From Desulfohalovibrio reitneri (lineage in GTDB: Bacteria; Desulfobacterota; Desulfovibrionia; Desulfovibrionales; Desulfovibrionaceae): DNA of 64,000 nucleotides. Shown one piece after another: positions 1 through 64,000 of this stretch. How positions within the stretch are numbered: the stretch's first letter is position 1; every line of letters begins with the position of its first letter. A model generated the notes under the pieces. The model saw only the letters and a list, made by a program, of their open reading frames with translations. It ran no database searches and had not been told where the DNA came from. The stretch is taken from assembly GCF_000711295.1 (NCBI RefSeq), contig NZ_JOMJ01000003.1:1623501-1687500 (forward strand), given 5' to 3'. The position numbers were made by a program, and so were the translations under genes.

Positions 1-486
1 GGCGCGGGAGAAAAAGGGACGGAACAACGCCAGGGCCAGGCGCAGGATGCGCAAATCCTCCCGCACCCGCCGCTCGATGCCCCGGCGGCGGATTTTCACC
101 GCCAGCCGCGTGCCGTCCGGCAGTTTGGCGTGGTGCACTTGGCCGATGGTGGCCGAGGCAAGGGGGCGTTCATCAAACACGGCGAACGGCGAGCCATCCG
201 GGTAGGCGCGCGCGAACTGGCGCCGAAGGTCCTCCGCGGGCATGGGCTCCATCTCGTCATGGATGGTGCGCAACTCCGCCAGATACTCCTCTGTGAAAAA
301 GTCCGCCCGCGTGGCCAGCACCTGGGCCAGCTTCATGAAGCTGACGCCAAGCTCCAGTATGGCCCGCCGCAGTTCGGCCGGCCCCTGCGGGCGCAGCAGC
401 AGGAAACGACCCCGCCGCCGCACCACGCAAAAGACGGTCAAAAGAACCCGGAACGCCTTGCAGAAACGCCCGGGCGAGGGAATCAC
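1..486 (-). CDS. ABC1/UbiB-family atypical kinase, N-terminal part (runs off window)
   Basis: Only the first 162 residues are in the window; the gene continues beyond base 1. The translation has the family hallmarks in order: a KxGQ-type motif (MKLAQ, residues 51-55), the segment FDERPLASATIGQVH (residues 104-118) matching the Ala-rich nucleotide loop, and the conserved lysine in LAVKIRR (about residue 131). UbiB/ADCK proteins are protein-kinase-like ATPases that support quinone biosynthesis or lipid homeostasis at the membrane. The start is a GTG that begins 3 nt after the stop of the phasin-like gene, so the two are probably co-transcribed. The Gly of KxGQ is Ala here. Family assignment is firm; the substrate is unknown, and a menaquinone rather than ubiquinone role would be expected in an anaerobe. 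Confidence 0.85.
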   Translation of the reverse strand, partial: MIPSPGRFCKAFRVLLTVFCVVRRRGRFLLLRPQGPAELRRAILELGVSFMKLAQVLATRADFFTEEYLAELRTIHDEMEPMPAEDLRRQFARAYPDGSPFAVFDERPLASATIGQVHHAKLPDGTRLAVKIRRRGIERRVREDLRILRLALALFRPFFSRA

Positions 487-489
487 GCC

Positions 490-765
490 CTATCCCCTGG
501 AGGCCAGCATGTCCTTGAGTTCCTGGATGTCCTTCTTGGTTGCCAGGCCCAGTTCCTCGGCGGCCTCCTTCATCATCTCCTTGGTGCGCTCCTCGAACTC
601 CTTCCTCTCCTTCTCGCCCCGGGCGCGCATCTCCTCCAGGAAGCTTTCAGCCTCCTCACGGCTCATCTTGCCCTGCTCGGCCATCTCGTCGGCCAGCTTG
701 TCCAGACGGTCCTTGGCCATATAGGCCGCGCCCATTCCCAGGTACATCAGATCGGTCAGCTTCAT
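490..765 (-). CDS. Phasin/PhaF-like small coiled-coil protein
   Basis: A 91-residue, highly charged, Cys-free protein with a short hydrophobic N-terminus (MKLTDLMYLGMGAAYMAK) followed by a long Glu/Lys/Arg-rich helix. It resembles the short proteins annotated as polyhydroxyalkanoate-granule-associated or phasin-like that occur in Desulfovibrio genomes. The start is the ATG with GGAG six bases upstream; an in-frame ATG four codons earlier has a poorer ribosome site. It directly precedes the UbiB-like kinase gene (3 nt gap), so a shared membrane or lipid role is possible but is inference. No enzyme motif is visible. Confidence 0.65.
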   Translation of the reverse strand: MKLTDLMYLGMGAAYMAKDRLDKLADEMAEQGKMSREEAESFLEEMRARGEKERKEFEERTKEMMKEAAEELGLATKKDIQELKDMLASRG

Positions 766-954
766 TTCGGGCTCCATAGGTCTCGGCCCGGACCATTCCG
801 GGTCTTGCCGAGCATAGCACGACAGCCCGGAAAAAATGAAGATGCTCCCCCAACCTGGCGCGCTGACGGCAAAATCAGCCACGCTTCCTTGCCCTCGGCC
901 GCTCCCCCTGCCATAACAATGGAGAAAATCAGACAAGCACACCCGGAGCCTCCC

Positions 955-1833
955 ATGGAAAAACACCTTCTGCTGACCGTTTCCGGCGACCGCACCGCCT
1001 CCTACCCGCTGCGTTTCGTCAAAGGCTTCTTCAACCAGTTCTGCGACCTCCGCATCACCCTGCTCTACGTCGCCCCCCGGCCAGCCGGAGGCACGTTCGA
1101 CCCCTCCCTGCAGCCGGAGCAGCACGCCCTGGCGGAAATGGAGGAGGCCAAACGCACTTCCTCCCACGAGGCCCTGGACTATGCCTACGACTGGATCACC
1201 TACCGCGCCTGCGACCCCTCCAAAGTCACCAAGAAAGTAGTCCACTCGCAAATGGGCACCGTGGGCGAAATCATCCATGAAGCGCAAAAGGGCATGTACG
1301 ACGCCGTGGCCCTGGGGCGACGCGGGGTCTCCTGGCTGGAGGAAATGGTCAGCGACTCCGTCTCCCACAAAATCCTGTGGCAAAAGCTCGACTTCCCCAT
1401 CTGGATCTGCCGACGCCCCGACGAACTCAACCAGCGCAAGAACGTCCTGCTCTGCGTGGACGAAACCACCGCCTCCGACCGCATCGCCGACCACGTGGGA
1501 TTCATGCTCGGCAACGAGGAGGAGCACAACATCACCATATTCCATGTCAAACGCGACAATCCGCGCATCACCACGGAAACACAGAAAATAATCGATCACA
1601 CTGAATCCGTGCTCATCGAAAACGGATTCCCCCAGGAACAACTCTCCGTGCGCGTCTCCCAGGCCAAAGACCCGGCCAGCGCCATCCTGGAAGAAGCCGA
1701 ACAAGGCCGCTACGCCGTGGTTGCCTGCGGACGCAACGCCGACGAACCCTCCAGCAAAGACCGCTTCCTCCCCTCCTCCACAACCACCAAGCTCCTCCGC
1801 CGCATCAACACCACCCTGTGGGTGAGCAAATAG
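955..1833 (+). CDS. Tandem universal stress protein (two UspA domains)
   Basis: The 292-residue product has two copies of the UspA alpha/beta fold. The first runs from KHLLLTVSGDRTA to about residue 155, and the second starts at RKNVLLCVDETTASDR and ends with the strand TLWVSK. UspA-type proteins are cytoplasmic and often bind ATP through a G-x2-G-x9-G(S/T) loop; both loops here (ALGRRGVSW and ACGRNADEP) look degenerate, so ATP binding is uncertain. The ATG is chosen for the GGAG about 8 nt upstream; a longer in-frame ORF antisense to the phasin-like gene is not credible. The gene stands alone and its stop is followed by the first copy of the intergenic repeat. Confidence 0.85.
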   Translation: MEKHLLLTVSGDRTASYPLRFVKGFFNQFCDLRITLLYVAPRPAGGTFDPSLQPEQHALAEMEEAKRTSSHEALDYAYDWITYRACDPSKVTKKVVHSQMGTVGEIIHEAQKGMYDAVALGRRGVSWLEEMVSDSVSHKILWQKLDFPIWICRRPDELNQRKNVLLCVDETTASDRIADHVGFMLGNEEEHNITIFHVKRDNPRITTETQKIIDHTESVLIENGFPQEQLSVRVSQAKDPASAILEEAEQGRYAVVACGRNADEPSSKDRFLPSSTTTKLLRRINTTLWVSK

Positions 1834-1849
1834 GAAGAGGAGAGATACG

Positions 1850-2192
1850 GGGAAGATTTCGCCCTGCGGGCGACCAGGGCCTGCGCGGCCCTGGACCCGC
1901 GGCAGGATAATCCTGCACGTGTATCGCGGGATGAAGCGCGTCGGGTTAAAGGAGAGGGAACACCACGGCGAACTGACTGTTGTGGAACGCGTCCACCGGT
2001 TCAACCCCGCCCCAACCGTTTCGCTTCACATGCTTTGGACGCGAAACCGGGCTGTAGTTCCCCGGCCGCGCCTTACCCGCACCACGCCCCCGAGCGAAGC
2101 GAGCGACGAAACGTTTTGCGGAAGGATGGAGGGGGATTGGGGGAGGAAGGAAACCACTTTTTCAAAAGTGGTTTCCTTCCTCCCCCAGTCTT
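1850..2192 (+). repeat. Interspersed intergenic repeat, copy A
   Basis: First of four related blocks. The conserved head has GATTTCGCC, a CG-rich hairpin whose arms are CCAGGGCC-like and GGCCCTGG, then a tract ending in GTGTAT-CGCGGGATG. The middle is variable but keeps a TGGACGCGAAACCGGGCTG-like stretch; the tail keeps CCACGCCCCCGAGCGAAGCG, then AGCGACG, and ends in a perfect long hairpin. It fills the space between the convergent stops of the Usp gene and the sensor kinase. No ORF in it looks coding. Confidence 0.75.
2139..2186. terminator. Long perfect hairpin at end of repeat A (likely bidirectional terminator)
   Basis: Arms 2139-2161 and 2164-2186 are perfectly complementary over 23 bp with a 2-nt centre, and each arm ends in TTTT/AAAA at the loop. 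It sits 10 nt beyond the sensor-kinase stop and after the Usp gene, in a convergent position. There is no downstream T tract, so RNA-end protection is an alternative role. Confidence 0.6.
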
Positions 2193-2195
2193 TCA

Positions 2196-3032
2196 TCACT
2201 CGTCCAGGGGGAAGTGGAAGCGCATAGCCAGGCCGGGTTTTTCCAGGAGAGCGTAAGTGCCGTTGAGCTGGCGGGTCAGAAGGCGGACGAGGTGGAAGCC
2301 GAGGGTGTGGTCGGATTCCACCAGCCCCGGGTCGTCGAGTCCCGGTCCGTTGTCTCGGTAGGTCAGGGTCAGTCCGCTGTTTTCATTGGTCAGCTCCACA
2401 GAGACACTTCCCTGTCCACGTTCGTGAAAAGCGTATTTACAGGAGTTGGTGATGAGCTCGTTGATGATGAGGCCGATGGAGACGGCTTCATTGATGGCCA
2501 CCCTGCTCTCGCCCCCCCGCACGTCCATCTCCACGCGGCCGGCCAAGCCGTATGTCCGGGGCAGGCTCGCGCCGAGCTTGCGGATGTAGAGCGACAGATC
2601 AAGGCTGCCCGGCTCGCCGTCCGCGTAGAGGAGGTTGTGGACCTGGGCTATGGAACGGATGCGTCCCTCGCACTCCTGCAGCACCTCGATGGCCTGGTCG
2701 TCCTCGGACTTGGAGCGTTGCAGCGAGAGCAGGCTGATGACCACCTGCAGGTTGTTCTTCACCCGGTGGTGGATTTCCTGGACCAGGGCGCGTTGGCCGC
2801 GCAGAACCTCGGAGAGGCGTTGATTGCGCTCGACAATGGTCCGGAACTGCTTGCGGGAGAGATAAAAGAGCAACCCGCCCGAGAGCAGAACGAAGGCGGT
2901 ACCCTTGACGGTCTGCGCCAGCCTGGATTCGTCCCCCGCCCCGAACAGCCAAAACACGGCCGCGTCGGAAAACACGATCCAGAAGACCGAAAAGGCCACG
3001 TAAACCAGCGGTATGCGTATGTATTCCTTCAT
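2196..3032 (-). CDS. Membrane sensor histidine kinase, HisKA_2 type
   Basis: The 278-residue protein has two predicted membrane helices near the N-terminus (about residues 8-31 and 44-58) with only a short loop between, so no large sensor domain. A dimerisation helix follows with the phospho-acceptor motif EIHHRVKNNLQVV (His 88/89), typical of HisKA_2/HWE-like kinases. The GHKL ATPase has the N-box INELITNSCKYAF and DNGPG. No response regulator is adjacent. The chosen ATG has GGAGG four bases upstream; a start 24 codons earlier (at 3104) would add a Gly/His-rich leader and is less likely. It is the last gene of the minus-strand run that includes ftsEX. The signal is unknown. Confidence 0.8.
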   Translation of the reverse strand: MKEYIRIPLVYVAFSVFWIVFSDAAVFWLFGAGDESRLAQTVKGTAFVLLSGGLLFYLSRKQFRTIVERNQRLSEVLRGQRALVQEIHHRVKNNLQVVISLLSLQRSKSEDDQAIEVLQECEGRIRSIAQVHNLLYADGEPGSLDLSLYIRKLGASLPRTYGLAGRVEMDVRGGESRVAINEAVSIGLIINELITNSCKYAFHERGQGSVSVELTNENSGLTLTYRDNGPGLDDPGLVESDHTLGFHLVRLLTRQLNGTYALLEKPGLAMRFHFPLDE

Positions 3033-3140
3033 TCCCCCTCCGCCACCGTGCCCATGCCCACGCCAAGTACGATCGTCCTCTGAGTACGGTTTGTACCACG
3101 CCATGCGGTTGCGACCAAGCGAAAGCCTGCGCCGATGGCT

Positions 3141-3824
3141 TCACTCCCCGCGCAGGTAAACCAGCGGCGAGGGGGTCAGTTCATCCCGGAACTGCTTAAG
3201 GATCCCGCCCAGGGTGTCGCGAGAGAGCTGATTGACGCTGAAGATGATGTTCAGGCCGTTGAGGGCGGCGTCCTTGTCGCCCAGTTGCCGCGCTCCGCGC
3301 AGAATGCGGTGCAGCCGGGACTTTATCTCCGAGGTGTACTCTGCGATGCGGTGGCGCACCTCGTCCTCGTTGGTCTCCCGCCCCTCGAACATGGCGTTGA
3401 GCAGGGAATACGTCACCAGCATGTGGAAGAAGATGTGCTCGTCCAGACGGAACTTGTAGAGGTTGAGAAGAAAACGGAAGCGGTTGAAGAGCACGCAGCG
3501 GGAGAGGACCAGGCCATGCATCATGACCAGGAAGGCCGCCCGCTGGGCGGAGGTTTCATGCACCGCAGAGATGGTCTCGTCCTTGTAGGCCACCTTGACC
3601 CGCTCCGAGGACGTGACCGTGGAGAAGAAGCGCAGCACGGGAAGGATCATCCTGAGCGCCTGGCACTCGTCGGAATCCGCCCGGCAGGTTGGGCACCTGG
3701 CTTCCGGCCGCAGGGAGCCGCCCTCGCACGCCTGGGTGCACCAGACCTTTCCGGTATCGGCCTCCACCCGGTAGCGGAACTCGTCCCTGCCGGGGCGGAG
3801 TATGGTGAAATCGACGAACTGCAA
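3141..3824 (-). CDS. Unknown protein with N-terminal Cys cluster
   Basis: I do not recognise a family. The 227-residue translation starts LQFVDFTILRPGRDEFRYRV, then has a Cys-rich stretch (CTQAC, CPTC, then C about 6 residues on) that could bind a metal, followed by an all-helical region rich in Arg, Phe and Leu. No signal peptide or clear membrane segment is seen. The TTG start is preferred because AGGAG lies 4 nt upstream; an ATG 20 codons earlier (3884) lacks a ribosome site. It follows ftsX (gap about 112 nt) and precedes the sensor kinase (gap 108 nt) on the same strand. A regulatory role with the kinase is only a guess from position. Confidence 0.6.
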   Translation of the reverse strand: MQFVDFTILRPGRDEFRYRVEADTGKVWCTQACEGGSLRPEARCPTCRADSDECQALRMILPVLRFFSTVTSSERVKVAYKDETISAVHETSAQRAAFLVMMHGLVLSRCVLFNRFRFLLNLYKFRLDEHIFFHMLVTYSLLNAMFEGRETNEDEVRHRIAEYTSEIKSRLHRILRGARQLGDKDAALNGLNIIFSVNQLSRDTLGGILKQFRDELTPSPLVYLRGE

Positions 3825-3936
3825 AAGACTCCTGGCTCCACGTATGTGTACGCGACGAATCCACGGCTCTTCGCATATCCACATTCCGGATGCAACAAGT
3901 AGGAAAGGATACCCCGGCGGAGGGGCCGGAATCACG

Positions 3937-4809
3937 CTATTCCTTGACCGCGACCCAGGAGCTGACCACGCCCACAAGCACCAGGCCGCCCATAAGGGCG
4001 CCCAGCTGGGACAGGGGCAGGAAGTCGATGCGGATGAACAGCGGCGGGACGTTGATGATGTCTGCGGAGAGGAGCTGAAAGAGTTTGAGCAGCCCCGTGG
4101 CCACGGCCCCGGCCGCCAGGCACAAGGCCGCCCCGCCGGAAAGCATGGGCAGCTGGATGTAAGTGCGGGTGGCGCCCACCAGCCGCAGGATTTCCACCTC
4201 GTCCAGCCTCGCTATCTGGGCCAGCTTGATGGTGTTGCCCACGATGAGCCCGGCCACAAGGGCCAACAGGCCCACCAGGGGCCAGACCACCCCCCGGCTG
4301 ACCCGCATCCAGGAGCGGGCCAGGTCCAACTGCAGGGGGTTGAAGTGGACGGACTCCACCCCTTCCAGTTCCTTGAGGCGGTCGAAGACCACGCGGGTCC
4401 AGTCCCGCCCCTCGGCCGTCTCCACCGCCTCGAAAGTGGCCAGGGCGGTGGGCGGCAGGGGCGGCCGCCCGCCCATCCAGTCCGCCCGCATTTCGCCATC
4501 CATGGAGGCGGAGAGCTCCTCGAAGGCCTGCTCCGGGGTGAAGGTCCGCAGCACGCGCAACCCTTTCATGTTTCGCAGCTCGTCCCACACCGGGCGTACA
4601 TCGTCCATGTCCGCCTTTTCCGCCCAGTAGACCTGGAACGTGACCTCGCCCCGCTGCTTGGACAGCTCCTGGTCGAGGTTGTGCAGCAACAGCAGGAACA
4701 GCCCGGCCAGAAAGGCGGCCAGGGTCACAGCCATGAGGGTGAACACCTGCGCCCAGGGGTGGTCCGACAGGTCGCGCACCCCGCGGATAGCCAGACGGAG
4801 AAGGCCCAT
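3937..4809 (-). CDS. ftsX: Cell-division ABC transporter permease FtsX
   Basis: The 290-residue length and topology fit FtsX: one membrane helix near residues 22-43, a large periplasmic region, and three C-terminal helices (about 173-193, 218-243 and 265-287). The intracellular segment RLDEVEILRLVGATRTYIQLP is the typical FtsX coupling sequence next to the FtsE contact. FtsEX transmits ATP hydrolysis across the inner membrane to control peptidoglycan hydrolases at the septum. The start codon shares a base with the ftsE stop (TGATG), showing tight translational coupling. No amidase activator or peptidoglycan hydrolase gene is next to it. Confidence 0.93.
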   Translation of the reverse strand: MGLLRLAIRGVRDLSDHPWAQVFTLMAVTLAAFLAGLFLLLLHNLDQELSKQRGEVTFQVYWAEKADMDDVRPVWDELRNMKGLRVLRTFTPEQAFEELSASMDGEMRADWMGGRPPLPPTALATFEAVETAEGRDWTRVVFDRLKELEGVESVHFNPLQLDLARSWMRVSRGVVWPLVGLLALVAGLIVGNTIKLAQIARLDEVEILRLVGATRTYIQLPMLSGGAALCLAAGAVATGLLKLFQLLSADIINVPPLFIRIDFLPLSQLGALMGGLVLVGVVSSWVAVKE

Positions 4810-5582
4810 CAGCGGCGCCCTCCGCTGGGCACGCCCGGGGCGTCCGGCCCCTCCTCGTCAAGGGAGCGGGACAGCGGTCCGGGCTGGGACTCCACTTGGC
4901 AGTCGTCGGTGCACATGCGGCCGTCCTGCAGGTGGAGCACCTTGGCCTCGGGCACGGTGTCCAGCAGTTCGGCCGAGTGCGTGGCCATGATGATGGAGGT
5001 TCCGTAGACGTGAAACTGCTTGAAGACGTCCATGAGCCGCCGGGACAGCCCGGCGTCGAGGTTGCCGGTGGGCTCGTCCGCCAGGATGAGCTTGGGGTTG
5101 ACCACCACGCTGCGGGCGATGGCCACCCGCTGCTGCTCGCCGCCGGAGAGGCGCACGCAGGGCTCGTAGGCCTTGTTCTCCAGCCGCAGCACGCGCAGCA
5201 CCGCCCGCACCCGCCGCTCGATGACGTGCCGGGCCATGCCCCGCACTTCCAGAGCCATGGCCACGTTGGCGAAAACCGTGCGGCGGGGCAGGATCTTGAA
5301 GTCCTGGAAGACCACGCCGATCTCCCGTCGCAGCAGGGGCACCCGGCCACGCCGGATGCGCTTGAGGTCGAAGCCGCAGACATTGGCCCGGGTGCCCCGC
5401 CGCAGCGGCAGGGCGGCGTAGAGCAGCTTGAGCAGGGTGGTTTTGCCCGCGCCCGAAGGGCCGGTGAGGAACAGGAACTCCCCTTTGCCCAGGGCCAGGG
5501 AGACATCCTGCAGGGCCCAGGAGGAGCCGAAGTTGAAGGAAACCCGCTCCAGTTCGACGATGTTGGCGTCAGGCCGCGACAA
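4809..5582 (-). CDS. ftsE: Cell-division ABC ATPase FtsE
   Basis: The 257-residue ABC ATPase has Walker A GPSGAGKT (41-48), Q-loop VFQDF, signature LSGGEQQ (145-151), Walker [13 protein letters not shown] (165-176) and the switch histidine in ATHSAEL. These and the partner gene identify FtsE rather than a general lipoprotein exporter (LolD). The C-terminus has about 30 extra residues of low complexity beyond the usual end. It acts in the cytoplasm bound to FtsX. It lies 74 nt after nrdJ on the same strand; cotranscription with nrdJ is possible but not shown. Confidence 0.93.
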
Positions 5583-5656
5583 ACGTTCCCTCCCTGGGGT
5601 GGCCCGCTTTGGCCGTTGGGGTGCTTGCCGCGGCCCGTTTCATGACGCGCTTCCCT

Positions 5657-7894
5657 TCAGCCGCACTTGGTGTAGCCGCAGGAGCGGCACAGGTGGCAGC
5701 CTTCCTCGAAGACCAGGGTGTCGCCGCACTCGGGACAGCCGGGCTTGCCCAGGCCGGAGTCGTTGCCCGCGTTCATGTCGTCCATGTAGCGCTGGCGCAG
5801 CACGTAGGCCACCGCGTCGGGAATGGACTTGAGCAGCCGCTTCTTGGCGAAGACGGTGTACTCGCCTCCGATGCCCTCCAGCTGCTTGACGATCTCCTCC
5901 ACGCCGATGCCGGAGCGCAGGGCCAGGGAGACCAGCCTGCCCACGGCCTCGGCCTTGGCCATAATGGAGTGGCCGGACTTGCCGATGGTGGCGAAGACTT
6001 CGAAGGGCTTGCCGTCCACCTCGTTGATGGTCAGGTACAGCTCGCCCAGTCCAGTGCGCACCTTGCGGGTGAAGCCATAGACCATCTCCGGCCGCTGCAT
6101 GACCCGGGAGGCCTCGCCCAGCTTGGGTTTCTCCACCTCTCCCGGTTCGCCGGTGCACAGCACCTGCCCGCTCAGGGAGCCGTCGCGGTAGACGGTCACG
6201 CCCTTGCAGCCCAGCTCGTAGGCCAGGGTGTAGATGTGGTGGATGTCCTCCTCGGTGGCGTCGCTTGGCAGATTCACCGTCTTGGAGACCGCGTTGTCCG
6301 TGTGCTTTTGGAAGGCGGCCTGCATTTTGAGATGCATTTCCGGGGAGATGTCGTGGGAGGTGACGAAGACCCGGCGGATGTCCTCGGGCAGGTGCTCCAT
6401 GGCGTGAATGGTGCCCTTCTTGGCCACGTCCTCCATAAGCGAGCGGGAGTGGGCCTCGGCTCGGCGCAAGGCGTCCTCGAAGTAGGGGTTCACCTCCACC
6501 AGCCGCTCGCCGTCCATGACGTTGCGGGAAAAGGCCAGGGCGAAAAGCGGCTCGATGCCCGAGGAGCAGGAGGCGATGATGGACAGCGTGCCCGTGGGCG
6601 CGATGGTGGTGGTGGTGGCGTTGCGGTAGGGGCCGAGGTTGATCTGGGCGTAGGAGGAACTGTCATAGGCCGGGAAGGGGCCGCGCTCCTGGGCCAGCTC
6701 CTTGGAGGCGGCCTTGCTCTCGGCCTGTACCGCCTCCATGACCTTGTCCGCCAGCCGCAGGGCTTCGCGGGAGTCGTAGGGCACGCCCAGGCGGAAGAGC
6801 AGGTCGGCCCAGCCCATGACGCCCAGGCCGATCTTGCGGTTGCGCCGCACCTTCTCGTCGATTTCGGACAGGGGGTAGCGGGAAGCGTCGATAACGTCGT
6901 CAAGAAAACGCACGGACAGCCGCACCACCCGCCGCAGCTCCTCCCAGTCGATGCCGTCGTCGGCCTCGGCGTCGTACAGGGCGGCCAGGTTCACCGAGCC
7001 CAGGTTGCAGGCCTCGTAGGGCAAAAGCGGCTGCTCGCCGCAGGGGTTGGTGGATTCGATCTCCCCCTGCTCCGGGGTGGGGTTGTCGCGGTTGACCCGG
7101 TCCAGAAAGACGATGCCGGGGTCGCCGGACTCCCAGGCCTTGCGCACCAGCCGGGTGAACACGTCGCGGGCGCGCAGGGTGTCCTTGACCGCGCCGGTGT
7201 GCGGGGCGATCAGCTCGTATTCCTCGTCGTTCTCCACGGCCTGCATGAAGCGCTCGGTCAGGGCCACGGAGATGTTGAAGTTGTTCAGCTCGGTGCCTTC
7301 GCTGCTCTTGCACTCGATGAACTTGAGGATGTCCGGGTGGTCCACCCGCAGGATGCCCATGTTGGCCCCGCGCCGGGTGCCGCCCTGCTTCACCTGCTCG
7401 GTGGCGGTGTTGAAAATCTTCATGAAGGAAACCGGGCCGGAGGCCACCCCGCCGGTGGAGCCCACCCGCGCGCCCTCGTGGCGCAGGCGGGAGAAGGAGA
7501 AGCCGGTGCCGCCGCCGGACTTGTGGATCATGGCGGCGTGCTTCACCGCGTCGAAGATGCCGTCCATGGAGTCTTCCACCGGCAGCACGAAACAGGCGGC
7601 CAGCTGGCCCAGGTCGGTGCCCGCGTTCATCAGCGTGGGCGAGTTGGGCAGGAAGCGCCCGGAGGTCATGAGCAGGTAGAACTCCCGGGTCAGATCCTCG
7701 ACCGTGTACGGGGAGTTTTCGTATTTGGCTTCTTCGGCGGCCACGGTCCCGGCCACCCGGAGGAACATCCCCCGGAAGTCCTCCATGGGGTTTCCCTCGG
7801 CGTCCTTGCGCAGATAGCGCTTGGCCAGGACCACCCTGGCGTTGTCCGTAAGCACGGGTTCCGGCAGATCGGCCGGAACGTCGGGTTGGGTCAT
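5657..7894 (-). CDS. nrdJ: Adenosylcobalamin-dependent (class II) ribonucleotide reductase
   Basis: The 745-residue protein reduces ribonucleotides to deoxyribonucleotides using a thiyl radical made from coenzyme B12, so it needs neither oxygen nor a glycyl radical. Visible features are PTLMNAG and the redox Cys 101 (QLAACFVLP), the loop GTGFSFSRLR, the active-site motif NPCGEQ (283-288) and ATTTTIAPTGT. The C-terminal zinc ribbon (CPEC...CHLCRSCGYTKC, last 30 residues) carries the Cys pair that re-reduces the active site. The start has TGGAG 8 nt upstream. No cobalamin riboswitch or clear NrdR box was seen upstream. The window also holds the class III enzyme. Confidence 0.95.
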   Translation of the reverse strand: MTQPDVPADLPEPVLTDNARVVLAKRYLRKDAEGNPMEDFRGMFLRVAGTVAAEEAKYENSPYTVEDLTREFYLLMTSGRFLPNSPTLMNAGTDLGQLAACFVLPVEDSMDGIFDAVKHAAMIHKSGGGTGFSFSRLRHEGARVGSTGGVASGPVSFMKIFNTATEQVKQGGTRRGANMGILRVDHPDILKFIECKSSEGTELNNFNISVALTERFMQAVENDEEYELIAPHTGAVKDTLRARDVFTRLVRKAWESGDPGIVFLDRVNRDNPTPEQGEIESTNPCGEQPLLPYEACNLGSVNLAALYDAEADDGIDWEELRRVVRLSVRFLDDVIDASRYPLSEIDEKVRRNRKIGLGVMGWADLLFRLGVPYDSREALRLADKVMEAVQAESKAASKELAQERGPFPAYDSSSYAQINLGPYRNATTTTIAPTGTLSIIASCSSGIEPLFALAFSRNVMDGERLVEVNPYFEDALRRAEAHSRSLMEDVAKKGTIHAMEHLPEDIRRVFVTSHDISPEMHLKMQAAFQKHTDNAVSKTVNLPSDATEEDIHHIYTLAYELGCKGVTVYRDGSLSGQVLCTGEPGEVEKPKLGEASRVMQRPEMVYGFTRKVRTGLGELYLTINEVDGKPFEVFATIGKSGHSIMAKAEAVGRLVSLALRSGIGVEEIVKQLEGIGGEYTVFAKKRLLKSIPDAVAYVLRQRYMDDMNAGNDSGLGKPGCPECGDTLVFEEGCHLCRSCGYTKCG

Positions 7895-8079
7895 GCAGTG
7901 TCTCCAGAAATAAATTTGGATGACGGAGTCTACATGGTTGGGCCGAGGGGCTCAAGGCGCAAGGCGGATTGAAAAGGAGGCCGAGAGCCCGGGTCTCACA
8001 CTTGCACCCTTGCGGGGCGGACCTTGCGGGCGTAGGAATGAATACTGGGATATCCCTTATCACGCCAAGGAGGTTCACC

Positions 8080-8481
8080 ATGACAAACACGAAAACCCGC
8101 CGCGAAATCCCCGCGATCATCGTCCTTGCCTCCGTACTGGCCCTCTGCTTCGTCTTTACCGGTCCCGCCGCCGCCCAGCCAGACGACGTTCCGGGCAAGG
8201 AGATGCGCAAGATGCGCGAGGAACAGAAACGCGAGCGCATGAATCGCCAAATGGAGGAGCAGCGCAAGGAGCGCCTGGATGAAATGGAGCGCCAGCGGGA
8301 GGAACGCAAGCGCGAGATGGAGCGCGCCCGGGAGGAGCGGCTGCAAGAAATCGAGGAGGACCAGGAAGGGCTTCGCCGCGACCGCGAGGGGGAACATATG
8401 GGCCTCGGGCATGAGCGCCGCATGGACAACCCTGGACGCGGCAAGGACCGGGGAAAAGCCGATTGGAAGGACAAGAAGTAG
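8080..8481 (+). CDS. Secreted E/R-rich helical protein 1
   Basis: This 133-residue protein has a signal peptide (helix to about residue 28, cleavage predicted after PAAA, residue 32) and then an almost uninterrupted run of Glu, Arg, Lys and Met, with repeats such as EEQRKER and REERLQEIEEDQE. The pattern of alternating acidic and basic residues suits a stable single alpha-helix or coiled coil in the periplasm. AGGAGG lies 6 nt before the ATG. It is the first of three consecutive genes with the same design. I do not recognise a family, though the layout recalls periplasmic helical stress or metal-binding proteins; the charged C-terminus ends in GKADWKDKK. Confidence 0.75.
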   Translation: MTNTKTRREIPAIIVLASVLALCFVFTGPAAAQPDDVPGKEMRKMREEQKRERMNRQMEEQRKERLDEMERQREERKREMERAREERLQEIEEDQEGLRRDREGEHMGLGHERRMDNPGRGKDRGKADWKDKK

Positions 8482-8615
8482 CTACTTGCCGGCCGTCCCC
8501 GTCCGCCGGACACGGCAGCGGGCCGCCATTTGGTCCCGCTCCAGCGCCTTGCCGAAAACGGCTCTCGCTCCTAGTGTTCCCCCTCGCTTGCAGCAACGAG
8601 CAAAGGAGAACCGTC

Positions 8616-9059
8616 ATGTTCCATCGCCGCCTCCCGTTCCCGTTCTCGCGGTTTGCCCTCCTGGCGGCCGTCCCGCTGCTTCTCCTGGCGTCCGCGCCCG
8701 ACCCGGCGGGGGCTGAAGATGCCCAGAGCATGAAAGAACGCATCCAGGAGCAACGGCGGGAACGGCTGGAATCCATGCGCCGCATGCGCCAAGAGGGACC
8801 CGGCGCGGCGGAGCCGGACGAACGGCTCCGCCAGCGGTTCGAGGAGGACCGCAAGGCCATCCTTCGGGACATGGAGCGGGCGCGCACCGAACGGCGGGAC
8901 GACATGGAGCGGAAACGCATGGGCATCTTCCGCCAGAAGGAGGAGGAACGCAAAGTCCGCATGCGCCAGCTTGAGGAGCGGCTGGAGGAACGGCTGGAGG
9001 AAATGCAGGCCGGGGAAAGCCGAAAGAAGCGGGACACCGGGGACGGACAAGCCGATTGA
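8616..9059 (+). CDS. Secreted E/R-rich helical protein 2
   Basis: This 147-residue protein has a signal peptide (MFHRRLPFPFSRFALLAAVP..., cleavage after AGA, residue 33), then a mature part dominated by Glu, Arg and Met with heptad-like spacing (EQRRERLESMRRMRQ, RLEERLEERLEEMQAG). It is similar in design to its two neighbours, most clearly in the RLEEM/RLESM blocks, and looks like a diverged tandem duplicate. AAAGGAG is upstream of the chosen ATG; the longer in-frame ORF start lacks one. The intergenic space before it (134 nt) is enough for its own promoter, and a terminator follows, so it may be expressed separately. The function is unknown. Confidence 0.75.
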   Translation: MFHRRLPFPFSRFALLAAVPLLLLASAPDPAGAEDAQSMKERIQEQRRERLESMRRMRQEGPGAAEPDERLRQRFEEDRKAILRDMERARTERRDDMERKRMGIFRQKEEERKVRMRQLEERLEERLEEMQAGESRKKRDTGDGQAD

Positions 9060-9093
9060 ACGGCTGACGCCCTTCCCCGCCGACCGGGAAAAC

Positions 9094-9128
9094 GCCGCCC
9101 AGGCCATTCGCCGAGGGCGGCTTTTTTT
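9094..9128 (+). terminator. Rho-independent terminator after E/R protein 2
   Basis: GCCGCCC (9094-9100) pairs with GGGCGGC (9115-9121) and is followed directly by seven T residues. It lies 35 nt after the stop codon of the second secreted helical protein. Confidence 0.85.
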
Positions 9129-9209
9129 GTACCCGCCAGCCGCACGCTCCCGCAAATCCGTTGCGGGCGGGGTGAGCCCGGCGTATTCCCTGTACATGGA
9201 GGAATCCCC

Positions 9210-9572
9210 ATGCGCTGGTCATCCCGATTCATCACCCTGGCCCTGGCCGCGCTGCTCGGCGCGTGGCTGATTCCGTCAGCCCCGCTGCATGCCGAGGCGG
9301 ACGGCCAGCGGCTTGAGGAAACGGACCGCCGGGAAGAGTGGCGGGAGGAGGAGGATCGCGACGAGATCGACCGGCTGCGCGAGCGGGAATGGGAACGCGA
9401 GCGGCTGGAGCGGCTGGAGGAAATGCGGGAACAGCGCCAGCGACGGCTGGAAGAAATGCGGCGCAAGCAGGAGCGGGAGCATAGCCAGTGGAAGGAGAAG
9501 CTGGAGCGAGAGCGGCGGGAGAACGAGCGGGAACAGATCTTCAAGGAGAAACGCCGCCAGGGCCATCCCTGA
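9210..9572 (+). CDS. Secreted E/R-rich helical protein 3
   Basis: This 120-residue protein has a signal peptide ending at LHA (residue 28), and from residue 35 on it is nearly all Glu, Arg, Lys and Gln (REREWERERLERLEEM). The composition predicts one long charged helix. It is the third and shortest member of the tandem set and shares the RLEEMR repeat unit with the others. GGAGG precedes the ATG by about 6 nt. A terminator separates it from gene 2 and another follows it, so the gene appears to be its own transcription unit. No enzyme or binding motif is visible. Confidence 0.75.
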   Translation: MRWSSRFITLALAALLGAWLIPSAPLHAEADGQRLEETDRREEWREEEDRDEIDRLREREWERERLERLEEMREQRQRRLEEMRRKQEREHSQWKEKLERERRENEREQIFKEKRRQGHP

Positions 9573-9597
9573 CGCGCTTTCAGCCCGGCCTGAAGCA

Positions 9598-9641
9598 AAC
9601 GGGCCGCCCGGCATTGTCGCCGAGGGCGGCCCGTTGTTTTC
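9598..9641. terminator. Bidirectional terminator hairpin between convergent genes
   Basis: AACGGGCCGCCC (9598-9609) pairs perfectly with GGGCGGCCCGTT (9624-9635). GTTTTC follows on the plus strand. It lies between the third secreted helical protein and the CMD-family gene, which run towards each other. Confidence 0.75.
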
Positions 9642-9655
9642 GGGATGGTTCGTGC

Positions 9656-9970
9656 CTAGTCCAGCTCCTTGTGTGCCCAGTTCAGGGCCGCGGCCACGTT
9701 GGGGAAGCCGATGGTGGAGGTCACGGCCAGCAGGGCGTGCTGGATTTCCGCCTCCTCCGCCCCGGCGGCCAGGGCGCGGCGCACGTGGGAGCGCACCGAG
9801 CCTTCGGAGCGGTCGGCCGCGGCCGCTCCGAGCTGGATGAGCAGCACGGTCTTTTCGTCCAGGGGGCCTGACTCCTGGGCGGTCTTGCCCAGGTTCTGCA
9901 CGGCGCGCATGAATTCGGGAAAACGTTCGTTGAGTTTGCGGTAATGTTCCGGTGGTCCGTCTTTACCCAT
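9656..9970 (-). CDS. Carboxymuconolactone decarboxylase (AhpD-like) family protein without redox Cys
   Basis: This 104-residue all-helical protein has the family core SHVRRALAAGAEEAEIQHALL followed by TIGFPNVAAALNWA, matching the CMD/AhpD fold. In peroxidase-type members the motif is CxxCH; here the corresponding residues read SVRSH, so both Cys are Ser and thiol peroxidase activity is unlikely. Related Ser-containing CMD proteins occur elsewhere, so this may be a normal subfamily rather than decay. AAGGAGG lies 6 nt before the ATG. It is transcribed divergently from the thioesterase gene and is monocistronic. Substrate unknown. Confidence 0.75.
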   Translation of the reverse strand: MGKDGPPEHYRKLNERFPEFMRAVQNLGKTAQESGPLDEKTVLLIQLGAAAADRSEGSVRSHVRRALAAGAEEAEIQHALLAVTSTIGFPNVAAALNWAHKELD

Positions 9971-10106
9971 GGTTCGCCTCCTTGTCTGCGGATTTTCCAC
10001 GATTGGGCCACCATACCAGCTTGCGTGAAAACACAGAAGTCCCCCGCCGCAAAGTCGTATGGACCGTGAAGGCTGTTGCGGGTAGCCTGGGGGCGGAGGT
10101 TTACCA

Positions 10107-10592
10107 ATGGACGAAAGACAAGGACGGCCGGTGGGCGAGTCGCGCTTCGTGCTGACCCGCATGATGGAGCCCCAGGACACCAACCCATTCGGCAGCGTGC
10201 ACGGTGGGGTCATCATGAAGAACATCGACGTGGCCGCGGCCGTGGCCGCCATGCGCCACTGCCGCTGCAACACGGTCACGGTCTCCATCGACCGCCTCGA
10301 CTTCCACCTGCCGGTCAAGGTGGGCGACCTGGTCTTCTTCAAGTCCAGCGTCAACGGCGTGGGCCGCACCTCCCTGGAAGTGGGCGTGCGGGTGGAGGTG
10401 GAGAACCTCTACACCGGCAAGATCAGCCACGTGGCCTCGGCCTACCTGACCTTCGTCTCCATGGGCCCGGACAACCACCCCACCGAAACCCCCCGCCTCA
10501 TCCCCGAAACCCAGGACGACCAGCGCCGCATGGAAGAGGCCGAGGAGAGGCGGCAGGCGCGGGCCAGAGCCAAGGCCGAAGCCGGGGGATAG
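10107..10592 (+). CDS. Acyl-CoA thioesterase, hotdog fold (YciA/Acot7-like)
   Basis: This 161-residue protein has the single hotdog domain of the YciA/Acot7 family: NPFGSVHGGVIMKNID near residue 26 carries the conserved Asn and the HGG turn into the central helix, and VSIDRLDFHLPVKVGDLVFF forms the dimer strand. Such enzymes hydrolyse acyl-CoA in the cytoplasm. The last 30 residues are a charged tail (EEAEERRQARARAKAEA) unlike the compact domain. GGAGG lies 7 nt upstream. It stands alone, divergent from the CMD-family gene and convergent with dapF across a terminator. Chain-length preference cannot be read from sequence. Confidence 0.85.
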   Translation: MDERQGRPVGESRFVLTRMMEPQDTNPFGSVHGGVIMKNIDVAAAVAAMRHCRCNTVTVSIDRLDFHLPVKVGDLVFFKSSVNGVGRTSLEVGVRVEVENLYTGKISHVASAYLTFVSMGPDNHPTETPRLIPETQDDQRRMEEAEERRQARARAKAEAGG

Positions 10593-10628
10593 CGCCCTTC
10601 GCTCCGTTCCCCCGCCCCTTGCAGGAAA

Positions 10629-10668
10629 AACGCCCCGCGCGGCAAACGCCGTGCGGGGCTTTCGTTTG
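10629..10668. terminator. Terminator between the thioesterase gene and dapF
   Basis: GCCCCGC (10632-10638) pairs with GCGGGGC (10653-10659), followed by TTTCGTTT on the plus strand and flanked by AAAAA on the other side. It serves the thioesterase gene and may also act on dapF, which ends 21 nt further on from the opposite direction. Confidence 0.75.
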
Positions 10669-10689
10669 CGGCGTATCGCCTTGGGGGAT

Positions 10690-11541
10690 CTACACCAGCC
10701 CCACGCTCTCCAGGTTCGCCCGACCCACGAAAGTCATTTCCGCGCCGCCAGTGAGGTAGACGTCGCCGCCGGAGAGGGTGATGACCAGGCGTTCGCCGCC
10801 GGAGGTGGTGACTTCCACTTCCTCGCCGGTCAGCCCCAGCTCGTGGACCACGGCCGCGGCGGCGCAGGCCCCGGTGCCGCAGGCGAAGGTCTCCGCCTCC
10901 ACCCCGCGCTCGTACGTCCGCAGGTACATGGTCCGATCGTCCGCCACCTGGGCGAAGTTGACGTTGGCCCCGGCCGGAGCGAACTCCTGGTGAAAACGAA
11001 TCTCCCGGCCCAGCCGGTCCACGTCCATGGCCGTCACGTCGTCCGAGACCACCACGGCGTGCGGCACGCCCGTGTTCACGAAGTGCACCGGCAAATCCAG
11101 CCCCGCGATGCCCAGGTCCGCGTCCAGCTTCATGTCCCGGGGCGGGGTCAGCTTGACCGAGACCCGGCCCGTGTCCGGATAGACCTGGGCGTGCACCACC
11201 CCGGCGTCCGTGCCGATGGCGCAGCCCTCCGGGGCCAGCCCCAGCTCGTAGGCCAGGCGCGCGGCGCAGCGGCTGCCGTTGCCACACATCTCCGCGCGGG
11301 AGCCGTCGGAGTTGTAGAAATGCCAGACGAAATCCACGTCCTCGCGGTCCCCCGGGCCTTCCAGGAAAAACAGGCCGTCCGCCCCCACGCCGAAGGCCCG
11401 GCGGCACAGCTTTTTGGCCCAGTCGGCCATGTCCGCCTCGGCCACGCGGGCGGTGCGGTTGTCGATGACCACGAAGTCGTTGCCGCTGCCCTGCATCTTG
11501 AAGAATTCCACCGAGGGATCGATATTCAGGCTCATCTTCAC
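10690..11541 (-). CDS. dapF: Diaminopimelate epimerase
   Basis: The 283-residue enzyme interconverts LL- and meso-diaminopimelate for lysine and peptidoglycan synthesis in the cytoplasm. Both catalytic cysteines are in their expected motifs: EMCGNGSRC (Cys 86) and ACGTGAC (Cys 221), with FFKMQGSGNDFVVID near the N-terminus. The start chosen is a GTG with GGAG 7 nt upstream; an ATG two codons later (11535) is possible. An even longer ORF upstream is not supported. The gene is monocistronic, divergent from the membrane-anchored unknown gene. Confidence 0.94.
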   Translation of the reverse strand: MKMSLNIDPSVEFFKMQGSGNDFVVIDNRTARVAEADMADWAKKLCRRAFGVGADGLFFLEGPGDREDVDFVWHFYNSDGSRAEMCGNGSRCAARLAYELGLAPEGCAIGTDAGVVHAQVYPDTGRVSVKLTPPRDMKLDADLGIAGLDLPVHFVNTGVPHAVVVSDDVTAMDVDRLGREIRFHQEFAPAGANVNFAQVADDRTMYLRTYERGVEAETFACGTGACAAAAVVHELGLTGEEVEVTTSGGERLVITLSGGDVYLTGGAEMTFVGRANLESVGLV

Positions 11542-11657
11542 GATATCGCTCCAAAAGGATTGATCCATCCCGTCCGCCACATACCAGAGCCCCCGGGCGA
11601 GGTCGAGAGTTGCCCCCTCGGCCGAGCGGGCGTACAACCCTCTCCGGAGGCATACCC

Positions 11658-12548
11658 GTGCGCAAATTGACCATCGCCCTCGCAATCCTACCCCTGCTCG
11701 CTTTCGCCATCTACCTGGGCGCGGGCTGGATGATGCAGAACCAGGCCGAAAAGGCCGTGGCCAGCTTCAACCAGACCTACCCCGCCCTGGCCAAGGTGGA
11801 ATACGACAGCCTGGACGCCTCGCCCTTCTCCCGCTCCGTCACCCTGCACGGCGTGGACCTGAAGATTCCCGGCAACGCCATGCGGACCACGGCCTTCGTG
11901 GAAACCGCCGTCATCACCCTCTCCCCTCCCGACCGCATCGCGGTGGACTGCACCGGCGTGCGGCCCAACATGCCCGCCTGGATGGAGCACCGCTTCCGGC
12001 AGATGGAGTACGACCCCGCCTTCATCCGCATGCAACTCAACCTGGAAGCCGCCTACGACCCCGAGGAAGGACGGCTGGACCTGGATGCCGCCCGGCTGGA
12101 AGCGCCCGGCATGGGCCTGCTGGAACTAGGCGCCAAACTGCGCGAACTGCCCGCCGGAGGCCTGCAGGGCGGACAATTGGCCGCCCAGGCCGCCTTCACC
12201 CAGATCGCCCAGGCGGAAATCGCCTACACCGACCACGGCCTGACTCAAAAACGCCTGGCACTGGCAGCCAAGGAAAACAACCTCGACCCCGCTGTCTACA
12301 CCGACCGCCTGGCGGACATCGCTTCCCAAAGCCTGCTGGAGATGGCCCAGAGCCAACAAGGGCGCCAAATCGCCCAGGCCACGGGCGAAGCCCTCTCCGC
12401 CTTCCTCCGCGACCCGGGCACCCTGCGCCTCGGCCTCGACCCCGACCAGCCCACCCCCCTCATGGAACTGGCCCTCTTCCCGCCAGCCCAGATTGCCCGC
12501 CACCTCAACCTTTCGCTGCACGTCAATCAGAAACGGTATCTGCCGTAG
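11658..12548 (+). CDS. Membrane-anchored periplasmic protein of unknown function
   Basis: The 296-residue product begins with a hydrophobic segment (VRKLTIALAILPLLAFAIYLGAG) that should act as an uncleaved membrane anchor. A periplasmic region follows with alternating strands (YDSLDASPFSRSVTLHGVDLKI) that recalls AsmA/DUF945-type beta-rich proteins, then a helical second half. No catalytic motif is recognised. The GTG start is chosen because GGAGG lies 7 nt upstream; the ORF upstream of it overlaps the dapF promoter region. The C-terminal part (LALFPPAQIARHLNLSLHVNQKR) is conserved-looking but unassigned. It is followed by repeat copy B. Confidence 0.65.
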   Translation: MRKLTIALAILPLLAFAIYLGAGWMMQNQAEKAVASFNQTYPALAKVEYDSLDASPFSRSVTLHGVDLKIPGNAMRTTAFVETAVITLSPPDRIAVDCTGVRPNMPAWMEHRFRQMEYDPAFIRMQLNLEAAYDPEEGRLDLDAARLEAPGMGLLELGAKLRELPAGGLQGGQLAAQAAFTQIAQAEIAYTDHGLTQKRLALAAKENNLDPAVYTDRLADIASQSLLEMAQSQQGRQIAQATGEALSAFLRDPGTLRLGLDPDQPTPLMELALFPPAQIARHLNLSLHVNQKRYLP

Positions 12549-12559
12549 AAGGAAGAATT

Positions 12560-12895
12560 CGGAAGAGTGAGGATTTCGCCTTCGGCGACCAGGGCCTGCT
12601 CGGCCCTGGACCCGAGGCAAACTACCTTTGCATGTGTATTCGCGGGATGGAGCACCGTGGAATCGCGGGCAGGGAGCACCCCGGCGCATGAGCGATTGCG
12701 GGGCGCGGCTCCCCGGTAAACCCAGCCCCGGCCGTCAAGCTACACATGCGTTGGATGCGGAATTCGGCTGTGAATGTCCGGCTGCCACATGGCTGTTCCA
12801 CGCTCCCGAGCGAAGCGAGCGGTAAGCGAATTTGGGGGAAGAGGATGGTGGGGCTTCTCCTTCATCCCCAATGCCCTGAACCACCACCTCAACCG
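12560..12895 (+). repeat. Interspersed intergenic repeat, copy B
   Basis: This copy has the head GATTTCGCC, TTCGGCGA, the CCAGGGCC/GGCCCTGG hairpin, then CTACCTTTGCATGTGTAT and TCGCGGGATGG. Its middle section GGAGCACCCCGGCGCATGAG is shared closely with copy C. The tail has CTCCCGAGCGAAGCGAGCGG, but the long terminal hairpin seen in the other copies is decayed here, leaving GGGGGAAGAGG and ATCCCCAATGCC. Beyond the hairpin it still shares TGAACCACCACC with copy C. It fills the 480-nt gap before the sulfotransferase; the remaining 12896-13028 shows nothing further. Confidence 0.7.
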
Positions 12896-13028
12896 GCCAC
12901 TCGCCATCCCCTCGCTCCCACCGCCCACTTCCATCTTTTTGACGGCCGCGCTGGAATGGTCGTATGTTTCCGGTGCCCGGTTTCCGGTGGTTTCTGGTGG
13001 ATAAACGTTCAGGCGGGGGATTCCCGGT

Positions 13029-14081
13029 ATGGTTCGATTCGTGATTTTCGCCGAGCCCCGTTCGGGGACCACTTTTCTCAACGCCTCGCTGAACGCCCAC
13101 CCGGACATCCGCGCGTTCGGCGAAATAATGCCGGACCACACCGAACCGCACCATTTCCACCACTATTGGCTGAAACAGATCGAGCGGGATCCTTCGGTCA
13201 TTTCCCTGGAACACCTGCCCCAGGTGTTCCGAAGGTACCTGCGCTACCTGGCTTCCCGCAGGCGGAGGAAGGCGGTGGGCGTGGACGTGAAGTACTATCA
13301 GCTGGAATGGAAGAACGATTTCCTGCCCGTTTACAAGGCGGAAAACTTCCGGGTGGTGCACGTGGTGCGTCGGAACCTTCTGCGCCGCCACGTGTCCTGG
13401 TTGCTGCACCAGCCTGAAATCCGCAAGGCGCTCAAGCGGCCCATGCACGCCACGGAGACCATCAACCGCGTGCTGCTGCCGCTGCCAAACCCCAACGAAC
13501 TGCCGCAACTCCTCAACGAGGCCCGCGCCCGCATCGACCACTACCAGCGCATCTTCGAGGACAACTTCCCCTGTCTGACGGTGGACTACGAGGCCATGAT
13601 CGATCCGGAGACCAACTACCTGACGGCCGAATGCCAACAGCGGTTGTTCGGTTTTCTGGAGGTTCCCCCGCTGCGGGAGGTCCCGGTCAACCCCATGCGC
13701 AAGATCAACCCCGCCCAGCTGCGGTACAGCCTGAGCAACTACGACGAGGTGGTCGCCGCCCTCAAGGACACGCCGTTTCGGGACCTGCTGGACGACCCCG
13801 GGCGCGACGTGGCCGAACTGCCCTTCCACCAGCACATGGGCAGAGGGCACAGGGCGGCGGAAAGCGACCTGCCCGCCGCCTTGCGCCACTACCTCCAGGC
13901 CGCTGAGCTCGCGCCTCGGGACCCGGAGCCGATCTTCCACACCGCCCTGGTCTACGCCGCCACCAACCGCCGGGACAAGGCCATGGACCTCCTCGAGAGG
14001 GTGCTGGACCTCTGCGGCGACGACCAGATGCGCGCCTTCTACGCCAAGGCGCGGGAGACCCTGGCCGGCGGCGCGGCCTAG
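13029..14081 (+). CDS. Sulfotransferase-family protein with C-terminal TPR-like tail
   Basis: The 350-residue protein starts with the PAPS 5'-phosphosulfate loop EPRSGTTFLNASLNAHP (residues 9-25). The second PAPS-binding strand is HVVRRNLLRRHVSWLL, with Arg/His where many members have RDPRD. Family members transfer sulfate to glycans, lipids or peptides. After about residue 270, LPAALRHYLQAAELAPRD and the following DPEPIFHTALVYAATN... have the spacing of tetratricopeptide repeats, suggesting protein binding. There is no signal peptide, so it acts in the cytoplasm. It is alone, with repeat B before it and a convergent SDR gene after it. The acceptor is unknown; it may act with the glycan island downstream. 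Confidence 0.75.
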   Translation: MVRFVIFAEPRSGTTFLNASLNAHPDIRAFGEIMPDHTEPHHFHHYWLKQIERDPSVISLEHLPQVFRRYLRYLASRRRRKAVGVDVKYYQLEWKNDFLPVYKAENFRVVHVVRRNLLRRHVSWLLHQPEIRKALKRPMHATETINRVLLPLPNPNELPQLLNEARARIDHYQRIFEDNFPCLTVDYEAMIDPETNYLTAECQQRLFGFLEVPPLREVPVNPMRKINPAQLRYSLSNYDEVVAALKDTPFRDLLDDPGRDVAELPFHQHMGRGHRAAESDLPAALRHYLQAAELAPRDPEPIFHTALVYAATNRRDKAMDLLERVLDLCGDDQMRAFYAKARETLAGGAA

Positions 14082-14103
14082 CCGGTCCCGCGCCTGGGCG
14101 GCG

Positions 14104-14817
14104 TCAGGCCAGCTTGCCGCCGCCGTCGATGACCAGCGTCTCCCCGGTTATCTGGGGATTGGACAGCAGCATCAGGATGGCCTGGGCCACGTCCTCCGGC
14201 TTACCGGGCCTGCCCGTGAGCAACTCCCCGGTCACGGTGCGCATGAGATGGCTGTACTGCTCCCGGTTCATGTTCTTCTCGTATAACTCCGTGTCGGTGA
14301 CGCCGGGGGAGACGCAGTTGACCCGCGTGGGGGCGTACTCAACGGCCAGGCTGCGGGCCAGCCCTTCCAGGGCCGCGTTGACCGAGGCCATCTGGGCCAC
14401 ACCGGACTGGGGCCGCTGGCTCCAGATGCCGGAACAGAGAACGATGGCCCCGCCCTGGCGCACGCAGGCCCACTTGGCCACGTGGTAGGCGCCCCAAAAC
14501 TTCACCTCGAAGTTGGCCCTGGCCTCGTCCGTGGGCAGGTCGCGCACCGGGCCCACCTTGAAGGCTCCGGCCGTGCAGACCAGCCCGTCCAGCTCTCCCG
14601 CACCGTCGAGCGCGGCCTTCACCGCCTCCTCGTCCGTCACGTCCACCGGCAGCGCACTCGCCTCGCCCGGCAGTTCGCCCGCCAGCGCCTCCAGCTTGTC
14701 CCTGGACCGGGCGCAAAGCAGAACCTCGGCCCCGACTTCCGACACCGCCCGAGCCACTGCCTTGCCGATACCGGAACTCGCGCCTACAACCAAAATCCGC
14801 TTGCCGTTCAATGTCAT
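14104..14817 (-). CDS. Atypical short-chain dehydrogenase/reductase (SDR)
   Basis: This 237-residue Rossmann protein has the NAD(P) motif VVGASSGIGKAVA (residues 9-21), DVTDEEAV, and the C-terminal signature RVNCVSPGVTDTEL. The usual catalytic Tyr-x3-Lys is missing: the helix that should carry it reads QMASVNAALEGLARSLA, with Met and Asn instead. The upstream catalytic Ser (CSGIWSQ) is present. This pattern occurs in an SDR subgroup whose activity is unclear. AAGGAG precedes the ATG by 7 nt. It is monocistronic, convergent with the sulfotransferase gene and divergent from the PAS kinase. Predicted to be cytoplasmic; substrate unknown. Confidence 0.8.
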   Translation of the reverse strand: MTLNGKRILVVGASSGIGKAVARAVSEVGAEVLLCARSRDKLEALAGELPGEASALPVDVTDEEAVKAALDGAGELDGLVCTAGAFKVGPVRDLPTDEARANFEVKFWGAYHVAKWACVRQGGAIVLCSGIWSQRPQSGVAQMASVNAALEGLARSLAVEYAPTRVNCVSPGVTDTELYEKNMNREQYSHLMRTVTGELLTGRPGKPEDVAQAILMLLSNPQITGETLVIDGGGKLA

Positions 14818-15019
14818 GCAAGTGCTCCTTTCCAATAAGGTTTTTCCACCACATTCCAGTATACAGAAATACGCCGCCATGCATAGCCGGGCGTCGGGTT
14901 GAATCCACGAGGGCGACCGCGACGGAAGCGGGGGCGCGCCGAATTGGGCGCGGCTGGATTTTTCCCGCCAAATCAAGGCGAAACTGGCGTCGGGAGGCGC
15001 GCGGTGCTAGATTGCGCGC

Positions 15020-16156
15020 ATGACGGACCCGGATTTCGAATCCCTCTCGCGCGAGGAACTGCTCCGCAGGGCGCGAATCCTGGCCTCCATGCTGGCGGAA
15101 TGCCAGGACCAGCACCGGGCCCTGGCCGACTCGTCAGTGGACGCCATGATCACCACGGACGCCAACGGCCTGGTTCTCTCCTGGAATCCGGCGGCGGAAC
15201 GGCTTTTCGGCTGGCAAGAAAACGAGGCGGTTGGCCGGGACGTGGAAATGATCATCCCGCAGCGGCTTCGCCAAGCCCATCACGAAGGCATGCGCCGCTT
15301 CATGAAGACCGGGCGTAAACGACTCATCGGCAACCGCACCGAGCTGGACGCCCTGAACCGCGAGGGCCGCGAGTTTCCCATCGAACTTTCCCTCTCCACC
15401 TGGACCTCGCGGGGAGAACGGTTCTTCGGGGCCATCATCCGCGACGTGACCATCCGCAAACGCCACGAGCGGCTGCGCGAGGACGTGCAGCGCATCGCCC
15501 GCCACGACCTCAAGTCACCCCTGGCCGGAGTCGGCGGATTGGCGCGGCTCCTCTCCCGCTCGGAGAACCTCTCGGACAAGGAACGGGAGTGGGCCCGGGA
15601 GATCACCAGGCTATCCGAGCGCATGCTCGGCTCCATCCAGCGCTCCATGGACTTCCTGCGCATGGAGGAAGGCACCTACGAGCTGAAGCCCGAGAACCTG
15701 GACCTGGCGGACATGCTGGACGGACTGCACCGGGAATTCCAGTCAACGGCCCAGGACTTCCAGGTCAACCTCGTCTACCGCGTCAATGACGAGGAGATTC
15801 CCCCTGACAATCTGCGGCAGACCGGTTTCCCCCACCGGGGCGAGGCCGACCTGCTGCACCGCATGCTGGAAAACCTGCTCAAGAACGCCATCGAGGCCAC
15901 CCCGGCCGGCGAAACCGTGACACTGGACCTGCGCCGCGAAACCGGCAAAACAGTCATCACCATCCACAACCCCGGAACCATCCCCCGTGAAATCCGCGAC
16001 CGCCTTTTCGAACCCTACGTCTCCCACGGCAAGAAAACCGGCACCGGCCTGGGAACAACATCCGCCCGCCTCATAGCCCGCATCCACGGCGGCGACATCA
16101 CCTTCACCTCCACCGAGGACCAAGGCACCACCCTGCGCGTGGAACTCCCAGGATAG
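15020..16156 (+). CDS. Soluble PAS-domain sensor histidine kinase
   Basis: The 378-residue protein has no membrane segment. Residues about 35-150 form a PAS domain (DAMITTDANGLVLSWNPAAERLFGW, abridged), with the usual PAC end IIRDVTIRKRHE. The HisKA box is RIARHDLKSPLAG (phospho-His 162), followed by a GHKL ATPase with LLKNAIEATPAG and GTGLGTTSARLIARIHGG. The first ATP-lid motif reads HNPGTIP rather than DNGPG, a variant seen in other PAS kinases. The start lacks a strong ribosome site. No response regulator is nearby, and repeat C begins about 35 nt after the stop. A redox or energy signal is typical for this class; the ligand here is unknown. Confidence 0.83.
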   Translation: MTDPDFESLSREELLRRARILASMLAECQDQHRALADSSVDAMITTDANGLVLSWNPAAERLFGWQENEAVGRDVEMIIPQRLRQAHHEGMRRFMKTGRKRLIGNRTELDALNREGREFPIELSLSTWTSRGERFFGAIIRDVTIRKRHERLREDVQRIARHDLKSPLAGVGGLARLLSRSENLSDKEREWAREITRLSERMLGSIQRSMDFLRMEEGTYELKPENLDLADMLDGLHREFQSTAQDFQVNLVYRVNDEEIPPDNLRQTGFPHRGEADLLHRMLENLLKNAIEATPAGETVTLDLRRETGKTVITIHNPGTIPREIRDRLFEPYVSHGKKTGTGLGTTSARLIARIHGGDITFTSTEDQGTTLRVELPG

Positions 16157-16189
16157 ATTGGCCGGGAATGGGATAGATTGGCTGGGGTG

Positions 16190-16560
16190 GTGGTTCAAGG
16201 CATTGGGGGAGGAAGGAAACCACTTTTGAAAAAGTGGTTTCCTTCCTCCCCCAAACTCCCTCCATCTTTCCACAAAACTCTTTACCGCTCGCTTCGCTCG
16301 GGGGCGTGGTACGGGTGTAGCGTTGCCGGGGAGCACAGCCCAACTCCGCGTCGAACGCATCTGAAGCCAGACGGCCGGATTTTGATTTTACGGGGTAGAC
16401 GCGCTCCGCAATCACTCATGCGCCGGGGTGCTCCCGCGTGTCTCCCCACCCCACGCCATCCCGCGAATACACATGCAAAGGTAGTTTGCCGCAGGGTCCA
16501 GGGGGCGCGCAGCCCCTTGGTCGCCCGCAGGGCGAAATCTTCCCTTCTTCCCTCGTCCTC
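16190..16560 (-). repeat. Interspersed intergenic repeat, copy C (inverted)
   Basis: Read on the minus strand it has the same order as copies A, B and D: GATTTCGCC head, GTGTATTCGCGGGATGGC, the GGAGCACCCCGGCGCATGAG block shared with B, a GATGCGTTCGACGCGGAGTT section, CCACGCCCCCGAGCGAAGCG, and the terminal hairpin. The head hairpin is altered in sequence (CCAAGGGGC and GCGCCCCCTGG) but stays paired. It occupies most of the 454 nt between the PAS kinase and the CgeB-like glycosyltransferase; nothing else is seen there. Confidence 0.75.
16205..16252. terminator. Long perfect hairpin of repeat C
   Basis: Arms 16205-16227 and 16230-16252 pair perfectly over 23 bp with a GA centre. The arm sequence is identical to that of copy A although the whole element is inverted. 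It lies 48 nt after the PAS-kinase stop and probably ends that transcript. Confidence 0.6.
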
Positions 16561-16610
16561 TCTTCCCCAATTCATTGACTGTCTTGCCTTGAAGGCCGAT
16601 AACCGGGCGC

Positions 16611-17603
16611 ATGACGAAGATGGTTTGGCTTGGGACGCCGGGGTTTGCCGGGCGCATGCGGGATATGGGGTACGAGGTGACGCACGTGCCGCTGGAGCGG
16701 CCGGAGGTGCTGGACTGGTCCGGGTTGTGCCAGCGGGCCGGGTGCGAGCCGGAGGTGGTGGTCTATTCGGACCGTAGTTTTCCACCGCCGCTGGCGGGGC
16801 TGGAGTCGTTTCCGGCGCTGACCTGTTTTTACTGCGTGGATTCGCACATCCACGGCTGGTACCCGGCCTATGCCAGGGCGTTCGACTGCTGCGCGCTTTC
16901 CCTGCGGGACCATTTGCCGAGGTTCGCGGCTGAACTGTCCGTGGACCGGGTGGCCTGGCTGCCGCCGTATCCCAAAGAGTGGCACAAGCCGGACTGGGAG
17001 GCTGAAAAGGAGTGGGACGTGCTTTTCGCCGGCCACGTGGATCCGTCCACCACGCCCAGGCGGCACGTATTCCTGGCGGAGATGTCGCGCCTTTTGGGCG
17101 GCGGGTTGCACATCACCACGGGCGCGTACGCGGAGTTGTTTCCCAAGGCGCGGGTGGTGCTGAACGTGGCCGAGCGGGGCGACCTCAATTTCCGGGTGTT
17201 CGAGGCCCTGGCCTGCGGGGCGTGCTTGCTGACGCCGGAGGTGGGGCATGGCCAATCCGACCTGTTCCATCCGGGCGTGCATTTGCAGACCTATGCCAAC
17301 CTGGACCCAGCGGACGCGGCGGCCAAGGCGTCCGCCCTGCTGGCCGATCCGGCGGGCCGGAAGGCCATGGCCAGGGCGGGCAACGCCGAGGTGGAGGCCA
17401 ACCACCGCCAGTCCAGGCGGGCGGAGACCCTGGACGGGCTGCTGCGGAGCGAGGCGGCGCGGGAGGCCCGGCGGACGCGGCCTGACCGGGCGGAGGAACT
17501 GGCCCGGGGGCTGAGGGTGCTCTGCCTTCACTGGGCGGAGAGCTTGGAGGACGGGGATTTGCGCCGGGCCTACCTCAGGGCGGCGGGGGTGTCGGAAGAC
17601 TGA
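16611..17603 (+). CDS. CgeB-like glycosyltransferase
   Basis: The 330-residue protein looks like a GT-B enzyme of the CgeB/group-1 type: an N-terminal Rossmann half with EVVVYSDRSFPPPL and FYCVDSHIH, then a nucleotide-sugar half with EWDVLFAGHVD and the donor-binding segment LNFRVFEALACGACLLTPEV (residues about 188-207). This last motif is typical of the glycosyltransferase group-1 C-terminal domain. There is no signal peptide. No good ribosome site is visible; an ATG three codons later is an alternative. It is separated from the main glycan island by nfnAB, but a similar CgeB-like gene closes that island. Acceptor unknown. Confidence 0.75.
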   Translation: MTKMVWLGTPGFAGRMRDMGYEVTHVPLERPEVLDWSGLCQRAGCEPEVVVYSDRSFPPPLAGLESFPALTCFYCVDSHIHGWYPAYARAFDCCALSLRDHLPRFAAELSVDRVAWLPPYPKEWHKPDWEAEKEWDVLFAGHVDPSTTPRRHVFLAEMSRLLGGGLHITTGAYAELFPKARVVLNVAERGDLNFRVFEALACGACLLTPEVGHGQSDLFHPGVHLQTYANLDPADAAAKASALLADPAGRKAMARAGNAEVEANHRQSRRAETLDGLLRSEAAREARRTRPDRAEELARGLRVLCLHWAESLEDGDLRRAYLRAAGVSED

Positions 17604-17763
17604 CGCGGCCGGGTCGCCGGATGGGGGATAGCAGGGCGTGCACGGGGAAAAAGTCCGTCGGCCGGACATCGCCACATATTGTCACGCCGTTTGCATGGCC
17701 TTTCGGCGCGCACGGTGAACGGTTCCTTCAGGGAAAAGCGGCTGCGTCTGGCGAGGCCAGAGG

Positions 17764-18183
17764 CTACACAGTGCCCAGCGAAGGGCGCGGCGTGGGCTGG
17801 CTGGGCCCGGCATAGGTGGCCTTGGCGTAGGCTGCCAGTCCCTGCCGCATGGTGGTCAGGGAAGAGAGGTCTCCGGCCTGGTCCGGCGGCGGCTGGGCCG
17901 AACGGGCACGGAGGACGGCTTCCTCCATGGCCTGCCCGAAAGAGCGCGCCTGGCGGCGGTGCTCCTGCTGTTCGGCCTGGCGGTCCATGGCCTCGTGGTC
18001 CAGGCGCATGTCCTCGGAGCGGTAGCGCACGCCCAGTTTGCCGAGGTTGAAGCCCACCTGGGTAGTGGTCACTCTGGCCTGGGCCTGGTCGCGCTGCTGC
18101 CGCGCGTTCTGCCCAAGCTCCTGGGCTCGAAAGCGGCTGACCGCGTCGTCGTAGGGCGTGTAGCCGTGGGAATCGATGCGCAC
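17764..18183 (-). CDS. Small polar protein of unknown function
   Basis: I recognise no family. The 139-residue product starts VRIDSHGYTPYDDAVSRFRAQ and is rich in Gln, Arg and Ala with helical repeats (QNARQQRDQAQARV, RQAEQQEHRRQARS), no Cys and no hydrophobic segment. It could be a cytoplasmic or secreted coiled-coil protein. The start chosen is a GTG with GGAG 8 nt upstream; a GTG three codons earlier (18192) is equally open. It lies alone, convergent with the CgeB-like gene over a 160-nt gap in which I see nothing notable, and divergent from nfnA across a region with a short palindrome. Confidence 0.55.
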   Translation of the reverse strand: MRIDSHGYTPYDDAVSRFRAQELGQNARQQRDQAQARVTTTQVGFNLGKLGVRYRSEDMRLDHEAMDRQAEQQEHRRQARSFGQAMEEAVLRARSAQPPPDQAGDLSSLTTMRQGLAAYAKATYAGPSQPTPRPSLGTV

Positions 18184-18267
18184 GGGAATCACTCCATCCG
18201 GCCTGCGGCGGTTCCGTCGCCGTCGGCCGATCCCGCCTTCCCGGAGGCGAACGGCGGGGGTTCCGCG

Positions 18268-18289
18268 CGTCTACCATCCATGGTAGACG
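18268..18289. promoter_or_regulatory. 10-bp inverted repeat in the nfnA upstream region
   Basis: CGTCTACCAT and ATGGTAGACG are exact inverted arms separated by CC. It lies between two divergently transcribed genes, 79 nt before the unknown small gene start and 161 nt before nfnA. The size and symmetry fit an operator for a dimeric repressor, or a hairpin in a leader RNA. No known consensus is recognised. Confidence 0.45.
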
Positions 18290-18449
18290 GCTCGGTGCCC
18301 GCTTTCGCCGGACACCTCGGACATTTCAACCATAGAACGTGCAGACCCGTTTGGCAAGAGCATGACAGCGCCTTGCCAGGGGACCGTCCTTTGAGTAGTC
18401 ATGCGCGCGGGGAAGTGGATGGTGCGATGCACAGACCAAAAGGACATAT

Positions 18450-19289
18450 ATGCCGACGAAAATTCTCGAAAAGCAACAGCTCATTCCCGGCTCCGTCTCC
18501 AGGATTGATCTCGATGCCCCGGCCATAGCCGAAACGGCCAAGCCGGGAACGTTCGTCATAATCCGCGTCAACGAGACCGGGGAACGCGTTCCCCTGACCA
18601 TCGCGGACACCGATCCGGCGCGAGGAACCATAACGCTGGTCTTTCTGGTGGTGGGCAAGACCTCGGCCCTGCTGGATTCCCTGGAGGCCGGGGACGAGAT
18701 TCTGGACGTCTGCGGCCCCCTGGGCCGGCCCACGGACATCGAGCCGCGCGGCACGGTGGTCTGCGTGGGCGGCGGCACGGGCATCGCGGCCATGCACCAC
18801 ATCGCCAAGGGCCACCACGCCGCGGGCAACCATGTGGTGTCCATCATCGGCTCCCGCTCCAAGGACCTGCTGCTCTTTTGCGACGAGTTGGAGAGCTTCT
18901 GCCCGGAGGTGGTCGTCACCACGGATGACGGCTCCATGGGGCGCAAGGGCATGGTCACGGAAGCCCTGCGCGAGCGGCTGGAGAACGACCCGGACGTGGG
19001 CGAGGTGGTGGCCGTGGGCCCGGTGCCCATGATGGCCGCTGTGGCCGAACTGACCCGGGAGTTCGACGTGCCCACCACGGTCTCGCTGAACGCCATCATG
19101 GTGGACGGAGTGGGCATGTGCGGCGCCTGCCGCGTGACGGTGGGCGGCGAAACCCGCTTCGCCTGCGTGGACGGGCCGGAGTTCGACGGCCACCAGGTTG
19201 ACTTCGCCGAGCTGCGCGCCAGGCTGGCCGCCTTCCGGGGCGACGAAATCCTCTCCATGGAAGACTTCCGGAGGCTGCGGGATGGCTAA
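18450..19289 (+). CDS. nfnA: Ferredoxin-NADP+ reductase-like subunit of an NfnAB-type transhydrogenase
   Basis: This 279-residue flavoprotein belongs to the dihydroorotate dehydrogenase PyrK/sulfide dehydrogenase SudB family. It has an FAD-binding beta barrel (GERVPLTIADTD), the NAD(P)-binding GGGTGIAAMHHIAK, and a C-terminal [2Fe-2S] site (GMCGACRV and FACVDG). In NfnAB this is the small subunit that takes part in flavin-based electron bifurcation between NADPH, NAD+ and reduced ferredoxin in the cytoplasm. It overlaps the next gene by 8 nt, confirming the two-subunit pair. An older name for this pair, sulfide dehydrogenase SudBA, is also possible; sequence alone cannot separate them. Confidence 0.85.
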   Translation: MPTKILEKQQLIPGSVSRIDLDAPAIAETAKPGTFVIIRVNETGERVPLTIADTDPARGTITLVFLVVGKTSALLDSLEAGDEILDVCGPLGRPTDIEPRGTVVCVGGGTGIAAMHHIAKGHHAAGNHVVSIIGSRSKDLLLFCDELESFCPEVVVTTDDGSMGRKGMVTEALRERLENDPDVGEVVAVGPVPMMAAVAELTREFDVPTTVSLNAIMVDGVGMCGACRVTVGGETRFACVDGPEFDGHQVDFAELRARLAAFRGDEILSMEDFRRLRDG

Positions 19290-20703
19290 GAAAAAACTCC
19301 CCCCCCGCACCGCCATGCCCGAGCGCGATCCGGCCGAGCGGATCGCCGATTTTAGGGAAGTGGGCCTGGGCTACGACTGGGAGCTCGCCCTGGCCGAGGC
19401 AGCCCGCTGTTTGCAGTGCAAAAAGGCCACTTGTATCGAAGGCTGCCCCGTGGAGGTGGATATCAAGGCCTTCATAGGCCACCTGCAGAACAAGGACCTG
19501 GAGTCCGCCTACCGGGCCATCCTGCACACCAACTCCCTGCCCGCGGTCTGCGGCCGCGTCTGCCCCCAGGAAATCCAGTGCGAGGGGGCATGCGTGCTGG
19601 CCAAGACCGGCGAGCCCGTGGCCATCGGCCGCCTGGAGCGGTTCGTGGCCGACATGTACGCCGCCGGGGACTGCGAGGTGGTCTCCGACCAGCCCGTCTG
19701 CCCGGTGATGCGCGACGACGTGAGCGTGGGCGTGGTGGGCAGCGGCCCGGCCGGGCTGACCTGCGCCGGGTTCCTGGCCTCGCGCGGCATCCCCGTGACC
19801 GTGTACGAGGCCCTGCACGAGCCCGGCGGAGTGCTGGCCTACGGCATCCCCGAGTTCCGCCTGCCCAAGTCCGTGGTCAAGCGCGAGGTGGAGGCCATGG
19901 CCTCGCTGGGCGTGGAAATGCGGCTCAATTGGGTGGGCGGCAAGACCATCGATTTGGCCAGCCTGCGTGAGCGGCACGACGCGGTCTTCACGGCCACCGG
20001 CGCTGGCCTGCCCCGTTTTCTGGGAATTCCTGGCGAGAACAGCATCGGCATCTATTCCGCCAACGAGTTCCTGACCCGGGCCAACCTGGGCCGGGCCTTC
20101 GAGTTCCCCACCCACGACACCCCCCCGGCGCGGGGCCGCAAGGCCATCATCCTGGGCGCGGGCAACGTGGCCATGGACGCCGCCCGCACAGCCCTGCGCC
20201 TGGGCGCGAGCGAAGTCACCGTGGTCTACCGCCGCACCCAGGACGAGATGCCCGCCCGCAAGGAGGAGATCCATCATGCCCTGGAGGAAGGGGTGAAGCT
20301 GGAGATCCTCAACTCGCCTGTGGAATTCCTCTCCGGCGAGGACGGCCGCCTGCGCGGAATCCGGCTGCAGCGCATGGCGCTCGGCGACCCGGACGAATCC
20401 GGCCGCCGCAAGCCGAAGCCGGTGGAGGGCGACATCTGGGAGATGGAGTGCGACCTGGCCGTGGTGGCCGTGGGCGCGGGCCCCAACCGGGTGCTGCTGG
20501 AGGCGGCGCCGGAGCTTGACCTCAACGAGCGCGGCTACATCAAGGTCAACGAGGAGACCGGCGAAACCTCCGTGGACGGAGTGTACGCCGGGGGCGACAT
20601 CGTCACTGGCGCGGCCACGGTCATCCTGGCCATGGGCACGGGACGCCGCGCGGCCCGTGCCATCGCCGAACGGCTGGGGGCCATGCCCGACGAACCCGCC
20701 TGA
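19282..20703 (+). CDS. nfnB: GltD-like flavoprotein subunit of an NfnAB-type transhydrogenase
   Basis: The 473-residue protein is related to the glutamate synthase small chain. N-terminal [4Fe-4S] ligands are in CLQCKKATCIEGCP and CGRVCPQEIQCEGAC, followed by the FAD motif VGVVGSGPAGLTCAGFLASR and the NADP motif AIILGAGNVAMDAARTALRL. It ends with DGVYAGGDIVTGAATVILAMG, which closes the FAD site. It is the large, bifurcating-flavin subunit of NfnAB. No glutamate synthase large subunit is adjacent, which argues against a GOGAT role. GGAGG lies 7 nt before the ATG, inside the upstream gene. The true start is this ATG, not the longer frame inside nfnA. Confidence 0.86.
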   Translation: MAKKKLPPRTAMPERDPAERIADFREVGLGYDWELALAEAARCLQCKKATCIEGCPVEVDIKAFIGHLQNKDLESAYRAILHTNSLPAVCGRVCPQEIQCEGACVLAKTGEPVAIGRLERFVADMYAAGDCEVVSDQPVCPVMRDDVSVGVVGSGPAGLTCAGFLASRGIPVTVYEALHEPGGVLAYGIPEFRLPKSVVKREVEAMASLGVEMRLNWVGGKTIDLASLRERHDAVFTATGAGLPRFLGIPGENSIGIYSANEFLTRANLGRAFEFPTHDTPPARGRKAIILGAGNVAMDAARTALRLGASEVTVVYRRTQDEMPARKEEIHHALEEGVKLEILNSPVEFLSGEDGRLRGIRLQRMALGDPDESGRRKPKPVEGDIWEMECDLAVVAVGAGPNRVLLEAAPELDLNERGYIKVNEETGETSVDGVYAGGDIVTGAATVILAMGTGRRAARAIAERLGAMPDEPA

Positions 20704-20713
20704 ACCTCCTCCT

Positions 20714-20746
20714 CCGCGGGCCGTCCTCGCTAGGCGCGGCCCGCGG
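20714..20746. terminator. Possible hairpin between convergent stops
   Basis: CCGCGGGCCG (20714-20723) pairs with CGGCCCGCGG (20737-20746) around a 13-nt loop between nfnB and the Maf-like gene. No T tract follows on either strand, so its role as a terminator is uncertain. It overlaps the end of the Maf-like gene. Confidence 0.4.
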
Positions 20747-22508
20747 GCGGGCGAGCCCGGTACAGCCGGGCAAGCTCGGCGAAGGGCACGATCTGGGGGA
20801 AGTCCTTCCAGGGAATGACGCGCCGCACCGCGGCCATCGCCTCGGGCGTGGCCGCCAGGGCGGTGCGAGCCTGCAGCCAGCGAAAGAGGTCGTTGTAGGG
20901 CACTTCGTCATCCGCGTCCGTGCCCCCGCCGTCGGCCAGAACCAAAATCCGCACCCTGGCTCCGGCCAGCTCCCCCGCGATACGTTCCGCCCAGGCCCTC
21001 CGCTCCTCGCGCAGGGCCAGCAGGTGGATGTCCTGCCCCTTGCCCAGGCTCATGGCCAAGGCCGTCCAGGCCAGCCCCAGCCGCAATCGATTTTCCCAGC
21101 GGTCCAGCATCTCCCGCAGCGCGCCCAGCACCTGGGGCTTGTCCATGAAGGGCACCCGCTTGCTCCCCCCGGCCTTGGCCAAACTCTTGAGGAAAGGATG
21201 GCGGTCGATCCACTCCACCGCCCCTTCCTGGGGAATACCCTCCACCAGCCGCCGCTGGCTGGTCAGCGACTCCAGTTGCTTGAGCAGGCTCATCTTCAGC
21301 CGCAGTGGATGCAGCGATTCCTCTCCCCGGTCGGCCTCAGCCAATCCGGCCTCCAGGCCGGTGCGGTCCAGGGTGGGCATGTCCAGCAGTTCCCGGCCGG
21401 ACACGTCCGGGGCCAAATCGGCCGAGAGGATTCCGCCGCCTTCCAACACCCGGAAGGATACTCCCTGCGTTTCGGTGATCTCGCGCATGACCGTTTCCAC
21501 TTCCCCGGCGGTGGCAAGGTAGTGGAAGGTGGTCCGCTTTGGCTGGCCATGGCGGTCGTCAAGCTGGATGTGGTGACACGAATCGTCCAGCAACGGGGCT
21601 TGGCAGCGCCCCTGCTTGGGCTTGGGGGCGCGCAGCGCGCCGGAGTAGTAGACCTCTCCCTCCACGGGAAAGCACAGGTCCGAACCGGTGAGGACCACCG
21701 GCGAGCAGCCCAGGGTCTCGGCCAGCCCCATGCAGGGCATGAGCGAGCTGAGCCAGGACTCGCGCAGCCGGAAGGGGTTGGGCAGGATGTCCGGGCTGAA
21801 GGACTCCATGAAGAATACGCCGGCAAAGCGGTGGGCGACTTCCGCCACAGGGGCCACGCTCAAGGCGACCAGGGTTGTGCCCGAGAGGTCCAGGTACTCG
21901 GGGAAAAACAGGCCCTGCTGGCTGGTGCAGTCCAGCTGCACCAAAAAGTCGGGCATGGCTCCGTGCTGATGACACATTGGCAGGCAGCGGGAGATGGTGA
22001 CAAGCAGACAGTGCTTCTTCAGCTCGGCCAAGTGGGGGCCGATTTCCTTGAGGCTGGGGCCGGGCAGCAGAAGCAGGGCCGGCTTGCCCTCCCCCGCGCC
22101 GGACAGCTTGTCCGCCAAGGGGTGTAGCAGATGCAGGGGAACGTTTTCGGCCAGCCGCAGGTGGTGGAGGATGTTGAAAGGGGTATTCTCCCGTACGCCC
22201 TGGGGGTCTGGCAGATCCTCCGAGGCGGCGGGAAGGTGGAAATACTTGTAGTGGACGGACACCGCCCAGGCCTGCATCTCCCGCACCGCCTCCGGGTTTT
22301 CCTCCCAGGCCCCCTGTGCCAGCAGGAAGTGGACGCCGTGGCGGAAACGCTCCACCGGGGTGGCCCGGGCCGCCTCCAACTCCTCCGGTGAAAAGGAGGG
22401 CACGCGAACGGCCCCTTCGGAAATCTCCTCCGCCGCCACCGGTCCCAGTGCCAGCACCAGGGAGCGGCCGTCGTACTTCTCCAGGGAGCCTATGGACGTT
22501 CGTATCAT
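20730..22508 (-). CDS. Motility-associated (Maf/DUF115) glycosyltransferase-like protein
   Basis: The 592-residue protein has the central DUF115/MptE-like region ALLLLPGPSLKEIGPHLAEL followed by LLVTISRCLPMC and a PDFLVQLD strand, as in Maf proteins that attach nonulosonic acids to flagellin. It has no signal peptide. AGGA lies before the chosen ATG; 58 upstream in-frame residues overlap the neighbouring GT2 gene and are rejected. It is the second gene of a minus pair with that GT2. Maf family members are linked to flagellin glycosylation, and a CMP-sugar synthetase lies in the divergent block, so a flagellin target is a reasonable inference. No flagellin gene is in the window. Confidence 0.75.
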   Translation of the reverse strand: MIRTSIGSLEKYDGRSLVLALGPVAAEEISEGAVRVPSFSPEELEAARATPVERFRHGVHFLLAQGAWEENPEAVREMQAWAVSVHYKYFHLPAASEDLPDPQGVRENTPFNILHHLRLAENVPLHLLHPLADKLSGAGEGKPALLLLPGPSLKEIGPHLAELKKHCLLVTISRCLPMCHQHGAMPDFLVQLDCTSQQGLFFPEYLDLSGTTLVALSVAPVAEVAHRFAGVFFMESFSPDILPNPFRLRESWLSSLMPCMGLAETLGCSPVVLTGSDLCFPVEGEVYYSGALRAPKPKQGRCQAPLLDDSCHHIQLDDRHGQPKRTTFHYLATAGEVETVMREITETQGVSFRVLEGGGILSADLAPDVSGRELLDMPTLDRTGLEAGLAEADRGEESLHPLRLKMSLLKQLESLTSQRRLVEGIPQEGAVEWIDRHPFLKSLAKAGGSKRVPFMDKPQVLGALREMLDRWENRLRLGLAWTALAMSLGKGQDIHLLALREERRAWAERIAGELAGARVRILVLADGGGTDADDEVPYNDLFRWLQARTALAATPEAMAAVRRVIPWKDFPQIVPFAELARLYRARPPAGRA

Positions 22509-22528
22509 GCGTTCCTGCGCGGTTGGGG

Positions 22529-24205
22529 TCAGCTTCGGGGTTCGGGCAGGTCGTAGGCCGCCAGCCAGTCGCGTACATTCTGGGGCAGCAGGGGCGAGGC
22601 GATGTCCAGACAGCGGCGGTAGTGGGCGTCGTCCGCCTCGCGCACCCGCGCCTCCACCCGGGTCAGATCCTCCAGGCTCCACTTGGCTTCCATCTTGCGG
22701 TGGTTGGAGAGCACGTTGCCCAGGGAGGCCCGGGTCATGGGAGCCTGCCGCCCGGCGTCCTGGCGGTGCACCACCCGCACGCGGCCGTCGTAGACCACCG
22801 TGCCGCCCGCCTTCCAGATCTGCATGTCGTGCTCCAGGTCGTCCACCTGGGAGGGGGAGAAGCGGATGTCGAAGCCGGGCAGGTCCAGGCCGTTGACCCG
22901 GCGCATGTCAAAAAGATGGCAGCAGCCCATCACCGAGAGGGCGGGGCGGCGCGCGTCGTACTGCCCGAAGTCCATGTACTGCGGGCAGTTGTTGGAAAAG
23001 CGGATCTTCTGGTCGCCGATCTCGTCGAAGAACCGCCAGACGTACTGAATGGTGGGAATACTTCCGGGGTTGAGGCACAGCGGTCCGGCGCAGACCGCCC
23101 TGGAATCCTCCTTGAGGTCCTGGAGGTAGTGCGCCAGCCAGTCCCTTGGCAGCAGCACGTCGTCGTCCAGGTAGGCCAGGTAGTCGGCGGCGTGGGTCTC
23201 GGGCAGGTTGCGCAGCCAGTTGCGGGCCGCGGGTGCGCCGATGTTGGTGGGCAAGTGGACGAGGTTCACCTCCCGCCCCTGGGCCACGGCTTCCACACCG
23301 GCCTCCAGCTCCCCCCGGGAGAAGGCGGTGGAGCCGTTGTTGAGCAGGCTGACCGTGGCCGGGCCGATGTTGGAGGCCAGCAGGCTGCGCAGGGTGTCCA
23401 GGGTCATGTCCAGCTTGTTGAAGGTGTAGTAGGCCACGTGCACGTCGGCCCGCTCCACCAGCCCCTTCTCCGGTGGCGGGGCCAGGGAGTCGGCGATCTT
23501 GTAGACCAGGGTGGGTTGCAGCGGCTCCATCTTCAGGGACAGCCGCCAGTAGCCCCGGGCGGTTTCCAGGTCGCCCGCCCGCCGGGACCGTTCGCCCTCC
23601 AGCAGGTGGTGCAGGAAGGTGGCGGGCGAAGCGCCGGCCAACTCCCGGGCCAGGTCGTCCTCCCCGGCGCGCCAGGCGGCCAGGGCCAGGGCGGGACCGG
23701 CCGGGGCCGTGCCTTCCAGGGCCATAAAACGCCGCGCCCGCCGCAAAAACTCCGGCCGCTCGCCCAGCCGCCACAGTTCCAGCAGGAGCAGGTAGCGCTC
23801 GTGCATGGGCGGCTCGCGGTCCAGGGCTGCGGCCACCTTGGCGGGATCGCCGCGCGCCTCGTCCACCCGGACCACGGCCTCGCCCTGGCTGTCCATCTCC
23901 AGGCCGCGCACCTGGTCGAAGGCCCAACGGTGCCAGGCGACTTTCTCGTCCGGCAGGCCCACCAGCCCCTGCAGTTGAAAGAGCATGTTGAAGAGGTCGC
24001 GGTCGAAGGGGGAAAAGACGCCGCCCTGGCGCAGCAGATGGATGGCCGTATGCAAGGCCTGGTAGCGCTCGCGCTCCATCCCGCCCCGCTGCGAGGTCTC
24101 GGAGACGCGCTGGATGATCTGCCCCGCGCCCCAGATGTACCAGGAGGGGTCGGGGTAACCGAAGAGGCGGTGGCGGCGGAGGACGGTGCTGAGGGTCTGC
24201 TGCAT
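22529..24205 (-). CDS. Family-2 glycosyltransferase with N-terminal helical region
   Basis: The 558-residue protein has a GT2 (GT-A) domain from about residue 250: VHVAYYTFNKLDMTLDTLRS, then NIGAPAARNWLRN, and the metal-binding triple acid in YLAYLDDDVLLPRDW. The N-terminal 240 residues are helical and contain TPR-like units (ALAAWRAGEDDLARELAGAS). The donor sugar cannot be read from sequence. It starts the minus pair with the Maf-like gene (20-nt gap), and is divergent from the first radical SAM gene. The 219-nt space between them must hold two opposite promoters; no clear motif is seen there. Confidence 0.8.
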   Translation of the reverse strand: MQQTLSTVLRRHRLFGYPDPSWYIWGAGQIIQRVSETSQRGGMERERYQALHTAIHLLRQGGVFSPFDRDLFNMLFQLQGLVGLPDEKVAWHRWAFDQVRGLEMDSQGEAVVRVDEARGDPAKVAAALDREPPMHERYLLLLELWRLGERPEFLRRARRFMALEGTAPAGPALALAAWRAGEDDLARELAGASPATFLHHLLEGERSRRAGDLETARGYWRLSLKMEPLQPTLVYKIADSLAPPPEKGLVERADVHVAYYTFNKLDMTLDTLRSLLASNIGPATVSLLNNGSTAFSRGELEAGVEAVAQGREVNLVHLPTNIGAPAARNWLRNLPETHAADYLAYLDDDVLLPRDWLAHYLQDLKEDSRAVCAGPLCLNPGSIPTIQYVWRFFDEIGDQKIRFSNNCPQYMDFGQYDARRPALSVMGCCHLFDMRRVNGLDLPGFDIRFSPSQVDDLEHDMQIWKAGGTVVYDGRVRVVHRQDAGRQAPMTRASLGNVLSNHRKMEAKWSLEDLTRVEARVREADDAHYRRCLDIASPLLPQNVRDWLAAYDLPEPRS

Positions 24206-24424
24206 GACGGTCGCGTGGGTTGGCGTTCGGTGTTCCTGCCGGGCGCGTGCAAAGCCCGGACCGCCGACACCACGGCAAGGTACCCGCAGGGTGTGAGGGG
24301 GTCAATCCGCCCCGCCGCCGTGTGGCGGCCGGTTGCCGGGACATGGTGGAACGGATATTGCTTTTCCCGGCGCAGGCCGGAGGGATGTTCCCCGGCCATG
24401 TCGCCCAAACAGCTGGATCGCCCC

Positions 24425-25828
24425 ATGACCGAACCGCGCTGCCTGGCCCCCTGGACCGACCTGCACTTCACCCCCCTGGGCATCGGCACCCTGTGCTGCT
24501 GCCTCTACAAAGGCAAGCCCTTCCCCCTGTCCGTGGAGGAGCTGGACATCCCGGCCCTGTGGTACACCGACTGGTACCGCGACATCCGCCGCGCCTTCCG
24601 CGACGGGGAGGTGGCGGACAGCGGCTGCCGGGGCTGCCGCAACCTCACCCCCGCGGACCGCTACGCCCCGGAAATCCCCGACGATCTGGCGCCCAAACAG
24701 GAGGCCAACTACCGCAAGGCGGTGGAGGCCAGCCAGGCTGCCGATCCCGACTCCGACCACCTGCCGGTGCGCTACAGCGCGGAGTTCACCACCCGTTGCA
24801 ACCTGCGCTGCGTCATGTGCGCCCAGCACGACTCCCGGGACAAGGCCAAGGTGGGCGAGGTCTCCGGCCGGGCGCTGCTGGAGAACATGGATGCGCTTGA
24901 GGCGGCGGACAGCTTCCGGGTCAGCGGCGGGGAGCCGCTTGTCTCCAGCGAGGCGATCGATTTCATCCACGCCATGGCCACCGACCCCAGGCTGGCCAAC
25001 CTGCACCTGCATCTCATCACCAACGGACTGTTGCTGGACCGGGTGCTGGACGACCTGCGCTCCATCCGCCGCATGCAACTCAACGTCAGCATTGACGCCG
25101 TGGGCGAGCGGTACGCCCGCATCCGCCGGGGCGGCTCCTGGGAGAAGGTTTCAGCCAATCTGGAGAGGGTCGCGGACATGCGCGAGCGGCTGGGCAAGGA
25201 CCGCTGGGTGGTCAACGCCTCCACCGTGCTCATGAAAACCTCGGTGGAAGGCTTGGTGGAGTACGTGCGCTGGTGCCTGGACCGCTCCATCCAGCCCCTG
25301 TTCCAGCCCCTGACCCCCACCCGCCAGACCCGCCACGAGGACTTGGCCGGCAACCCCGCCCTGCTGGAAACACTGCCCTGGCGGGAGAATCTTCTGGAGG
25401 CCGAACGGCTGCTGGACGAGGCGGGCCTCGCGCGCGGGGCCGCCGGGCTGCGCCGCTACCGGCACACCCTGGAGGGAGCGGCCGAGGCCCACGGCACGGA
25501 CTGCCGCGCCCTGGACGAGGACCCGGACGAGTGGTTGGCCGCGGGACGGGCGGACGGCAAGCGGGTGGCGGTGTGGGGCACCGGCTCCAACTACCGCCAT
25601 TCCTGGGCGGACTGGCTGGCCGAGGCCAGGGACCGCTTCTCCTTCGTGGGCTTCATCGACAACGACCGGGCCAAGTGGGGCTCCACCTGCGACGGCCACC
25701 CGGTCATGGGGCCGCAGGCCCTGGACGAGGAGGCCGTGGACGTGGTCATCCTGGCCATGACCCCGCTTTTGCGCAACGATGTCCTCAAGCAGCTGCGAGG
25801 CATGGACTGGCATGGCATGGTCATCTGA
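24425..25828 (+). CDS. Radical SAM protein with N-terminal SPASM-like motif and Rossmann-like tail
   Basis: The 467-residue protein has the radical SAM core motif CNLRCVMC (Cys 125, 129, 132) and the SAM-binding SGGEPL. Before it, residues 6-71 read CLAPWTDL, then CCC (24-26), then CRGC (68-71); that order of Cys and spacing resembles a SPASM/twitch auxiliary-cluster domain, which is usually found after the core. From residue 378 a Rossmann-like domain starts with VAVWGTGSNYRH and has FIDNDRAKWGST (410-421). The first of ten co-directional genes. The substrate is unknown; a sugar or a peptide modification is plausible. An ATG nine codons earlier (24398) is an alternative start. Confidence 0.75.
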   Translation: MTEPRCLAPWTDLHFTPLGIGTLCCCLYKGKPFPLSVEELDIPALWYTDWYRDIRRAFRDGEVADSGCRGCRNLTPADRYAPEIPDDLAPKQEANYRKAVEASQAADPDSDHLPVRYSAEFTTRCNLRCVMCAQHDSRDKAKVGEVSGRALLENMDALEAADSFRVSGGEPLVSSEAIDFIHAMATDPRLANLHLHLITNGLLLDRVLDDLRSIRRMQLNVSIDAVGERYARIRRGGSWEKVSANLERVADMRERLGKDRWVVNASTVLMKTSVEGLVEYVRWCLDRSIQPLFQPLTPTRQTRHEDLAGNPALLETLPWRENLLEAERLLDEAGLARGAAGLRRYRHTLEGAAEAHGTDCRALDEDPDEWLAAGRADGKRVAVWGTGSNYRHSWADWLAEARDRFSFVGFIDNDRAKWGSTCDGHPVMGPQALDEEAVDVVILAMTPLLRNDVLKQLRGMDWHGMVI

Positions 25829-25864
25829 CAACACCGCCGGAGGCGGCATGACGCGGGAGGCGCG

Positions 25865-26785
25865 GTGAATCCCCTCGGCAAGGCGGCCTGGTGGGCCAAG
25901 GGACGGCTGTGCCTGGCCCTGAAGAAGCGCGGCTTCTTCAAGCCGGACTACACCAAGGCGGACCAGTCCAAGGACCGCGTGGCCCCCTTCGACGAATACC
26001 CCGCCTGCGACTTCTGCGGCGCGGAGGAATCCACCGAGCGGCTGGTCACTGGCGACGGCGGCCGCATCGCCGCCTGCGATGGCTGCGGCTTGTGGTTCAC
26101 CACCCCGCGCATCGCCGAGGACGTCTGGGAGGACTACCTGCTGGCCGAGACCCCGCGCTCCGTCGAGTTCACCGAGAACCGCCTCAAGTACGGCGTGGCC
26201 CTGTCCTCCAACATCAAGTTTTCCTTGCCGGGCTGGAAGGAGAAATGGCTGCGCTCCTTCGGCGCGCTGCTGGACGACCTGGAACGCGTGCACGGCGGCC
26301 CCCTGGAACGCCTGCACGACGTGGGCGCCGGGGTCGGCCTGTTCATGGAGGCGGCCCGAAAGCGCGGCATCCGCGTCAGCGGCAACGAGCTGAACGGCTA
26401 CGCCGTGCGGGCCATGCGGGAGCGCCTGGGCCTGGACGTCTCCGGCGCCCCCCTGCCGCGCATGGACATCGAGCCCCGGAGCCTGGACGCCGTGACCATG
26501 TGCGACTACCTGGAGCACTCCTACCACCCCTACCGGGACCTGCTGGCAGCCCATCGCGCCCTGCGGCCCGGCGGCGTGCTCTACGTCAACACCTTCCACA
26601 CCGGCTGCCGCGCCTTCGAGGAGCTGGGGGCCAACTGGAACTTCCTCTACTGGAACCACACCCACCACTTCGATCGGGACATCCTGACGCGCATGGTGCA
26701 AGCGGCCGGGTTCGCCCCGGTGGAAACGCGCTGCGAGCACGGCAACCCCCTCATCAGCCTCTTCGCCGTGCGGGAGGCGGACTGA
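25865..26785 (+). CDS. SAM-dependent methyltransferase with zinc-finger N-terminus
   Basis: The 306-residue protein has an N-terminal Cys-rich unit (CDFCGAEE ... CDGCGLWF, residues 49-76) as in the zinc-binding, methyltransferase-associated domain of sugar C-methyltransferases and related enzymes. A class I methyltransferase fold follows: LHDVGAGVGLFMEAARKRG, then VTMCDYLEHSYHP and ALRPGGVLYVNTF. It acts in the cytoplasm. The start is GTG with GGGAGG just upstream. It lies 36 nt after the radical SAM gene and 2 nt before the next gene, so co-translation is likely. A methyl group on a glycan or a nucleotide sugar is the probable target. Confidence 0.8.
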   Translation: MNPLGKAAWWAKGRLCLALKKRGFFKPDYTKADQSKDRVAPFDEYPACDFCGAEESTERLVTGDGGRIAACDGCGLWFTTPRIAEDVWEDYLLAETPRSVEFTENRLKYGVALSSNIKFSLPGWKEKWLRSFGALLDDLERVHGGPLERLHDVGAGVGLFMEAARKRGIRVSGNELNGYAVRAMRERLGLDVSGAPLPRMDIEPRSLDAVTMCDYLEHSYHPYRDLLAAHRALRPGGVLYVNTFHTGCRAFEELGANWNFLYWNHTHHFDRDILTRMVQAAGFAPVETRCEHGNPLISLFAVREAD

Positions 26786-26787
26786 GC

Positions 26788-27861
26788 ATGCGGCTGGTCC
26801 ACTTCTTCAACTCCTACCGCGTGGGCGGAGTGGAGCGGCAGCACGCCATGCTGGTGGAGCACCTGGCCCCCCGCTTCGAGCAGTTCTGCTGGTCCTACGA
26901 CCACGGGCCCATCGAGGACATGCTGGACGGCATGGGCATCGAGCACGTCAGCGGCGGGCCGGAGGAGGCCTTCCGGCTGGTGGAGCGCGCCGAGCCGGAC
27001 TGCCTGGTCATCCGCACCAACCGCTACGCCCGCCAGACGGCCGATTTCCTGTCCCGGCGGCCCGCCCCGGCGGTGTACATCCGCAGCTACCTGCGCTGGT
27101 GGGAGGGCAACCAGGAGTATTTCGACCCGGAGCTGGAGGCGCTGACCTACGCCAACGTGGACGCCCTGCTCTTCAGCGGGCCGAGGCTGCGCGACAACGC
27201 CCGCCGCCTGGACATGGGCCTGCCGCCCGGCGGCATCCTGCCCAACGGGCTGCGGCTGGAAAACTTCCCCATGCACCCGCGCCGGGCCGGGAAGCCGGAA
27301 CGGCTTCGGGTGGGCATGCTGGCCAACATCGCCCCGCACAAGAACCAGGCCCGCGTCATCGAGGTGCTGGGGGACGACCTGCGCGCCGGGCGGTGCGAAC
27401 TGGTGCTGGCGGGCAAGGAGCTGTTCCCGGACTACTGCCGGGAGGTGGCCCGGGCTATGGAGAGCGCCCCGGTGGCCCATCTGGGCTACGCCGCCGATCC
27501 GGCCGCCTTCTTCAAGGAGGTGGACGTCTGCTTGCTGGCCTCCACACACGAGGGCTGGCCCATCACCCTCATGGAGGGCATGGCCAGCGGCGTGCCCTGC
27601 GTGGCCCCGGACATCGGCGACATTCCGGCCGTGCTGGACCGGGGCCGGGCGGGCCTCATTTACCCGGAGGGCGAGCACGAGCGGATCCCGGCCATACTCG
27701 ACCTGCTGCGCGACCCCGAAACCTACGCCCGCTTCTCCCGCGAGGGCGTGCGCCGCGCCGGGGAGCTGGACATGCGCACCACCGGCGGGGTGCTGGAACG
27801 GACCATTCTGGAGTCGGTGGCGAGTTGGCGGGAGGCCACGGCCACCGGAGGCGCGACGTGA
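26788..27861 (+). CDS. Glycosyltransferase, group 1 (GT4-like)
   Basis: The 357-residue protein is a typical GT-B enzyme: N-terminal acceptor half beginning MRLVHFFNSYRVGGVERQHA, then the donor half with RVGMLANIAPHKNQARVIEVL and ASTHEGWPITLMEGMASG carrying the conserved Glu pair of the EX7E region. IPAVLDRGRAGLIYPEGE completes the site. GT4-type enzymes build cell-surface glycans. GGGAGG lies upstream of the ATG, which starts 2 nt after the preceding stop. The gene ends 60 nt before the second methyltransferase. Donor sugar and linkage are unknown. Confidence 0.88.
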   Translation: MRLVHFFNSYRVGGVERQHAMLVEHLAPRFEQFCWSYDHGPIEDMLDGMGIEHVSGGPEEAFRLVERAEPDCLVIRTNRYARQTADFLSRRPAPAVYIRSYLRWWEGNQEYFDPELEALTYANVDALLFSGPRLRDNARRLDMGLPPGGILPNGLRLENFPMHPRRAGKPERLRVGMLANIAPHKNQARVIEVLGDDLRAGRCELVLAGKELFPDYCREVARAMESAPVAHLGYAADPAAFFKEVDVCLLASTHEGWPITLMEGMASGVPCVAPDIGDIPAVLDRGRAGLIYPEGEHERIPAILDLLRDPETYARFSREGVRRAGELDMRTTGGVLERTILESVASWREATATGGAT

Positions 27862-27921
27862 GTCATCCCCGGAATCGATTCGAAACGCTGTCTGACGCAA
27901 CGCATTATAAAGGAACCCGGC

Positions 27922-28902
27922 ATGGGCACCATTGAAATCGGCAAGCTCCCTTTCCTGTCCTCCACCGGCTTCGCGACCCTCGGCGAAAACTGCATCTCAT
28001 TCCTTTCCGCCCCCGGTTCCGCGACCCAGGACCAGACCGCCCAAGCATTTTCCAAGAAATGGGGGCAGATGACGCACGGGGACGCGGATTTCGAGAAGAT
28101 GGTGGCCAACCAGAAGGAGTGGTACCTGGACCTGTACGGCTTCTCCAGCGAGGACGAGCTGCGCTCCTATCTGCGGAACTGCGGCCACGTCCTGGATGCG
28201 GGGACCGGCATGGGGCACAAGGCCGCCTGGTTCGCGGAGCTTTCCCCGGAGACGTTCGTGGTGGCCGCGGACATCTCCGACTCCATCATTGAGGCCTCGG
28301 CCTACTACCGCCACCTGCCCAATCTGCTGTTTGTGCAGTGCGACATCGCCGACCTGGGCTTTGTGCGCGACAACTCCTTTGATTACGTCTCCTGCGACCA
28401 GGTCATCCACCACACCGAGGCGCCGCGCCGGACGTTCCGGGAGCTGGCGCGGGTGGCCGCCACGGGCGGGGACGTCTCGGTCTACGTCTATCGCAAGAAG
28501 GCGCTGCCCAGGGAGCTGCTGGACGACTATTTCCGGGAGGCCTGCGCGGACTACAGCCATGAGCAGCTCATGGAGCTTTCCGAGCAGCTCACCGAACTTG
28601 GCCGAGTCCTGAGTTCCCTGGACCAGCCCCTCGCCATACCCGACGTCCCTCTGCTGGGCATCGAGGGCGGGGAGATGACGGTGCAACGGTTCATCTACTG
28701 GAACCTGCTCAAATGCTACTGGAACGAGGAGCTGGGCGAGTTCGTCAGCGTCATGACCAACTACGACTGGTACTCTCCCTCCCAGGCCTTCCGGTACACC
28801 GAGGAGGAGTTCCGCTCCTGGGTGGAGGAGGCGGCCATGGAGACCGTGCATTTCCACAAGGAAAAGGCCTGCTACTCCGGGCGATTCAGAAAGACGGCAT
28901 GA
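27922..28902 (+). CDS. SAM-dependent methyltransferase
   Basis: The 326-residue protein has the class I methyltransferase motif VLDAGTGMGHKAAWFAEL, an acidic strand VVAADIS, and DYVSCDQVIHHTEAPRRTF, the region that in the family bounds the catalytic site. The N-terminus (IEIGKLPFLSSTGFATLG) carries no zinc finger, unlike the other methyltransferase of the operon. The C-terminal third is helical with QAFRYTEEEFRSWVEEA. It overlaps the next gene by ATGA, so translation is coupled. Which sugar or lipid it methylates is unknown; a second O-methylation of the same glycan is possible. Confidence 0.8.
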   Translation: MGTIEIGKLPFLSSTGFATLGENCISFLSAPGSATQDQTAQAFSKKWGQMTHGDADFEKMVANQKEWYLDLYGFSSEDELRSYLRNCGHVLDAGTGMGHKAAWFAELSPETFVVAADISDSIIEASAYYRHLPNLLFVQCDIADLGFVRDNSFDYVSCDQVIHHTEAPRRTFRELARVAATGGDVSVYVYRKKALPRELLDDYFREACADYSHEQLMELSEQLTELGRVLSSLDQPLAIPDVPLLGIEGGEMTVQRFIYWNLLKCYWNEELGEFVSVMTNYDWYSPSQAFRYTEEEFRSWVEEAAMETVHFHKEKACYSGRFRKTA

Positions 28903-30290
28903 TGACGGCACCGCAAGACAAGACCCCCCGGTGCGGCGCGCAAGCGGCGGAACCGAATCGCGGCCCCATCCGGGTGGCCTTCATCGGCAACCAGGACAAC
29001 TGCGCCTTCCGCCTCTGCCGCTGGCTACGCGCCTTCGGGTTCGATGCCCACGTGTACATGCACCCGGACAACCTCAACCAGGTCCGTTCGCGCCCGGTCC
29101 TCATGGACAGGAACTTCGACATAACGACCTGTCCGTGGGTCCACATGTACACGGACCTGAACGCCCCCTACCCCTATTTCCGCAAGACCCCGGCCTCCAG
29201 GGCCATCGAGCGCGACTTCGACTTGGTCTTCACCAGCGGCCCGTCCGTCATGTTCGGCTTGCAGTTCGACACCATCCCGGTCTTCCACATCGGCATGGGC
29301 GAGAACGCGGCCATCATCCCCTCCGTGGGCTGGCTGGACCGCAAGCCGCTGGCGGACAAAGTGACGGGCTTCATCTACCGCCGCGCCCTGCTGCACACCG
29401 ACCGGGTATTCTCCGGCATCTGGGCCAGCCTGGCCAGGCTGTGCAAGGACCTCGGCATCCAGGGCCGGGTCATGTTTCACATTTTTCCCGAGGACGTGCG
29501 GCGCAACCGCTCGTACGTGGACGCGGACCTGCTGGCGGAGCTGACCGCCAGGTACGCGGACAGCAACAAGGTCTTCCTCTGGCTGAGCCGGGTGAACTTC
29601 CAGGTGGAACGCGCCGGCTGCACCAAGCGGGCGGACGTTTTTCTGGAGGCCTTCGCCCGCGTGGCGCGGGAAGGCGGCGACGCCCGGGCGGTGGTGGGCT
29701 CCCACGGCTACGACGTCGAGGCCTTCAAGGCCAGGGCGCGGGAGCTGGGCGTGGAGGACCGCATCGACTACGTGGAGCACCTGCCCTTCTGGAAGCTGAT
29801 GACCTACCTGAGCATTCCCAACGCCGTGGTCTTCGACAACCTCAACCCGAGCGAGGCCCCGCTGGGCGGACTTTCCCGGGAAGCCCTGTCCCTGGGAGCG
29901 CCGCTGGTGCGGGCCGCGGACCTCTTCTACAACGCCCAGGTCTTCGGCGCGGAGCCGCCGCTGACCCGCGCGTCCAGCGTGGAGGAATGTTGCTCGGCCA
30001 TGGAATCCTTTCTGGCCCTGGGACCGGAGGACATGGCCGAGCGGCGCAGACGCGTTTCCGAGTGGGCGGAGACCTACCTGGACTTCCGCGAGTGCCTGAC
30101 CATGCGCCGCATCATGGCCGAGATCGGCACAGCCGTGCTGGCCTACCGCGCCATGGAGCAACGGTACGGCCACCGCTGCCTGCGGTTCCGGCTGGGCAAC
30201 GCCGCCATCCGCCCCCTGCTCATCGCCTACCGCCGCGCGGGCGAGGCGCGATCCTGGCTGCGGCAACGGCTGCGACGGAGGAACACGTGA
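28899..30290 (+). CDS. Putative GT-B glycosyltransferase
   Basis: The 463-residue protein looks like a GT-B enzyme but is diverged. The N-terminal half starts IRVAFIGNQDNCAFRLCRWL and has LVFTSGPSVMFGLQFD; the C-terminal half has VFLWLSRVNFQVE, DRIDYVEHLPFWKLMTYLSI and APLGGLSREALSLGAPLVRA, which fits a nucleotide-sugar site. It lacks the classical EX7E glutamates in clear form, so the sugar donor is uncertain. Start and stop both overlap neighbours (ATGA before, GTGA after), placing it firmly in the operon. A C-terminal helix rich in Arg (RSWLRQRLRRRNT) could touch the membrane. Confidence 0.6.
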   Translation: MMTAPQDKTPRCGAQAAEPNRGPIRVAFIGNQDNCAFRLCRWLRAFGFDAHVYMHPDNLNQVRSRPVLMDRNFDITTCPWVHMYTDLNAPYPYFRKTPASRAIERDFDLVFTSGPSVMFGLQFDTIPVFHIGMGENAAIIPSVGWLDRKPLADKVTGFIYRRALLHTDRVFSGIWASLARLCKDLGIQGRVMFHIFPEDVRRNRSYVDADLLAELTARYADSNKVFLWLSRVNFQVERAGCTKRADVFLEAFARVAREGGDARAVVGSHGYDVEAFKARARELGVEDRIDYVEHLPFWKLMTYLSIPNAVVFDNLNPSEAPLGGLSREALSLGAPLVRAADLFYNAQVFGAEPPLTRASSVEECCSAMESFLALGPEDMAERRRRVSEWAETYLDFRECLTMRRIMAEIGTAVLAYRAMEQRYGHRCLRFRLGNAAIRPLLIAYRRAGEARSWLRQRLRRRNT

Positions 30291-30982
30291 GCCGAACCCC
30301 CCTGCGCGGCCGGGGCGTCCTGGCGGTCATCCCCGCCCGGGGCGGCTCCAAGGGCATTCCGGGCAAAAATCTCCGCCTCCTGGGCGGTGTGCCCCTGGTC
30401 GGCCACTCCATCCGCACCGCCCTGGCCGTGCCAGAGATCGACCGCGTGGTGGTCTCCACGGACTCCCCGGAACTGGCCGAGGAGGCGGTGCGGCTGGGGG
30501 CGGAGGTCCCCTTCCTGCGGCCGCCGGAACTGGCCACGGACGAGGCGGAGATCAGCCAGGCCCTGCTGCACCTGCGCAACCGGCTTTTCGAGACCGAAGG
30601 CTACGCCCCGCAGGCCCAGGTGGTGCTCTACCCCACCCATCCCTTCCGCAAGGCCCCGGTGGTGGGGCGGCTGGTGGGGCGGCTGCTGGAAGGGTACGAG
30701 ACCGTGACCACCTGCCGCCGGGTGATGCCCGGCCCGGCAGGCTACCTCACGGACCACGACGGGGCGGCCCGCCCCCTTCTGGACCACGACGTCTCCCCGG
30801 CGGGCCGGACCTATTACCGTTCCTACGGCTTCTTCAAGGGCACCAGCTTCGACTTCCAGGCGCGCGGGGACTACCTGCATGTCATCGAGGACGAGGTGGA
30901 GTGCATCGACATCGACGAACCCGAAGACCTGCGACTGGCGGAGGAAGTCATCCGCCTGGGACTGTACGACTTCGAGCTATGA
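30287..30982 (+). CDS. CMP-sugar synthetase (acylneuraminate cytidylyltransferase family)
   Basis: The 231-residue protein has the CTP-binding signature VIPARGGSKGIPGKN near residue 14 and the second strand LYPTHPFRKAPVV, as in NeuA/PseF/LegF enzymes that make CMP-activated nonulosonic acids; VVSTDSPELAEEA supports the family. It would feed an activated sugar to the Maf-like protein and glycosyltransferases. The GTG start overlaps the preceding stop (GTGA) with GGAGG upstream. No NeuB-type synthase is in the window, so the nine-carbon acid, if that is the substrate, is made elsewhere. KDO cytidylyltransferase (KdsB) is less likely. Confidence 0.83.
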   Translation: MSRTPLRGRGVLAVIPARGGSKGIPGKNLRLLGGVPLVGHSIRTALAVPEIDRVVVSTDSPELAEEAVRLGAEVPFLRPPELATDEAEISQALLHLRNRLFETEGYAPQAQVVLYPTHPFRKAPVVGRLVGRLLEGYETVTTCRRVMPGPAGYLTDHDGAARPLLDHDVSPAGRTYYRSYGFFKGTSFDFQARGDYLHVIEDEVECIDIDEPEDLRLAEEVIRLGLYDFEL

Positions 30983-32186
30983 TCGCCTGCCTGCCCTTTT
31001 TCCCCAACGCCGGAGGAGCCGACTGGCTGGCCCCGGAAGCCGCCGCCCTGCTGGGTCAGACCCTGGCCGGGCTGGCCCGACTGGAGGGTGTGGCGCGGGT
31101 GGCGCTGTACACCGACTCCGCCCGCGCCGCCGCCCTGGCTTCTGGGTTGGAGGTTGTCCGGTGTTCCGCTCCACGTTCGGCGAGCCTGCAGGGCCGGGTG
31201 GCCGAACTGCTGGGGGATAAGCTGGACGGCGGCACGGCCGTGCTGGGGCTGGACCCACGCAATCCCTTCCTCCACCCGGACGACGTGTATGGGGCGCTGC
31301 GCCTGCACGCCGCCGCCCCGGACACGCCCGTGCTGTCCGTGGCCGTGCCCCGGGACCACCCGGCCCAGCTCCGCCAGTATTACGACGTGCCCGCAGCCGG
31401 GCTGGTGCTGCGCTTCGACCCCGAACCGCCCGAAGAGGCGCGCGAACTGGCCCGGGGCGGCCCGGTCTCCCGCGAATTTCCCCTGGCCTGGGGGGAGGCC
31501 GTCCCCGAGGCGGACACGCTCTCCCTGGACGCGGCCGGACGCCCCGACCTCGACGGCGGGGACTCCGGTTCGGTGCTGCTGCGCACGGGCCGGGGCACGG
31601 CGCGGCTTGTCTGGCGCGGGGCGACGGCGGACGGGAATGTCCTGGGGCCTCCTTCGGCCTGGACGGAGGCCGCCCGGCCCCGCCCTGGCTGGTTCTCGGA
31701 CCGGACGGGGTGCGGCTCGCCCTGCCGGGCATCGCGGACGGGGAAGCCCGGCTGGCCCCGTTGACCGGGGACGGCCTGGAAGAAGGCCACTGGCTGGTGC
31801 CGTCCCTGGCCGACGGCTCCGCCCGCCTGGAGGACTCGGACGCGCCCGGCTTTTTGTACGCTGTGGAGCGCGGCTGCCGGGGGGGCTCCTACGGCTTCAC
31901 CCGGCCCTTCGACCCCGGCGCGGCCTGGTCGGCCGAGCGCCACGCCACGGCCGACGGCAAGCCCATCACCGGCAGGCAGTCACTGCCGGACGTGCTGGTG
32001 CCGGACGGCAGCCTCTGCCTGGGACGGCTGGACGACCTGGCCCGCCTGGAGCACGGGGGAGGTGCCGGCGGAGCCCGGCTCCTGCGCCTGCCGCCGGAGC
32101 GCTCCTGGGCGGCGGACACACCGCTGGAACTGCTGCGGCGCGTGGTGCGGCGGCGGATGGCCGAGGGAGGCCCTGATGCCGGTTGA
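30979..32186 (+). pseudogene. Frameshifted cytidylyltransferase-like gene
   Basis: The frame starting at the ATG (overlapping the preceding stop as ATGA) stays open to 31764, but from about 31650 on, the sensible protein continues in a different frame to 32186 (SFGLDGGRPAPPWLVLGPDG, then VRLALPGIADGEARL). Adding one base near the GGGG run at 31644-31647 joins both parts into one product of about 402 residues. The N-terminal half resembles cytidylyltransferases in outline (VALYTDSARAAALASG, AVLGLDPRNPFLHPDDV) but lacks the CTP loop ARGGSKGIP. The C-terminal half is unrecognised. Next gene overlaps its end. A sequencing error or a genuine mutation are both possible. Confidence 0.6.
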
Positions 32187-33216
32187 CGCGCCCATTCCCG
32201 TACCTGTCACCTTCCACCAAGCCGACACCGTCCCCGTGGACCGCATGGCCGCGCGCCGCCTGCTGCACGGCCTGGACCCGGCCAGCCGGGGCCAGGGCAG
32301 GGCCCGACGGCTGTACGGCGACATCTGCGGCGCGGTCCGCCCGGATGCCTCCGGCGGTGAGACGCGGACCCTGCGCCTGCATCCCCAGGACTTTTTCCGC
32401 TCCGACCCCGCCCGGGGGCCGTTCATGCTCAAGCACATGGCGCTTGCCGGTCCTTCCCGGCTGCTGGGCCTGAACATCCGGGGCGGCGGCGTGGTGGCGG
32501 TCGACCTGGACGACTCCGGCGGCCAAGCGGAACCCCTGGACGCCGGGAGCTTCCGCGCCATGACCCCCTGGGGCGGCGGGCTGGCCCTGCTGGGGGAGGA
32601 CGGCCTGTCCCTCCGCTTTACCGACCGCGACATGCGCCTAGGGGAGCGGGTGGCCATCCGGGGGCTGGAGCGGCCCGCCTCCTTTCTGGCAGGTGGCGCG
32701 GACCAGCTGGCCGTGCTGGGCGAGGACGGCCCGGCCTTTCTGAATCCCACGGGCGAGGTCATCCGCCTCTGCGGCAACGGCCTGCCCTTCATTCCCTCCC
32801 TGCCCTGCCTGCTGGGCGGGGAAGCGGTGCTGCTGGAGCGTTACCCGGCCAAGGCGGACTACGGCGAAATCTCCCTGGCCGGGCCGACTGGGCGGTTCCG
32901 CCCGCTGGCCGGGGGATTCCACCGCCCGGTGGGGGCCAAGCCATTCCCCGGCGGACTGCTGGTCTGCGACTGGTCCGGACTGCACCTGCTCTTCATCAAG
33001 GACGGCGCGGTCACGGGGCGCGGCTTCCTGGACTGGCGGCCCCTCAAGGAGGCCCTCGGCCTGGGTTCCGGTCTGGGCATGGAGGCCTTTGTGGCGGACG
33101 GCCTGCTGTACGTGCTGTTCAAGACGGCCGTGCCCACCATCCCGCAGTCACAGGCCATGTGCCTGGCGCGGTTCCGGCCGAATCCGGACATTTTCTCGCG
33201 GGAGCCGGCGGCATGA
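32176..33216 (+). CDS. Unknown protein, possibly beta-repeat
   Basis: I do not recognise this 346-residue protein. It has many short strands with Gly turns (LLGLNIRGGGVVAVDLDD, ALLGEDGLSLRFTDRDMRLG, LAVLGEDGPAFLNPTGEV), a pattern of beta-propeller-like or similar all-beta repeats, and no signal peptide. The start is an ATG with GGGAGG about 6 nt upstream, overlapping the end of the frameshifted gene. It ends with FKTAVPTIPQSQAMCLARFRP. Its position between the cytidylyltransferase relative and the second radical SAM gene suggests a part in the same pathway, for example as a scaffold or sugar-binding protein; this is inference. Confidence 0.6.
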   Translation: MPVDAPIPVPVTFHQADTVPVDRMAARRLLHGLDPASRGQGRARRLYGDICGAVRPDASGGETRTLRLHPQDFFRSDPARGPFMLKHMALAGPSRLLGLNIRGGGVVAVDLDDSGGQAEPLDAGSFRAMTPWGGGLALLGEDGLSLRFTDRDMRLGERVAIRGLERPASFLAGGADQLAVLGEDGPAFLNPTGEVIRLCGNGLPFIPSLPCLLGGEAVLLERYPAKADYGEISLAGPTGRFRPLAGGFHRPVGAKPFPGGLLVCDWSGLHLLFIKDGAVTGRGFLDWRPLKEALGLGSGLGMEAFVADGLLYVLFKTAVPTIPQSQAMCLARFRPNPDIFSREPAA

Positions 33217-33255
33217 GCGCGGCGGCCCCGAGACGACGAAACAAGGAAGAACGAC

Positions 33256-34995
33256 ATGTCTGACGGTTTCGCTCCCCTGTGCGTGGCCCCCTGGGAAAAC
33301 ATCATCGTGGCCGAGAACAGGTACCGCCCCTGCTGCCGCATCATGGCCGGGGTCTACCGGCAGCCGCCCTCCAACGAGGCCGAATTGCTGGAGGTCTTCA
33401 ACAGCCCCTTCATGCGCGACCTGCGCCGGAGGCTGGCCACGGGCGACGTGAAGGGGACCGCCTGCCAGAGCTGCATCCGGGCGGAGCTGCACTATCCCGA
33501 ATTGGCCGACTACTCCCGCCTGACCGCGCCGCTTCTGCGGGAGCGGGTGGAGGCGGTGCGGGAGGCCATCGCCCAGGGCCGCGAGGAGATGGAGCAGCCC
33601 CCGCTCAACCTGGCCCTGTCCCTGCCCGGTGTCTGCAACATCCGCTGCAAGATGTGCACGGTGCACAGCGACGCCAGGCGGGGCAAGCCGCGCAAGGGCA
33701 ACGTTTTCGTGCCCCACGCCAAGAGCCTCATCGCCTCCCTGCAAAAGCGGGGCATCCCCATGCTCACCGTGGCCGGGGGCGAACCCCTGTTCACGCCCGC
33801 CACCCTGGAGATCATGGACTTCGCAGCCCGGGAGTTGCATCCGCAGACCATCCTGTCCACCACCACCAACGGCAAGCTGCTGGACAAGCACATGGACCTG
33901 CTGCGCCGGTTCGACCACCTGGACGTCAATGTCAGCGTGGACGGCCACGGCCAGGCCTACGAGGAGGTCCGGGTGGGCGAGACCTGGGAGCACATCCTCG
34001 CCAACCTCCGCCTCCTGAGCCAGGAAGCGGCCGAGCGGCCCGGATGGCGGATCGCCACCCGCACCGTGCTCATGCGCACCACCATCCCCTCCCTGCCGGA
34101 GATGGTGCCCCTCTTTCTGGAGCTTGGCTTCGAGCCGGAGTTTTCGCCCATCTTCGGGGACTTCCTGGACGAGAACGTCTACATGTTCAGCGGCCTGCTC
34201 AAGGGCATGGACTGGAAGGCGGACTTCGACCGGGGCATCGAAGCCGCCCGGGAAGCCGGGCACGAGCGGCTGCGACGCCACCTGGCCAAGCGACGGGATG
34301 AACTGGAACTGCAGGCGGAGAAAGGAATCAACACCTACTACCGCGCCTATCCGGACCGGCTGGAGCACCTCACCGCCCACCTGGAAAGCCGCTTCCGGGG
34401 CCAGCGCGTCATCTTGCTGGGGCTGACCGAGGAAACGGGCTACTTCCTCTTCCACTACCAAGCCACCGAGCCGGACTTCACCATCGCCGGGGTCTGCCTG
34501 CTGGAGGACTTGCCCGAGGAGGTCACGGAGGTGCTGGGCCTGCCCATCATCCCGCCGGAGGAAGCTCCGCGCCTGGACACACCCTTCCTCCTGGCCTGCT
34601 ATTCCCGGGATTTCGACCGCTACAAGGAGTTTGCCGAGACATGCCTGGGCAAGGAGCGCGTGCACGTCCTCTCCCCGGACGTGGTGGAGGCCAGGACGGA
34701 CGAGGCGCTGGCCCAGACCGCGGGCGGGCCGGTGGTGCTCTTCGGCGCGGGGGGATGCGCCGATCTGCTGCTGGACAGCACGGAACTGGCCCGGGCCAAC
34801 GTGGTGGCCTTTTCTGACAACGACAAGAGGAAGTGGGGCTCCACCTTCCGCGACCTGCCGGTGGTGCCGCCGAGTGAGATCCCAGAATGGGCCTCGGAGG
34901 TGGTCATTTGCAGCCGCGCCTTCGAGTACGATATAGAGCGGTCCCTGGTTGACGCCCACGGCGAGGCGCTGCGGGTGCACCGGCTGTATTCCTGA
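33256..34995 (+). CDS. Radical SAM protein with N-terminal SPASM-like motif and Rossmann-like tail (second)
   Basis: The 579-residue protein has the same plan as the first radical SAM protein of the operon. Residues 9-73 carry CVAPWENI, then RPCC (24-27), EVFNSPFMRDLRRRL and CQSC (70-73), a SPASM-like series of Cys; the radical SAM motif CNIRCKMC (127, 131, 134) follows, with VAGGEPLF next. After a linker, the C-terminal part has VVLFGAGGCADLL and FSDNDKRKWGST (519-530), matching the tail of its partner. It is 112 residues longer because of an extra region with a second Rossmann-like stretch (GQRVILLGLTEETGYFLFHY). The reaction and substrate are unknown. Confidence 0.77.
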   Translation: MSDGFAPLCVAPWENIIVAENRYRPCCRIMAGVYRQPPSNEAELLEVFNSPFMRDLRRRLATGDVKGTACQSCIRAELHYPELADYSRLTAPLLRERVEAVREAIAQGREEMEQPPLNLALSLPGVCNIRCKMCTVHSDARRGKPRKGNVFVPHAKSLIASLQKRGIPMLTVAGGEPLFTPATLEIMDFAARELHPQTILSTTTNGKLLDKHMDLLRRFDHLDVNVSVDGHGQAYEEVRVGETWEHILANLRLLSQEAAERPGWRIATRTVLMRTTIPSLPEMVPLFLELGFEPEFSPIFGDFLDENVYMFSGLLKGMDWKADFDRGIEAAREAGHERLRRHLAKRRDELELQAEKGINTYYRAYPDRLEHLTAHLESRFRGQRVILLGLTEETGYFLFHYQATEPDFTIAGVCLLEDLPEEVTEVLGLPIIPPEEAPRLDTPFLLACYSRDFDRYKEFAETCLGKERVHVLSPDVVEARTDEALAQTAGGPVVLFGAGGCADLLLDSTELARANVVAFSDNDKRKWGSTFRDLPVVPPSEIPEWASEVVICSRAFEYDIERSLVDAHGEALRVHRLYS

Positions 34996-35021
34996 GCAAG
35001 GCCCGAGAGGGCGGAGAGAGC

Positions 35022-36062
35022 ATGGCGGAAACCCCGTTCAATTTCCTCATCGTCAGCGAGCGTTCCGGGAGCAACCTGTTTCTGCGGATCATGCACGCCA
35101 ACTCCGAGTGCCTGGGGGCCGCGCCCACCCACCTGCACCGCATCATGCACAACAACCGCTCCCGCTACGGCGACCTCGCCGACGACGCCGAGTGGCGGCG
35201 CATGGTGGCGGACTGCGCCGAGCTGATGCGCACCACCTTCATCCACTGGGAAAGCGGGGTGGACGAGGAAGACCTGCTCCGCCGTTGCCGCGAGCGCAAC
35301 CCCGCCGAGGTCATCCGCCGCATCTACGAGGCCGAAATGGAGCGCTACGGCAAGTCCAGCGTGCTCATCAAGGAGAACTGGTGCTACCGGCTGGTGCCCT
35401 TCCTCATGGCCAACTACCCGGACTGCCGGTTCGTGTTCATGGTCCGCGACCCCAGGGACATGGCCCTGTCCTGGAAGCGCATCACCTGGTGGATGGCGGG
35501 CAAGGAGGACCGGGGCATCCGGGGTGGGGCGAAGCTGTGGATGGAGAACCAGCGGGACTCCCTGGAGGTCTACTCCGCCCTGCGGGACACCGGGCGCATC
35601 GTGCTGCTGCGCTACGAAGACCTGCTGCGCCGGCCTGAAACGGAACTGCGCCGGGTGTGCGACACCCTGGGGCTTGCCTACGAGCCCGCCATGCTGGACT
35701 TCCACAAGTCGGACAAGGCGCGCGGCGACGCCGAGGCCAGCCAGGCCTTCCGTAACCTCTCCTCCCCCCTGAACCCTGAGAATTACGGAAAATTCGCCAC
35801 CCAACTGGACGAGGCCGAGGTGCGCTGGATCGAGCACGTCTGCGCCAGGGAAATGGAGATGCTGGGCTACTCCCCGGTCCACTCGACAAGCGATGACTTC
35901 GAAGAGCTTGACCGGCTGGTGGACGAAGTGGAGCGACGCGAGGCGGCAGAAAGCGAGGAAAAGGCCCGCGACCCGGAAGAGGACGCCAGGCGGCAGCGCC
36001 GCTTCGAGACCCTGAAGTCCATCTTCACCCGGCCCGAGATTCCCCTCTATCCGCCGGATTAA
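35022..36062 (+). CDS. Sulfotransferase-family protein
   Basis: The 346-residue protein has the PAPS loop VSERSGSNLFLRIMHANSE (residues 11-29) and the 3'-phosphate strand FVFMVRDPRDMALSWKRI (the RDPRD form typical of sulfotransferases). TGRIVLLRYEDLLRRPETEL is the helix that usually follows. The C-terminal 45 residues are acidic and helical. It ends the plus block, with its TAA overlapping the stop of asnB from the other strand. It would place sulfate on the glycan made by the operon, drawing on PAPS, though some members use other acceptors. It shares only the family with the sulfotransferase near 13 kb. Confidence 0.8.
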   Translation: MAETPFNFLIVSERSGSNLFLRIMHANSECLGAAPTHLHRIMHNNRSRYGDLADDAEWRRMVADCAELMRTTFIHWESGVDEEDLLRRCRERNPAEVIRRIYEAEMERYGKSSVLIKENWCYRLVPFLMANYPDCRFVFMVRDPRDMALSWKRITWWMAGKEDRGIRGGAKLWMENQRDSLEVYSALRDTGRIVLLRYEDLLRRPETELRRVCDTLGLAYEPAMLDFHKSDKARGDAEASQAFRNLSSPLNPENYGKFATQLDEAEVRWIEHVCAREMEMLGYSPVHSTSDDFEELDRLVDEVERREAAESEEKARDPEEDARRQRRFETLKSIFTRPEIPLYPPD

Positions 36063-37933
36063 CCCAGGAATCTGCGGCACCACTGCTCGAAGGAGAGCAG
36101 GGACCAGACCAGCAGGCGGCGGTTGGCCCGGCCTTCCAGGTGGTCCAGCACCAGCTCCAGGATGGCCTCGCGGTCGAAGTAGTCGAAGAGGCGGGTCTCG
36201 CGGGAAAAGAGGGTGCGGCGCACATAGCCGATGCTCTCGCCCCGGAACCAGCTGGCGTCCGGCCCGCTGAAGCCCTTTTTCACCCCGTTGGTGATGGAGT
36301 CGTCAACGTAGCGCGAGAGCATCCTGCGCAGCAGGATCTTGCCGTCGTTGGTGCGCTGGAAATACTTTTGCTGCTTGGGGCCGGGCTCGTTCTCGTCCAT
36401 GGCCGCCACCCGGGTCAGGTCGCGCAGCTTCATGCGCACCGGCACCTTCACCGCGAAATCCACCAGGTCGTTGTCCAGGAAGGGCACCCGGCTCTCCAGC
36501 CCGTGGGCCATGGAGAGCTTGTCCGCCACGTGCAGAAGGCCGTGCAGGAAGGTCTTGCACTCGAAGTACAGGGAGTGGTTGACGTAGTCCTCGGGCGAAC
36601 AGAGACGGCGGGCGTGACGCTTGAAAACGCCCTGGAAGATGTCGCGGGTCCAGACGTCCTTCACGCTGGGCCATACCGGGGCGAATACCTGGCGGATGAC
36701 CCGGTTGGGGATGAGGCGCTGCCAAAAGCCGTAGTAGGTGTCCACGTACTCGTCGAAGGAGGCGTTGGACACAGCGCGGTAGTACCGCCAGGGGTAGCCG
36801 CCGAACAGCTCGTCACCGCCGGTGCCGCAGAGCACCACCTTGACGTGCTCGGAGGCCATCTTGGCGGCATAGTAGTTGGGGTAGCTCTGCCCCACCCTGG
36901 GCTCGTCCAGGTGGTAGACGATGTCCGGCAGGCTTTGGATCATACGGGCGGAGTCCAACTCCGCCTCATGGTGCTCGGTGCGGAAAGCCCGGGCCATGCG
37001 CGCGGCCGCGCTGCGCTCGTCGAAGTCCAGCTCCTCGGCCCGGGCGGTGCCCAGGTCGAAGCCGCAGGTGAAGGTCCGCATGCCCGGCCGCTCGGAGGCG
37101 GCCACGGCGGTGATGGAGCCGGAGTCCATGCCCCCGGAGAGGTAGGAGCCCACGCCCACGTCGCTGACCAGCTGCCGCCGCACCGCCTGGCTGAACAGCC
37201 GATCCAGCTCCTCCACGTACTCCCGCTCGTCCGCCGCCCCGCACGGCTCGCTGAAGTCGAAGTCCCAGTACTGCCTCGGCCCGCCCAGGGGGCGTTCGCC
37301 GTTGGCCTTCATCCAGTGGCCCGGAGGCAGGGTCTCCACGTCGCGGAAAAGGGTGCGGCGGGAGAGGAAGTTCTGGAAGGTGAAGTATTCCAGCAGCCCC
37401 TCGTGGTCCAGCCGGGTCTCGAAGCCGGGGTGGGCGGCTATTGCCTTGGCCTCGGAGGCGAAGACGAACAGTTCCCCGCGCCGGGCCACGTACAGCGGCT
37501 TGACGCCGTAGCGGTCGCGGGCCAGCAGTATCTCCCGCCGGTCCTCGTCCCACAGGGCCAGCCCGAACATGCCGTTGAACCGCTCCAGGGCCTTCTCCCC
37601 CCAGTGGGTCAGGGCCTGCAGGACCACCTCGGTGTCCGAGTCGGAGCGAAAGGACGCGCCCTCGGCCTCCAGTTCGCGGCGCAGTTCGCGGAAGTTGTAG
37701 AGTTCCCCGTTGTACACCAGATGGCGGCGGCCGTCGGCCGAGGTCATGGGCTGGGCCGCCCGCTGGCTGAGGTCGATGATGGCCAGGCGGCGGTGGCCCA
37801 GGCCAACGTTGCCCTTGGCCAGCACCCCCTCGCCGTCCGGACCCCGGTGGGCCATGGTCCGGGTCATGGCCGCCAGCGTCTCCCGCGCCACCGGCCGCCC
37901 GGAAAAGTCGATCACTCCGACGATGCCGCACAT
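36059..37933 (-). CDS. asnB: Asparagine synthetase B-type amidotransferase
   Basis: The 624-residue protein has the Ntn-type glutaminase start MCGIVGVID (Cys 2 nucleophile, with RGPDGEGV and the LSQRAAQPM segment) and the synthetase P-loop SYLSGGMDSGSITAVAASE. Such proteins use glutamine and ATP to convert a carboxylate to an amide. Placed in a glycan operon, they often amidate sugar acids or peptides rather than make asparagine; that role here is inference. It is the last gene of the minus seven-gene block, 14 nt after the SPASM radical SAM gene. The stop overlaps the convergent sulfotransferase stop in TTAA. Confidence 0.88.
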   Translation of the reverse strand: MCGIVGVIDFSGRPVARETLAAMTRTMAHRGPDGEGVLAKGNVGLGHRRLAIIDLSQRAAQPMTSADGRRHLVYNGELYNFRELRRELEAEGASFRSDSDTEVVLQALTHWGEKALERFNGMFGLALWDEDRREILLARDRYGVKPLYVARRGELFVFASEAKAIAAHPGFETRLDHEGLLEYFTFQNFLSRRTLFRDVETLPPGHWMKANGERPLGGPRQYWDFDFSEPCGAADEREYVEELDRLFSQAVRRQLVSDVGVGSYLSGGMDSGSITAVAASERPGMRTFTCGFDLGTARAEELDFDERSAAARMARAFRTEHHEAELDSARMIQSLPDIVYHLDEPRVGQSYPNYYAAKMASEHVKVVLCGTGGDELFGGYPWRYYRAVSNASFDEYVDTYYGFWQRLIPNRVIRQVFAPVWPSVKDVWTRDIFQGVFKRHARRLCSPEDYVNHSLYFECKTFLHGLLHVADKLSMAHGLESRVPFLDNDLVDFAVKVPVRMKLRDLTRVAAMDENEPGPKQQKYFQRTNDGKILLRRMLSRYVDDSITNGVKKGFSGPDASWFRGESIGYVRRTLFSRETRLFDYFDREAILELVLDHLEGRANRRLLVWSLLSFEQWCRRFLG

Positions 37934-37947
37934 GCCAATCGCTCCGG

Positions 37948-39258
37948 CTACTTCCGCAGGCCGCCCGGCAGGGGGAAGTAGGTGGGGCGGCCGGTCTCTC
38001 CCGGCTTGACCTTCCGTTCATAGTGCCCCTTATTGGCGGCCAGAACCCGGTCCACCAGGACGCGCAGGCGGTCCAGGGGGGCCCGCAACTCCCCGGGCGC
38101 GCCCGCTCGGCCGAAATGGGCCAGGCAGCCAGCGGTCTTGTGCAGCTCCCCCTGCAGGAACCACTTGGCGGCCAGTTCGGCCAGCTCCGCGGCTGGCAGG
38201 GCCAGGAGGTTGCCGAAGCTGGGCTCCCGCTGGCCGAGCCCCATGGCGTAGCCCTGGGCGAGATTCTGGGGCGACTGGGAGTGGCAGTCCCAGAGATAGG
38301 AGCACTCCCGGCACAGGAAGCCGTCGTCCCAGAGTTCGCTGTACCGTCCGGCCGCCAGGCGGCGGCGGAAGCGGCGGAACGCCTCCCCGTTCCAGACCTC
38401 CATGAGGGACTGCTCGGTCAGGTCGCCGAGAAAGTGGTCCTCCCGGCATTCCTCCTGGCAGTAGGCCACCTTGCCGTCGTGGCAGATGGTCAGGGTGGAC
38501 CAGGGGTAGATGCAGCACGGCAGGGCCTCGTCCTCCACCGGCCCGGCCAGGTCCGGGTTGCCTTCCTCGATGTAGCCCTGCCAGTTGAACAGGGGGTGGA
38601 AGTCCATGGAGCAGAGGTTGGGGTAGTTCGCCCGGTAGTGCTCGAACACCTCCTCCATGCCCTCGTGCATGTTCGCCCGCTGCCGCACGTAGGCCACGTA
38701 GACGTGCGGCCGCGTCTCGGGATCGGCTTGGGCCATCCAGGCGTCGAGGGCCGCCAGGTTGTCTTGCACCCGGCCGTGGTGCTCCGTGCCGTGGATGGCG
38801 CGGTAGGTCTCGGGGCTCAGGGCGCTGATGGACAGCCCCAGGGAGTCCAGGTGCGGCATGAAGGCGTCCAGCTTGTCCGCCAGGGGCACGGTGGCGTTGC
38901 AGATGACCGCCACGTGGATGTCCGGCCGCCACGTCTTGAGATGGGCGATCATATCCGGCAGCCGCTTGTTGAGGAACGGCTCGCCCTGCTTGAGCAGATA
39001 GACCTTGCGCACCCCGGCGGGAAGCTGGTCCACGATGCGCTCGAACAGTTCCATGGGCATGTGGCCGCGCTCCGGCCGCATGGCCTCGTCGTGGGGGCAC
39101 ATCACGCAGCGGTTGCTGCAGATGTTGGTGGGGTTAATGTAGACCAGCCACGGCCCGGCCTCCACCGTCTCCCGGCCGCCGGCCCAGGCCATCAGGCGGG
39201 AGTTTTCGCATTCGGCCACCAGCCGTTCCAGTTCTCCGGATCCCTCGATATGGGACAT
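37948..39258 (-). CDS. Radical SAM/SPASM protein, canonical order
   Basis: The 436-residue protein has the radical SAM core motif CSNRCVMC (Cys 47, 51, 54) at the N-terminus, then a C-terminal SPASM domain: CCIYPWSTLTIC (248-259), AYCQEEC (267, 271) and the late CREC with a further Cys (316-325). This is the reverse of the domain order in the two radical SAM proteins of the plus block. SPASM proteins modify peptides or sugars with extra iron-sulfur clusters. It overlaps or abuts the FemAB-like gene (ATGA if the start is three codons earlier, at 39267). AAGGG precedes the chosen ATG. No precursor peptide gene is visible. Confidence 0.82.
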   Translation of the reverse strand: MSHIEGSGELERLVAECENSRLMAWAGGRETVEAGPWLVYINPTNICSNRCVMCPHDEAMRPERGHMPMELFERIVDQLPAGVRKVYLLKQGEPFLNKRLPDMIAHLKTWRPDIHVAVICNATVPLADKLDAFMPHLDSLGLSISALSPETYRAIHGTEHHGRVQDNLAALDAWMAQADPETRPHVYVAYVRQRANMHEGMEEVFEHYRANYPNLCSMDFHPLFNWQGYIEEGNPDLAGPVEDEALPCCIYPWSTLTICHDGKVAYCQEECREDHFLGDLTEQSLMEVWNGEAFRRFRRRLAAGRYSELWDDGFLCRECSYLWDCHSQSPQNLAQGYAMGLGQREPSFGNLLALPAAELAELAAKWFLQGELHKTAGCLAHFGRAGAPGELRAPLDRLRVLVDRVLAANKGHYERKVKPGETGRPTYFPLPGGLRK

Positions 39259-39263
39259 GGTCG

Positions 39264-40328
39264 TCATCCCTTGTTTTGCGCCAGTTGGTTGAAGGGCACC
39301 ACGAAAAACCAGGGGTAGGCCCGCTGGATTTCCTGCGGTGCGAGATGTAAGAGCGGTTCCGTGCGCTCCAGCAGCCAGGTGGAATAGGCGTAGGGCATGT
39401 CCCGCGCCCCCCACTTGCGCTTGAAACGGTAGACCCCGGTCTGGCTGGTCCAGGTGCCCCCCCAGTTCCAGTACGCCCGCCCCTCGAGGGCGGCGTCGGT
39501 CATGGCGCGGTGGATTAGCGGGCTCAGGGGCTGGGCGGAGCGGTGCTCCGCCGCCACGCAGGGCATGAAGTATTCCGCCACCCGGCCGTGCGAAAGCACC
39601 AGCAGGCCAGCGGCCAGCTCGCCGTCCCGATGGGCCAGATAGAGGCGGCAGTCGCGCCCGGGCTCCAGATGGCGGGCCACGGCGGCGGGAAAACCGTCCG
39701 GCTTGGCCAGCCCGCCGATGGCGGCCATGTTCTCGCGGTGAATGGCCTGCACCCGCTCCAGGTCCGCCGGGTCGTCGGAAATCCGGCACTCCACCCCGCT
39801 ATTGAACGCCTTGCGCACGTTGCGGCGGGCGGAACCCTCGTAGGCGGCGAAGAGCTTCTCCCCGGCGTCCTCCGCCCCGGCGGGCAGCGGGGTTATCTGG
39901 CCGATGCGCTCGTCGTGCAGCAGCCGCGAGCCGTGCTCCGCTTCCGGCAAACGTCCCCCGTCCAGCGGCGAGGGGATGGCCGTGGCCGCCGGGGAGCCGA
40001 TTTCCCGGCAGTGGGCCAGCATGGCCTCCACCAGGGCGGGCGCGGGGTCGGTGTCCTCGCCGATGCGGACCACACCGCCCACGCTGCCGAAAAAGGGCAG
40101 GGAGTTGAGCACCGGACCATACTCCGGATGGTCCAGGGCCAGGCAGGGCAGCGCCCCCAGGGTGCGGCCATGGCGGTCGCCGGCCAGGAAATAGAGCGGC
40201 TCCGCGCCGGTGAGGCCGGCCATGAGCCGGTGGTAGGCCGGGGCGTGGGTGGGCATGGCCAAGGGGGCCTCGGCGATCAGGTCCAGGTATTCCTCCGGGG
40301 CGGGACCGGTGTGCAGGTTCACGCGCAC
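39264..40328 (-). CDS. FemAB-like / GNAT acyltransferase
   Basis: The 354-residue protein resembles the FemAB/CelD-type GNAT superfamily: the central FAAYEGSARRNVRKAFNSG and the C-terminal GRAYWNWGGTWTSQTGVYRFKRKWG match such enzymes, which move an acyl or aminoacyl group to an amino sugar. No signal peptide is present. The GTG start follows GGAGGG by 7 nt and lies only 3 nt past the end of the fusion gene upstream, so it is cotranscribed with it. The acyl donor is unknown. In the context of an aminotransferase and a formyltransferase, an N-acylation of an amino sugar is plausible. Confidence 0.75.
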   Translation of the reverse strand: MRVNLHTGPAPEEYLDLIAEAPLAMPTHAPAYHRLMAGLTGAEPLYFLAGDRHGRTLGALPCLALDHPEYGPVLNSLPFFGSVGGVVRIGEDTDPAPALVEAMLAHCREIGSPAATAIPSPLDGGRLPEAEHGSRLLHDERIGQITPLPAGAEDAGEKLFAAYEGSARRNVRKAFNSGVECRISDDPADLERVQAIHRENMAAIGGLAKPDGFPAAVARHLEPGRDCRLYLAHRDGELAAGLLVLSHGRVAEYFMPCVAAEHRSAQPLSPLIHRAMTDAALEGRAYWNWGGTWTSQTGVYRFKRKWGARDMPYAYSTWLLERTEPLLHLAPQEIQRAYPWFFVVPFNQLAQNKG

Positions 40329-40331
40329 GCC

Positions 40332-42113
40332 TCAGCCCTCCCCGTCCGCGAAACGCTTGGGCAGAAGCGGCTCCCCCTTGGAGCGGGCCGCCTCCCAGAG
40401 GTGGTTGGACTCCCGCAGGTAGGCGTCCACCCGGCCCAGCCGCTCGGCCACCACCTCCCGCAGCACGTCCTGGGGCCGCATGCGGTGCCCGTTCATCCAC
40501 CACAGGGGATGGACGAGCAGTTGCAGCCTCGGCCAGCGCGCCCGGCGCAGGTCCTCCGCCGGGTCGCCCTCGCGCCAGACCGCGTTGCTCTCGCTGAGAT
40601 ACTTGCAGGCCGGGGGCATCCGGTCCGGCTGGTAGCCGCTGACATACGCCCCGCCCGGCTGGCGGCGCACCACCTCTGGACGGGGGTTGTGGAAGGTCAC
40701 GGCCCGGCGCGCGCCTACCGGCAGCAGCGAGTCCAACAAGTTCAGCTCCCGCTCCACGGCCCGGTCCAGGTCGCCGTCCGCTCCCGGGACCATGCGCTGA
40801 TCGAAATGGAGCCCCACGCCGTGCCCCAGTTCGGCTATCCCGCGCACCATGGCCGCGGTTTCTGGCTCAAGCAGATTGTAGAAGGCCCCCCGGGTAAGCA
40901 GGAAATAGGTCGCCCGCACCCCGCGCTCATGCTCCATGCGGGCCATCTCCAGGGCTCGGGCCACGGACTTGTCCACGTCGTGCCGCAGGAAAACCACCGG
41001 CTCCGCGCCGTCATCCGGCTCGTCCAGCGGGGCGAAGCGGTAGCCGCCCTCCAGCAGGGCGTCCAGCAGCCGCGCGTACATGGGGCGGGTGAAGGCCAGG
41101 CCCTCCTGCCCCTCTCCGGCGTGCATGGCCGCCAGCTTCTCCCAGCCGGGATTCTCCCGGCTCTCGAACACCCGGCCCTCCGCCGGACGCCAGCCGTCCG
41201 GGGCGTCCCAGTCCGTGACCAGGTAGCCCGCCCCGCCCGCGCAGACCGCCACGAAGGTCTCGTCCTCGAACACGGCCGCGATCTCCCCCGGCTCGAAGCC
41301 GGGAAAATCCAGCCGCGAGTCGAAGGGACGCCCGGCCCAGATGTTGACCCGCGAGCCGCCGCACAGGCTGAAGGCCCCGGGATAGGGGCGGCCCACGGCC
41401 CGCACCAGCCGGTCCACCCGCTCCAGGCTGTCCCGCCAGTCGATGACCCCGTCGCGGGGCTCCCGCTTGGGGTAGTAGGTGGGGGCCACGTCCGCGCGCT
41501 GCGGGGTCAGTTGGGCCGTTCCGTCCAGCAGAGCGGGCAGGTGGCGCAGCAGCAGGCGGATCTGGCTGAGGGTATTCTTGTGGCGCAGGCTGCGGATGTC
41601 GTCGCGCGGGGTGATGTCGAAGCGCAGGGTGCCCACCACCTCGCCCGAGTCCACCCCGGCGTCGTAGCGGAAGAGCGAGGTGTGGAAGGTGTCGCGGCCC
41701 TCAATGATGGCCCAGTTCATGGGCGAGCGGCCGCGCCCCCGGGGCAGGTCGTCGGCGCTGCCGTGCATGCCGAAGGCCCCGATGGACAGCCCCCGCAGGA
41801 ACCACTCGGGAAAGATGCGCTGCCACCCGGCGGAAACCAGCAGGTCGATGCGCAGGCCGGAGAACAGGTCGCGGTCCGCCTGGCTGGAAAAGGCGTAGGT
41901 GGCCGGTCGGATGACTTCCACGCCCAATTCCTCCGCCAGGGGCGCGAGGTCGGTGTAGTCGGCGATGCCCGCCGCGTGCTCCGGCCCCATGTGCAGCAGG
42001 TAGGCGGGCCTGTGCCCGGCGGCGCACAGGGCGCGCAGCACGTCGGCGCAGGTGGTCTGGTTTCCGGCCACGGCCAGCACCGGGCCCCCGCCGCTCCCGC
42101 CAGCGCCGCTCAC
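40332..42113 (-). CDS. Formyltransferase-polysaccharide deacetylase fusion
   Basis: The 593-residue protein joins two enzyme modules. Residues about 10-300 are a 10-formyltetrahydrofolate-type formyltransferase: LLVSAGWQRIFPEWFL, GMHGSADDLPRGRGRSPMNW (His 117) and GVDSGEVV (Asp 155), followed by its small C-terminal subdomain. Residues about 370-590 look like a NodB/CE4-type deacetylase: FLRHDVDKS (378-383), ATYFLLTRGAFYN and GHGVGLHFD (430-438) provide the expected Asp and His metal ligands. Together they could remove an N-acetyl group and replace it with N-formyl. The Asn before the catalytic His is Gly. The GTG start overlaps the aminotransferase stop (GTGA). Confidence 0.78.
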   Translation of the reverse strand: MSGAGGSGGGPVLAVAGNQTTCADVLRALCAAGHRPAYLLHMGPEHAAGIADYTDLAPLAEELGVEVIRPATYAFSSQADRDLFSGLRIDLLVSAGWQRIFPEWFLRGLSIGAFGMHGSADDLPRGRGRSPMNWAIIEGRDTFHTSLFRYDAGVDSGEVVGTLRFDITPRDDIRSLRHKNTLSQIRLLLRHLPALLDGTAQLTPQRADVAPTYYPKREPRDGVIDWRDSLERVDRLVRAVGRPYPGAFSLCGGSRVNIWAGRPFDSRLDFPGFEPGEIAAVFEDETFVAVCAGGAGYLVTDWDAPDGWRPAEGRVFESRENPGWEKLAAMHAGEGQEGLAFTRPMYARLLDALLEGGYRFAPLDEPDDGAEPVVFLRHDVDKSVARALEMARMEHERGVRATYFLLTRGAFYNLLEPETAAMVRGIAELGHGVGLHFDQRMVPGADGDLDRAVERELNLLDSLLPVGARRAVTFHNPRPEVVRRQPGGAYVSGYQPDRMPPACKYLSESNAVWREGDPAEDLRRARWPRLQLLVHPLWWMNGHRMRPQDVLREVVAERLGRVDAYLRESNHLWEAARSKGEPLLPKRFADGEG

Positions 42114-43216
42114 CGCACGGCCTCCCGAAGGGTGTCCACCACCCGCTCCTGCTCGGCATTGGTCATGGTGTGGTAGAGGGGCAGGGCCAGGGCGCGGTCG
42201 AAGGCCTTCCGGCTGCCCGCCATGTCCCCTTCCAGCCGCACGGCCGGGTTGTCGCGGAAGGCGGGCTGGAGGTGCAGGGCGTAGGTGCCTATCTGCGCCT
42301 CCACCCCGGCGGCGCGCATGCGGGCCATGACCTCGTCGCGGCCGTCCACCAGCACGCAGAAGGTCTGCCAGGAGTGCTCGCCGCCAGGGGTGGTCGCGGG
42401 CAGCTCCACGCCCCCGGTTCCGGCCAGCAGGTCCAGATAGTTGGCGGCCAGCTCCCTCCGGCGGGCCAGCAGCTCGTCCACCATCTCCATCTGGGCCACC
42501 CCCAGGGCGGCTTGCAGGTTGGACAGCTTGAGGTTGCTGCCCACCATGGAAAAGACCGCGCCCTCGCGGGAGGCCTCGCGGTCCAGGCCAAAATGCTTGA
42601 AGGAATCCATCCAGGCGTCCAGGTCCGGGTCGTTGGTGGTCACCAAGCCCCCCTCGCCCGTGGTCACGAACTTGCGCGGGTGGAGGGAAAAGACCGAGAC
42701 GTCGGCCATGCCGCCCACCTTTTCGCCCCCGAACGAAGCGCCCAAGGCGCAGGCCGCGTCCTCCAGCACGCGCAGGCCGTGCTCGCGGGCCACCGCGTCC
42801 ACCCGCCCCTGATCCACGGGGTTGCCGAACAGGGAGACCGGCAACAGGGCTTTGGTGCGCGGGGTTACGGCCCGCTCCATGGCCTCGTAGTCGATGAGCA
42901 TGGTGGCCGGGTCCACGTCCACGACGACCGGGGTGGCCCCCACCAGGGCCACGGCCGTGGCCGTGGCCGGGTAGGTGTAGTCAGGCAAAACCACCTCGTC
43001 CCCCGGGCCCACGCCCAGCGCCCGCAGGGCCATCTCCAGCCCGGTGGTGCAGGAGGTCACGGCCAGGGCGTGGCCCACGCCCAGCCAGTCGCAACACATT
43101 TCCTCGAAGCGGCGGGTGACCGGGCCTTCGGTGAGGTAGCCGGAGTCCAGCACCTCCAAGACCTTCTCCCGCGCCGCGTCCGGCAGGTGGGGGCGCATGA
43201 GGGGGATGTCGTACAT
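42110..43216 (-). CDS. DegT/DnrJ/EryC1-family sugar aminotransferase
   Basis: The 368-residue enzyme is a PLP-dependent aminotransferase of the nucleotide-sugar type: SCTTGLEMALRALG binds phosphate, LEDAACALGASFGG carries the conserved Asp 153, and SLHPRKFVTTGEGG has the Schiff-base Lys 182. It would add an amino group to a keto sugar made by an epimerase or dehydratase. It ends by GTGA overlap into the formyltransferase gene and begins 5 nt after the epimerase stop. AGGA is upstream of the ATG. Product is probably a UDP- or CMP-linked amino sugar; the exact position of the amino group is unknown. Confidence 0.9.
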   Translation of the reverse strand: MYDIPLMRPHLPDAAREKVLEVLDSGYLTEGPVTRRFEEMCCDWLGVGHALAVTSCTTGLEMALRALGVGPGDEVVLPDYTYPATATAVALVGATPVVVDVDPATMLIDYEAMERAVTPRTKALLPVSLFGNPVDQGRVDAVAREHGLRVLEDAACALGASFGGEKVGGMADVSVFSLHPRKFVTTGEGGLVTTNDPDLDAWMDSFKHFGLDREASREGAVFSMVGSNLKLSNLQAALGVAQMEMVDELLARRRELAANYLDLLAGTGGVELPATTPGGEHSWQTFCVLVDGRDEVMARMRAAGVEAQIGTYALHLQPAFRDNPAVRLEGDMAGSRKAFDRALALPLYHTMTNAEQERVVDTLREAVR

Positions 43217-43221
43217 GCTTC

Positions 43222-44226
43222 CTACCTGGCCTTTTTCCGGCGGCGCTCCACCTCGGCCTTGTGGCTGTCGCGCCACTCAATGAGCCGCTTGAGCCCCTCG
43301 CGCAGCTCCACCTTGGCGTCGAAGCCCAGCTCCAGCGAGGCCTTGGCCGGGTCGCCCACCCGGTTCTTGACGAAGGTCAGCCCGCCCGGCTTGTACTCGA
43401 TCTCCAGGTCCGAGCCGGTGACTTCCAGAATCAGCTCGGCCAGCTCCTTGATGGTGGTCTTGGCCCCGGTGCCCACGTTGTAGAAGGCGTCGGTGGCGTC
43501 CGCCCGCATGGCCCGCAGATTGGCATTGGCGCAGTCGCCCACGTAGACGAAGTCGTAGGCCTGGGAGCCGTCGCCGTAGACCACCGGGGGCAGCCCCTGG
43601 TCCAGCCGGTCCAGTATCTTCATGATGACCGCGATGTAGGTGCCCTGGTAGTCCTGGCGCGGACCGTAGACGTTCATGTAGCGCAGCCCGGCGTAGTCGA
43701 AGTGCTTGTCCGTGTCCTTGTAGCGGTGGTGCAGGGCGCGGCACATGTGCTCGCCCGCGATCTTGGTGGCGCCGTAGAAATTGGTGTTGTTGTAGGGGTG
43801 GTCCTCGGTCATGGGCTCCTCCACCGCGTCGCCGTACACGCTGGCGGAGGAGGAGTAGACCAGCCGCCTGACCCCGTTGTTGAGCATGGCCTCCAACACG
43901 TTGAAGGTCCCGGCGATGTTCACCTCGAAGGCGGAGCGCGGGAAGTCGTAGCAGTGCAAAAGCCACATGGCCGCCAGGTGGAACACCCCGTCCACGCCCT
44001 TCATGGCGGCGTTCAGGATGTCCGTGTGCAGCAGTTCGCCGCCCAGCTCGTAGATCTTCACGCGCGGGTCGCTGAGCGCCTCGGCCAGGTTTTCCTCGCT
44101 GCCGCGGGTGAAGTTGTCGAAGACGCGGATTTCGGCCACGTCCTCTTGGCGCAGCTGGTCCACCAGATGGGAGCCGATGAAGCCAGCGCCGCCGATGACC
44201 AGGAAGGTCTTGCCTCGAATGTCCAT
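43222..44226 (-). CDS. NAD-dependent nucleotide-sugar epimerase/dehydratase
   Basis: The 334-residue extended SDR has the glycine motif VIGGAGFIGSH (residues 10-20), a YSSSASVYG strand and the catalytic Tyr-x3-Lys in NFYGATK, with RYMNVYGPRQDYQGTYI downstream as in UDP-glucose 4-epimerases and related enzymes. It likely prepares the keto or epimerised sugar for the aminotransferase immediately after it. The ATG chosen has AAAGGACAGGGC upstream; an upstream ATG at 44253 is possible. It follows the glycosyltransferase gene with a 61-nt gap. Whether it is a 4-epimerase, a 4,6-dehydratase or another reaction is not decided by the sequence seen. Confidence 0.88.
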   Translation of the reverse strand: MDIRGKTFLVIGGAGFIGSHLVDQLRQEDVAEIRVFDNFTRGSEENLAEALSDPRVKIYELGGELLHTDILNAAMKGVDGVFHLAAMWLLHCYDFPRSAFEVNIAGTFNVLEAMLNNGVRRLVYSSSASVYGDAVEEPMTEDHPYNNTNFYGATKIAGEHMCRALHHRYKDTDKHFDYAGLRYMNVYGPRQDYQGTYIAVIMKILDRLDQGLPPVVYGDGSQAYDFVYVGDCANANLRAMRADATDAFYNVGTGAKTTIKELAELILEVTGSDLEIEYKPGGLTFVKNRVGDPAKASLELGFDAKVELREGLKRLIEWRDSHKAEVERRRKKAR

Positions 44227-44287
44227 GCCCTGTCCTTTGCTCGGGGCGCTCACGCCCCGGTGTGTGGTTGATGCTGCTTGCTTGGCC

Positions 44288-46117
44288 CTACCCGTCCAGC
44301 GCGGCCAGCGGCTCGCGGCGGAAGCGGCGGTCCAGATCCGGGCTTATGCCCTCCAGGCCGTGGCTTCCGCAGGCCCGCGCCAGCCGGGCCAGGACGGGCC
44401 GCCGCCCGTCGTCCTCCGGCAGGGCGGCCAGCGTGTCGGCCACGGCCCGGGTCAGGCAGCCGTATTCCGGCCAGGCGGCCAGCAGCAGGTCGGCGCAGAA
44501 GTCCCACATGGACCAGCGGCCGCCGAACCAGGCCACGCTCTCCGAGACCCAGACCACGTGGTGCACATGCAAAGTGCGCTCCATAACGCGCAGGCAATCC
44601 AGATACTCTTCCACGTCGCCCGAGGCGGCCAGGGGGTACAGTCCGGCGATCTGGTCATGGGCGAAAAGGTGCATGGAGCGGGACAGGTCGCGGGCCGCCT
44701 CGGCGCGGTCGCCGGAGTCGGCCTGGGCCACGGAGCGGGCCGCGGGGTCGAAGCGCACAGCGTGGAAGGCGCGGGCATCGCCATGCAACAGGGCGCGCTT
44801 TTCCTCGGCCAGCTGGTGGACCAGGGAGCCGCAGCGGTGCGCCGAGGCGCGGCTGTAATGCTCCAGGGCCTCGCGCTGAAGCCCGCAGGCGTCGTGCAGC
44901 AGCCCCAGCTCCAGTTCGTCCGGCTCGCCCCGGCGGCACCCCCGCCCGGCCAAGTCGGCGTAGTCCTCCGTCACCTGGCGCAGGGTGCGGGGGAAGTTGG
45001 CCTCCTCCACGATGCGGGCGCGGTTGGCCCGGCCCATCTCCTCCCGATGCTTGCGCGGCAGGTCCAGCACCTCGTCGAGGGTCTCCACCAGCCCGTCCAG
45101 GTCGCGCGGCGGGGCCACGAAGCCGTTCACCCCGGGCCGCGCCCAGTACTCCACGCTGGAGGAGGCGGCCACCACCGGGATGGCCCCACAGGCCATGGCC
45201 TCCAGCACGGTGGCCGGGTTGTTGTCGTTACAGTGCGGGGAGGTCACCGCGTCGGCCAGCTGGTACAGCCCGGCCAGCCGGGAGGCGTCCCGCACCGGCT
45301 CCAGAATGGTCAGCCGGGAGGCGATCTCCGGGTCGTTCAGCAGCGGCTCCAGGTAGCGGGTCTCGGGCGGCAGCACATGCCCGGTGAGCAGGCAGCGGGT
45401 TTCGCGGCGCAGGCGCGGCAGGGCCCGCAGCACCATGTCCACGTTGGCTGGCAGGCTGGGCGTGCGCGGGCAGAAGATTACCCGCTCGTCCGGGGCGATG
45501 CCCAGCTCCGCGCGCAGGCCGTCCAGCCCGGCGGAGTCCAGGCGCGGGGCGAATACCTCCGGGTCCAGCCCCCAGGAATGGAAGCGGGCGCGGCCCGCGT
45601 CCATGCCCCGGTCAAGCCACTGGTCCATGATGACTTTGGAGGAAAACGAGACCGCCTCGGCGGCCGGGCCGTTGAACAACCCTTCCAGAACGCCCCGGTG
45701 CCACAGGGGAGAGACCGGGTCGCGGGAGTAAACGAAGTCCCAGATGCTGGCAATTCTCGGCGTGGTGCGGCAGAACATGCCCAGCACGGCCGGAAAATGG
45801 GTGGAGTGGATGTGCAATACGTCCGCGCCGAAGGCGGCCAGCTTTTCCTCCACCCAGGCCACGGCCTCCAGTGGGCGGGAGCGCAGGCCGGAAGGCAGCA
45901 GCTCCACCCGGAAGGGCAGGTCGGCGCCGCGCAGGTGGGGCGGCACGGCGTCCGTGAGGACAAGCTGCTCCAGCCCCAGGCCAGCGAAGCCCATGGCCCG
46001 GCGGGACAGGTGGCTGGAGGCCAGCCAGCCGATGTGGGCCACGCGCTGGGCGTTCCCCCCGGCCGTGGCGGGGCCTTGCGGGGCGGTGTCCTGGCTGGTT
46101 GGGCGCGGTGTTTGCAT
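44288..46117 (-). CDS. Glycosyltransferase, group 1, with C-terminal helical extension
   Basis: The 609-residue protein has a GT-B core: VLHIHSTHFPAVLG in the N-terminal half, and in the donor half VIFCPRTPSLPANVDMVLRA, SPHCNDNNPATVLEAMACG and GVNGFVAPPRDLDGLVETL. About 200 residues beyond the core form helices with TPR-like composition (GLLHDACGLQREALEHYSRA). It is the first gene of the minus seven-gene block and is divergent from a GT2 gene. The ribosome site is weak; a GTG 25 codons later is the alternative start. The 294 nt between the two divergent genes show no clear promoter motif by eye. Confidence 0.8.
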   Translation of the reverse strand: MQTPRPTSQDTAPQGPATAGGNAQRVAHIGWLASSHLSRRAMGFAGLGLEQLVLTDAVPPHLRGADLPFRVELLPSGLRSRPLEAVAWVEEKLAAFGADVLHIHSTHFPAVLGMFCRTTPRIASIWDFVYSRDPVSPLWHRGVLEGLFNGPAAEAVSFSSKVIMDQWLDRGMDAGRARFHSWGLDPEVFAPRLDSAGLDGLRAELGIAPDERVIFCPRTPSLPANVDMVLRALPRLRRETRCLLTGHVLPPETRYLEPLLNDPEIASRLTILEPVRDASRLAGLYQLADAVTSPHCNDNNPATVLEAMACGAIPVVAASSSVEYWARPGVNGFVAPPRDLDGLVETLDEVLDLPRKHREEMGRANRARIVEEANFPRTLRQVTEDYADLAGRGCRRGEPDELELGLLHDACGLQREALEHYSRASAHRCGSLVHQLAEEKRALLHGDARAFHAVRFDPAARSVAQADSGDRAEAARDLSRSMHLFAHDQIAGLYPLAASGDVEEYLDCLRVMERTLHVHHVVWVSESVAWFGGRWSMWDFCADLLLAAWPEYGCLTRAVADTLAALPEDDGRRPVLARLARACGSHGLEGISPDLDRRFRREPLAALDG

Positions 46118-46411
46118 GGGAAAATCAGCTGGGTTGTATTGGCTGGCTGGGCGGCCGCGCCACTGGCGGCAGACTGCCCCAAAACCGTTCACCGAGTAAA
46201 GGAAGTATCGGTTGCGGCCGATAAACGCTTTAGGGCATTGCCCCGGACCAACCCCCGACCGGCCGGAATCCACCGGCGACGCGAGACGAACGGGCAAAGA
46301 GCAGAAAGGCGGAAAACCGTTCATGCGGCGAACAAAACGCACCCAACCACACCCGCCACCTGCGGCCTCGCGTCGGCGGGCCGACGAATTGCAGCCCACG
46401 GGAGCCGCTCC

Positions 46412-47407
46412 ATGCCCCTGGTGAGCGTCATAATGCCGACATACAACCAAGTGGAGTACATCGCCGCCTCGGTGGACTCGGTGCTGGCCCAGAGCGTGGA
46501 CGACCTGGAGCTTGTCATCGTCAACGACGGCTCCACCGACGCCACCCCCGCCTATCTGGACGGCCTGGCCGACCCCCGCGTGCGAGTGCTGCACCAGAAG
46601 AACCAGGGGGCCTCGGCGGCCATGACCGCGGGCTTCGCCGTGGCCGAAGGACGCTTTCTGACCTGGCTGGCCTCGGACAACCTGTTCCGGCCGGAGTTTC
46701 TGGCCCGTTGCCTAAAGGCCCTGGAAAACCGGCCGGACGCGGGCCTGGCCTACACGGATTTCGCCAACCTGGACGCGGCCGGGAACCTTCTGGACGTGGT
46801 GCGGCTGGAACCCTACTACCCCGGCCTGTTGCTGGTGAACCCCGGCGCGGTGGGCGTGGGCTTCCTCTACCGCCGCGAGGTGTACGAGCGGCTGGGCGCG
46901 TACCGCGACCTGGTCTGCAACGATTTGGACTACTGGCTGCGGGCCGCCCGTGAATGGGATTTCACACACGTCCCCGAGGTGCTGGCCGAGAACCGCAAGC
47001 ACGGAGCCATGCAGACGGTGCTTCGCCGGGAAGAGCTGGCGGAGCAGGTGCGTGAGCGGCTGGCCGGGGAAATGGCCGCCGCCCCCCGCGCCGACCCCTG
47101 CCTCATGGACCGCCTGACAGCCCTGCGTCGGGCGGCGGAGCAGCTGGGCCGCGCGGCTGCGTTGCGCCTGCCCCCGGGCACGGAGGCCGTGGCTGTGAAA
47201 AAGGATTCACCCCACGCCGGAGTAGCGGCCGAGGCCCTGCGCATGGCGGGCTACCGCGTGCGGCTTGTGGAAGATGAGGCGGCGCCTGAAAACGGCGAAA
47301 TCATCCTGGCGCTGGATTTCGAGACCTGGGCGCGGCTGCGGGAGCGCGGCCTGCCCGTGGCGCGGCTGGACTGCGACCACGCCCCCCTGACCGGGGCGGA
47401 CTTCTGA
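46412..47407 (+). CDS. Family-2 glycosyltransferase
   Basis: The 331-residue protein starts as a standard GT2 enzyme: PLVSVIMPTYNQVEYIAASV, VIVNDGSTDATPAYL, KNQGASAAMTAGFAVAEGRF and the acidic site LTWLASDNLFRP. The GT2 part ends about residue 200, followed by a small alpha/beta unit (AVAVKKDSPHAGVAAEALR) that I cannot assign. GGAG lies 8 nt before the ATG. It heads the plus four-gene block that ends the island, and its stop is 44 nt before the epimerase. The donor is unknown. Confidence 0.87.
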   Translation: MPLVSVIMPTYNQVEYIAASVDSVLAQSVDDLELVIVNDGSTDATPAYLDGLADPRVRVLHQKNQGASAAMTAGFAVAEGRFLTWLASDNLFRPEFLARCLKALENRPDAGLAYTDFANLDAAGNLLDVVRLEPYYPGLLLVNPGAVGVGFLYRREVYERLGAYRDLVCNDLDYWLRAAREWDFTHVPEVLAENRKHGAMQTVLRREELAEQVRERLAGEMAAAPRADPCLMDRLTALRRAAEQLGRAAALRLPPGTEAVAVKKDSPHAGVAAEALRMAGYRVRLVEDEAAPENGEIILALDFETWARLRERGLPVARLDCDHAPLTGADF

Positions 47408-47451
47408 TGACCGGCCAACCGCCGCCCGGGCGCGGCGAGCAAGGAGGCGGA

Positions 47452-48432
47452 ATGCGGATTCTCGTGACAGGCGGGCTGGGCACCGTGGGCGGCGGCATCG
47501 TCAAGGAGATGCGGCGGCGCGGCCACGAGGTCTGGTCCCTGGATCTCTCCCACCAGCACGACCAGCTGGCCTTTTCCCTGCGCAACGACATGGAGTCCCC
47601 GCGCTACGTGCGTTGCGACATCGCCGAATTCCGCCAGCTGGAGCGGGTTTTCGAGTCCTGCGGTCCCTTCGACTACGTCTACAACTGCGCCGCGGAGTTC
47701 GGCCGCTGGAACGGCGAGGACTACTATGAGCAACTCTGGCGCACCAACGCCGTGGGCACCAAGAACGTCATCCGCCTGCAGGAGCGGCTGGGCTTTCGGC
47801 TCATCCACTTCTCCTCCTCCGAGGTCTACGGCGACTGGCCGGGGCTGATGGTGGAGACCGTGCCGGACGAGTACGCCATCCGGCAGATGAACGACTACGC
47901 CATGACCAAATGGGCCAACGAGATGCAGGTCCGCAATTCCATGGAGATGTTCGGCACCGAGAGCGTGGTCATCCGCCTCTTCAACACCTACGGTCCGGGC
48001 GAATTCTACGCCCCCTACCGCTCGGTGAACTGCCGCTTCATTTACTGCGCCCTGCACGGCCTGCCCTGGGTGGTCTACCGGGGCCACCAGCGCACCTCCA
48101 CCTACCTGCCGGACACGGTCAACTCCCTGTGCAACATCCCGGACAACTTCAAGCCGGGCGAGGTGTACAACATCGGCGGCGACGCCATGCACACCATCGA
48201 GGAGTTGTCCGACGCCGTGCTGGAGGCCACCGGGGCGGACCCCGCCCTGGTCTCCTACAAGGACTCGGAAATCCTCACCACCAAGGTCAAGAAGCTGGAT
48301 CCCACCAAGTGCGTGCGCGACCTGGGCCACGCCAACTCCTATTCCCTGCGCGAGGGCATCCGCCTGACCGCCGAATGGATGGCCGGAGTGTACGGCGTGA
48401 CCCTGCCGGACCAAGCCACGGCCGGGGCGTGA
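47452..48432 (+). CDS. NAD-dependent nucleotide-sugar epimerase
   Basis: The 326-residue extended SDR has the glycine motif RILVTGGLGTVGGGIVKEM, an HFSSSEVYGDW strand, and Tyr-x3-Lys in NDYAMTKWANE, with LFNTYGPGEFYAPYRSV after. It is a different paralog from the epimerase of the minus block. AAGGAGG is upstream of the ATG; the 15 upstream in-frame codons are not needed. It precedes WecB by 11 nt, so the two enzymes probably act on the same UDP-sugar. Whether it is a 4-epimerase or reduces a keto sugar cannot be told. Confidence 0.86.
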   Translation: MRILVTGGLGTVGGGIVKEMRRRGHEVWSLDLSHQHDQLAFSLRNDMESPRYVRCDIAEFRQLERVFESCGPFDYVYNCAAEFGRWNGEDYYEQLWRTNAVGTKNVIRLQERLGFRLIHFSSSEVYGDWPGLMVETVPDEYAIRQMNDYAMTKWANEMQVRNSMEMFGTESVVIRLFNTYGPGEFYAPYRSVNCRFIYCALHGLPWVVYRGHQRTSTYLPDTVNSLCNIPDNFKPGEVYNIGGDAMHTIEELSDAVLEATGADPALVSYKDSEILTTKVKKLDPTKCVRDLGHANSYSLREGIRLTAEWMAGVYGVTLPDQATAGA

Positions 48433-48443
48433 GGGGAGGCCGG

Positions 48444-49538
48444 ATGCCAACCGTCTGCACCGTGGTCGGGGCCAGGCCCAACTATATGAAGGCAGGGCCG
48501 CTGCACGCCGAGCTGCGCGGGCTGGGGCTGCGGCAGGTGCTGGTGCACACCGGCCAGCATTACGGCGACGCCATGAGCGGCGTCTTCTTCCGCCAACTGG
48601 GCCTGCCCGAGCCGGATCACCACCTGGGCGTGGGCTCCGGCAGCCACGCCGAGACCACCGGCCGGGTGATGGCCGCCTTCGAGCGGGTGCTGCTGGCCGA
48701 CCCGCCCGACCTGGTGGTGGTTGTGGGCGACGTGGACTCCACCCTGGCCGCCGCCCTGACCGCCCGCAAGCTGCACATCCCCGTGGCCCACGTGGAGGCG
48801 GGGCTGCGTTCCTTCGACGAGACCATGCCGGAGGAGATCAACCGCCGCCTGACGGACAGCCTCGCCAACCTGCTCTTCGCCTCGGAGCCCTCGGCCATGG
48901 GCAATCTGCGCCGCGAGGGCGTGGACATGGACCGGGCCCGGCTGACCGGCGACGTGATGCTGGAGAGTCTGGACCGCCACCTGGAATCCATCCGCTGCGC
49001 CTGCGCCGCCCGCGAACACGGGGTGGAGCCGGGGGGCTACGCCCTGTGCACCATCCACCGCCCCCACAACGTGGACACCCCCGAGGCCCTGACGGAAATC
49101 CTCAACCTGCTGGAGATGGTGGAGGGCCCCATCCTCCTGCCCCTGCACCCGCGCACCAAGAACAGGCTGGCGGCCTTCGATCTGGACGGGCGGCTGGCGG
49201 CCATACGCCACGTCCGCCCCGTCGAGCCCCTGCCCTACCTGGGCTTTCTGGACCTCATGCGCTCCTGCCGCCTGCTGCTCTCCGACTCCGGCTCGGTGCA
49301 GGCCGAGGCCTCCTGGTTCGACGCGCCCTGCCTCATCTGCCGCGAGAACACCGAGCGGCCAGTCTACGTGGAGGAAGGCACCACCACCCTGGTGGGCCGC
49401 GACCCGGACAAGCTGGCCGGGGCCCTGCGGGCCGTGGAGGCCGGGACCTACAAGCGCTCCACCCCGCGCGTCCGCGAGCTGGGCCGGGGCGTGGCCCGCT
49501 CCATGGCCGAGGGCGTGGCGGCCTTCCTGGGGCTGTAG
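48444..49538 (+). CDS. wecB: UDP-N-acetylglucosamine 2-epimerase (non-hydrolysing)
   Basis: The 364-residue protein has the family pattern VVGARPNYMKAGPL at the start, LVHTGQHYGDAMSGVFFRQL, the nucleotide-binding HVEAGLRSFDETMPEEINRR, TIHRPHNVDTPEAL, and the C-terminal SDSGSVQAEA with the donor Glu. It interconverts UDP-GlcNAc and UDP-ManNAc in the cytoplasm. In glycan pathways this leads to ManNAc-type sugars or to nonulosonic acid precursors. GGGGAGG precedes the ATG. A hydrolysing NeuC-type epimerase is also related, but the N-terminal motif fits WecB. It lies between an epimerase and the CgeB-like gene in the last block. Confidence 0.9.
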   Translation: MPTVCTVVGARPNYMKAGPLHAELRGLGLRQVLVHTGQHYGDAMSGVFFRQLGLPEPDHHLGVGSGSHAETTGRVMAAFERVLLADPPDLVVVVGDVDSTLAAALTARKLHIPVAHVEAGLRSFDETMPEEINRRLTDSLANLLFASEPSAMGNLRREGVDMDRARLTGDVMLESLDRHLESIRCACAAREHGVEPGGYALCTIHRPHNVDTPEALTEILNLLEMVEGPILLPLHPRTKNRLAAFDLDGRLAAIRHVRPVEPLPYLGFLDLMRSCRLLLSDSGSVQAEASWFDAPCLICRENTERPVYVEEGTTTLVGRDPDKLAGALRAVEAGTYKRSTPRVRELGRGVARSMAEGVAAFLGL

Positions 49539-49540
49539 CC

Positions 49541-51187
49541 ATGCGCGTCTGCCTCGTCTCCCTGCATTGGCTGCTGAACCCGCTGCGCGAGGCGGGCCAC
49601 GAGGCAATCTGCCTGGACGCCCCGGAGCGGGGCGACCTGCATGTGGCCGAAGCGTTGGAGCGGGAGGGGTTCAAGCCGGACGCCGTGGTGGTCTGCGAGC
49701 ACCTGGGGCGGCGGTTCCTGCCGCGCGGGCTGGACGGGGTGGACTGCCCGGTGGCCTTCTGGGGGCTGGACACCCATCTCAACTTTTTCTGGCAGCGCAG
49801 GCTGGCCCCGCTTTTCGACCTGGTGCTGACCACCCAGCCCTCCTGGGTGGAGCCGCTGCGCCAGGCGGGCTCGCCCCTCGCGGAAAACCTGCCCTGGCTG
49901 GCCTTTTCCCGGCCCTGGCGGCCGTGGGCGGAGCGGACCTCCCTGGCGGCCTTCGTGGGGCGGCTCTCCGCCTACCGCCCGGCCCGTTCGGCCATGGTGG
50001 AGCTGCTGCAAAGCCGCTTCGACCTGGCCACCCACTCCGGCCTGCTGCTGCGCCAAGTGCAGGACGCCTACCTGGATGCCCGGCTGGTGCCCAACGAGAC
50101 CATCGCGGCCGAGGCCAACATGCGCCTCTTCGAGGGCGCGGCCAGCGGCTGCCTGGTCTTTTCCCCGGCCGAGGCGGTGGATCAGGAGCTGTTTTTCGAA
50201 CCGGGCGAGGAGTTCATCCCGTACCATCACGGCCTGGACCTGCTGCACGGCATGGAGTGGGCGCGGGCCAACCCGGACAAGGCCGAGGCCATGGGCCGGG
50301 CCGCCTGGGAGCGTTCCCGCGCCGACCACATGCCCGCCAACCGGGCCGCCCGGCTGGTGGAGCTTCTGGCCGGAACAACCGGCGGCCGCACGCGCGGGGC
50401 CGAGGCGGAGCGGCTGCTCCTGCTGGCCCGCATGGAAATGTGGCGCGGCGGACGGCGGGCGGACGACGCCGCCTCCCTGGCCCGCGAGCTGGCCGCCCGG
50501 CCGGACGACCCGGACTGCGCGGCCGGGCTGCTGTCCGTGCACGCCCTCACGGGGAAGATGGAACGCGGGCTGGCCACTGCCCGGGACGCGGCAGCCTCGG
50601 ATGCCCTCTCCCGCCATCCGGAGTGCGCCCTGGCTGCCTCGGCCCTTTCCCAGCGCGCTGGCGACCCGGCCCTGGCCCGCTTCCTCCTGGAACGGCACCG
50701 GAGGCTGACCGGCCAGCCGCGCGCGGCCCTGCCGCAATCACCGCAGGAACTTTGGACCGCCTGGGCCGGGCTCATGCGCCGCGCCGGGCTCACCCACCGG
50801 CCCGGCTTCGCCTTCGACTCCGCCCGCCACCTGCCCGCCTGCCAGCTGGACTGCCTGGTGCTGGCCAACCAGGAGGACCCCGCCGACCGTGGCGCGGCCA
50901 AACGGCTGGAGGAAGCGCTGCGGCGTGTGCCGGGTTCGGACACCGTGCGTGCGGGGCTGTTGTCCGGCCTCAGCCTGCACCAACCGGACGACTGGCGTAC
51001 GGGAATGGAGCTGGGGCTGGCCAATTTGCGCATTTTCCGGGTGGAGCAAGGGCTGGAGGAACTGGCCCTGGCCCGCGACACCGCCCGCGAGGCGGGGCGC
51101 GACGGAGCCTTTGCCAGCCGCCTGCGCGCAGCCGATCCCAGCGGCTCCATCCGCCGGGCCCTGACCTTGCTCCAGGCCGGAAGCTGA
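49541..51187 (+). CDS. CgeB-like glycosyltransferase with TPR-like tail
   Basis: The 548-residue protein begins MRVCLVSLHWLLNPLREAG and has CPVAFWGLDTHLNFFWQR, then the donor-site segment ANMRLFEGAASGCLVFSPAEA, as in CgeB-type enzymes. It resembles in outline the CgeB-like gene near 16.6 kb but is longer, with about 230 helical residues after the catalytic part (ARSLAREL-type repeats and RFLLERHRRLTGQP). It starts 2 nt after the wecB stop. The tail could bind partner enzymes. It closes the island; a terminator-like hairpin lies beyond its stop. Confidence 0.78.
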   Translation: MRVCLVSLHWLLNPLREAGHEAICLDAPERGDLHVAEALEREGFKPDAVVVCEHLGRRFLPRGLDGVDCPVAFWGLDTHLNFFWQRRLAPLFDLVLTTQPSWVEPLRQAGSPLAENLPWLAFSRPWRPWAERTSLAAFVGRLSAYRPARSAMVELLQSRFDLATHSGLLLRQVQDAYLDARLVPNETIAAEANMRLFEGAASGCLVFSPAEAVDQELFFEPGEEFIPYHHGLDLLHGMEWARANPDKAEAMGRAAWERSRADHMPANRAARLVELLAGTTGGRTRGAEAERLLLLARMEMWRGGRRADDAASLARELAARPDDPDCAAGLLSVHALTGKMERGLATARDAAASDALSRHPECALAASALSQRAGDPALARFLLERHRRLTGQPRAALPQSPQELWTAWAGLMRRAGLTHRPGFAFDSARHLPACQLDCLVLANQEDPADRGAAKRLEEALRRVPGSDTVRAGLLSGLSLHQPDDWRTGMELGLANLRIFRVEQGLEELALARDTAREAGRDGAFASRLRAADPSGSIRRALTLLQAGS

Positions 51188-51201
51188 CGGCCTCCATCCA
51201 A

Positions 51202-51240
51202 ATACAAAACAAGGCCCCCGGCGCGTGAACGCCGGGGGGC
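51202..51240 (-). terminator. Terminator downstream of the lipoprotein gene
   Basis: GCCCCCGGCG (51214-51223) pairs with CGCCGGGGGGC (51230-51240). On the minus strand the stem is followed by TTGTTTTG, the T-rich tail expected for the lipoprotein transcript. It could also fold at the end of the glycan block transcript arriving from the other side. Confidence 0.7.
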
Positions 51241-51268
51241 ATGCTGTCGTCCGGTGGGACGCGGGGGG

Positions 51269-51796
51269 TCAACTCGCCCCCTCGTCCTCCCAGTCGAAAT
51301 CGTCCGGTTCGATGTAGCCGGTGTTCTCCGCGGCCACCTCCTGGGGCGACATCGCCCAGTACGGCATGCCGTCGGAAGTGCGGCGGACCTTGATGAATTC
51401 CTTCTGGCTCTTCTTGAGCTTGGTGGCGATGAGCACGTCCTCGCCGCCAATGTAGGCCCAGCAGCCGTAGGCCTTGATCTTCTGGCCCGGCATGGGGTCC
51501 AGCTGCTCCAGGGCCTCGCGCACGTAGTCCTCGGGCCCGAAGATGACCTTAACCGGCTCGCCGTCGGTGCGGTCCTCCATGATCAGGCCCATGCCCCGGG
51601 ACATGCCCTCCATGGGAGTGACCTCGATGTACTCCTGGAAATAGCCCTTGATCTTGTCGAACTCGGCCGGGTCGTACATGGAGTCGAACTCGCTCCCCTT
51701 TTCCCAGCCGACCTTCCCGCCGGGGCCGGTGTCCCCGCCGCCACAGGCGGCCAACGTCAGGGTCAGGCAGGCGAACAGGAGAAGCAGGCGGCGCAT
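51269..51796 (-). CDS. Lipoprotein of unknown function
   Basis: The 175-residue product begins MRRLLLLFACLTLTLAACGGG, a type II signal peptide with lipobox LAAC (Cys 18), so it should be a membrane-bound lipoprotein. The mature part contains YDPAEFDKIKGYFQEYIEVT, VKVIFGPEDYVREAL and an acidic C-terminus (DDFDWEDEG). GAGG precedes the chosen ATG by 5 nt; an upstream in-frame extension of 33 residues lacks a signal and is rejected. It is monocistronic and ends in its own terminator. No known domain is recognised. Confidence 0.7.
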   Translation of the reverse strand: MRRLLLLFACLTLTLAACGGGDTGPGGKVGWEKGSEFDSMYDPAEFDKIKGYFQEYIEVTPMEGMSRGMGLIMEDRTDGEPVKVIFGPEDYVREALEQLDPMPGQKIKAYGCWAYIGGEDVLIATKLKKSQKEFIKVRRTSDGMPYWAMSPQEVAAENTGYIEPDDFDWEDEGAS

Positions 51797-51895
51797 GGAT
51801 ACCTCGCTTGGTTTGCTTAGTGCGGATTCACACATGAGGATAAGGTTTTTCCGCGCCAGTGCAAGCGGCCTGGCGGATTTCCGCAGGCCGCGCAC

Positions 51896-51931
51896 GAAAA
51901 GACCCCGGAACCCAAGAGGGATTCCGGGGTC
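51896..51931 (-). terminator. Terminator downstream of the 60-residue gene
   Basis: GACCCCGGAA (51901-51910) and TTCCGGGGTC (51922-51931) form a perfect 10-bp stem, followed on the minus strand by TTTTC. It lies 18 nt past the stop of the small gene. Confidence 0.8.
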
Positions 51932-51948
51932 GCGTGGCGCTGGACGGC

Positions 51949-52131
51949 CTAGAGGGCTTCGCTGCAGATGCGGCGAACTGCCAGATTGGCCTCCCCCTCT
52001 TCAAGTTCCGGGCATGTCATCTCCAGCAGGCGGCGAACGAGCGCCTCCTCGTCGACCGCGTCGGAACGGTTGATCTGGGTCTGCACGGACTCGGGCGCGG
52101 GCTGCTTCTTGTGCTTCCTGGCCATGGCCAT
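51949..52131 (-). CDS. Small basic-acidic protein of unknown function
   Basis: A 60-residue protein starting MAMARKHKKQPAPESVQTQ, with a Lys/Arg-rich N-terminus and an acidic helical C-terminus (LVRRLLEMTCPELEEGEANL). GGAGG lies 7 nt before the ATG. It has its own terminator, which supports a real gene. The pattern of a basic tail plus helix resembles small regulators of the FlgM kind only loosely, and I do not claim that. One Cys is present. Located between the lipoprotein gene and a divergent membrane protein; the space upstream (222 nt) contains no other recognised feature. Confidence 0.6.
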   Translation of the reverse strand: MAMARKHKKQPAPESVQTQINRSDAVDEEALVRRLLEMTCPELEEGEANLAVRRICSEAL

Positions 52132-52353
52132 GTCGGTACCTCCGTTGTCGGGGCCTTCCCGGGTTGTTCTCATAAAACGAAAACCGGATTACAGCCTTGC
52201 CGTGACGAACCCGTTACCCCGGACGAACGGGGCGGTGACGTCTCGCGCGCCCATGGCGGGGCTGTACTTTCCGGCCGCCATTTGCGACAACCAGCCACCG
52301 CGAAGACGGGTTCTCGATTCTCATCCTAAACACATTTCTGCTGAGAAAACCAG

Positions 52354-53037
52354 ATGCGGAAGATTATAATTGGCTTCCTGCTCCTGCTGGTGGCCCTGCC
52401 TCTGGCCCTGGACTGGGCCGTGGACCGGTGGACCGCCGACCGCGTGGAGGACTTCTGCTCCCATGTCCTGCTGGCCGACATCTCGGTGGGCCGGGCGGAC
52501 GTGAGCCTGTTGAAGCGGGAGGCCGTGCTTTTGGACGTGGACGTGGACGCGCCCGGAGGCGGGAAAGCCCTGCGCCTGCCCCGCGTGGAAGCGGCGTTCG
52601 ACCGGGCAAGCCTGGTGCGCCGGGGGCCTATGGTGCTGCGGGAGATTTTCCTGGAGCAACCGGCCGTCGTCCTGGACCATGGCCGGGCGCGCGGCCTTCG
52701 CGACCTGCTGCGCAACGCCTCCGCCGCGTCGAAGCTGCGCCGCCATTTGAACCTGGAGGGCGAAAGCCGTTTGCGCGTCGAGGCGGTCTACCTGGGCGCG
52801 GGCGAATTGCTGGCTTCCGGCAACGCCACCCTGGAGACACGCCCCAGGGCCGTGCAGCCGCCCCCCGACCGCCGCGACATGCGGCCCGTGGAACTGCTGC
52901 GGCTGGTACTGGCCGAACTCGACCGGGCCGCCGGTTTGGCCTTGGCGGAAGAGGCCCCCGAGTCCCCCAAGGAGAAGGCCGACCCTGCCCAGCCCCCTCC
53001 GGAAGGCGGCCAATCCACAGCCCCGGACCAGGAATAA
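52354..53037 (+). CDS. Membrane-anchored AsmA/DUF748-like protein
   Basis: The 227-residue protein has an N-terminal membrane anchor (MRKIIIGFLLLLVALPLALD) and then ISVGRADVSLLKREAVLLDV and RVEAAFDRASLVRRGPMVLR, the strand pattern of AsmA or DUF748-like proteins of the periplasmic face. It is far shorter than typical AsmA. The C-terminus is proline-rich and low in order (APESPKEKADPAQPPPEGG). No catalytic motif is present. The ribosome site is weak. It is the only gene of its unit; a 482-nt space follows before nrdG. Lipid or envelope transport is a family-based guess. Confidence 0.6.
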   Translation: MRKIIIGFLLLLVALPLALDWAVDRWTADRVEDFCSHVLLADISVGRADVSLLKREAVLLDVDVDAPGGGKALRLPRVEAAFDRASLVRRGPMVLREIFLEQPAVVLDHGRARGLRDLLRNASAASKLRRHLNLEGESRLRVEAVYLGAGELLASGNATLETRPRAVQPPPDRRDMRPVELLRLVLAELDRAAGLALAEEAPESPKEKADPAQPPPEGGQSTAPDQE

Positions 53038-53519
53038 GCCAAGCATGCCGAGGCGTTCGCCGACTATTGAACAGGTTCACGCCGACCGCGCGGTGAAAAA
53101 ACTTGTTTTGCACATCCCCTTTTTTTTCGCAGTCAACGCGAGGCTCGAAGCAGAAGTCGCCTGTGGAAAATGGTGCGCTCCCCGTGCTGTAATGCAGAAA
53201 TGACGGGCATACACGTTGTGTTTCCGCGACGCGACGTGCGATTCTTCTACCGTCTGTACAAAAAGCGGGTGGTGATGTAGTTCCTATTGCGTCCGACCTG
53301 CGCCGCGCTCTGCACCAACCGTCCACGTTCGTGGGTGAGCAGCCCGGCGGATCCGGGGCCCGGACACGAGGGGGGAAGGGAGCCGCGATGTTCGCGGTTT
53401 CAGACATCGGTCCGGGCCGGGGGCCCGGAAAGGACCGGCCCGCCTCGCGGCGGCCCCTGTACCCGGAAGGGCCACCCCTTCCGCGCAAACCATCGAATCG
53501 GGAACGCCATCGGGAGTTC
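53038..53519 (+). promoter_or_regulatory. Long structured, partly AT-rich upstream region of nrdG-nrdD
   Basis: This 482-nt space has no credible gene. An AT-rich patch (TTTTTTTT near 53130) is unusual for the surrounding GC level. ACACGTTGTGT at 53211-53221 is a short palindrome that could be an operator. Further down are small hairpins, for instance GGAAGGG paired with CCCTTCC just before nrdG. No riboswitch consensus was recognised. An operator or leader for nrdGD is the likely content. Confidence 0.35.
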
Positions 53520-54281
53520 ATGCACGCCTCCGACGCCTGGGAACACCTACGGGGTCTGCAACCCGTCAGCCTCATCGACTGGAAGGGTCGCCACGCCGCG
53601 GTCCTCTTTTTCGGCGGGTGCAACCTGCGCTGCCCCACCTGCCACAACGCCGACCTGGCCTGGCGGCCGCAGATCCACCCCACCATCCACAAGCCCGACA
53701 TCCTGGCCTTCATCAAAAAACGCCGCCACTGGCTTGACGGACTGGTGGTCTCCGGCGGCGAGCCCACCATCATCCCAGACCTGGCCCGGCTGCTGCGCGA
53801 ACTGCGCGAGTACGGCCTTCCCGTGAAGTTGGACACCAACGGCCTGCGCCCCCACGTGGTGGAGGCCCTGCTGTCCGCCGGGCTTATCCAGGAAGCCTAC
53901 GTTGACGTCAAAGGGCCATGGGCCAAATACCCCGAACTCACCGGCGGCGGCGCCAGCGCCGAGGAAGCCGAGGGTTGCCTCTCGGAAATCTTCGCCCTGA
54001 CCAAACGCTTCCCCCGCGCCTTCACCTTCCGCACCACCAAGGTACCCCCGCTCGACGATTCCGACCTGGCCGCCGTTCGCGCCGCCCTGCCGGAAGGATT
54101 CGAGCTGACAGTACAAGATTACATCCCCCCCAGGAGGAGCAATGCCCAAACAGATCAAGAAGCGCGACGGATGCCTGGAGACCTGGTCCACGGAACGGAT
54201 CGCCGGAGCCATCCTCAAAGCCCTCAAGGCCAGCGGCGTCAAGGACCCGCTCCTCTCCAAGCGTCTGGCCCGCAAGGTTGA
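53520..54281 (+). CDS. nrdG: Anaerobic ribonucleotide reductase activating enzyme (NrdG-like radical SAM)
   Basis: The 253-residue protein has the radical SAM motif FFGGCNLRCPTCHNADL (CX3CX2C), VVSGGEPTIIPDLARLLREL and DTNGLRPHVVEALL, typical of enzymes that install the glycyl radical of NrdD. The chosen ATG has GGGAG 3 nt upstream. An in-frame extension of 63 residues upstream looks non-coding. The 3' end overlaps nrdD by 140 nt, and the last 50 residues (SNAQTDQEARRMPGDLVHG...) do not look like NrdG, so the true product may stop earlier or the stop may be lost. The ribosome site of nrdD is inside this gene. Confidence 0.88.
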   Translation: MHASDAWEHLRGLQPVSLIDWKGRHAAVLFFGGCNLRCPTCHNADLAWRPQIHPTIHKPDILAFIKKRRHWLDGLVVSGGEPTIIPDLARLLRELREYGLPVKLDTNGLRPHVVEALLSAGLIQEAYVDVKGPWAKYPELTGGGASAEEAEGCLSEIFALTKRFPRAFTFRTTKVPPLDDSDLAAVRAALPEGFELTVQDYIPPRRSNAQTDQEARRMPGDLVHGTDRRSHPQSPQGQRRQGPAPLQASGPQG

Positions 54282-56217
54282 GCAGAAGCTCGGCCTCGTC
54301 GAGGTCGCCGAGCAGGAACAGGTCCAGGACCTGGTCGAACAGGTCCTCATGGAGTCGCGCATGTACGATGTGGCCAAGCGCTACATCATCTACCGCGAAC
54401 AGCGGCGGCAGCTCCGCGACCAGAAGCAGGCCTACGTCGATATCAAGCAGACCATCGACAACTACCTCACCAAGGCCGACTGGCGCGTCAATGAAAACGC
54501 CAACATGACCCACTCCTTCCAGGGGCTCATGCTGCACCTCTCCGGCACCGTGCAAGCCCGCTACGCCCTGGAGAAATACCCCGAGGAAATTCGCGACGCG
54601 CACGAGCACGGCTACTTCCACATCCACGACCTGTCCTTCGGACTGGCCGGGTACTGCGCCGGATGGTCCCTGCGCGACCTCCTGCTTGAGGGATTCAACC
54701 TGGAGGGCCGCTCCTGCGCCGGTCCCGCGCGCCATTTCGACTCCGTGCTGGGACAGATGAACAACTTCCTGGGCACGCTGCAAAACGAATGGGCCGGAGC
54801 GCAAGCCTTCAACAACGTGGACACCTACTTGGCGCCCTTCATCCGCCACGACGGACTGAACTACAAGCAGGTCCGCCAGGCCATGCAGAAGTTCGTCTTC
54901 AACCTCAACACCACCTCCCGCTGGGGCGGACAGTCCCCCTTCACCAACCTCACCTTCGACCTCAAGGCCCCCAAGCACATCGCCAAGGAAGGGGTCATCA
55001 TCGGCGGCGAGATCCAGGACGCCACCTACGGCGAATTCCAAAAGGAAATGGACTGGATCAACAAGGCGTTCTTGGAAGTGATGCTGGAAGGCGACCACCA
55101 CGGCCGCATCTTCTCCTTCCCCATCCCCACCTACAACGTCACCGAAGACTTCCCCTGGGACTCGGACATCGGCCAGCTCCTGCTCTCCATGACCGCCAAG
55201 TACGGCGCGCCCTACTTCCAGAACTTCATCAACTCCGACCTCGACCCCGAGGACGTCCGCTCCATGTGCTGCCGCCTGCAAATGGACCTGCGCGAACTGC
55301 GCAACAAGACCGGCGGCCTCTTCGGCGCGGGCGACCTCACCGGCTCCATCGGCGTTGTCACCCTCAACCTGCCCAAACTGGCCTACCTGGCCCAGGGCGA
55401 AGAGGACTTCCTGGACCTGCTCACCGAATACGCCGAAATGGCCAAGGACTCCCTTGAATTCAAGCGCAAGCTGGTCAACGACAACTTCGAGCGGGGCATG
55501 TTCCCCTGGACCAAGCGCTACCTGAAAAACGGCTACCAGGCCCACTTCTCCACCATCGGCCTGGTGGGCGGCCACGAGGCCTGCCTCAACCTCCTGGGCA
55601 AAGGCATCGAAACCGACGCCGGAACACGCATGATGGTCCGCGTGCTGGAACACCTGCGCGAGGTCACCTCCCGCTTCCAGGAAGAAACCGGGCACCTCTA
55701 CAACCTCGAGGCCACCCCGGCCGAAGGCACCTCCTACCGCCTGGCCAAAATCGACAAGGGCCTCTACGAATCCATCCACGCCTCGGGCAACGGCACCCCC
55801 TACTACACCAACTCAACCGCCCTGCCCGTGGGCGAAACCAACGACGTCTTCATGGCCCTGGACCACCAGAACAAGCTGCAGCCCCTCTACACCGGCGGCA
55901 CCGTGTTCCACTCCTACCTGGGCGAAGCCGTCACCGACACCGAAGCCCTGAAAAACTTCATCGTCAAAGCCTTCACCAAAACCAAGATTCCCTACCTCTC
56001 CATCACCCCCACCTTCTCCATCTGCAAAGAACACGGCTACATCGCGGGCGAACACTTCCAATGCCCCACCTGCGGCAAAGAGTCCGAAGTATTCACCCGC
56101 ATCGTGGGCTACTACCGCCCCGTCAGCCAGTGGAACAAAGGAAAACAAGCCGAATACATGGACCGCATCGTCTTCGCCGACGTCACCGGCGACATCTCCG
56201 CGGACATGATCTGCTAG
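54142..56217 (+). CDS. nrdD: Anaerobic (class III) ribonucleoside-triphosphate reductase
   Basis: The 691-residue enzyme reduces ribonucleotides using a glycyl radical. The N-terminal ATP-cone (RDGCLETWSTERIAGAILKA) gives allosteric control. The C-terminal zinc site has CKEH and CPTC, and the glycyl-radical motif RIVGYYRPV has Gly 656. It works only without oxygen, so it complements NrdJ. AGGAGG precedes the ATG. A strong terminator follows. The gene lies next to its activase, which overlaps it; formate is often the reductant in this class. Confidence is high. Confidence 0.95.
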   Translation: MPKQIKKRDGCLETWSTERIAGAILKALKASGVKDPLLSKRLARKVEQKLGLVEVAEQEQVQDLVEQVLMESRMYDVAKRYIIYREQRRQLRDQKQAYVDIKQTIDNYLTKADWRVNENANMTHSFQGLMLHLSGTVQARYALEKYPEEIRDAHEHGYFHIHDLSFGLAGYCAGWSLRDLLLEGFNLEGRSCAGPARHFDSVLGQMNNFLGTLQNEWAGAQAFNNVDTYLAPFIRHDGLNYKQVRQAMQKFVFNLNTTSRWGGQSPFTNLTFDLKAPKHIAKEGVIIGGEIQDATYGEFQKEMDWINKAFLEVMLEGDHHGRIFSFPIPTYNVTEDFPWDSDIGQLLLSMTAKYGAPYFQNFINSDLDPEDVRSMCCRLQMDLRELRNKTGGLFGAGDLTGSIGVVTLNLPKLAYLAQGEEDFLDLLTEYAEMAKDSLEFKRKLVNDNFERGMFPWTKRYLKNGYQAHFSTIGLVGGHEACLNLLGKGIETDAGTRMMVRVLEHLREVTSRFQEETGHLYNLEATPAEGTSYRLAKIDKGLYESIHASGNGTPYYTNSTALPVGETNDVFMALDHQNKLQPLYTGGTVFHSYLGEAVTDTEALKNFIVKAFTKTKIPYLSITPTFSICKEHGYIAGEHFQCPTCGKESEVFTRIVGYYRPVSQWNKGKQAEYMDRIVFADVTGDISADMIC

Positions 56218-56241
56218 AAGGCGGGATTACAGGCTGAAAGA

Positions 56242-56280
56242 AAAGGGCGTGGCGGTGCTTAGCACCGCCACGCCCTTTTT
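56242..56280 (+). terminator. Strong rho-independent terminator after nrdD
   Basis: AAAGGGCGTGGCGGTGC (56242-56258) pairs perfectly with GCACCGCCACGCCCTTT (56262-56278) around TTA, and is followed by TT. Twenty-four nt after the nrdD stop. Confidence 0.9.
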
Positions 56281-56304
56281 CATTGGAAAAGAAGAAGAGG
56301 AGGA

Positions 56305-56640
56305 GGAAGAAAAGATTTCGCCTTCGGCGACCAGGGCCTGCTCGGCCCTGGACCGAGGCAAACTACCTTTGCATGTGTATTCGCGGGATGGCGCGCGTCA
56401 GGGGGACATGCGGGAGGACCCCGGCGAACAGGCGATTGGGGGCTACCGATGCCGGTTCACCACTGCCCCGGCGCTTGGCTGCGGATGCGTCGAACGCGGG
56501 ATTGGGCGGCGGTCCCCGGCCAGCCTCGTTCCCCGCACCACGCCCCCGAGCGAAGCGAGCGATGAAAAGTTTTGAATGATAAGAGGGGGTCTGGGGGAGA
56601 GAAGGAAACTTTTCCAAAAGTTTCCTTCTCTCCCCCGGGA
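56305..56640 (+). repeat. Interspersed intergenic repeat, copy D
   Basis: This copy has GATTTCGCCTTCGGCGACC, the CCAGGGCC/GGCCCTGG head hairpin, ACTACCTTTGCATGTGTATT, then CGCGGGATGG. The middle keeps GATGCGTCGAACGCGGGATT and CGCACCACGCCCCCGAGCG, the latter as in copy A. It ends in a 21-bp perfect hairpin of altered sequence. It fills the gap between nrdD and alaS (convergent), where the nrdD terminator is the only other element. Confidence 0.75.
56593..56636. terminator. Long perfect hairpin of repeat D
   Basis: Arms 56593-56613 and 56616-56636 pair over 21 bp with a CC centre. The stem shares its ends with copies A and C but differs inside, at several paired positions. It begins 17 nt past the alaS stop and is the probable alaS terminator. 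Confidence 0.6.
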
Positions 56641-56652
56641 TTCAGCTCTTTC

Positions 56653-59298
<2,646 letters not shown>

Positions 59299-59342
59299 AG
59301 TCTTCCTCTAGGTATCGAAACGTGCTTGGCTAGGGGACGCGG

Positions 59343-59373
59343 AAAAAAAGGGGCGGCCGCGCGGACCGCCCCC
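59343..59373 (-). terminator. Terminator between recA and alaS
   Basis: On the minus strand GGGGGCGG pairs with CCGCCCC across 9 nt and is followed by seven T residues. It lies 21 nt after the recA stop and should end most recA transcripts. Confidence 0.85.
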
Positions 59374-59393
59374 AAATCTTCAGTTCGGCGGAG

Positions 59394-60470
<1,077 letters not shown>

Positions 60471-60599
60471 GTCGGTTCTCCCTTGGGGATGCGGATTGGT
60501 GGGCACGTGTTTAGCAGAAGCGGACAGGCTGGGCAAGGCGGCGGGAACCGCGCTCCGCGGTGGTTTCCCCGGGCAGGCATTCCATGTATACGGTAGGCC

Positions 60600-61655
60600 A
60601 TGTTCCAGTTGCTGAAGCTCCTTGGCCGCAAGGCGGGCGCGCCTCCGGGCCGGGCCGAGTACGTTGGCCGCGACTGGGGCGTGGCCCCGCGCCTGGAGGT
60701 CCTGCGTTACGGGCCGGAGGGTGGCGAGTTGCGGCGGGAACAGCTCCCCGACGCCGAGCGCCTGCATCCGCCGGAAGGCGGCGTGACCTGGTGCCGGGTG
60801 CGGGGGCTGGCGGACCTGGAGCTGGTCAAGAATACAGCCGCCCTGCTGGACCTGCATCCCCTGCTGGTGGAGGACGCCCTGAACACCACCCAGCGGCCCA
60901 AGCTGGAGCAGGACGGCGACCGCGTTTTCGCGGTGATGCCCCTGTACGGTTTGGACATGGAGGAGGGCCTGACCCGGCAGCAGGTCAGCCTGGCCCGCCG
61001 GGGGAACCTGGTGATCACTTTCGAGGAGGGCGACGCCCCGGCCCTGGACGGCGTGGCCGAGCGCATCCTGCGCGGTACGGGCCGCATCCGCGCTTCCGGC
61101 CCGGACTACCTGCTCCTGGTCATGCTGGACACGGCCGTGGATTCGGCCAGGGTGGTGGTGGCCTCCCTGGCGGAACGCTCCGAGCTGGTGGAGGAGCGCA
61201 TCATGGACAAGGCGGACGAGGACACCCTGCGCTCCATCCACGACCTCAAGCGCGACCTGCTCTTTCTGCTGAACGGGTTGCGGCCGCTGCGGGAGATCGT
61301 GGCCCGCTTCGGGGACGAGGCCGAAGCCAACCATTTCGGCCGCCACTACCTGCGCGACGTGCGCGAGCACGCCGCCTCCCTGGTGGAGGCGGCCCAGGCC
61401 CTGCGCGAAAACCTCACCTCCATGATGGAAGCCACCCTGTCCACCATCGGGCTGCGGCAGAACGAAGTCATGCGCACCCTGACGGTCATCGCCACCATCT
61501 TCATCCCCCTGACCTTCATCGTCGGCGTGTACGGCATGAACTTCGAGATCATGCCGGAACTGACCTGGCCCTGGGGCTACCCCGCTGTGCTCTTGCTCAT
61601 GGCGGGCGTGGTCGCCGGCCTGGTCATCTGGTTCCGCCACAGACGCTGGCTGTGA
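60600..61655 (+). CDS. corA: CorA-family magnesium/cobalt channel
   Basis: The 351-residue protein has the conserved C-terminal pore signature [11 protein letters not shown] (GMN at 312-314) between two membrane helices, and an acidic cytoplasmic N-terminal domain with long helices ([20 protein letters not shown]). CorA channels import Mg2+ or Co2+ and act as pentamers in the inner membrane. Cobalt uptake would fit the need for B12, but this is inference. The gene is divergent from recA. It is followed after 21 nt by a small Cys protein gene on the same strand. Confidence 0.93.
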
Positions 61656-61676
61656 CCCAAAACCCAAAGGAGCCCC

Positions 61677-61862
61677 ATGCTCAAGAAGCCCGGCGAAGCC
61701 AAATTCAAATTCTGTCCCCTGCTCAAGACCAGCGACGACAAGCTCAAGTTCTGCCAGGGCCCGGACTGCATGATGTGGCGCTACGCCGATCCGGCCGCCA
61801 CCGAGGCGGACTCCCCGGGCTACTGCGGCCTGGCCGGAACCCCGGTACGGCTGTCGGACTAG
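61677..61862 (+). CDS. Small Cys-motif protein (CPL...CxxxxCMMWR...GYCGLAG)
   Basis: A 61-residue protein with four Cys: FCPLL (Cys 13), [10 protein letters not shown] (26, 31) and GYCGLAG (50). The same pattern of a small protein with CxxxxC-M-W-R and a final GYCG occurs in other bacteria and phages; its function is not known to me. It may hold a zinc or a cluster. AAAGGAG lies 4 nt before the ATG. It lies 21 nt after corA and 16 nt before the WcbI-like gene, which suggests a three-gene unit. Confidence 0.7.
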
Positions 61863-61878
61863 GGGACGGGGAGCCGTC

Positions 61879-62736
61879 GTGCGCTTCGGGGAACGACCCG
61901 GGCGGCTGGTCATCCAGGCCAACTGCCAGGGGGAGCTGCTCTTGCGCCTGCTGCGCGCCTCGCCCGGCTTCGACGAGGCCTGGCGGGCGGAACTGTACAC
62001 CAACTACCGCCGCCAGCCCGTTCCGGACGAGTCCCTGGCCCGCTGCGACCTTTTTCTCTATCAGCACCTGGGGCCCGAGTGGGGGGAGCTGTCCTCGGCC
62101 GCCCTGCTGGACAAGCTGCCCCGCTCCGCCCGGGCCGAGTGCATCCCGGCCATGTTCTTCATGCACCCCTGGCCGCTGTGGTGCTCCGACCCGGACTTCG
62201 ACTACTCCGACCGGCTGCTGGACGCCTTGCTGGCCCGTGGGCTGTCCCCGGCCGAGGCCCTGCACATGGCCCTGCGCACGGACATCGCCAAGCTCGCCGA
62301 CCTGGACGAGGGCCCTGCCCGCTCCCTGGAAATGGAACGGGAGAAGGAGGAGCGGACCTCCATCAAGTACCTGGACTTCGTGCTGGCCAACTGGAGGGAG
62401 GAGCAGCTCTTCCGCACGATCAACCACCCCCGTTCCAGGGTCTTGCGGCTGGTGGCCGAGCCGGTGCTTGGCTGGCTGGGCCTGCCGCCCCTGCCGGACT
62501 CCGCCTACAACGCGGCGGATCAAGCCCTGGCCGGGCTGGACCTGCCCGTCCACCCCCAAGTGGCCGAGCGCGAGAAACTGGCCTGGGCCGGACGGGAGAC
62601 GCGCTTCAACGTCTACGGCGCGCCCATGACCTACGAACGGTTCGCCTTCCACTACCTGGCCTGCAAGGAAGCGGGGGAAACGGACTTCGACGCCTGGCTG
62701 CGGGTGGCGGCGAGGCGGGAAACGGCGTCACAATGA
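61879..62736 (+). CDS. WcbI-like polysaccharide biosynthesis acetyltransferase
   Basis: The 285-residue protein has the start [20 protein letters not shown] (residues 11-30), which matches the WcbI family, a putative acyltransferase in capsule synthesis. [20 protein letters not shown] follows, as in that family. No signal peptide. The GTG start has GGGGAG upstream. The C-terminal half is helical and less familiar. It is located away from the main glycan island, right after the small Cys protein. A role on surface glycans is a family-based inference. Confidence 0.7.
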
Positions 62737-62844
62737 GGCCGCATTCTTCCCGTACCATGGCCAAACGCGCTGCTTGGTGCGCAAGACTGGTAAAAATCTT
62801 GGAAATCGCGTAACCAACACGGCCAAGCTCCCGACGGAACGACT

Positions 62845-63339
62845 ATGAACGCCAACGGCACCAGATGTCCCCACTGCGGCAGCAGGGAGTTCTGGCCCTC
62901 CCGACGACGCGCCCTGGAGCGCATCCTCGGCCGTGGTCTGCCCTACCGGCCCTTCCGCTGCCGGGCCTGCCTGCGCCGCTACCTGCAGCCCAAGCCGTGG
63001 CTCAAACCGGCCTTGGCGCTGCTGGTCCTGTTGCTGGTGGCCGGGGGCGGCGCCTTTCTGGCCCTGGGTCCGCTGGGCGTGGGCCAGTCCGATGACCGGC
63101 CCGCCGAGGCCGATCGGCCGCTGGCCGCAGCCCCGGATCCCGCGCCCGAACAACTGGCCGCCCCGCCGGGAGCCGATCCGGACAAGCCCATGCCCAAACC
63201 CGCGCCCGAGCCGGAACCCGCTCCGCCCGCTCCCGAGGAGCCCGCCGCCGAAGCCGCTCCTTCGCCTGAGGACCCGGACGCCGGCCGGGTGCGCCTCTTC
63301 CGCCTCCACCTCAACGTGGTTCCGGAGGACACGGGATGA
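62845..63339 (+). CDS. Zinc-ribbon membrane protein with proline-rich tail
   Basis: The 164-residue protein has an N-terminal zinc ribbon (CPHC at 8-11 and CRAC at 39-42), a membrane helix (about 53-75, ALALLVLLLVAGGGAFLALG), and a long Pro/Ala/Glu-rich segment (PEPEPAPPAPEEPAAEAAPS) that would lie outside, ending with a small strand RVRLFRLHLNVV. The stop overlaps the start of the FGE-like gene (ATGA), so the two are co-translated. No known family is recognised for the whole. It may sense or scaffold in the membrane. Confidence 0.65.
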   Translation: MNANGTRCPHCGSREFWPSRRRALERILGRGLPYRPFRCRACLRRYLQPKPWLKPALALLVLLLVAGGGAFLALGPLGVGQSDDRPAEADRPLAAAPDPAPEQLAAPPGADPDKPMPKPAPEPEPAPPAPEEPAAEAAPSPEDPDAGRVRLFRLHLNVVPEDTG

Positions 63340-64000
63340 CCGCGCGCGCCGCCGCCTGTATCTGCCTGCTGCTTCTGCTCCTGCCGTCCGCCGCCCGGGC
63401 GGGGCTTGTGACCGATTTCTCCGCCCGCCAGGAGGACGACCGGGTGATGTTCGACTTCGGCGTGTCCAGCGAAGCGGAACAGGTCCGCGTGGGCCTGCTG
63501 CTGCGCCTTGGCCAGACTCTGCTGGACCCGGCGGAGCTCCATCTGGAAGGCGACCTGGGCGAGATTTCCCCCGGACCGGACAAGCGCATCGTCTGGAATG
63601 TTCTGCGGGACTTCCCCGAGGGGCTGTCCGGCCCCCTAAGCGGGGAGCTGCGGGCCCCGGACCTGCTTCGTGAGCCCGTGGCGGGCATGCGCTTCGTGCG
63701 CGTGCAGGGGGACTGCTTCGAGATGGGCTGCGGCCCCTGGTTCCCCTACTGCGAGCAGGACGAAAAACCGGTCCATCCAGTCTGCCCCGACGATTTCCTG
63801 CTCTCGGTCACGCCCGTGACCCGGGCGCAGTTCGCCCCCTTTCTCAACCAGACCGGACGCACTGCGGGCGACTATCCCGGACTGGCCATCCGCGACGGCG
63901 ACTGGGTGGTGCTGCGCGACCCGGAGGCCCCGGCCACCGGCGTCTCCCGGGTGGTTGCCATGGCCTACGCGGCCTGGCTGTCGCAGGAGAGCGGCCGCAC
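63336..64000 (+). CDS. Formylglycine-generating-enzyme (SUMF1)-like protein, N-terminal part
   Basis: The open frame runs past the window end, so only 221 residues are seen. It starts with a signal peptide (CICLLLLLLPSAARA), then a beta-rich region, and from about residue 118 the FGE-sulfatase domain: MRFVRVQGDCFEMGCGPW, YCEQDEKPVHPVC and FLLSVTPVTRAQFAPFLNQT. FGE proteins convert a Cys to formylglycine in sulfatases, but many relatives have other roles such as diversity-generating targets. The catalytic Cys pair lies in the missing C-terminus. It overlaps the zinc-ribbon gene by ATGA. No sulfatase is in the window. Confidence 0.75.
   Translation, partial: MTARAAACICLLLLLLPSAARAGLVTDFSARQEDDRVMFDFGVSSEAEQVRVGLLLRLGQTLLDPAELHLEGDLGEISPGPDKRIVWNVLRDFPEGLSGPLSGELRAPDLLREPVAGMRFVRVQGDCFEMGCGPWFPYCEQDEKPVHPVCPDDFLLSVTPVTRAQFAPFLNQTGRTAGDYPGLAIRDGDWVVLRDPEAPATGVSRVVAMAYAAWLSQESGR

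Follow-up and report, generated by a model that had tools for sequence, protein, structure and literature searches.

Three consecutive genes on the forward strand of the window (the whole stretch of DNA that was analysed, 64,000 nucleotides from Desulfohalovibrio reitneri) are real and unusual: they encode small proteins with export signals and mature parts made up largely of charged residues, and they lie at a breakpoint of gene order (Table 1). The anatomy of this trio is firm as regards the genes, the export signals as read by motif, the composition, the codons, the terminators and the breakpoint; the helicity of the products is predicted, and judged from sequence the trio looks lineage-specific, with no detectable relatives in the sampled genomes. 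Our best guess at a role, tentative enough that we call it only a guess, is that the products are charged helices, free in the periplasm, that serve the envelope as low-affinity protectants; we rank a role as spacers second. An earlier note on this DNA had described three consecutive genes with signal peptides, encoding exported, nearly all-charged helical proteins, and both parts of that description are supported, the first by the forward-strand reading frames and their motif-read signals and the second by the sequence together with the AlphaFold models of proteins 1 and 2.

Table 1. Coordinates of the trio, its signals and its neighbours (positions in the window)
Feature	Position	Strand	Remarks
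Left neighbour, ribonucleotide reductase gene (named nrdJ)	5657..7894	-	End of conserved block ftsX-ftsE-nrdJ
Shine-Dalgarno AAGGAGG, gene 1	8067..8073	+	6 nt upstream of ATG 8080; read from sequence
Gene 1 (P0001)	8080..8481	+	133 aa; signal peptide to about ...GPAAA, predicted charged helix about 38-116, Gly/Lys/Asp-rich tail
Shine-Dalgarno AAGGAG, gene 2	8603..8608	+	Read from sequence
Gene 2 (P0002)	8616..9059	+	147 aa; signal peptide ends at about ...PAGA; predicted helix 31-59, GPGAAEP break, predicted long amphipathic helix 69-142
Intrinsic terminator after gene 2	9094..9128	+	GC stem and seven T; z -2.07
Shine-Dalgarno GGAGG, gene 3	9198..9202	+	Read from sequence
Gene 3 (P0003)	9210..9572	+	120 aa; signal peptide to about ...PLHA; mature part 68% charged
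Intrinsic terminator after gene 3	9600..9640	+	z -3.51; 0 of 200 shuffles as good
Right neighbour, carboxymuconolactone decarboxylase (CMD)-family gene	9656..9970	-	Start of block CMD-thioesterase-dapF

Each of the three ATG codons is preceded at 6-7 nt by a Shine-Dalgarno-like sequence, and in each product motif reading shows a basic N-terminus that leads into a hydrophobic segment and then an A-x-A-type site (cleavage between AAA and Q, AGA and E, and LHA and E in proteins 1, 2 and 3, respectively); a signal peptide is also expected of Spy/CpxP/ZraP proteins. The terminators after genes 2 and 3 (the former equalled in folding by 6 of 200 shuffles) have in common the 13-mer CGCCGAGGGCGGC, which has only these two exact copies in the window. 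No terminator is visible after gene 1, where the gap to gene 2 folds as shuffles do (z -0.05). The separate ribosome sites and terminators described earlier thus stand in full for the former and for genes 2 and 3 only for the latter; together with intergenic gaps of 134-150 nt, the two terminators suggest that gene 3, at least, is transcribed apart from genes 1-2. The palindrome GGGATATCCC lies at 8047-8056, about 10 nt 5' of the ribosome site of gene 1, and may be an operator or may be due to chance.

An antisense reading frame (9598-8156, 480 aa) is also open across the region, as might be expected if the trio were merely spurious open frames in GC-rich DNA. The three ribosome sites, three export signals and two terminators, however, are all on the forward strand, where GC by codon position is gene-like across the trio and codon choice is that of the host, whereas GC by position in the antisense frame (0.57/0.76/0.68) is not gene-like, and we find this explanation scarcely credible. 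Codon choice for Glu equals that of eight neighbouring genes (GAA/GAG 0.35/0.65 in both), the choices for Arg and Gln are close to theirs, and AGA and AGG are absent from the trio; these host-like codons argue against recent import.

The mature parts (counted from residue 33 onward) contain 61.4, 56.5 and 68.2% D, E, K and R in proteins 1, 2 and 3, chiefly E and R, and carry net charges of 0, +1 and -2. For comparison we sampled the same genome at even intervals (20 stretches of 20 kb, 400 kb in all) for exported-type reading frames, of which 45 passed a filter and the 27 without a further membrane segment were used; their charged fraction is 0.24 at the median and peaks at 0.35, against 0.57-0.68 for the trio, the filter being crude and some of the 27 plainly not exported proteins. 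The dominance of Glu and Arg noted earlier is confirmed, and the RLEEM-type repeats shrink to 0, 1 and 2 copies of RLEEM in proteins 1, 2 and 3.

AlphaFold, applied to proteins 1 and 2 as monomers only and from three sequences and one, respectively (input from which helix prediction on E/R-rich sequence is almost automatic), predicts a single mature helix of 79 residues in protein 1 (three-row alignment; mean pLDDT 74.6 overall, 92-97 over residues 51-100 and 87 over residues 41-50; pTM 0.38) and helices of 29 and 74 residues in protein 2 (single sequence; pLDDT 80.7, pTM 0.44), one or two long mature helices in monomer models that need not reveal a four-helix cradle dimer such as that of the Spy group. 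Stretches of 40 or more residues in which E, K and R predominate, one of the marks of single alpha-helix (SAH) proteins, are present. Opposite charges at i+3/i+4, the spacing of salt bridges, do not significantly exceed composition-matched shuffles in any segment (p 0.06, 0.80, 0.12 and 0.20 for P1, P2a, P2b and P3, P2a being the short first helix of protein 2). Of the four segments examined, the long helix of protein 2 is amphipathic, with a hydrophobic period of 3.7 residues (p 0.006); in proteins 1 and 3 no such period reaches significance, and hydrophobic residues make up just 16% of their helical part. The proposal that these are single alpha-helices has the predicted helicity in its favour and is made less certain by the charge spacing and by the amphipathicity of protein 2.

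Whether the genes are diverged duplicates, as had been supposed, depends on the pair considered. Smith-Waterman scores of the proteins against shuffles lend weak support for 1 v 2 (p = 0.0005-0.0015) and 1 v 3 (p = 0.006-0.0135), and for 2 v 3 they are indistinguishable from shuffles (p = 0.18-0.22). Aligning against reversed sequences gives scores almost as large (100 v 119, 105 v 113 and 89 v 87), so the likeness within the trio is mostly one of composition and period. DNA-level scores lie above codon-shuffled controls for all three gene pairs (p 0.007-0.010), and shared codon strings, for example GAGCGGCTG, may account for part of this likeness. From these alignments a common origin is plausible, if unproven.

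Searches for relatives support the view that the trio is confined to its lineage. No Pfam or NCBIfam model fits it, PADLOC contains no match to it, Rfam finds nothing across the window, and the PDB has no match for protein 1 or for the three-row alignment A1; plasmids (searched with protein 2) and phages (with protein 1) gave no match either, in tests that are weak with the BLAST low-complexity filter on. Two pattern scans over 84,980 species (proteins 1 and 2) returned 42 and 64 pattern stretches, none of them confirmed. At E <= 0.001 across 59 genomes, single-protein searches tallied 4, 1 and 2 genomes for proteins 1, 2 and 3; the listings contain 3, 0 and 1 matches from outside the own genome, all of them weak (E 2.6e-4 to 7.6e-4) and seemingly reflections of composition. 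The three-row profile found the own genome only among 288 genomes of the family (E <= 1e-5), and among 395 genomes of the phylum (E <= 0.001) it tallied three, two of them weak and unrelated and the third the own genome; these samples of 59, 288 and 395 genomes overlap. None of the other relatives listed belongs to the same genus, so the word 'lineage-specific' could stand for either a genus or a single species. Around the neighbouring genes, tblastn at E <= 1e-4 with the low-complexity filter off detected the trio in none of 59 nrdJ loci or stretches, some overlapping, and 24 CMD loci contain no comparable reading frame.

We rejected several candidate matches as composition: Pfam PA26 (17.4 bits, where 29.4 is required), NCBIfam SclB, TraP and others (far under cut-off), PHROG families of unknown function (E 0.0011-0.0086) and six genome matches unrelated by their lists of reading frames. 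Five of the six are presumably a phage-like protein (L006), a Pal-like lipoprotein (L007), a TonB-like protein (L011), a DUF4168-like protein (L116) and an ATP-synthase b-like protein (L117). The sixth, in relative G005 (L008:1162-1719, reverse strand), is an exported-type reading frame whose first part is rich in E and R and whose tail consists of Gly/Asn/Ser repeats; it matches protein 1 weakly (E 7.6e-4). Two weak matches in the own genome (L003 and L004, the latter reading as a lipoprotein-like frame) were also set aside.

The trio (8060-9660) is at a synteny breakpoint, where two blocks that are apart in the sister genus meet. In that genus (g48, the nearest by nrdJ identity) the left block is conserved in G059 and G061 and the right block in G060 and G061, with genes named by likeness to those of the window, and in G059 and G061 nrdJ and the CMD gene do not share a contig. 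A tRNA search of positions 1-30000 found none; the trio adjoins no functional partner, regulator or stress operon, and its neighbours are housekeeping genes.

The trio might be far-diverged members of the Spy/CpxP/ZraP group (PF13801/PF07813) that replaced such a gene beside nrdJ. Both the trio and PF13801 members are exported and helical, and in 2 of the 26 relatives whose nrdJ loci were examined first a PF13801 (Metal_resist) gene adjoins nrdJ directly upstream, divergent as the trio is (loci L062 and L072 of G008 and G011). We nevertheless consider such descent very unlikely. The trio has no HMM match to PF13801 or PF07813, and hmmsearch --max with a local model of 27 PF13801 members (27 of 32 loci read; L044, L057, L060, L071 and L078 were omitted as under cut-off, atypical or with the wrong reading frame picked) gave it negative bit scores. 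The hhalign probability is 0.1-0.5% for the trio, whereas the 8 true members put through a leave-one-out control (the first 8 of the 27) all reached 99.3-99.8%; an LTxEQ-like motif occurs in none of the three proteins against 17 of 27 members, and the members are only 17-37% charged. The genome, moreover, retains two true PF13801 genes elsewhere (L042 and L043, close together on the same strand at C3:1214627-1216392), and 26 further nrdJ loci, two of them from the sister genus, have no PF13801 gene; on this last ground we dropped positional orthology between the trio and the nrdJ-side gene, and we ascribe the placement of that gene in G008 and G011 to coincidence or to a tendency shared at this site. 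A PF13801 gene lies 6-7 kb upstream of nrdJ in G043 and G047, and PF13801 is present in 31 of the 39 genomes of the relatives search. Kinship with Spy/CpxP, the finding that the earlier note had set against its own interpretation, is thus detected by neither HMM, motif nor profile.

As envelope protectants, the three proteins would be Sec-exported, soluble and periplasmic, each with a long charged alpha-helix and a net charge near zero, encoded by a lineage-specific cluster sited between nrdJ and the CMD-family gene, and would work as ATP-independent holdases or crowding agents of low affinity. Their dense E/R charge would permit reversible contact with unfolded or surface-exposed proteins, the amphipathic helix of protein 2 would offer hydrophobic contact, and the trio would act like Spy without Spy kinship. 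In the part of the source available (PMC8144458), clients of Spy are bound by charge first and hydrophobic contact second, and periplasmic chaperones have to function without ATP. We count in favour of protectants the export signals, a composition well outside that of the genome's own exported proteins, the continuous predicted helices of proteins 1 and 2, the amphipathicity of protein 2 and the native codon usage; against them we count the housekeeping character of the adjoining genes, the lack of a relative with a known role and a charge that is balanced, not basic like the Spy cradle. Proteins 1 and 3, with so few hydrophobic residues, may bind nothing.

The same helices could instead serve as rigid rods or spacers that bind one partner at an end and set a distance or bridge envelope layers, a role that we regard as doubtful. 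The alpha-helix rises 1.5 angstrom per residue, and the predicted helices of 79 and 74 residues would measure roughly 11-12 nm. Charged single helices are known as rigid connectors inside eukaryotic proteins (PMC5812594, in the part available), but the helices of the trio have no folded domain attached to either end, inspection by eye reveals no lipobox, the mature parts lack a further membrane segment, and the salt-bridge spacing is no better than in shuffles. Were the N-termini to remain uncleaved, the rods would be anchored in the inner membrane with the helix projecting into the periplasm. Domain II of TolA is a membrane-anchored helix of this kind, and a hydrophobic N-terminal stretch followed by a long charged helix would agree with such an arrangement; the A-x-A-type cleavage site in all three proteins and the poor score of the TolA model against protein 1 (E 0.94, 8.4 bits, cut-off 213) make it unlikely. 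A role in binding oxidants or metals, or as sacrificial targets for them, would fit the Met content (8, 7 and 2% in proteins 1, 2 and 3) and the many Asp and Glu residues, and oxidised Met residues of Spy are of importance in E. coli (PMC12503329, in the part available); the mature parts, however, have few His (2, 0 and 2) and no Cys, protein 3 is poor in Met, and no metal or redox gene is adjacent except the CMD-family neighbour, leaving this role quite unlikely and the metal sensing suggested earlier unsupported. The picture of lineage-specific, free-standing exported single alpha-helices (net-neutral E/R rods without a folded domain and of non-Spy ancestry) that form a charged periplasmic cushion, protecting or spacing the envelope, is one that we consider rather doubtful.

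Should the three products prove stable as free periplasmic helices, the range of single alpha-helices would widen from linkers inside larger proteins to entire exported proteins of bacteria, and, if the protectant role is true, charge almost by itself would be shown to suffice for an envelope protectant, with no need of the Spy fold. The trio also illustrates how low-complexity exported genes slip past homology-based annotation. Among known systems, the TolA and TonB linkers are charged rods in the periplasm, but the trio lacks their anchor-plus-domain layout (its reading frames end inside or shortly past the charged helix, with no C-terminal domain), and the TolA model is far under its cut-off. 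DUF1090 proteins such as YqjC have a charged helical character. E. coli YqjC, annotated as periplasmic, is likewise a small periplasmic protein of unknown function (PMC5491611, in the part available), unlike the trio in that the latter has no DUF1090 match in Pfam up to E 1; small periplasmic proteins of this sort are not unique, then, and the rarity claimed for such exported proteins is a gradual one. Among the papers listed by literature searches on exported or charged single helices, we recognised none on bacterial proteins of this kind. Spy/CpxP/ZraP proteins (PF13801 Metal_resist, PF07813 LTXXQ) are small, exported, helical and Met-containing as the trio is; the trio has about twice their charge, lacks the Gly/His/Met-rich tails of many members, and is balanced in charge where the Spy cradle is basic. 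Charged single alpha-helix domains (SAH/CSAH, ER/K) have in common with it a very high E/R/K content, few hydrophobic residues and a predicted continuous helix; the salt-bridge pattern of the trio is not above shuffles, and whereas these domains lie inside larger eukaryotic proteins (PMC5812594 and PMC10335832, in the parts available), the members of the trio are whole exported bacterial proteins.

Follow-up and report, generated by a model that had tools for sequence, protein, structure and literature searches.

We analysed a 64,000-nucleotide stretch of the Desulfohalovibrio reitneri genome (contig NZ_JOMJ01000003.1, positions 1,623,501 to 1,687,500; hereafter, the window), which encompasses a surface-glycan island encoding two radical SAM proteins, P0001 and P0002, with the following features in and around them:

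20730-22508: Maf-type gene (MptE-like, PF01973)
24425..25828, plus strand: P0001, 467 aa, with an N-terminal twitch domain, a radical SAM core and a single Rossmann-like tail
24440..24640, plus strand: predicted twitch domain of P0001, residues 6-72, with C6, C24-26, C68 and C71; weak Pfam SPASM match, E 0.13
24764..25324, plus strand: radical SAM core of P0001, ~residues 114-300, with C125, C129 and C132; Pfam Radical_SAM E 1.1e-18; high-confidence model
25526..25825, plus strand: Rossmann-like tail of P0001, residues 368-467
30296..30982, plus strand: PseF-like cytidylyltransferase (CMP-sugar synthetase), CTP_transf_3 E 1.9e-19, between the P0001 and P0002 genes
33256..34995, plus strand: P0002, 579 aa, with an N-terminal twitch domain, a radical SAM core and two tandem Rossmann-like domains
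33280..33474, plus strand: predicted twitch domain of P0002, residues 9-73
33601..34185, plus strand: radical SAM core of P0002, ~residues 116-310; Pfam Radical_SAM E 7.2e-13
34387..34647, plus strand: middle domain of P0002, residues 378-464, probably a degenerate second copy of the tail, without the DND motif
34708..34992, plus strand: Rossmann-like tail of P0002, residues 485-579
35022..36062, plus strand: sulfotransferase adjoining P0002, Sulfotransfer_3 E 6.5e-21
37948..39258, minus strand: third radical SAM protein, core first and SPASM last (residues 249-319, Pfam SPASM E 2.5e-12)
42110..43216, minus strand: PseC-like DegT aminotransferase (sugar aminotransferase); in L055 and L057, P0002 orthologues have relatives of it nearby
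43222..44226, minus strand: NAD-dependent sugar epimerase/dehydratase, 82% identical to a gene adjoining a P0002 relative in L055

Inspection of the sequences located C6-L-A-P-W10, C24-C25-C26 and C68-R-G-C71, followed by C125/C129/C132, in P0001, and C9-V-A-P-W13, C26-C27 and C70-Q-S-C73, followed by C127/C131/C134, in P0002, exactly the succession of CxAPW, CC or CCC, CxxC and CX3CX2C that the initial annotation had described. Across seven aligned family members, the invariant cysteines are exactly C9, C26, C27, C70, C73, C127, C131 and C134 (P0002 numbering), so that the pattern represents more than chance, and when all six frames of the window were scanned, CxAPW and CX3CX2C occurred in the same frame only in P0001 and P0002. 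Both proteins carry CX3CX2C and pass the PF04055 cut-off of 29.5 bits (68.4 bits for P0001 and 49.5 for P0002). They are paralogues (26.5% identity, E 3e-31) encoded on one strand within a closely spaced gene run (24425-36062), and each ends in a Rossmann-like domain (FIDNDRAKWGST in P0001 and FSDNDKRKWGST in P0002), which bears out the earlier view of two related, similarly terminated enzymes in one run. The third radical SAM protein indeed has the usual domain order, as had been noted, but its gene belongs to a convergent minus-strand set outside the operon of the pair.

The SPASM/twitch domain has been described as a C-terminal extension of radical SAM enzymes (PMC9012708), unlike the arrangement found here, where the domain (residues 4-74) precedes the core (residues 114-300). 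Of 45 radical SAM proteins recovered in a scan of genome contigs, none places a CxxPW twitch before the core; the ones inspected have SPASM after it and therefore supplied C-terminal SPASM domains of independent origin. The HMM comparison that the initial annotation had proposed for the N-terminal residues was run with a profile built from 34 such C-terminal domains only; it matched residues ~2-74 in all seven relatives at 9.8-24.5 bits, above the best of 2,000 shuffles (8.1 bits). The Pfam SPASM profile stays below its cut-off on this domain (13 vs 21.5 bits), and the best PDB match of the N-terminal profile is the twitch of BtrN (4m7t), a modest match (E 0.006) that covers the whole domain with the cysteines in register. 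On these sequence comparisons, the N-terminal domain genuinely belongs to the SPASM type. There are no cysteines between C71/C73 and C125/C127 in P0001 and P0002, and the further residues for a second auxiliary cluster (CX5CX3C...C) are absent, only the eight cysteines being invariant among the seven members. Because no more cysteines precede the core, the domain is a twitch with one cluster and not a full SPASM; the initial proposal of a SPASM-like domain before the core thus holds for the type and position of the domain, but not for its completeness. Five of the invariant cysteines lie in this domain, compared with three for the MoaA-type open-site auxiliary cluster, and the BtrN-type four-Cys ligand set is present, with at least four conserved twitch cysteines in the BtrN register, these being ligand residues alone for a predicted cluster. 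The four to five invariant twitch cysteines would be enough to ligate a single auxiliary [4Fe-4S] cluster completely. In the structural model of P0001, the radical SAM barrel is confident, and the N-terminus appears as a hairpin plus helix in a low-confidence part (pLDDT 44-65).

P0001, P0002 and each of the eight relatives examined find their best NCBIfam match in NF033640 (N_Twi_rSAM), with scores of 132.9 bits for P0001, 126.0 for P0002 and 78-145 for the relatives, none of which reaches the curated cut-off of 170. The alignments span profile positions 5-308 and 4-316 of 398 for P0001 and P0002, respectively, in the twitch-then-core order, and the SPASM domain at the end of the third radical SAM protein is likewise recognised by the N-terminal part of the profile (E 6e-9). 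The suggestion that the pair might form a distinct class thus has to be withdrawn: since NF033640 already names the twitch-then-core order, the layout does not amount to a new class, even though these proteins score below the cut-off, and P0001 and P0002 are a variant of the named, uncharacterised N_Twi_rSAM layout. The library name assigns no reaction to NF033640, and the literature searched contained neither the name N_Twi_rSAM nor publications on N-terminal twitch or SPASM domains. We found no relative of P0001 or P0002 with a known reaction, and viral contigs and phage records yielded none that is closely related.

The tails had been thought to help define the class, and this claim fared no better. 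The closing domain recurs on methyltransferases and other proteins and is a mobile Rossmann domain of sugar enzymes; the P0001 copy is 45% identical to the tail of a methyltransferase-like protein versus 31% to that of P0002. Given that the tail is shuffled among many enzymes and that the two copies are not each other's closest, we rejected it as a mark of the class, and its wide shuffling makes it weak evidence for any single substrate. Within P0002, the middle domain aligns with the tail (hhalign probability 95.8, E 8e-9). The tail matches the Rossmann domain of UDP-quinovosamine 4-dehydrogenase in the PDB (3nkl, E 1.1e-4); the tails of P0001 and P0002 fall below the Pfam cut-offs (PglD_N 16.3 vs 23.4, Methyltransf_14 12.9 vs 23.5), and a homologous tail on an FkbM methyltransferase adjoining the radical SAM gene in G008 passes the Methyltransf_14 cut-off (24.3 vs 23.5).

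The shared plan and single gene run could also be read as those of recent duplicates forming a heterodimer or a pseudoenzyme pair. We consider this highly improbable, as identity is low at 26.5%, all catalytic cysteines are retained in both proteins, and several genomes contain only one member of the pair. Moreover, the core tree separates P0001, which groups with L007/L049b (support 96/95), from P0002, which groups with five other proteins (99/97); on this phylogeny, the cores fall in distinct clades of long standing and did not arise by a recent duplication. Related steps on one shared substrate are possible, and the two enzymes would probably act on different positions or different intermediates. 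Structure comparison gave neighbours tied at Z 13-15 across many radical SAM families (DesII, BlsE, SkfB, SuiB, NifB and viperin), and because of these ties no function was taken from the fold. BtrN and NeoN are absent among the 50 matches listed, an absence that carries no weight.

The neighbourhood agrees with the glycan and sugar-nucleotide setting initially proposed. The cytidylyltransferase between the two genes has PseF as its best NCBIfam match (103 bits vs a cut-off of 205.7), and in five of the seven genomes (G000, G090, G127, G141 and G008), each of which carries 3-5 PseF-like genes, such a synthetase lies within ~5 kb of the radical SAM gene. The neighbouring synthetases in these five score 58-136 bits, under the 205.7-bit cut-off for the PseF equivalog of the pseudaminic acid pathway, and are PseF-like. 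Such a neighbour is absent in G117, where the gene sits at a contig end, and in G358. The neighbours include aminotransferase, epimerase, glycosyltransferase and sulfotransferase genes, with G090 and G141 likewise having a sulfotransferase of this family close to the radical SAM gene, and a P0001-type core is present in an Azospirillum polysaccharide island. More distant N-twitch relatives occur outside glycan loci (G389, G471, G273 and G095). We rejected NeuB as a member of the island, the nearest copy lying ~34 kb past the window.

Most SPASM enzymes characterised so far work on peptides, and P0001 and P0002 might likewise modify a protein or peptide, such as flagellin or another surface protein glycosylated by the island, with the sugar genes supplying a glycan added later. 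The Maf-type gene at 20730-22508 fits this reading, as does a 3,692-aa protein in G480 with an N-twitch radical SAM unit, which adjoins a flagellin gene. Nevertheless, we regard a protein or peptide target as unlikely: no Maf homologue came to light beside the relatives, the flagellin genes of this genome are located elsewhere, the tail resembles domains of sugar enzymes, and in an inspection without a dedicated small-gene search no candidate peptide gene was noticed beside P0001 or P0002, nor any peptide partner for the peptide-on-a-glycan version of the initial proposal. Flagellin glycosylation as the whole answer was rejected for want of both a Maf homologue with the relatives and a nearby flagellin, the Maf-like gene and the G480 case notwithstanding.

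We lean, by a modest degree, towards P0001 and P0002 using radical SAM chemistry to tailor a sugar which the surface-glycan island makes or assembles; sugar tailoring in general seems somewhat likelier than its converse. Their C-terminal Rossmann domains are of a kind carried by enzymes that methylate sugars or act on sugar nucleotides. The CX3CX2C core should bind the SAM-cleaving [4Fe-4S] cluster; once reduced, this cluster would convert SAM to a 5'-deoxyadenosyl radical that abstracts hydrogen from a C-H bond of the sugar. In BtrN, which acts on a carbohydrate-like substrate, a carbocyclic amino alcohol is oxidised, and the auxiliary cluster, held by four Cys, is proposed to receive an electron (PMC9012708). 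By analogy, the N-terminal auxiliary cluster may take up the second electron, leaving an oxidised (keto) sugar, but this specific two-electron oxidation is a tentative suggestion. The tail may dock a nucleotide or sugar, or partner enzymes, and the substrate would most probably be either an amino or acidic sugar activated with CMP or UDP, or else the completed glycan. Alternatively, the radical might be quenched to give an epimer. NeoN and EpeE, in which a cysteine thiol returns a hydrogen atom on the other face and the auxiliary cluster brings the enzyme back to its reduced state, have the same domain set, and C284 of P0001, shared with L007 and L049b, would be a candidate donor. A sugar epimerase of this kind is nonetheless improbable, more so than a peptide-modifying enzyme: the seven members have no conserved cysteine outside the two Fe-S motifs, C284 is confined to the P0001 clade and has no counterpart in P0002, and in the P0001 model it appears to lie in the helix preceding the last barrel strand, not obviously at the active site.

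A more elaborate version of sugar tailoring, which we hold to be rather doubtful, is that of a subclass with its auxiliary domain moved forward and a sugar-methyltransferase-type Rossmann domain behind, this docking domain, shared with methyltransferases, presenting the same activated acidic sugar to the radical enzyme. If true, the docking-domain subclass and the PseF-like synthetase would together mark out a route, so far unrecognised, by which this bacterial family and its relatives make a modified CMP-sugar. The recurrent link to PseF-like CMP-sugar synthetases provides a concrete substrate hypothesis for the P0001/P0002 branch; examples of radical SAM enzymes acting on nonulosonate-like sugars, or on other sugars of surface glycans, were not found in the literature searched. 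The twitch and SPASM enzymes described there keep the auxiliary cluster behind the core, so the reversed order of N_Twi_rSAM offers a test of the geometric needs of that cluster.

Among known systems, N_Twi_rSAM, annotated as a twitch domain-containing radical SAM protein, shares its twitch-then-core order with P0001 and P0002, but the match stops at ~residue 300-310 and leaves their Rossmann tails outside. Methyltransf_14 (C-methyltransferase C-terminal domain), PglD_N and the 3nkl domain are sequence relatives of those tails, and the known members of these groups serve enzymes that methylate, acetylate or dehydrate sugars. The usual SPASM/twitch enzymes, such as that at 37948-39258, have a homologous domain with the recognisable iWNs..yr.lR..l..g....C..C pattern in common with the pair, but carry it after the core, often with two auxiliary clusters, whereas P0001 and P0002 carry it before the core with cysteines for one. 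The twitch that best matches theirs in the PDB is that of BtrN (2-deoxy-scyllo-inosamine dehydrogenase), whose core is a distant relative of their cores (E about 1e-6); BtrN, at ~250 aa, has its twitch behind the core and no Rossmann tail, the opposite of the order in P0001 and P0002.

The window encodes two radical SAM proteins, P0001 and P0002, in a co-directional gene run (24425-36062) that also holds genes for two methyltransferases, two glycosyltransferases, a PseF-like cytidylyltransferase and a sulfotransferase. Residue positions read in both proteins agree exactly with the initial annotation, which had described cysteine motifs at the front followed by CX3CX2C; both proteins close with FIDNDRAKWGST and FSDNDKRKWGST in a Rossmann-like region. 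A third radical SAM protein has the usual domain order, as annotated, but is encoded on the strand opposite to the pair.

24425-25828, P0001, 467 aa: CLAPW at residues 6-10, CCC at 24-26, CRGC at 68-71, CX3CX2C at 125-132
33256-34995, P0002, 579 aa: CVAPW at residues 9-13, CC at 26-27, CQSC at 70-73, CX3CX2C at 127-134
37948-39258, minus strand, third radical SAM protein: usual order, within a convergent gene set

The gene following the PseF-like synthetase (30979-32190, plus strand), whose homologue is a 385-aa protein at locus L057 (7632-8789), is split across two frames (31614 to 31848), apparently by a frameshift in this assembly. A Maf/MptE-like gene (PF01973; 20730-22508, minus strand), from a family linked to flagellin glycosylation, lies upstream of the pair on the opposite strand. 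A formyltransferase (40332-42113, minus strand) with Formyl_trans N and C domains and a long C-terminal extension, polysaccharide deacetylase-like by eye, is encoded beside a PseC-like aminotransferase, which suggests an N-formyl sugar. The CX3CX2C stretch FFGGCNLRCPTCHN at 53619 (plus strand), NrdG2-type activase-like by eye, adjoins an apparent anaerobic ribonucleotide reductase, also by eye (54142-56217, plus strand); both are ordinary.

The front domain had been called SPASM-like. Pfam alone is unconvincing on this point (SPASM, E 0.13 on P0001 residues 6-71; no SPASM match to the P0002 front domain), but three independent comparisons of sequence profiles convincingly identify a SPASM-type domain. 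First, a profile of 34 C-terminal SPASM domains from unrelated radical SAM proteins matched residues ~2-74 in 7 of 7 family members (9.8 to 24.5 bits); on 2,000 shuffled N-termini the same profile scored 8.1 bits at best. Second, the N-terminal part of the N_Twi_rSAM model matched the C-terminal SPASM domain of the third radical SAM protein (E 6e-9). Third, when a profile from eleven N-terminal domains was searched against all PDB sequences, the best match was the twitch domain of BtrN, the 2-deoxy-scyllo-inosamine dehydrogenase (E 0.0063), in an alignment that spans the full domain and keeps the cysteines in register; the SPASM domain of SuiB was also among the matches (E about 1). In an AlphaFold model of P0001 the radical SAM barrel is of good quality; the N-terminus, modelled at low confidence, forms a beta hairpin and then helices, as a twitch fold would be expected to. 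The family has exactly eight invariant cysteines, of which five lie in this domain and three in the core, and no cysteine occurs between C71 (C73 in P0002) and the core. The domain is therefore a twitch, with one predicted auxiliary cluster, rather than a full SPASM.

The closing domain resembles parts of sugar enzymes. In the PDB its profile matched 3nkl, the Rossmann domain of a UDP-quinovosamine 4-dehydrogenase (E 1.1e-4), and in Pfam, weakly, PglD_N and Methyltransf_14. Related domains occur in 106 of 285 genomes of the bacterial family, joined to partners that, judged by eye from sequence, are methyltransferases, GSCFA proteins, CgeB-type glycosyltransferases and SGNH-like proteins. In genome G008, the same domain closes the product of the FkbM methyltransferase gene adjoining a P0001-type gene, and there it scores above the Pfam cut-off for the sugar C-methyltransferase C-terminal domain. 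The P0001 tail shares 45% identity with the tail of a protein in G189 (methyltransferase-like by eye, with no Pfam match), 31% with that of P0002 and 24% with that of L007, a P0001 relative. An Azospirillum P0001-type core carries a different C-terminal part, and N-twitch proteins of G358 end in TPR or methyltransferase-like plus TPR regions. Tail and core are thus separate modules, and the common DND..KWG motif, proposed as a mark of the pair, is not a signature of it. In a tail tree, the tails of the P0002 clade form their own group (98/99), with deeper branches weakly placed. P0002 and its clade probably contain a second, degenerate tail copy in the middle (hhalign probability 95.8 for P0002, with direct HMM scores near those of shuffles). 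On an Azospirillum brasilense plasmid, the polysaccharide island with the N-twitch relative also encodes a B12-binding-looking radical SAM protein (L160, 21549-23282), whose end may be the same tail (8.5 bits, weak).

In a tree built on twitch plus core, P0001 groups with L007, from another bacterial family within the same taxonomic order, and L049b, from elsewhere in the phylum (96/95), and P0002 with five proteins from the window's own bacterial family (99/97), so that the pair is old rather than a recent duplication. Full-length relatives are rare (5 of 288 same-family genomes, the window's own included), and none was found in viral contigs or phages. Islands in G358 and, probably, G141, where one copy is apparently split at contig ends, hold two N-twitch genes, in subfamily combinations different from that in the window. 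Within about 11 kb, the G358 locus (L049) packs five or more radical SAM genes; of its N-twitch proteins, one (899-aa frame) is a fusion with a methyltransferase-like region plus TPR and another a fusion with TPR. Giant proteins of 3,100-3,700 aa (L051, L052 and L053, in G460, G480 and G317) combine TPR repeats and WbsX/GT1/GT2 glycosyltransferases with an embedded N-twitch radical SAM unit (Pfam scan: L052, L053). The L053 protein adds a B12-binding domain and further radical SAM domains; that of L052 adds a methyltransferase, and its gene adjoins a flagellin gene.

A PseF-like cytidylyltransferase gene lies within about 5 kb of a P0001/P0002-type gene in G000, G090, G127, G141 and G008, each with only three to five genes of its Pfam family. 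Arithmetic from gene counts and genome sizes puts the chance expectation at roughly 1-2% per genome, a figure that overstates the significance because glycan genes cluster anyway. In each of the five genomes the synthetase's best NCBIfam assignment is PseF, always below the equivalog cut-off, so that the product is probably a related CMP-sugar rather than pseudaminic acid itself. Sulfotransferase_3 genes are close by in G000, G090 and G141, and loci L055 and L057 include aminotransferase and epimerase relatives, one epimerase being 82% identical. In G008 the P0001-type gene and the cytidylyltransferase gene stand in a row with two other radical SAM genes and one that looks by eye like a sulfotransferase gene (no Pfam match). 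This content resembles that of the window, even though the G008 radical SAM protein is only 29% identical. Around the Azospirillum relative lie two additional radical SAM genes, together with genes for a nucleotide-sugar dehydrogenase, epimerases, FkbM methyltransferases, a carbamoyltransferase and a glycosyltransferase. The pattern does not hold for G117, where the gene has hydrogenase-like neighbours at the end of a contig, or for the distant N-twitch relatives of G389, G471, G273 and G095.

On balance, we lean towards P0001 and P0002 being sugar tailoring enzymes. Within this broad reading we favour, tentatively and with distinctly less confidence, oxidation of a sugar carbinol. In radical SAM chemistry, a cluster cleaves SAM and the 5'-deoxyadenosyl radical removes a hydrogen from the substrate. 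Here this radical would be generated at the CX3CX2C cluster and would abstract hydrogen from one of the substrate's carbons; the second electron would pass to a fully ligated auxiliary cluster, as proposed for BtrN. The family has no conserved cysteines outside the Fe-S motifs, which speaks against Cys-donor epimerisation as a mechanism shared by all members. The sequences themselves establish the order and homology of the domains, the tail included, the conserved ligands and the gene neighbourhood, whereas cluster binding, the substrate, the reaction and what the tail does are inferred.

The BtrN auxiliary cluster has four cysteine ligands and a low potential (PMC9012708). MoaA, in contrast, has an open-site auxiliary cluster, which the five invariant twitch cysteines make less likely here. 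BtrN carries its twitch behind the core; the order of twitch, then core, is already recognised by NCBIfam as NF033640 (N_Twi_rSAM, subfamily type), a family for which we found no assigned reaction. This is the best NCBIfam match for P0001, P0002 and eight relatives, although their scores of 78-145 bits all miss the curated 170-bit cut-off. The suggestion of a distinct class thus gives way to a sub-threshold branch, as judged by these scores, of a named family; what is new is that this branch bears a sugar-enzyme tail of modular character and repeatedly has a CMP-sugar synthetase gene nearby.

Follow-up and report, generated by a model that had tools for sequence, protein, structure and literature searches.

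A formyltransferase fused to a NodB-type deacetylase, and a recurrent pairing of the two, point to a putative acetyl-to-formyl exchange on amino sugars

An open reading frame in the 64,000-nucleotide stretch of Desulfohalovibrio reitneri DNA analysed here (the window) joins a formyltransferase (FT) half to a NodB-type deacetylase half in one protein. By a slight balance of probability, we consider this fusion to be a cytosolic bifunctional enzyme that replaces N-acetyl by N-formyl at a single nitrogen of an activated amino sugar, the C-terminal half probably stripping the acetyl group from the sugar nitrogen and the N-terminal half adding a formyl group there. A broader proposal, which we put at rather under even chances, is that deacetylase and FT form a recurrent cassette, which swaps acetyl for formyl where the cell can supply a sugar nitrogen only with its acetyl group, C2 of UDP-GlcNAc-derived sugars being one example. 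On this view the cassette arose several times, drawing on at least four kinds of deacetylase and several FT lineages; it is fused here, and it is present also in a huge-phage genome and in viral-collection contigs. FT, CE4 and PIG-L are known families; we found no description in the open-access literature of an FT::NodB fusion or of a deacetylase-FT pairing as a recurrent module, and both seem to be undescribed there.

The gene is unbroken, starts with GTG and lies among sugar-modification genes. An earlier reading of the sequence alone had placed it between an aminotransferase gene and a FemAB-like acyltransferase gene, and this order is confirmed: the GTG start overlaps the stop of the upstream DegT gene by 4 nt (GTGA, 42110-42113), and 3 nt separate the fusion gene from the GNAT/FemAB-like gene downstream. 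The radical SAM/SPASM protein of the operon (37948-39276) scores above cut-off with no NCBIfam equivalog. The features, in window coordinates, are as follows.

40332-42113, minus strand: FT::NodB fusion gene, 593 aa; unbroken reading frame with an ortholog at 61% identity in another genus (G682).
41205-42077, minus strand: FT half (residues about 13-303) with N and C subdomains; both PF00551 and PF02911 exceed the cut-off, and Foldseek matches are to ArnA, Fmt and WbkC.
41712-41771, minus strand: FT active-site loop G115-M-H117-GSADDLPRGRGRSPMNW134, with two extra residues in alignments.
41649-41651, minus strand: FT triad residue Asp155; aligned with ArnA and invariant in the FT subfamily alignment.
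40374-41102, minus strand: NodB/CE4-like deacetylase half, residues about 338-580, from an AlphaFold model and fold search.
40971-40982, minus strand: HDVD motif, residues 378-381, with D379 the putative base and D381 a putative metal ligand; all 15 homologues keep H and the first D, and D381 is D or E.
40806-40808, minus strand: His436, putative metal ligand and the only His at the canonical H-x3-H site; invariant, with Arg440 at i+4.
40689-40691, minus strand: His475, candidate second metal His; invariant.
40509-40511, minus strand: His535 (LxHP motif), candidate catalytic acid; invariant.
42110-43216, minus strand: DegT-type sugar aminotransferase, cassette core; PF01041 at 361 bits, 58-62% identical in loci L185, L187, L089 and L087.
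43222-44253, minus strand: SDR epimerase/dehydratase, cassette core; PF01370, 64-83% identical in L185, L089, L088 and L187.
36059-37933, minus strand: AsnB-like glutamine amidotransferase, cassette core; PF00733 at 301 bits, directly 3' of the fusion in G682.
39264-40328, minus strand: GNAT/FemAB-like acyltransferase, not conserved with the fusion; PF13480, absent from the G682 locus.
37948-39276, minus strand: radical SAM/SPASM protein, not conserved with the fusion; PF04055 and PF13186, absent from the G682 locus.

A search for the fusion in other genomes, as the sequence-only reading had proposed, found it in a second genus of the same family (G682) at 61% identity over 566 aa; the arrangement is therefore neither a sequencing artefact nor unique to the window genome. 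There the order is an epimerase gene (83%), a DegT gene (61%), the fusion and, directly after it, an AsnB-like gene (62%), so that, judged by shared gene order, the conserved cassette is epimerase, DegT, fusion and AsnB-like amidotransferase. The FemAB-like gene, a true neighbour in the window, has no counterpart at the G682 fusion locus, where an AsnB-type gene stands instead; as the radical SAM gene is also absent from that locus, both are ruled out as parts of the system. All or part of the epimerase, DegT and AsnB cassette recurs in five further genomes (G027, G351, G037, G466 and G013). In G351, where the cassette is 57-64% identical, the fusion's place is held by an FT gene, a WbmS-like deacetylase gene and another FT gene, so that the deacetylase has been exchanged for a non-homologous one and the FTs, too, are others. 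No full fusion was found in plasmids, and the sole match in a full-protein scan of genome_contigs was a broken relative (L005) on an Armatimonadota contig, beside transposase genes.

A profile search of both halves placed the FT half in two Pfam domains, PF00551 (37.9 bits against a cut-off of 26.1; residues 66-180) and PF02911 (45.1 against 21.1; residues 219-294), while the other half gave no Pfam or NCBIfam match. NCBIfam equivalog models of the FT half stay below cut-off (ArnA 119 against 777, Fmt 76 against 201.5, NF005414 136 against 316 bits). Foldseek matches it to ArnA, Fmt and WbkC, and the FT domain of ArnA is its nearest solved structure. The catalytic triad of the FT family is Asn-His-Asp. 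His117 and Asp155, the residues named in the earlier reading, occupy the positions of ArnA's catalytic His and Asp in the alignment; the Asn of the Asn-x-His...Asp triad is missing, a change overlooked in that reading, ArnA Asn102 being Gly115 in the fusion, Gly across its subfamily and Thr in L005, and two residues are inserted after HGS. This is not a sign of damage: a supported clade (100/100), whose very divergent members come from bacteria and viral-collection contigs, shares the G-x-H-(G/A)-S loop and the wider gap between it and a G-(R/K)-G-R stretch. The invariance of His117, Asp155 and about 20 other positions among these very divergent members indicates a site under selection. Every subfamily member has Gln98 (in GWQR), a residue found in 0 of 107 FTs with the N-x-H motif; that it compensates for the absent Asn is a guess. 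We had considered Gly-for-Asn as a marker of partnership with a deacetylase, an idea weakened by a G-x-H FT that has no deacetylase (L158) and by N-x-H FTs that do (L022 and the second FT of L069/L187).

For the C-terminal half, taken alone, neither Pfam nor NCBIfam nor the PDB yields a sequence match; there is none to PF01522 (Polysacc_deac_1) up to E 10, and none to PF22537; one deacetylase homologue (L078) passes PF01522 (27.0 against 23.1 bits). Because a full-length AlphaFold model had low confidence in this half, we modelled it by itself, obtaining a NodB fold (mean pLDDT 73.7, pTM 0.73). In Foldseek searches with this model CE4 deacetylases rank first (best E 8.9e-6), and VIA-align gives CE4 deacetylases Z scores from 12.3 to about 9 over 150-189 residues; ArnD (8t0j) at Z 10.4 and WbmS at Z 10.5 fall in a band common to many deacetylases. 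Matches of the deacetylase profile to ArnD (probability 30%) and, by hhalign, to single CE4 proteins are weak. On its model, then, the C-terminal half has a NodB/CE4-like deacetylase fold, and the earlier proposal of an FT and a NodB-type deacetylase in one protein is borne out, by Pfam for one half and by fold match for the other.

Fifteen deacetylase homologues share an invariant R-H-D-x-D-x-S, a single H in GLH, the H of (S/T)xH, and LxHP; H436 and D379 with its surrounding R-H-D are unchanged throughout, and the second Asp (D381) is D or E once more distant viral-contig members are included. Of the two motifs first read in this half, HDVD (378-381) and HFD (436-438), the former and H436 lie where they were placed, but Asp438 is not conserved. 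Only the first His of the usual H-x3-H metal motif is present (H436), Arg440 occupying the second position. With D381 (D/E) and H436 in place, and His475 and His535 invariant, the last two may complete the metal or catalytic site in place of the second His, and a putative metal triad is plausible.

Outside the fusion, counterparts of the two halves are encoded side by side. Among 14 fetched non-fused loci of the FT subfamily, a deacetylase lies beside the FT, or in one case a gene away, in 13; the exception (L005), a broken FT gene beside a transposase, is uninformative about partners. The partner belongs to the window's deacetylase family in ten loci, and is a canonical CE4 protein (PF01522; L103), a WbmS-like protein (PF22537; L170) and a PIG-L protein (PF02585; L084) in one each; PIG-L has a fold unrelated to CE4/NodB. 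A search of viral_contigs with an FT-only profile returned ten contigs, all ten with a deacetylase adjoining the FT (one gene away in L174). Of the 107 N-x-H FTs, mostly ArnA, ArnA-like or tRNA formyltransferases, two have a non-ArnD deacetylase neighbour and 41 an ArnD-like one. Neighbouring deacetylases were called by profile searches, an earlier regex screen having taken GT2 'VDDGS' motifs for CE4; the pairing counts are not independent, given shared ancestry and the recovery of some loci with full-length or deacetylase queries, and we therefore attach no probability to them.

The pairs take several forms. Deacetylase and FT are overlapping neighbour genes in G164 and G156, and in a 635 kb huge-phage record (LR745206; L103) a dehydratase gene, a canonical CE4 gene and the FT gene follow one another, overlapping. 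That phage locus (LR745206.1, 424018-440866) encodes a UDP-GlcNAc 4,6-dehydratase-like protein, the canonical CE4, the Asn-less FT, a methyltransferase, glycosyltransferases and an RmlD-like reductase. FTs of other lineages have PIG-L partners in L049, L054, L105 and a Leisingera plasmid (L079), a partner from the window's deacetylase family in L022, and a WbmS-like deacetylase directly before the FT in L186 and L187. In these last two loci (G185:C6:642000-656000 and G351:C50:96000-108000, respectively) the one WbmS-like gene lies between two different FT genes, directly or with a glycosyltransferase intervening, which suggests sugars with two formylated nitrogens. DegT genes lie near most FT-deacetylase pairs, and a short way downstream of the deacetylase gene WbqC-family genes turn up repeatedly (L018/L100, L022/L089, L087 and L076). 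Taken together, the FT-deacetylase pairing points to a recurrent putative acetyl-to-formyl exchange.

The direction of the reaction is addressed by an asymmetry: FTs of this subfamily almost always have a deacetylase with them, yet the deacetylase often occurs without an FT. Loci of the latter sort include the sister cassettes of G037, G466 and G013 (L087, L088 and L100) and six plasmid loci carrying a deacetylase of the window's family (L073-L078). The plasmids come from Haloprofundus, Halobaculum, Sphingomonas, Azospirillum, Halorientalis and Haloarcula; their deacetylase homologues are mostly annotated as hypothetical, and the glycan loci around them also encode DegT, DapH/LpxD-like acyltransferase or acetamidino-modification proteins. 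In G164 and G156 the order is acetyltransferase, deacetylase, FT, oxidoreductase and epimerase, and G178 has the same order with a SAM methyltransferase replacing the FT, suggesting that the capping step after deacetylation is exchangeable. The methyltransferase gene (at 7722-8501 of L086, G178:C16:68000-82500) occupies exactly the FT's place in the sister species. Because the FT-less and methyltransferase loci offer no local formyl group, they argue against an ArnD-type deformylase there, and these two gene-order comparisons, the FT-less deacetylase loci and the methyltransferase swap, favour deacetylation followed by formylation over formylation followed by deformylation.

In the mechanism we propose, the NodB-type half would remove the acetyl from a pre-existing acetamido group; judging from the invariant residues and the fold, D381, H436 and probably H475 would bind the metal, D379 would serve as base and H535 would serve as acid. 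The ArnA-like half would then transfer a formyl group from 10-formyl-THF to the freed amine through H117 and D155, as homology predicts. The donor, 10-formyl-THF, is cytosolic, and so both halves should be too. The substrate would be a nucleotide-linked or lipid-linked sugar made by the epimerase/DegT/AsnB cassette, and the simplest candidate for the nitrogen is that of the N-acetyl group at C2 of a UDP-GlcNAc-derived sugar, the position being a guess; the product would probably be a surface-polysaccharide residue of the formamido uronamide type, the uronamide being suggested by the AsnB-like gene. An amine made by DegT could accept the formyl group as it is, so that the need for a deacetylase suggests a different nitrogen, one that already bears an acetyl group on arrival. 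We infer both activities, their order, the shared nitrogen and the C2 position. Several observations weigh against the exchange: the FT half lacks the catalytic Asn (G115), and position i+4 of the deacetylase's metal motif is not a His; DegT supplies an amine as well, so the halves might act on different nitrogens; and ArnA/ArnD is a precedent for an FT beside a CE4 enzyme performing formylation and then deformylation. A weak point, too, is L173, where GMD-like and DegT genes beside the FT-deacetylase pair suggest GDP-perosamine, a sugar that carries no acetyl group. The deacetylate-then-formylate logic of the sequence-only reading is thus the one best supported by comparative evidence (13 of 14 loci, four deacetylase kinds, FT-less loci), though with an FT without its triad Asn and a deacetylase with one His at H-x3-H.

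An alternative that we regard as unlikely, though worth serious weight, is that the halves act on different nitrogens of the same molecule, the FT half formylating the DegT amine and the deacetylase opening another acetamido group that is left free or otherwise substituted. Known sugar N-formyltransferases act on a DegT-made amine, and the DegT gene directly upstream overlaps the fusion, as DegT genes also lie near most pairs; a GNAT acyltransferase gene comes next in the window, and the two FTs around one deacetylase in L186/L187 allow that more than one nitrogen is formylated in some loci. Yet for a DegT amine, DegT and FT alone would be enough, deacetylase-FT adjacency is seen repeatedly, in several FT lineages and with four kinds of deacetylase, and L186/L187 have an FT directly abutting the deacetylase besides the one nearer DegT. 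WbkC, FdtF, WlaRD, PseJ and WbtJ, sugar N-formyltransferases acting after DegT, resemble the window protein in FT fold, sugar locus and a nearby DegT gene; we know of no dedicated deacetylase partner for any of them, whereas in the window's subfamily the deacetylase is fused or adjacent.

Less probable again is protection and deprotection in the manner of ArnA and ArnD, a known FT/CE4 pair of opposite logic to the exchange, in which the FT half would formylate the DegT amine and the NodB half later deformylate the lipid-linked sugar. ArnA (UDP-Ara4N formyltransferase/UDP-glucuronate decarboxylase) is likewise a two-domain fusion beside a CE4 enzyme (the ArnD deformylase) and a DegT gene, and the order DegT, FT, CE4 resembles arnB-arnC-arnA-arnD; ArnA is the nearest solved FT, the deacetylase model aligns with ArnD at Z 10.4, and the ArnD-like neighbours at 41 of 107 N-x-H FT loci also speak for this scheme. 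In the window, however, the partner domain is a NodB domain rather than a dehydrogenase, the FT lacks the triad Asn, and the ArnD profile match is weak (probability 30%). Moreover, with both activities in a single protein a futile cycle would be favoured, PIG-L deacetylases stand in for the NodB half in related loci, and the deacetylase occurs in FT-less sister cassettes or beside a methyltransferase replacing the FT. A search of the window's own genome for ArnD came back empty, which by itself shows little. It is improbable that the FT half is no longer a formyltransferase, transferring another one-carbon unit or merely binding folate: the Gly115 (Thr in L005) that replaces ArnA N102 and a Gln98 seen in none of the 107 N-x-H FTs would fit such a change, but the invariance of His117, Asp155 and about 20 more positions marks a site under selection, Gln98 could take the role of Asn, and other G-x-H FTs exist in similar loci.

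Other NodB-fold and deacetylase systems help to place the proposed exchange enzyme. WbmS-like deacetylases of O-antigen loci (PF22537; Bordetella WbmS, PDB 3hft) share the NodB fold, the sugar locus and F/H-D-x-D, and the member in L170 adjoins an FT of the window's subfamily; the window half differs in matching no PF22537 profile and in motif details. Chitin and peptidoglycan deacetylases of the CE4/NodB family share the fold and the HDxD, H and H residues, whereas the window half has a single His at the metal motif and, being fused to a folate enzyme, must be cytosolic. The adjacent FT and PIG-L genes of the Leisingera plasmid (L079) and of L084, L049, L054 and L105 offer the same FT/N-deacetylase pairing in a sugar locus, with an unrelated deacetylase fold and unfused genes.

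To our knowledge, the sugar N-formyltransferases characterized so far modify amines that aminotransferases have placed at C3 or C4 (or C7 of nonulosonates), and the biosynthesis of C2-formamido sugars, such as the GalNFmA of Pseudomonas aeruginosa O6, is not settled. One such C2 N-formyl sugar, GalNFmA (GalN(formyl)A), occurs with a carboxamide in the P. aeruginosa O6 O-antigen (PMC10609480), and the O6 sugars would in principle fit the type of product proposed here. The Asn-less FT subfamily also calls into question the need for Asn in the Asn-His-Asp triad. If the deacetylase-FT module is real, it would provide a general route to C2-formamido sugars, explain many unannotated proteins of glycan loci and supply a genome signature for N-formyl sugars.
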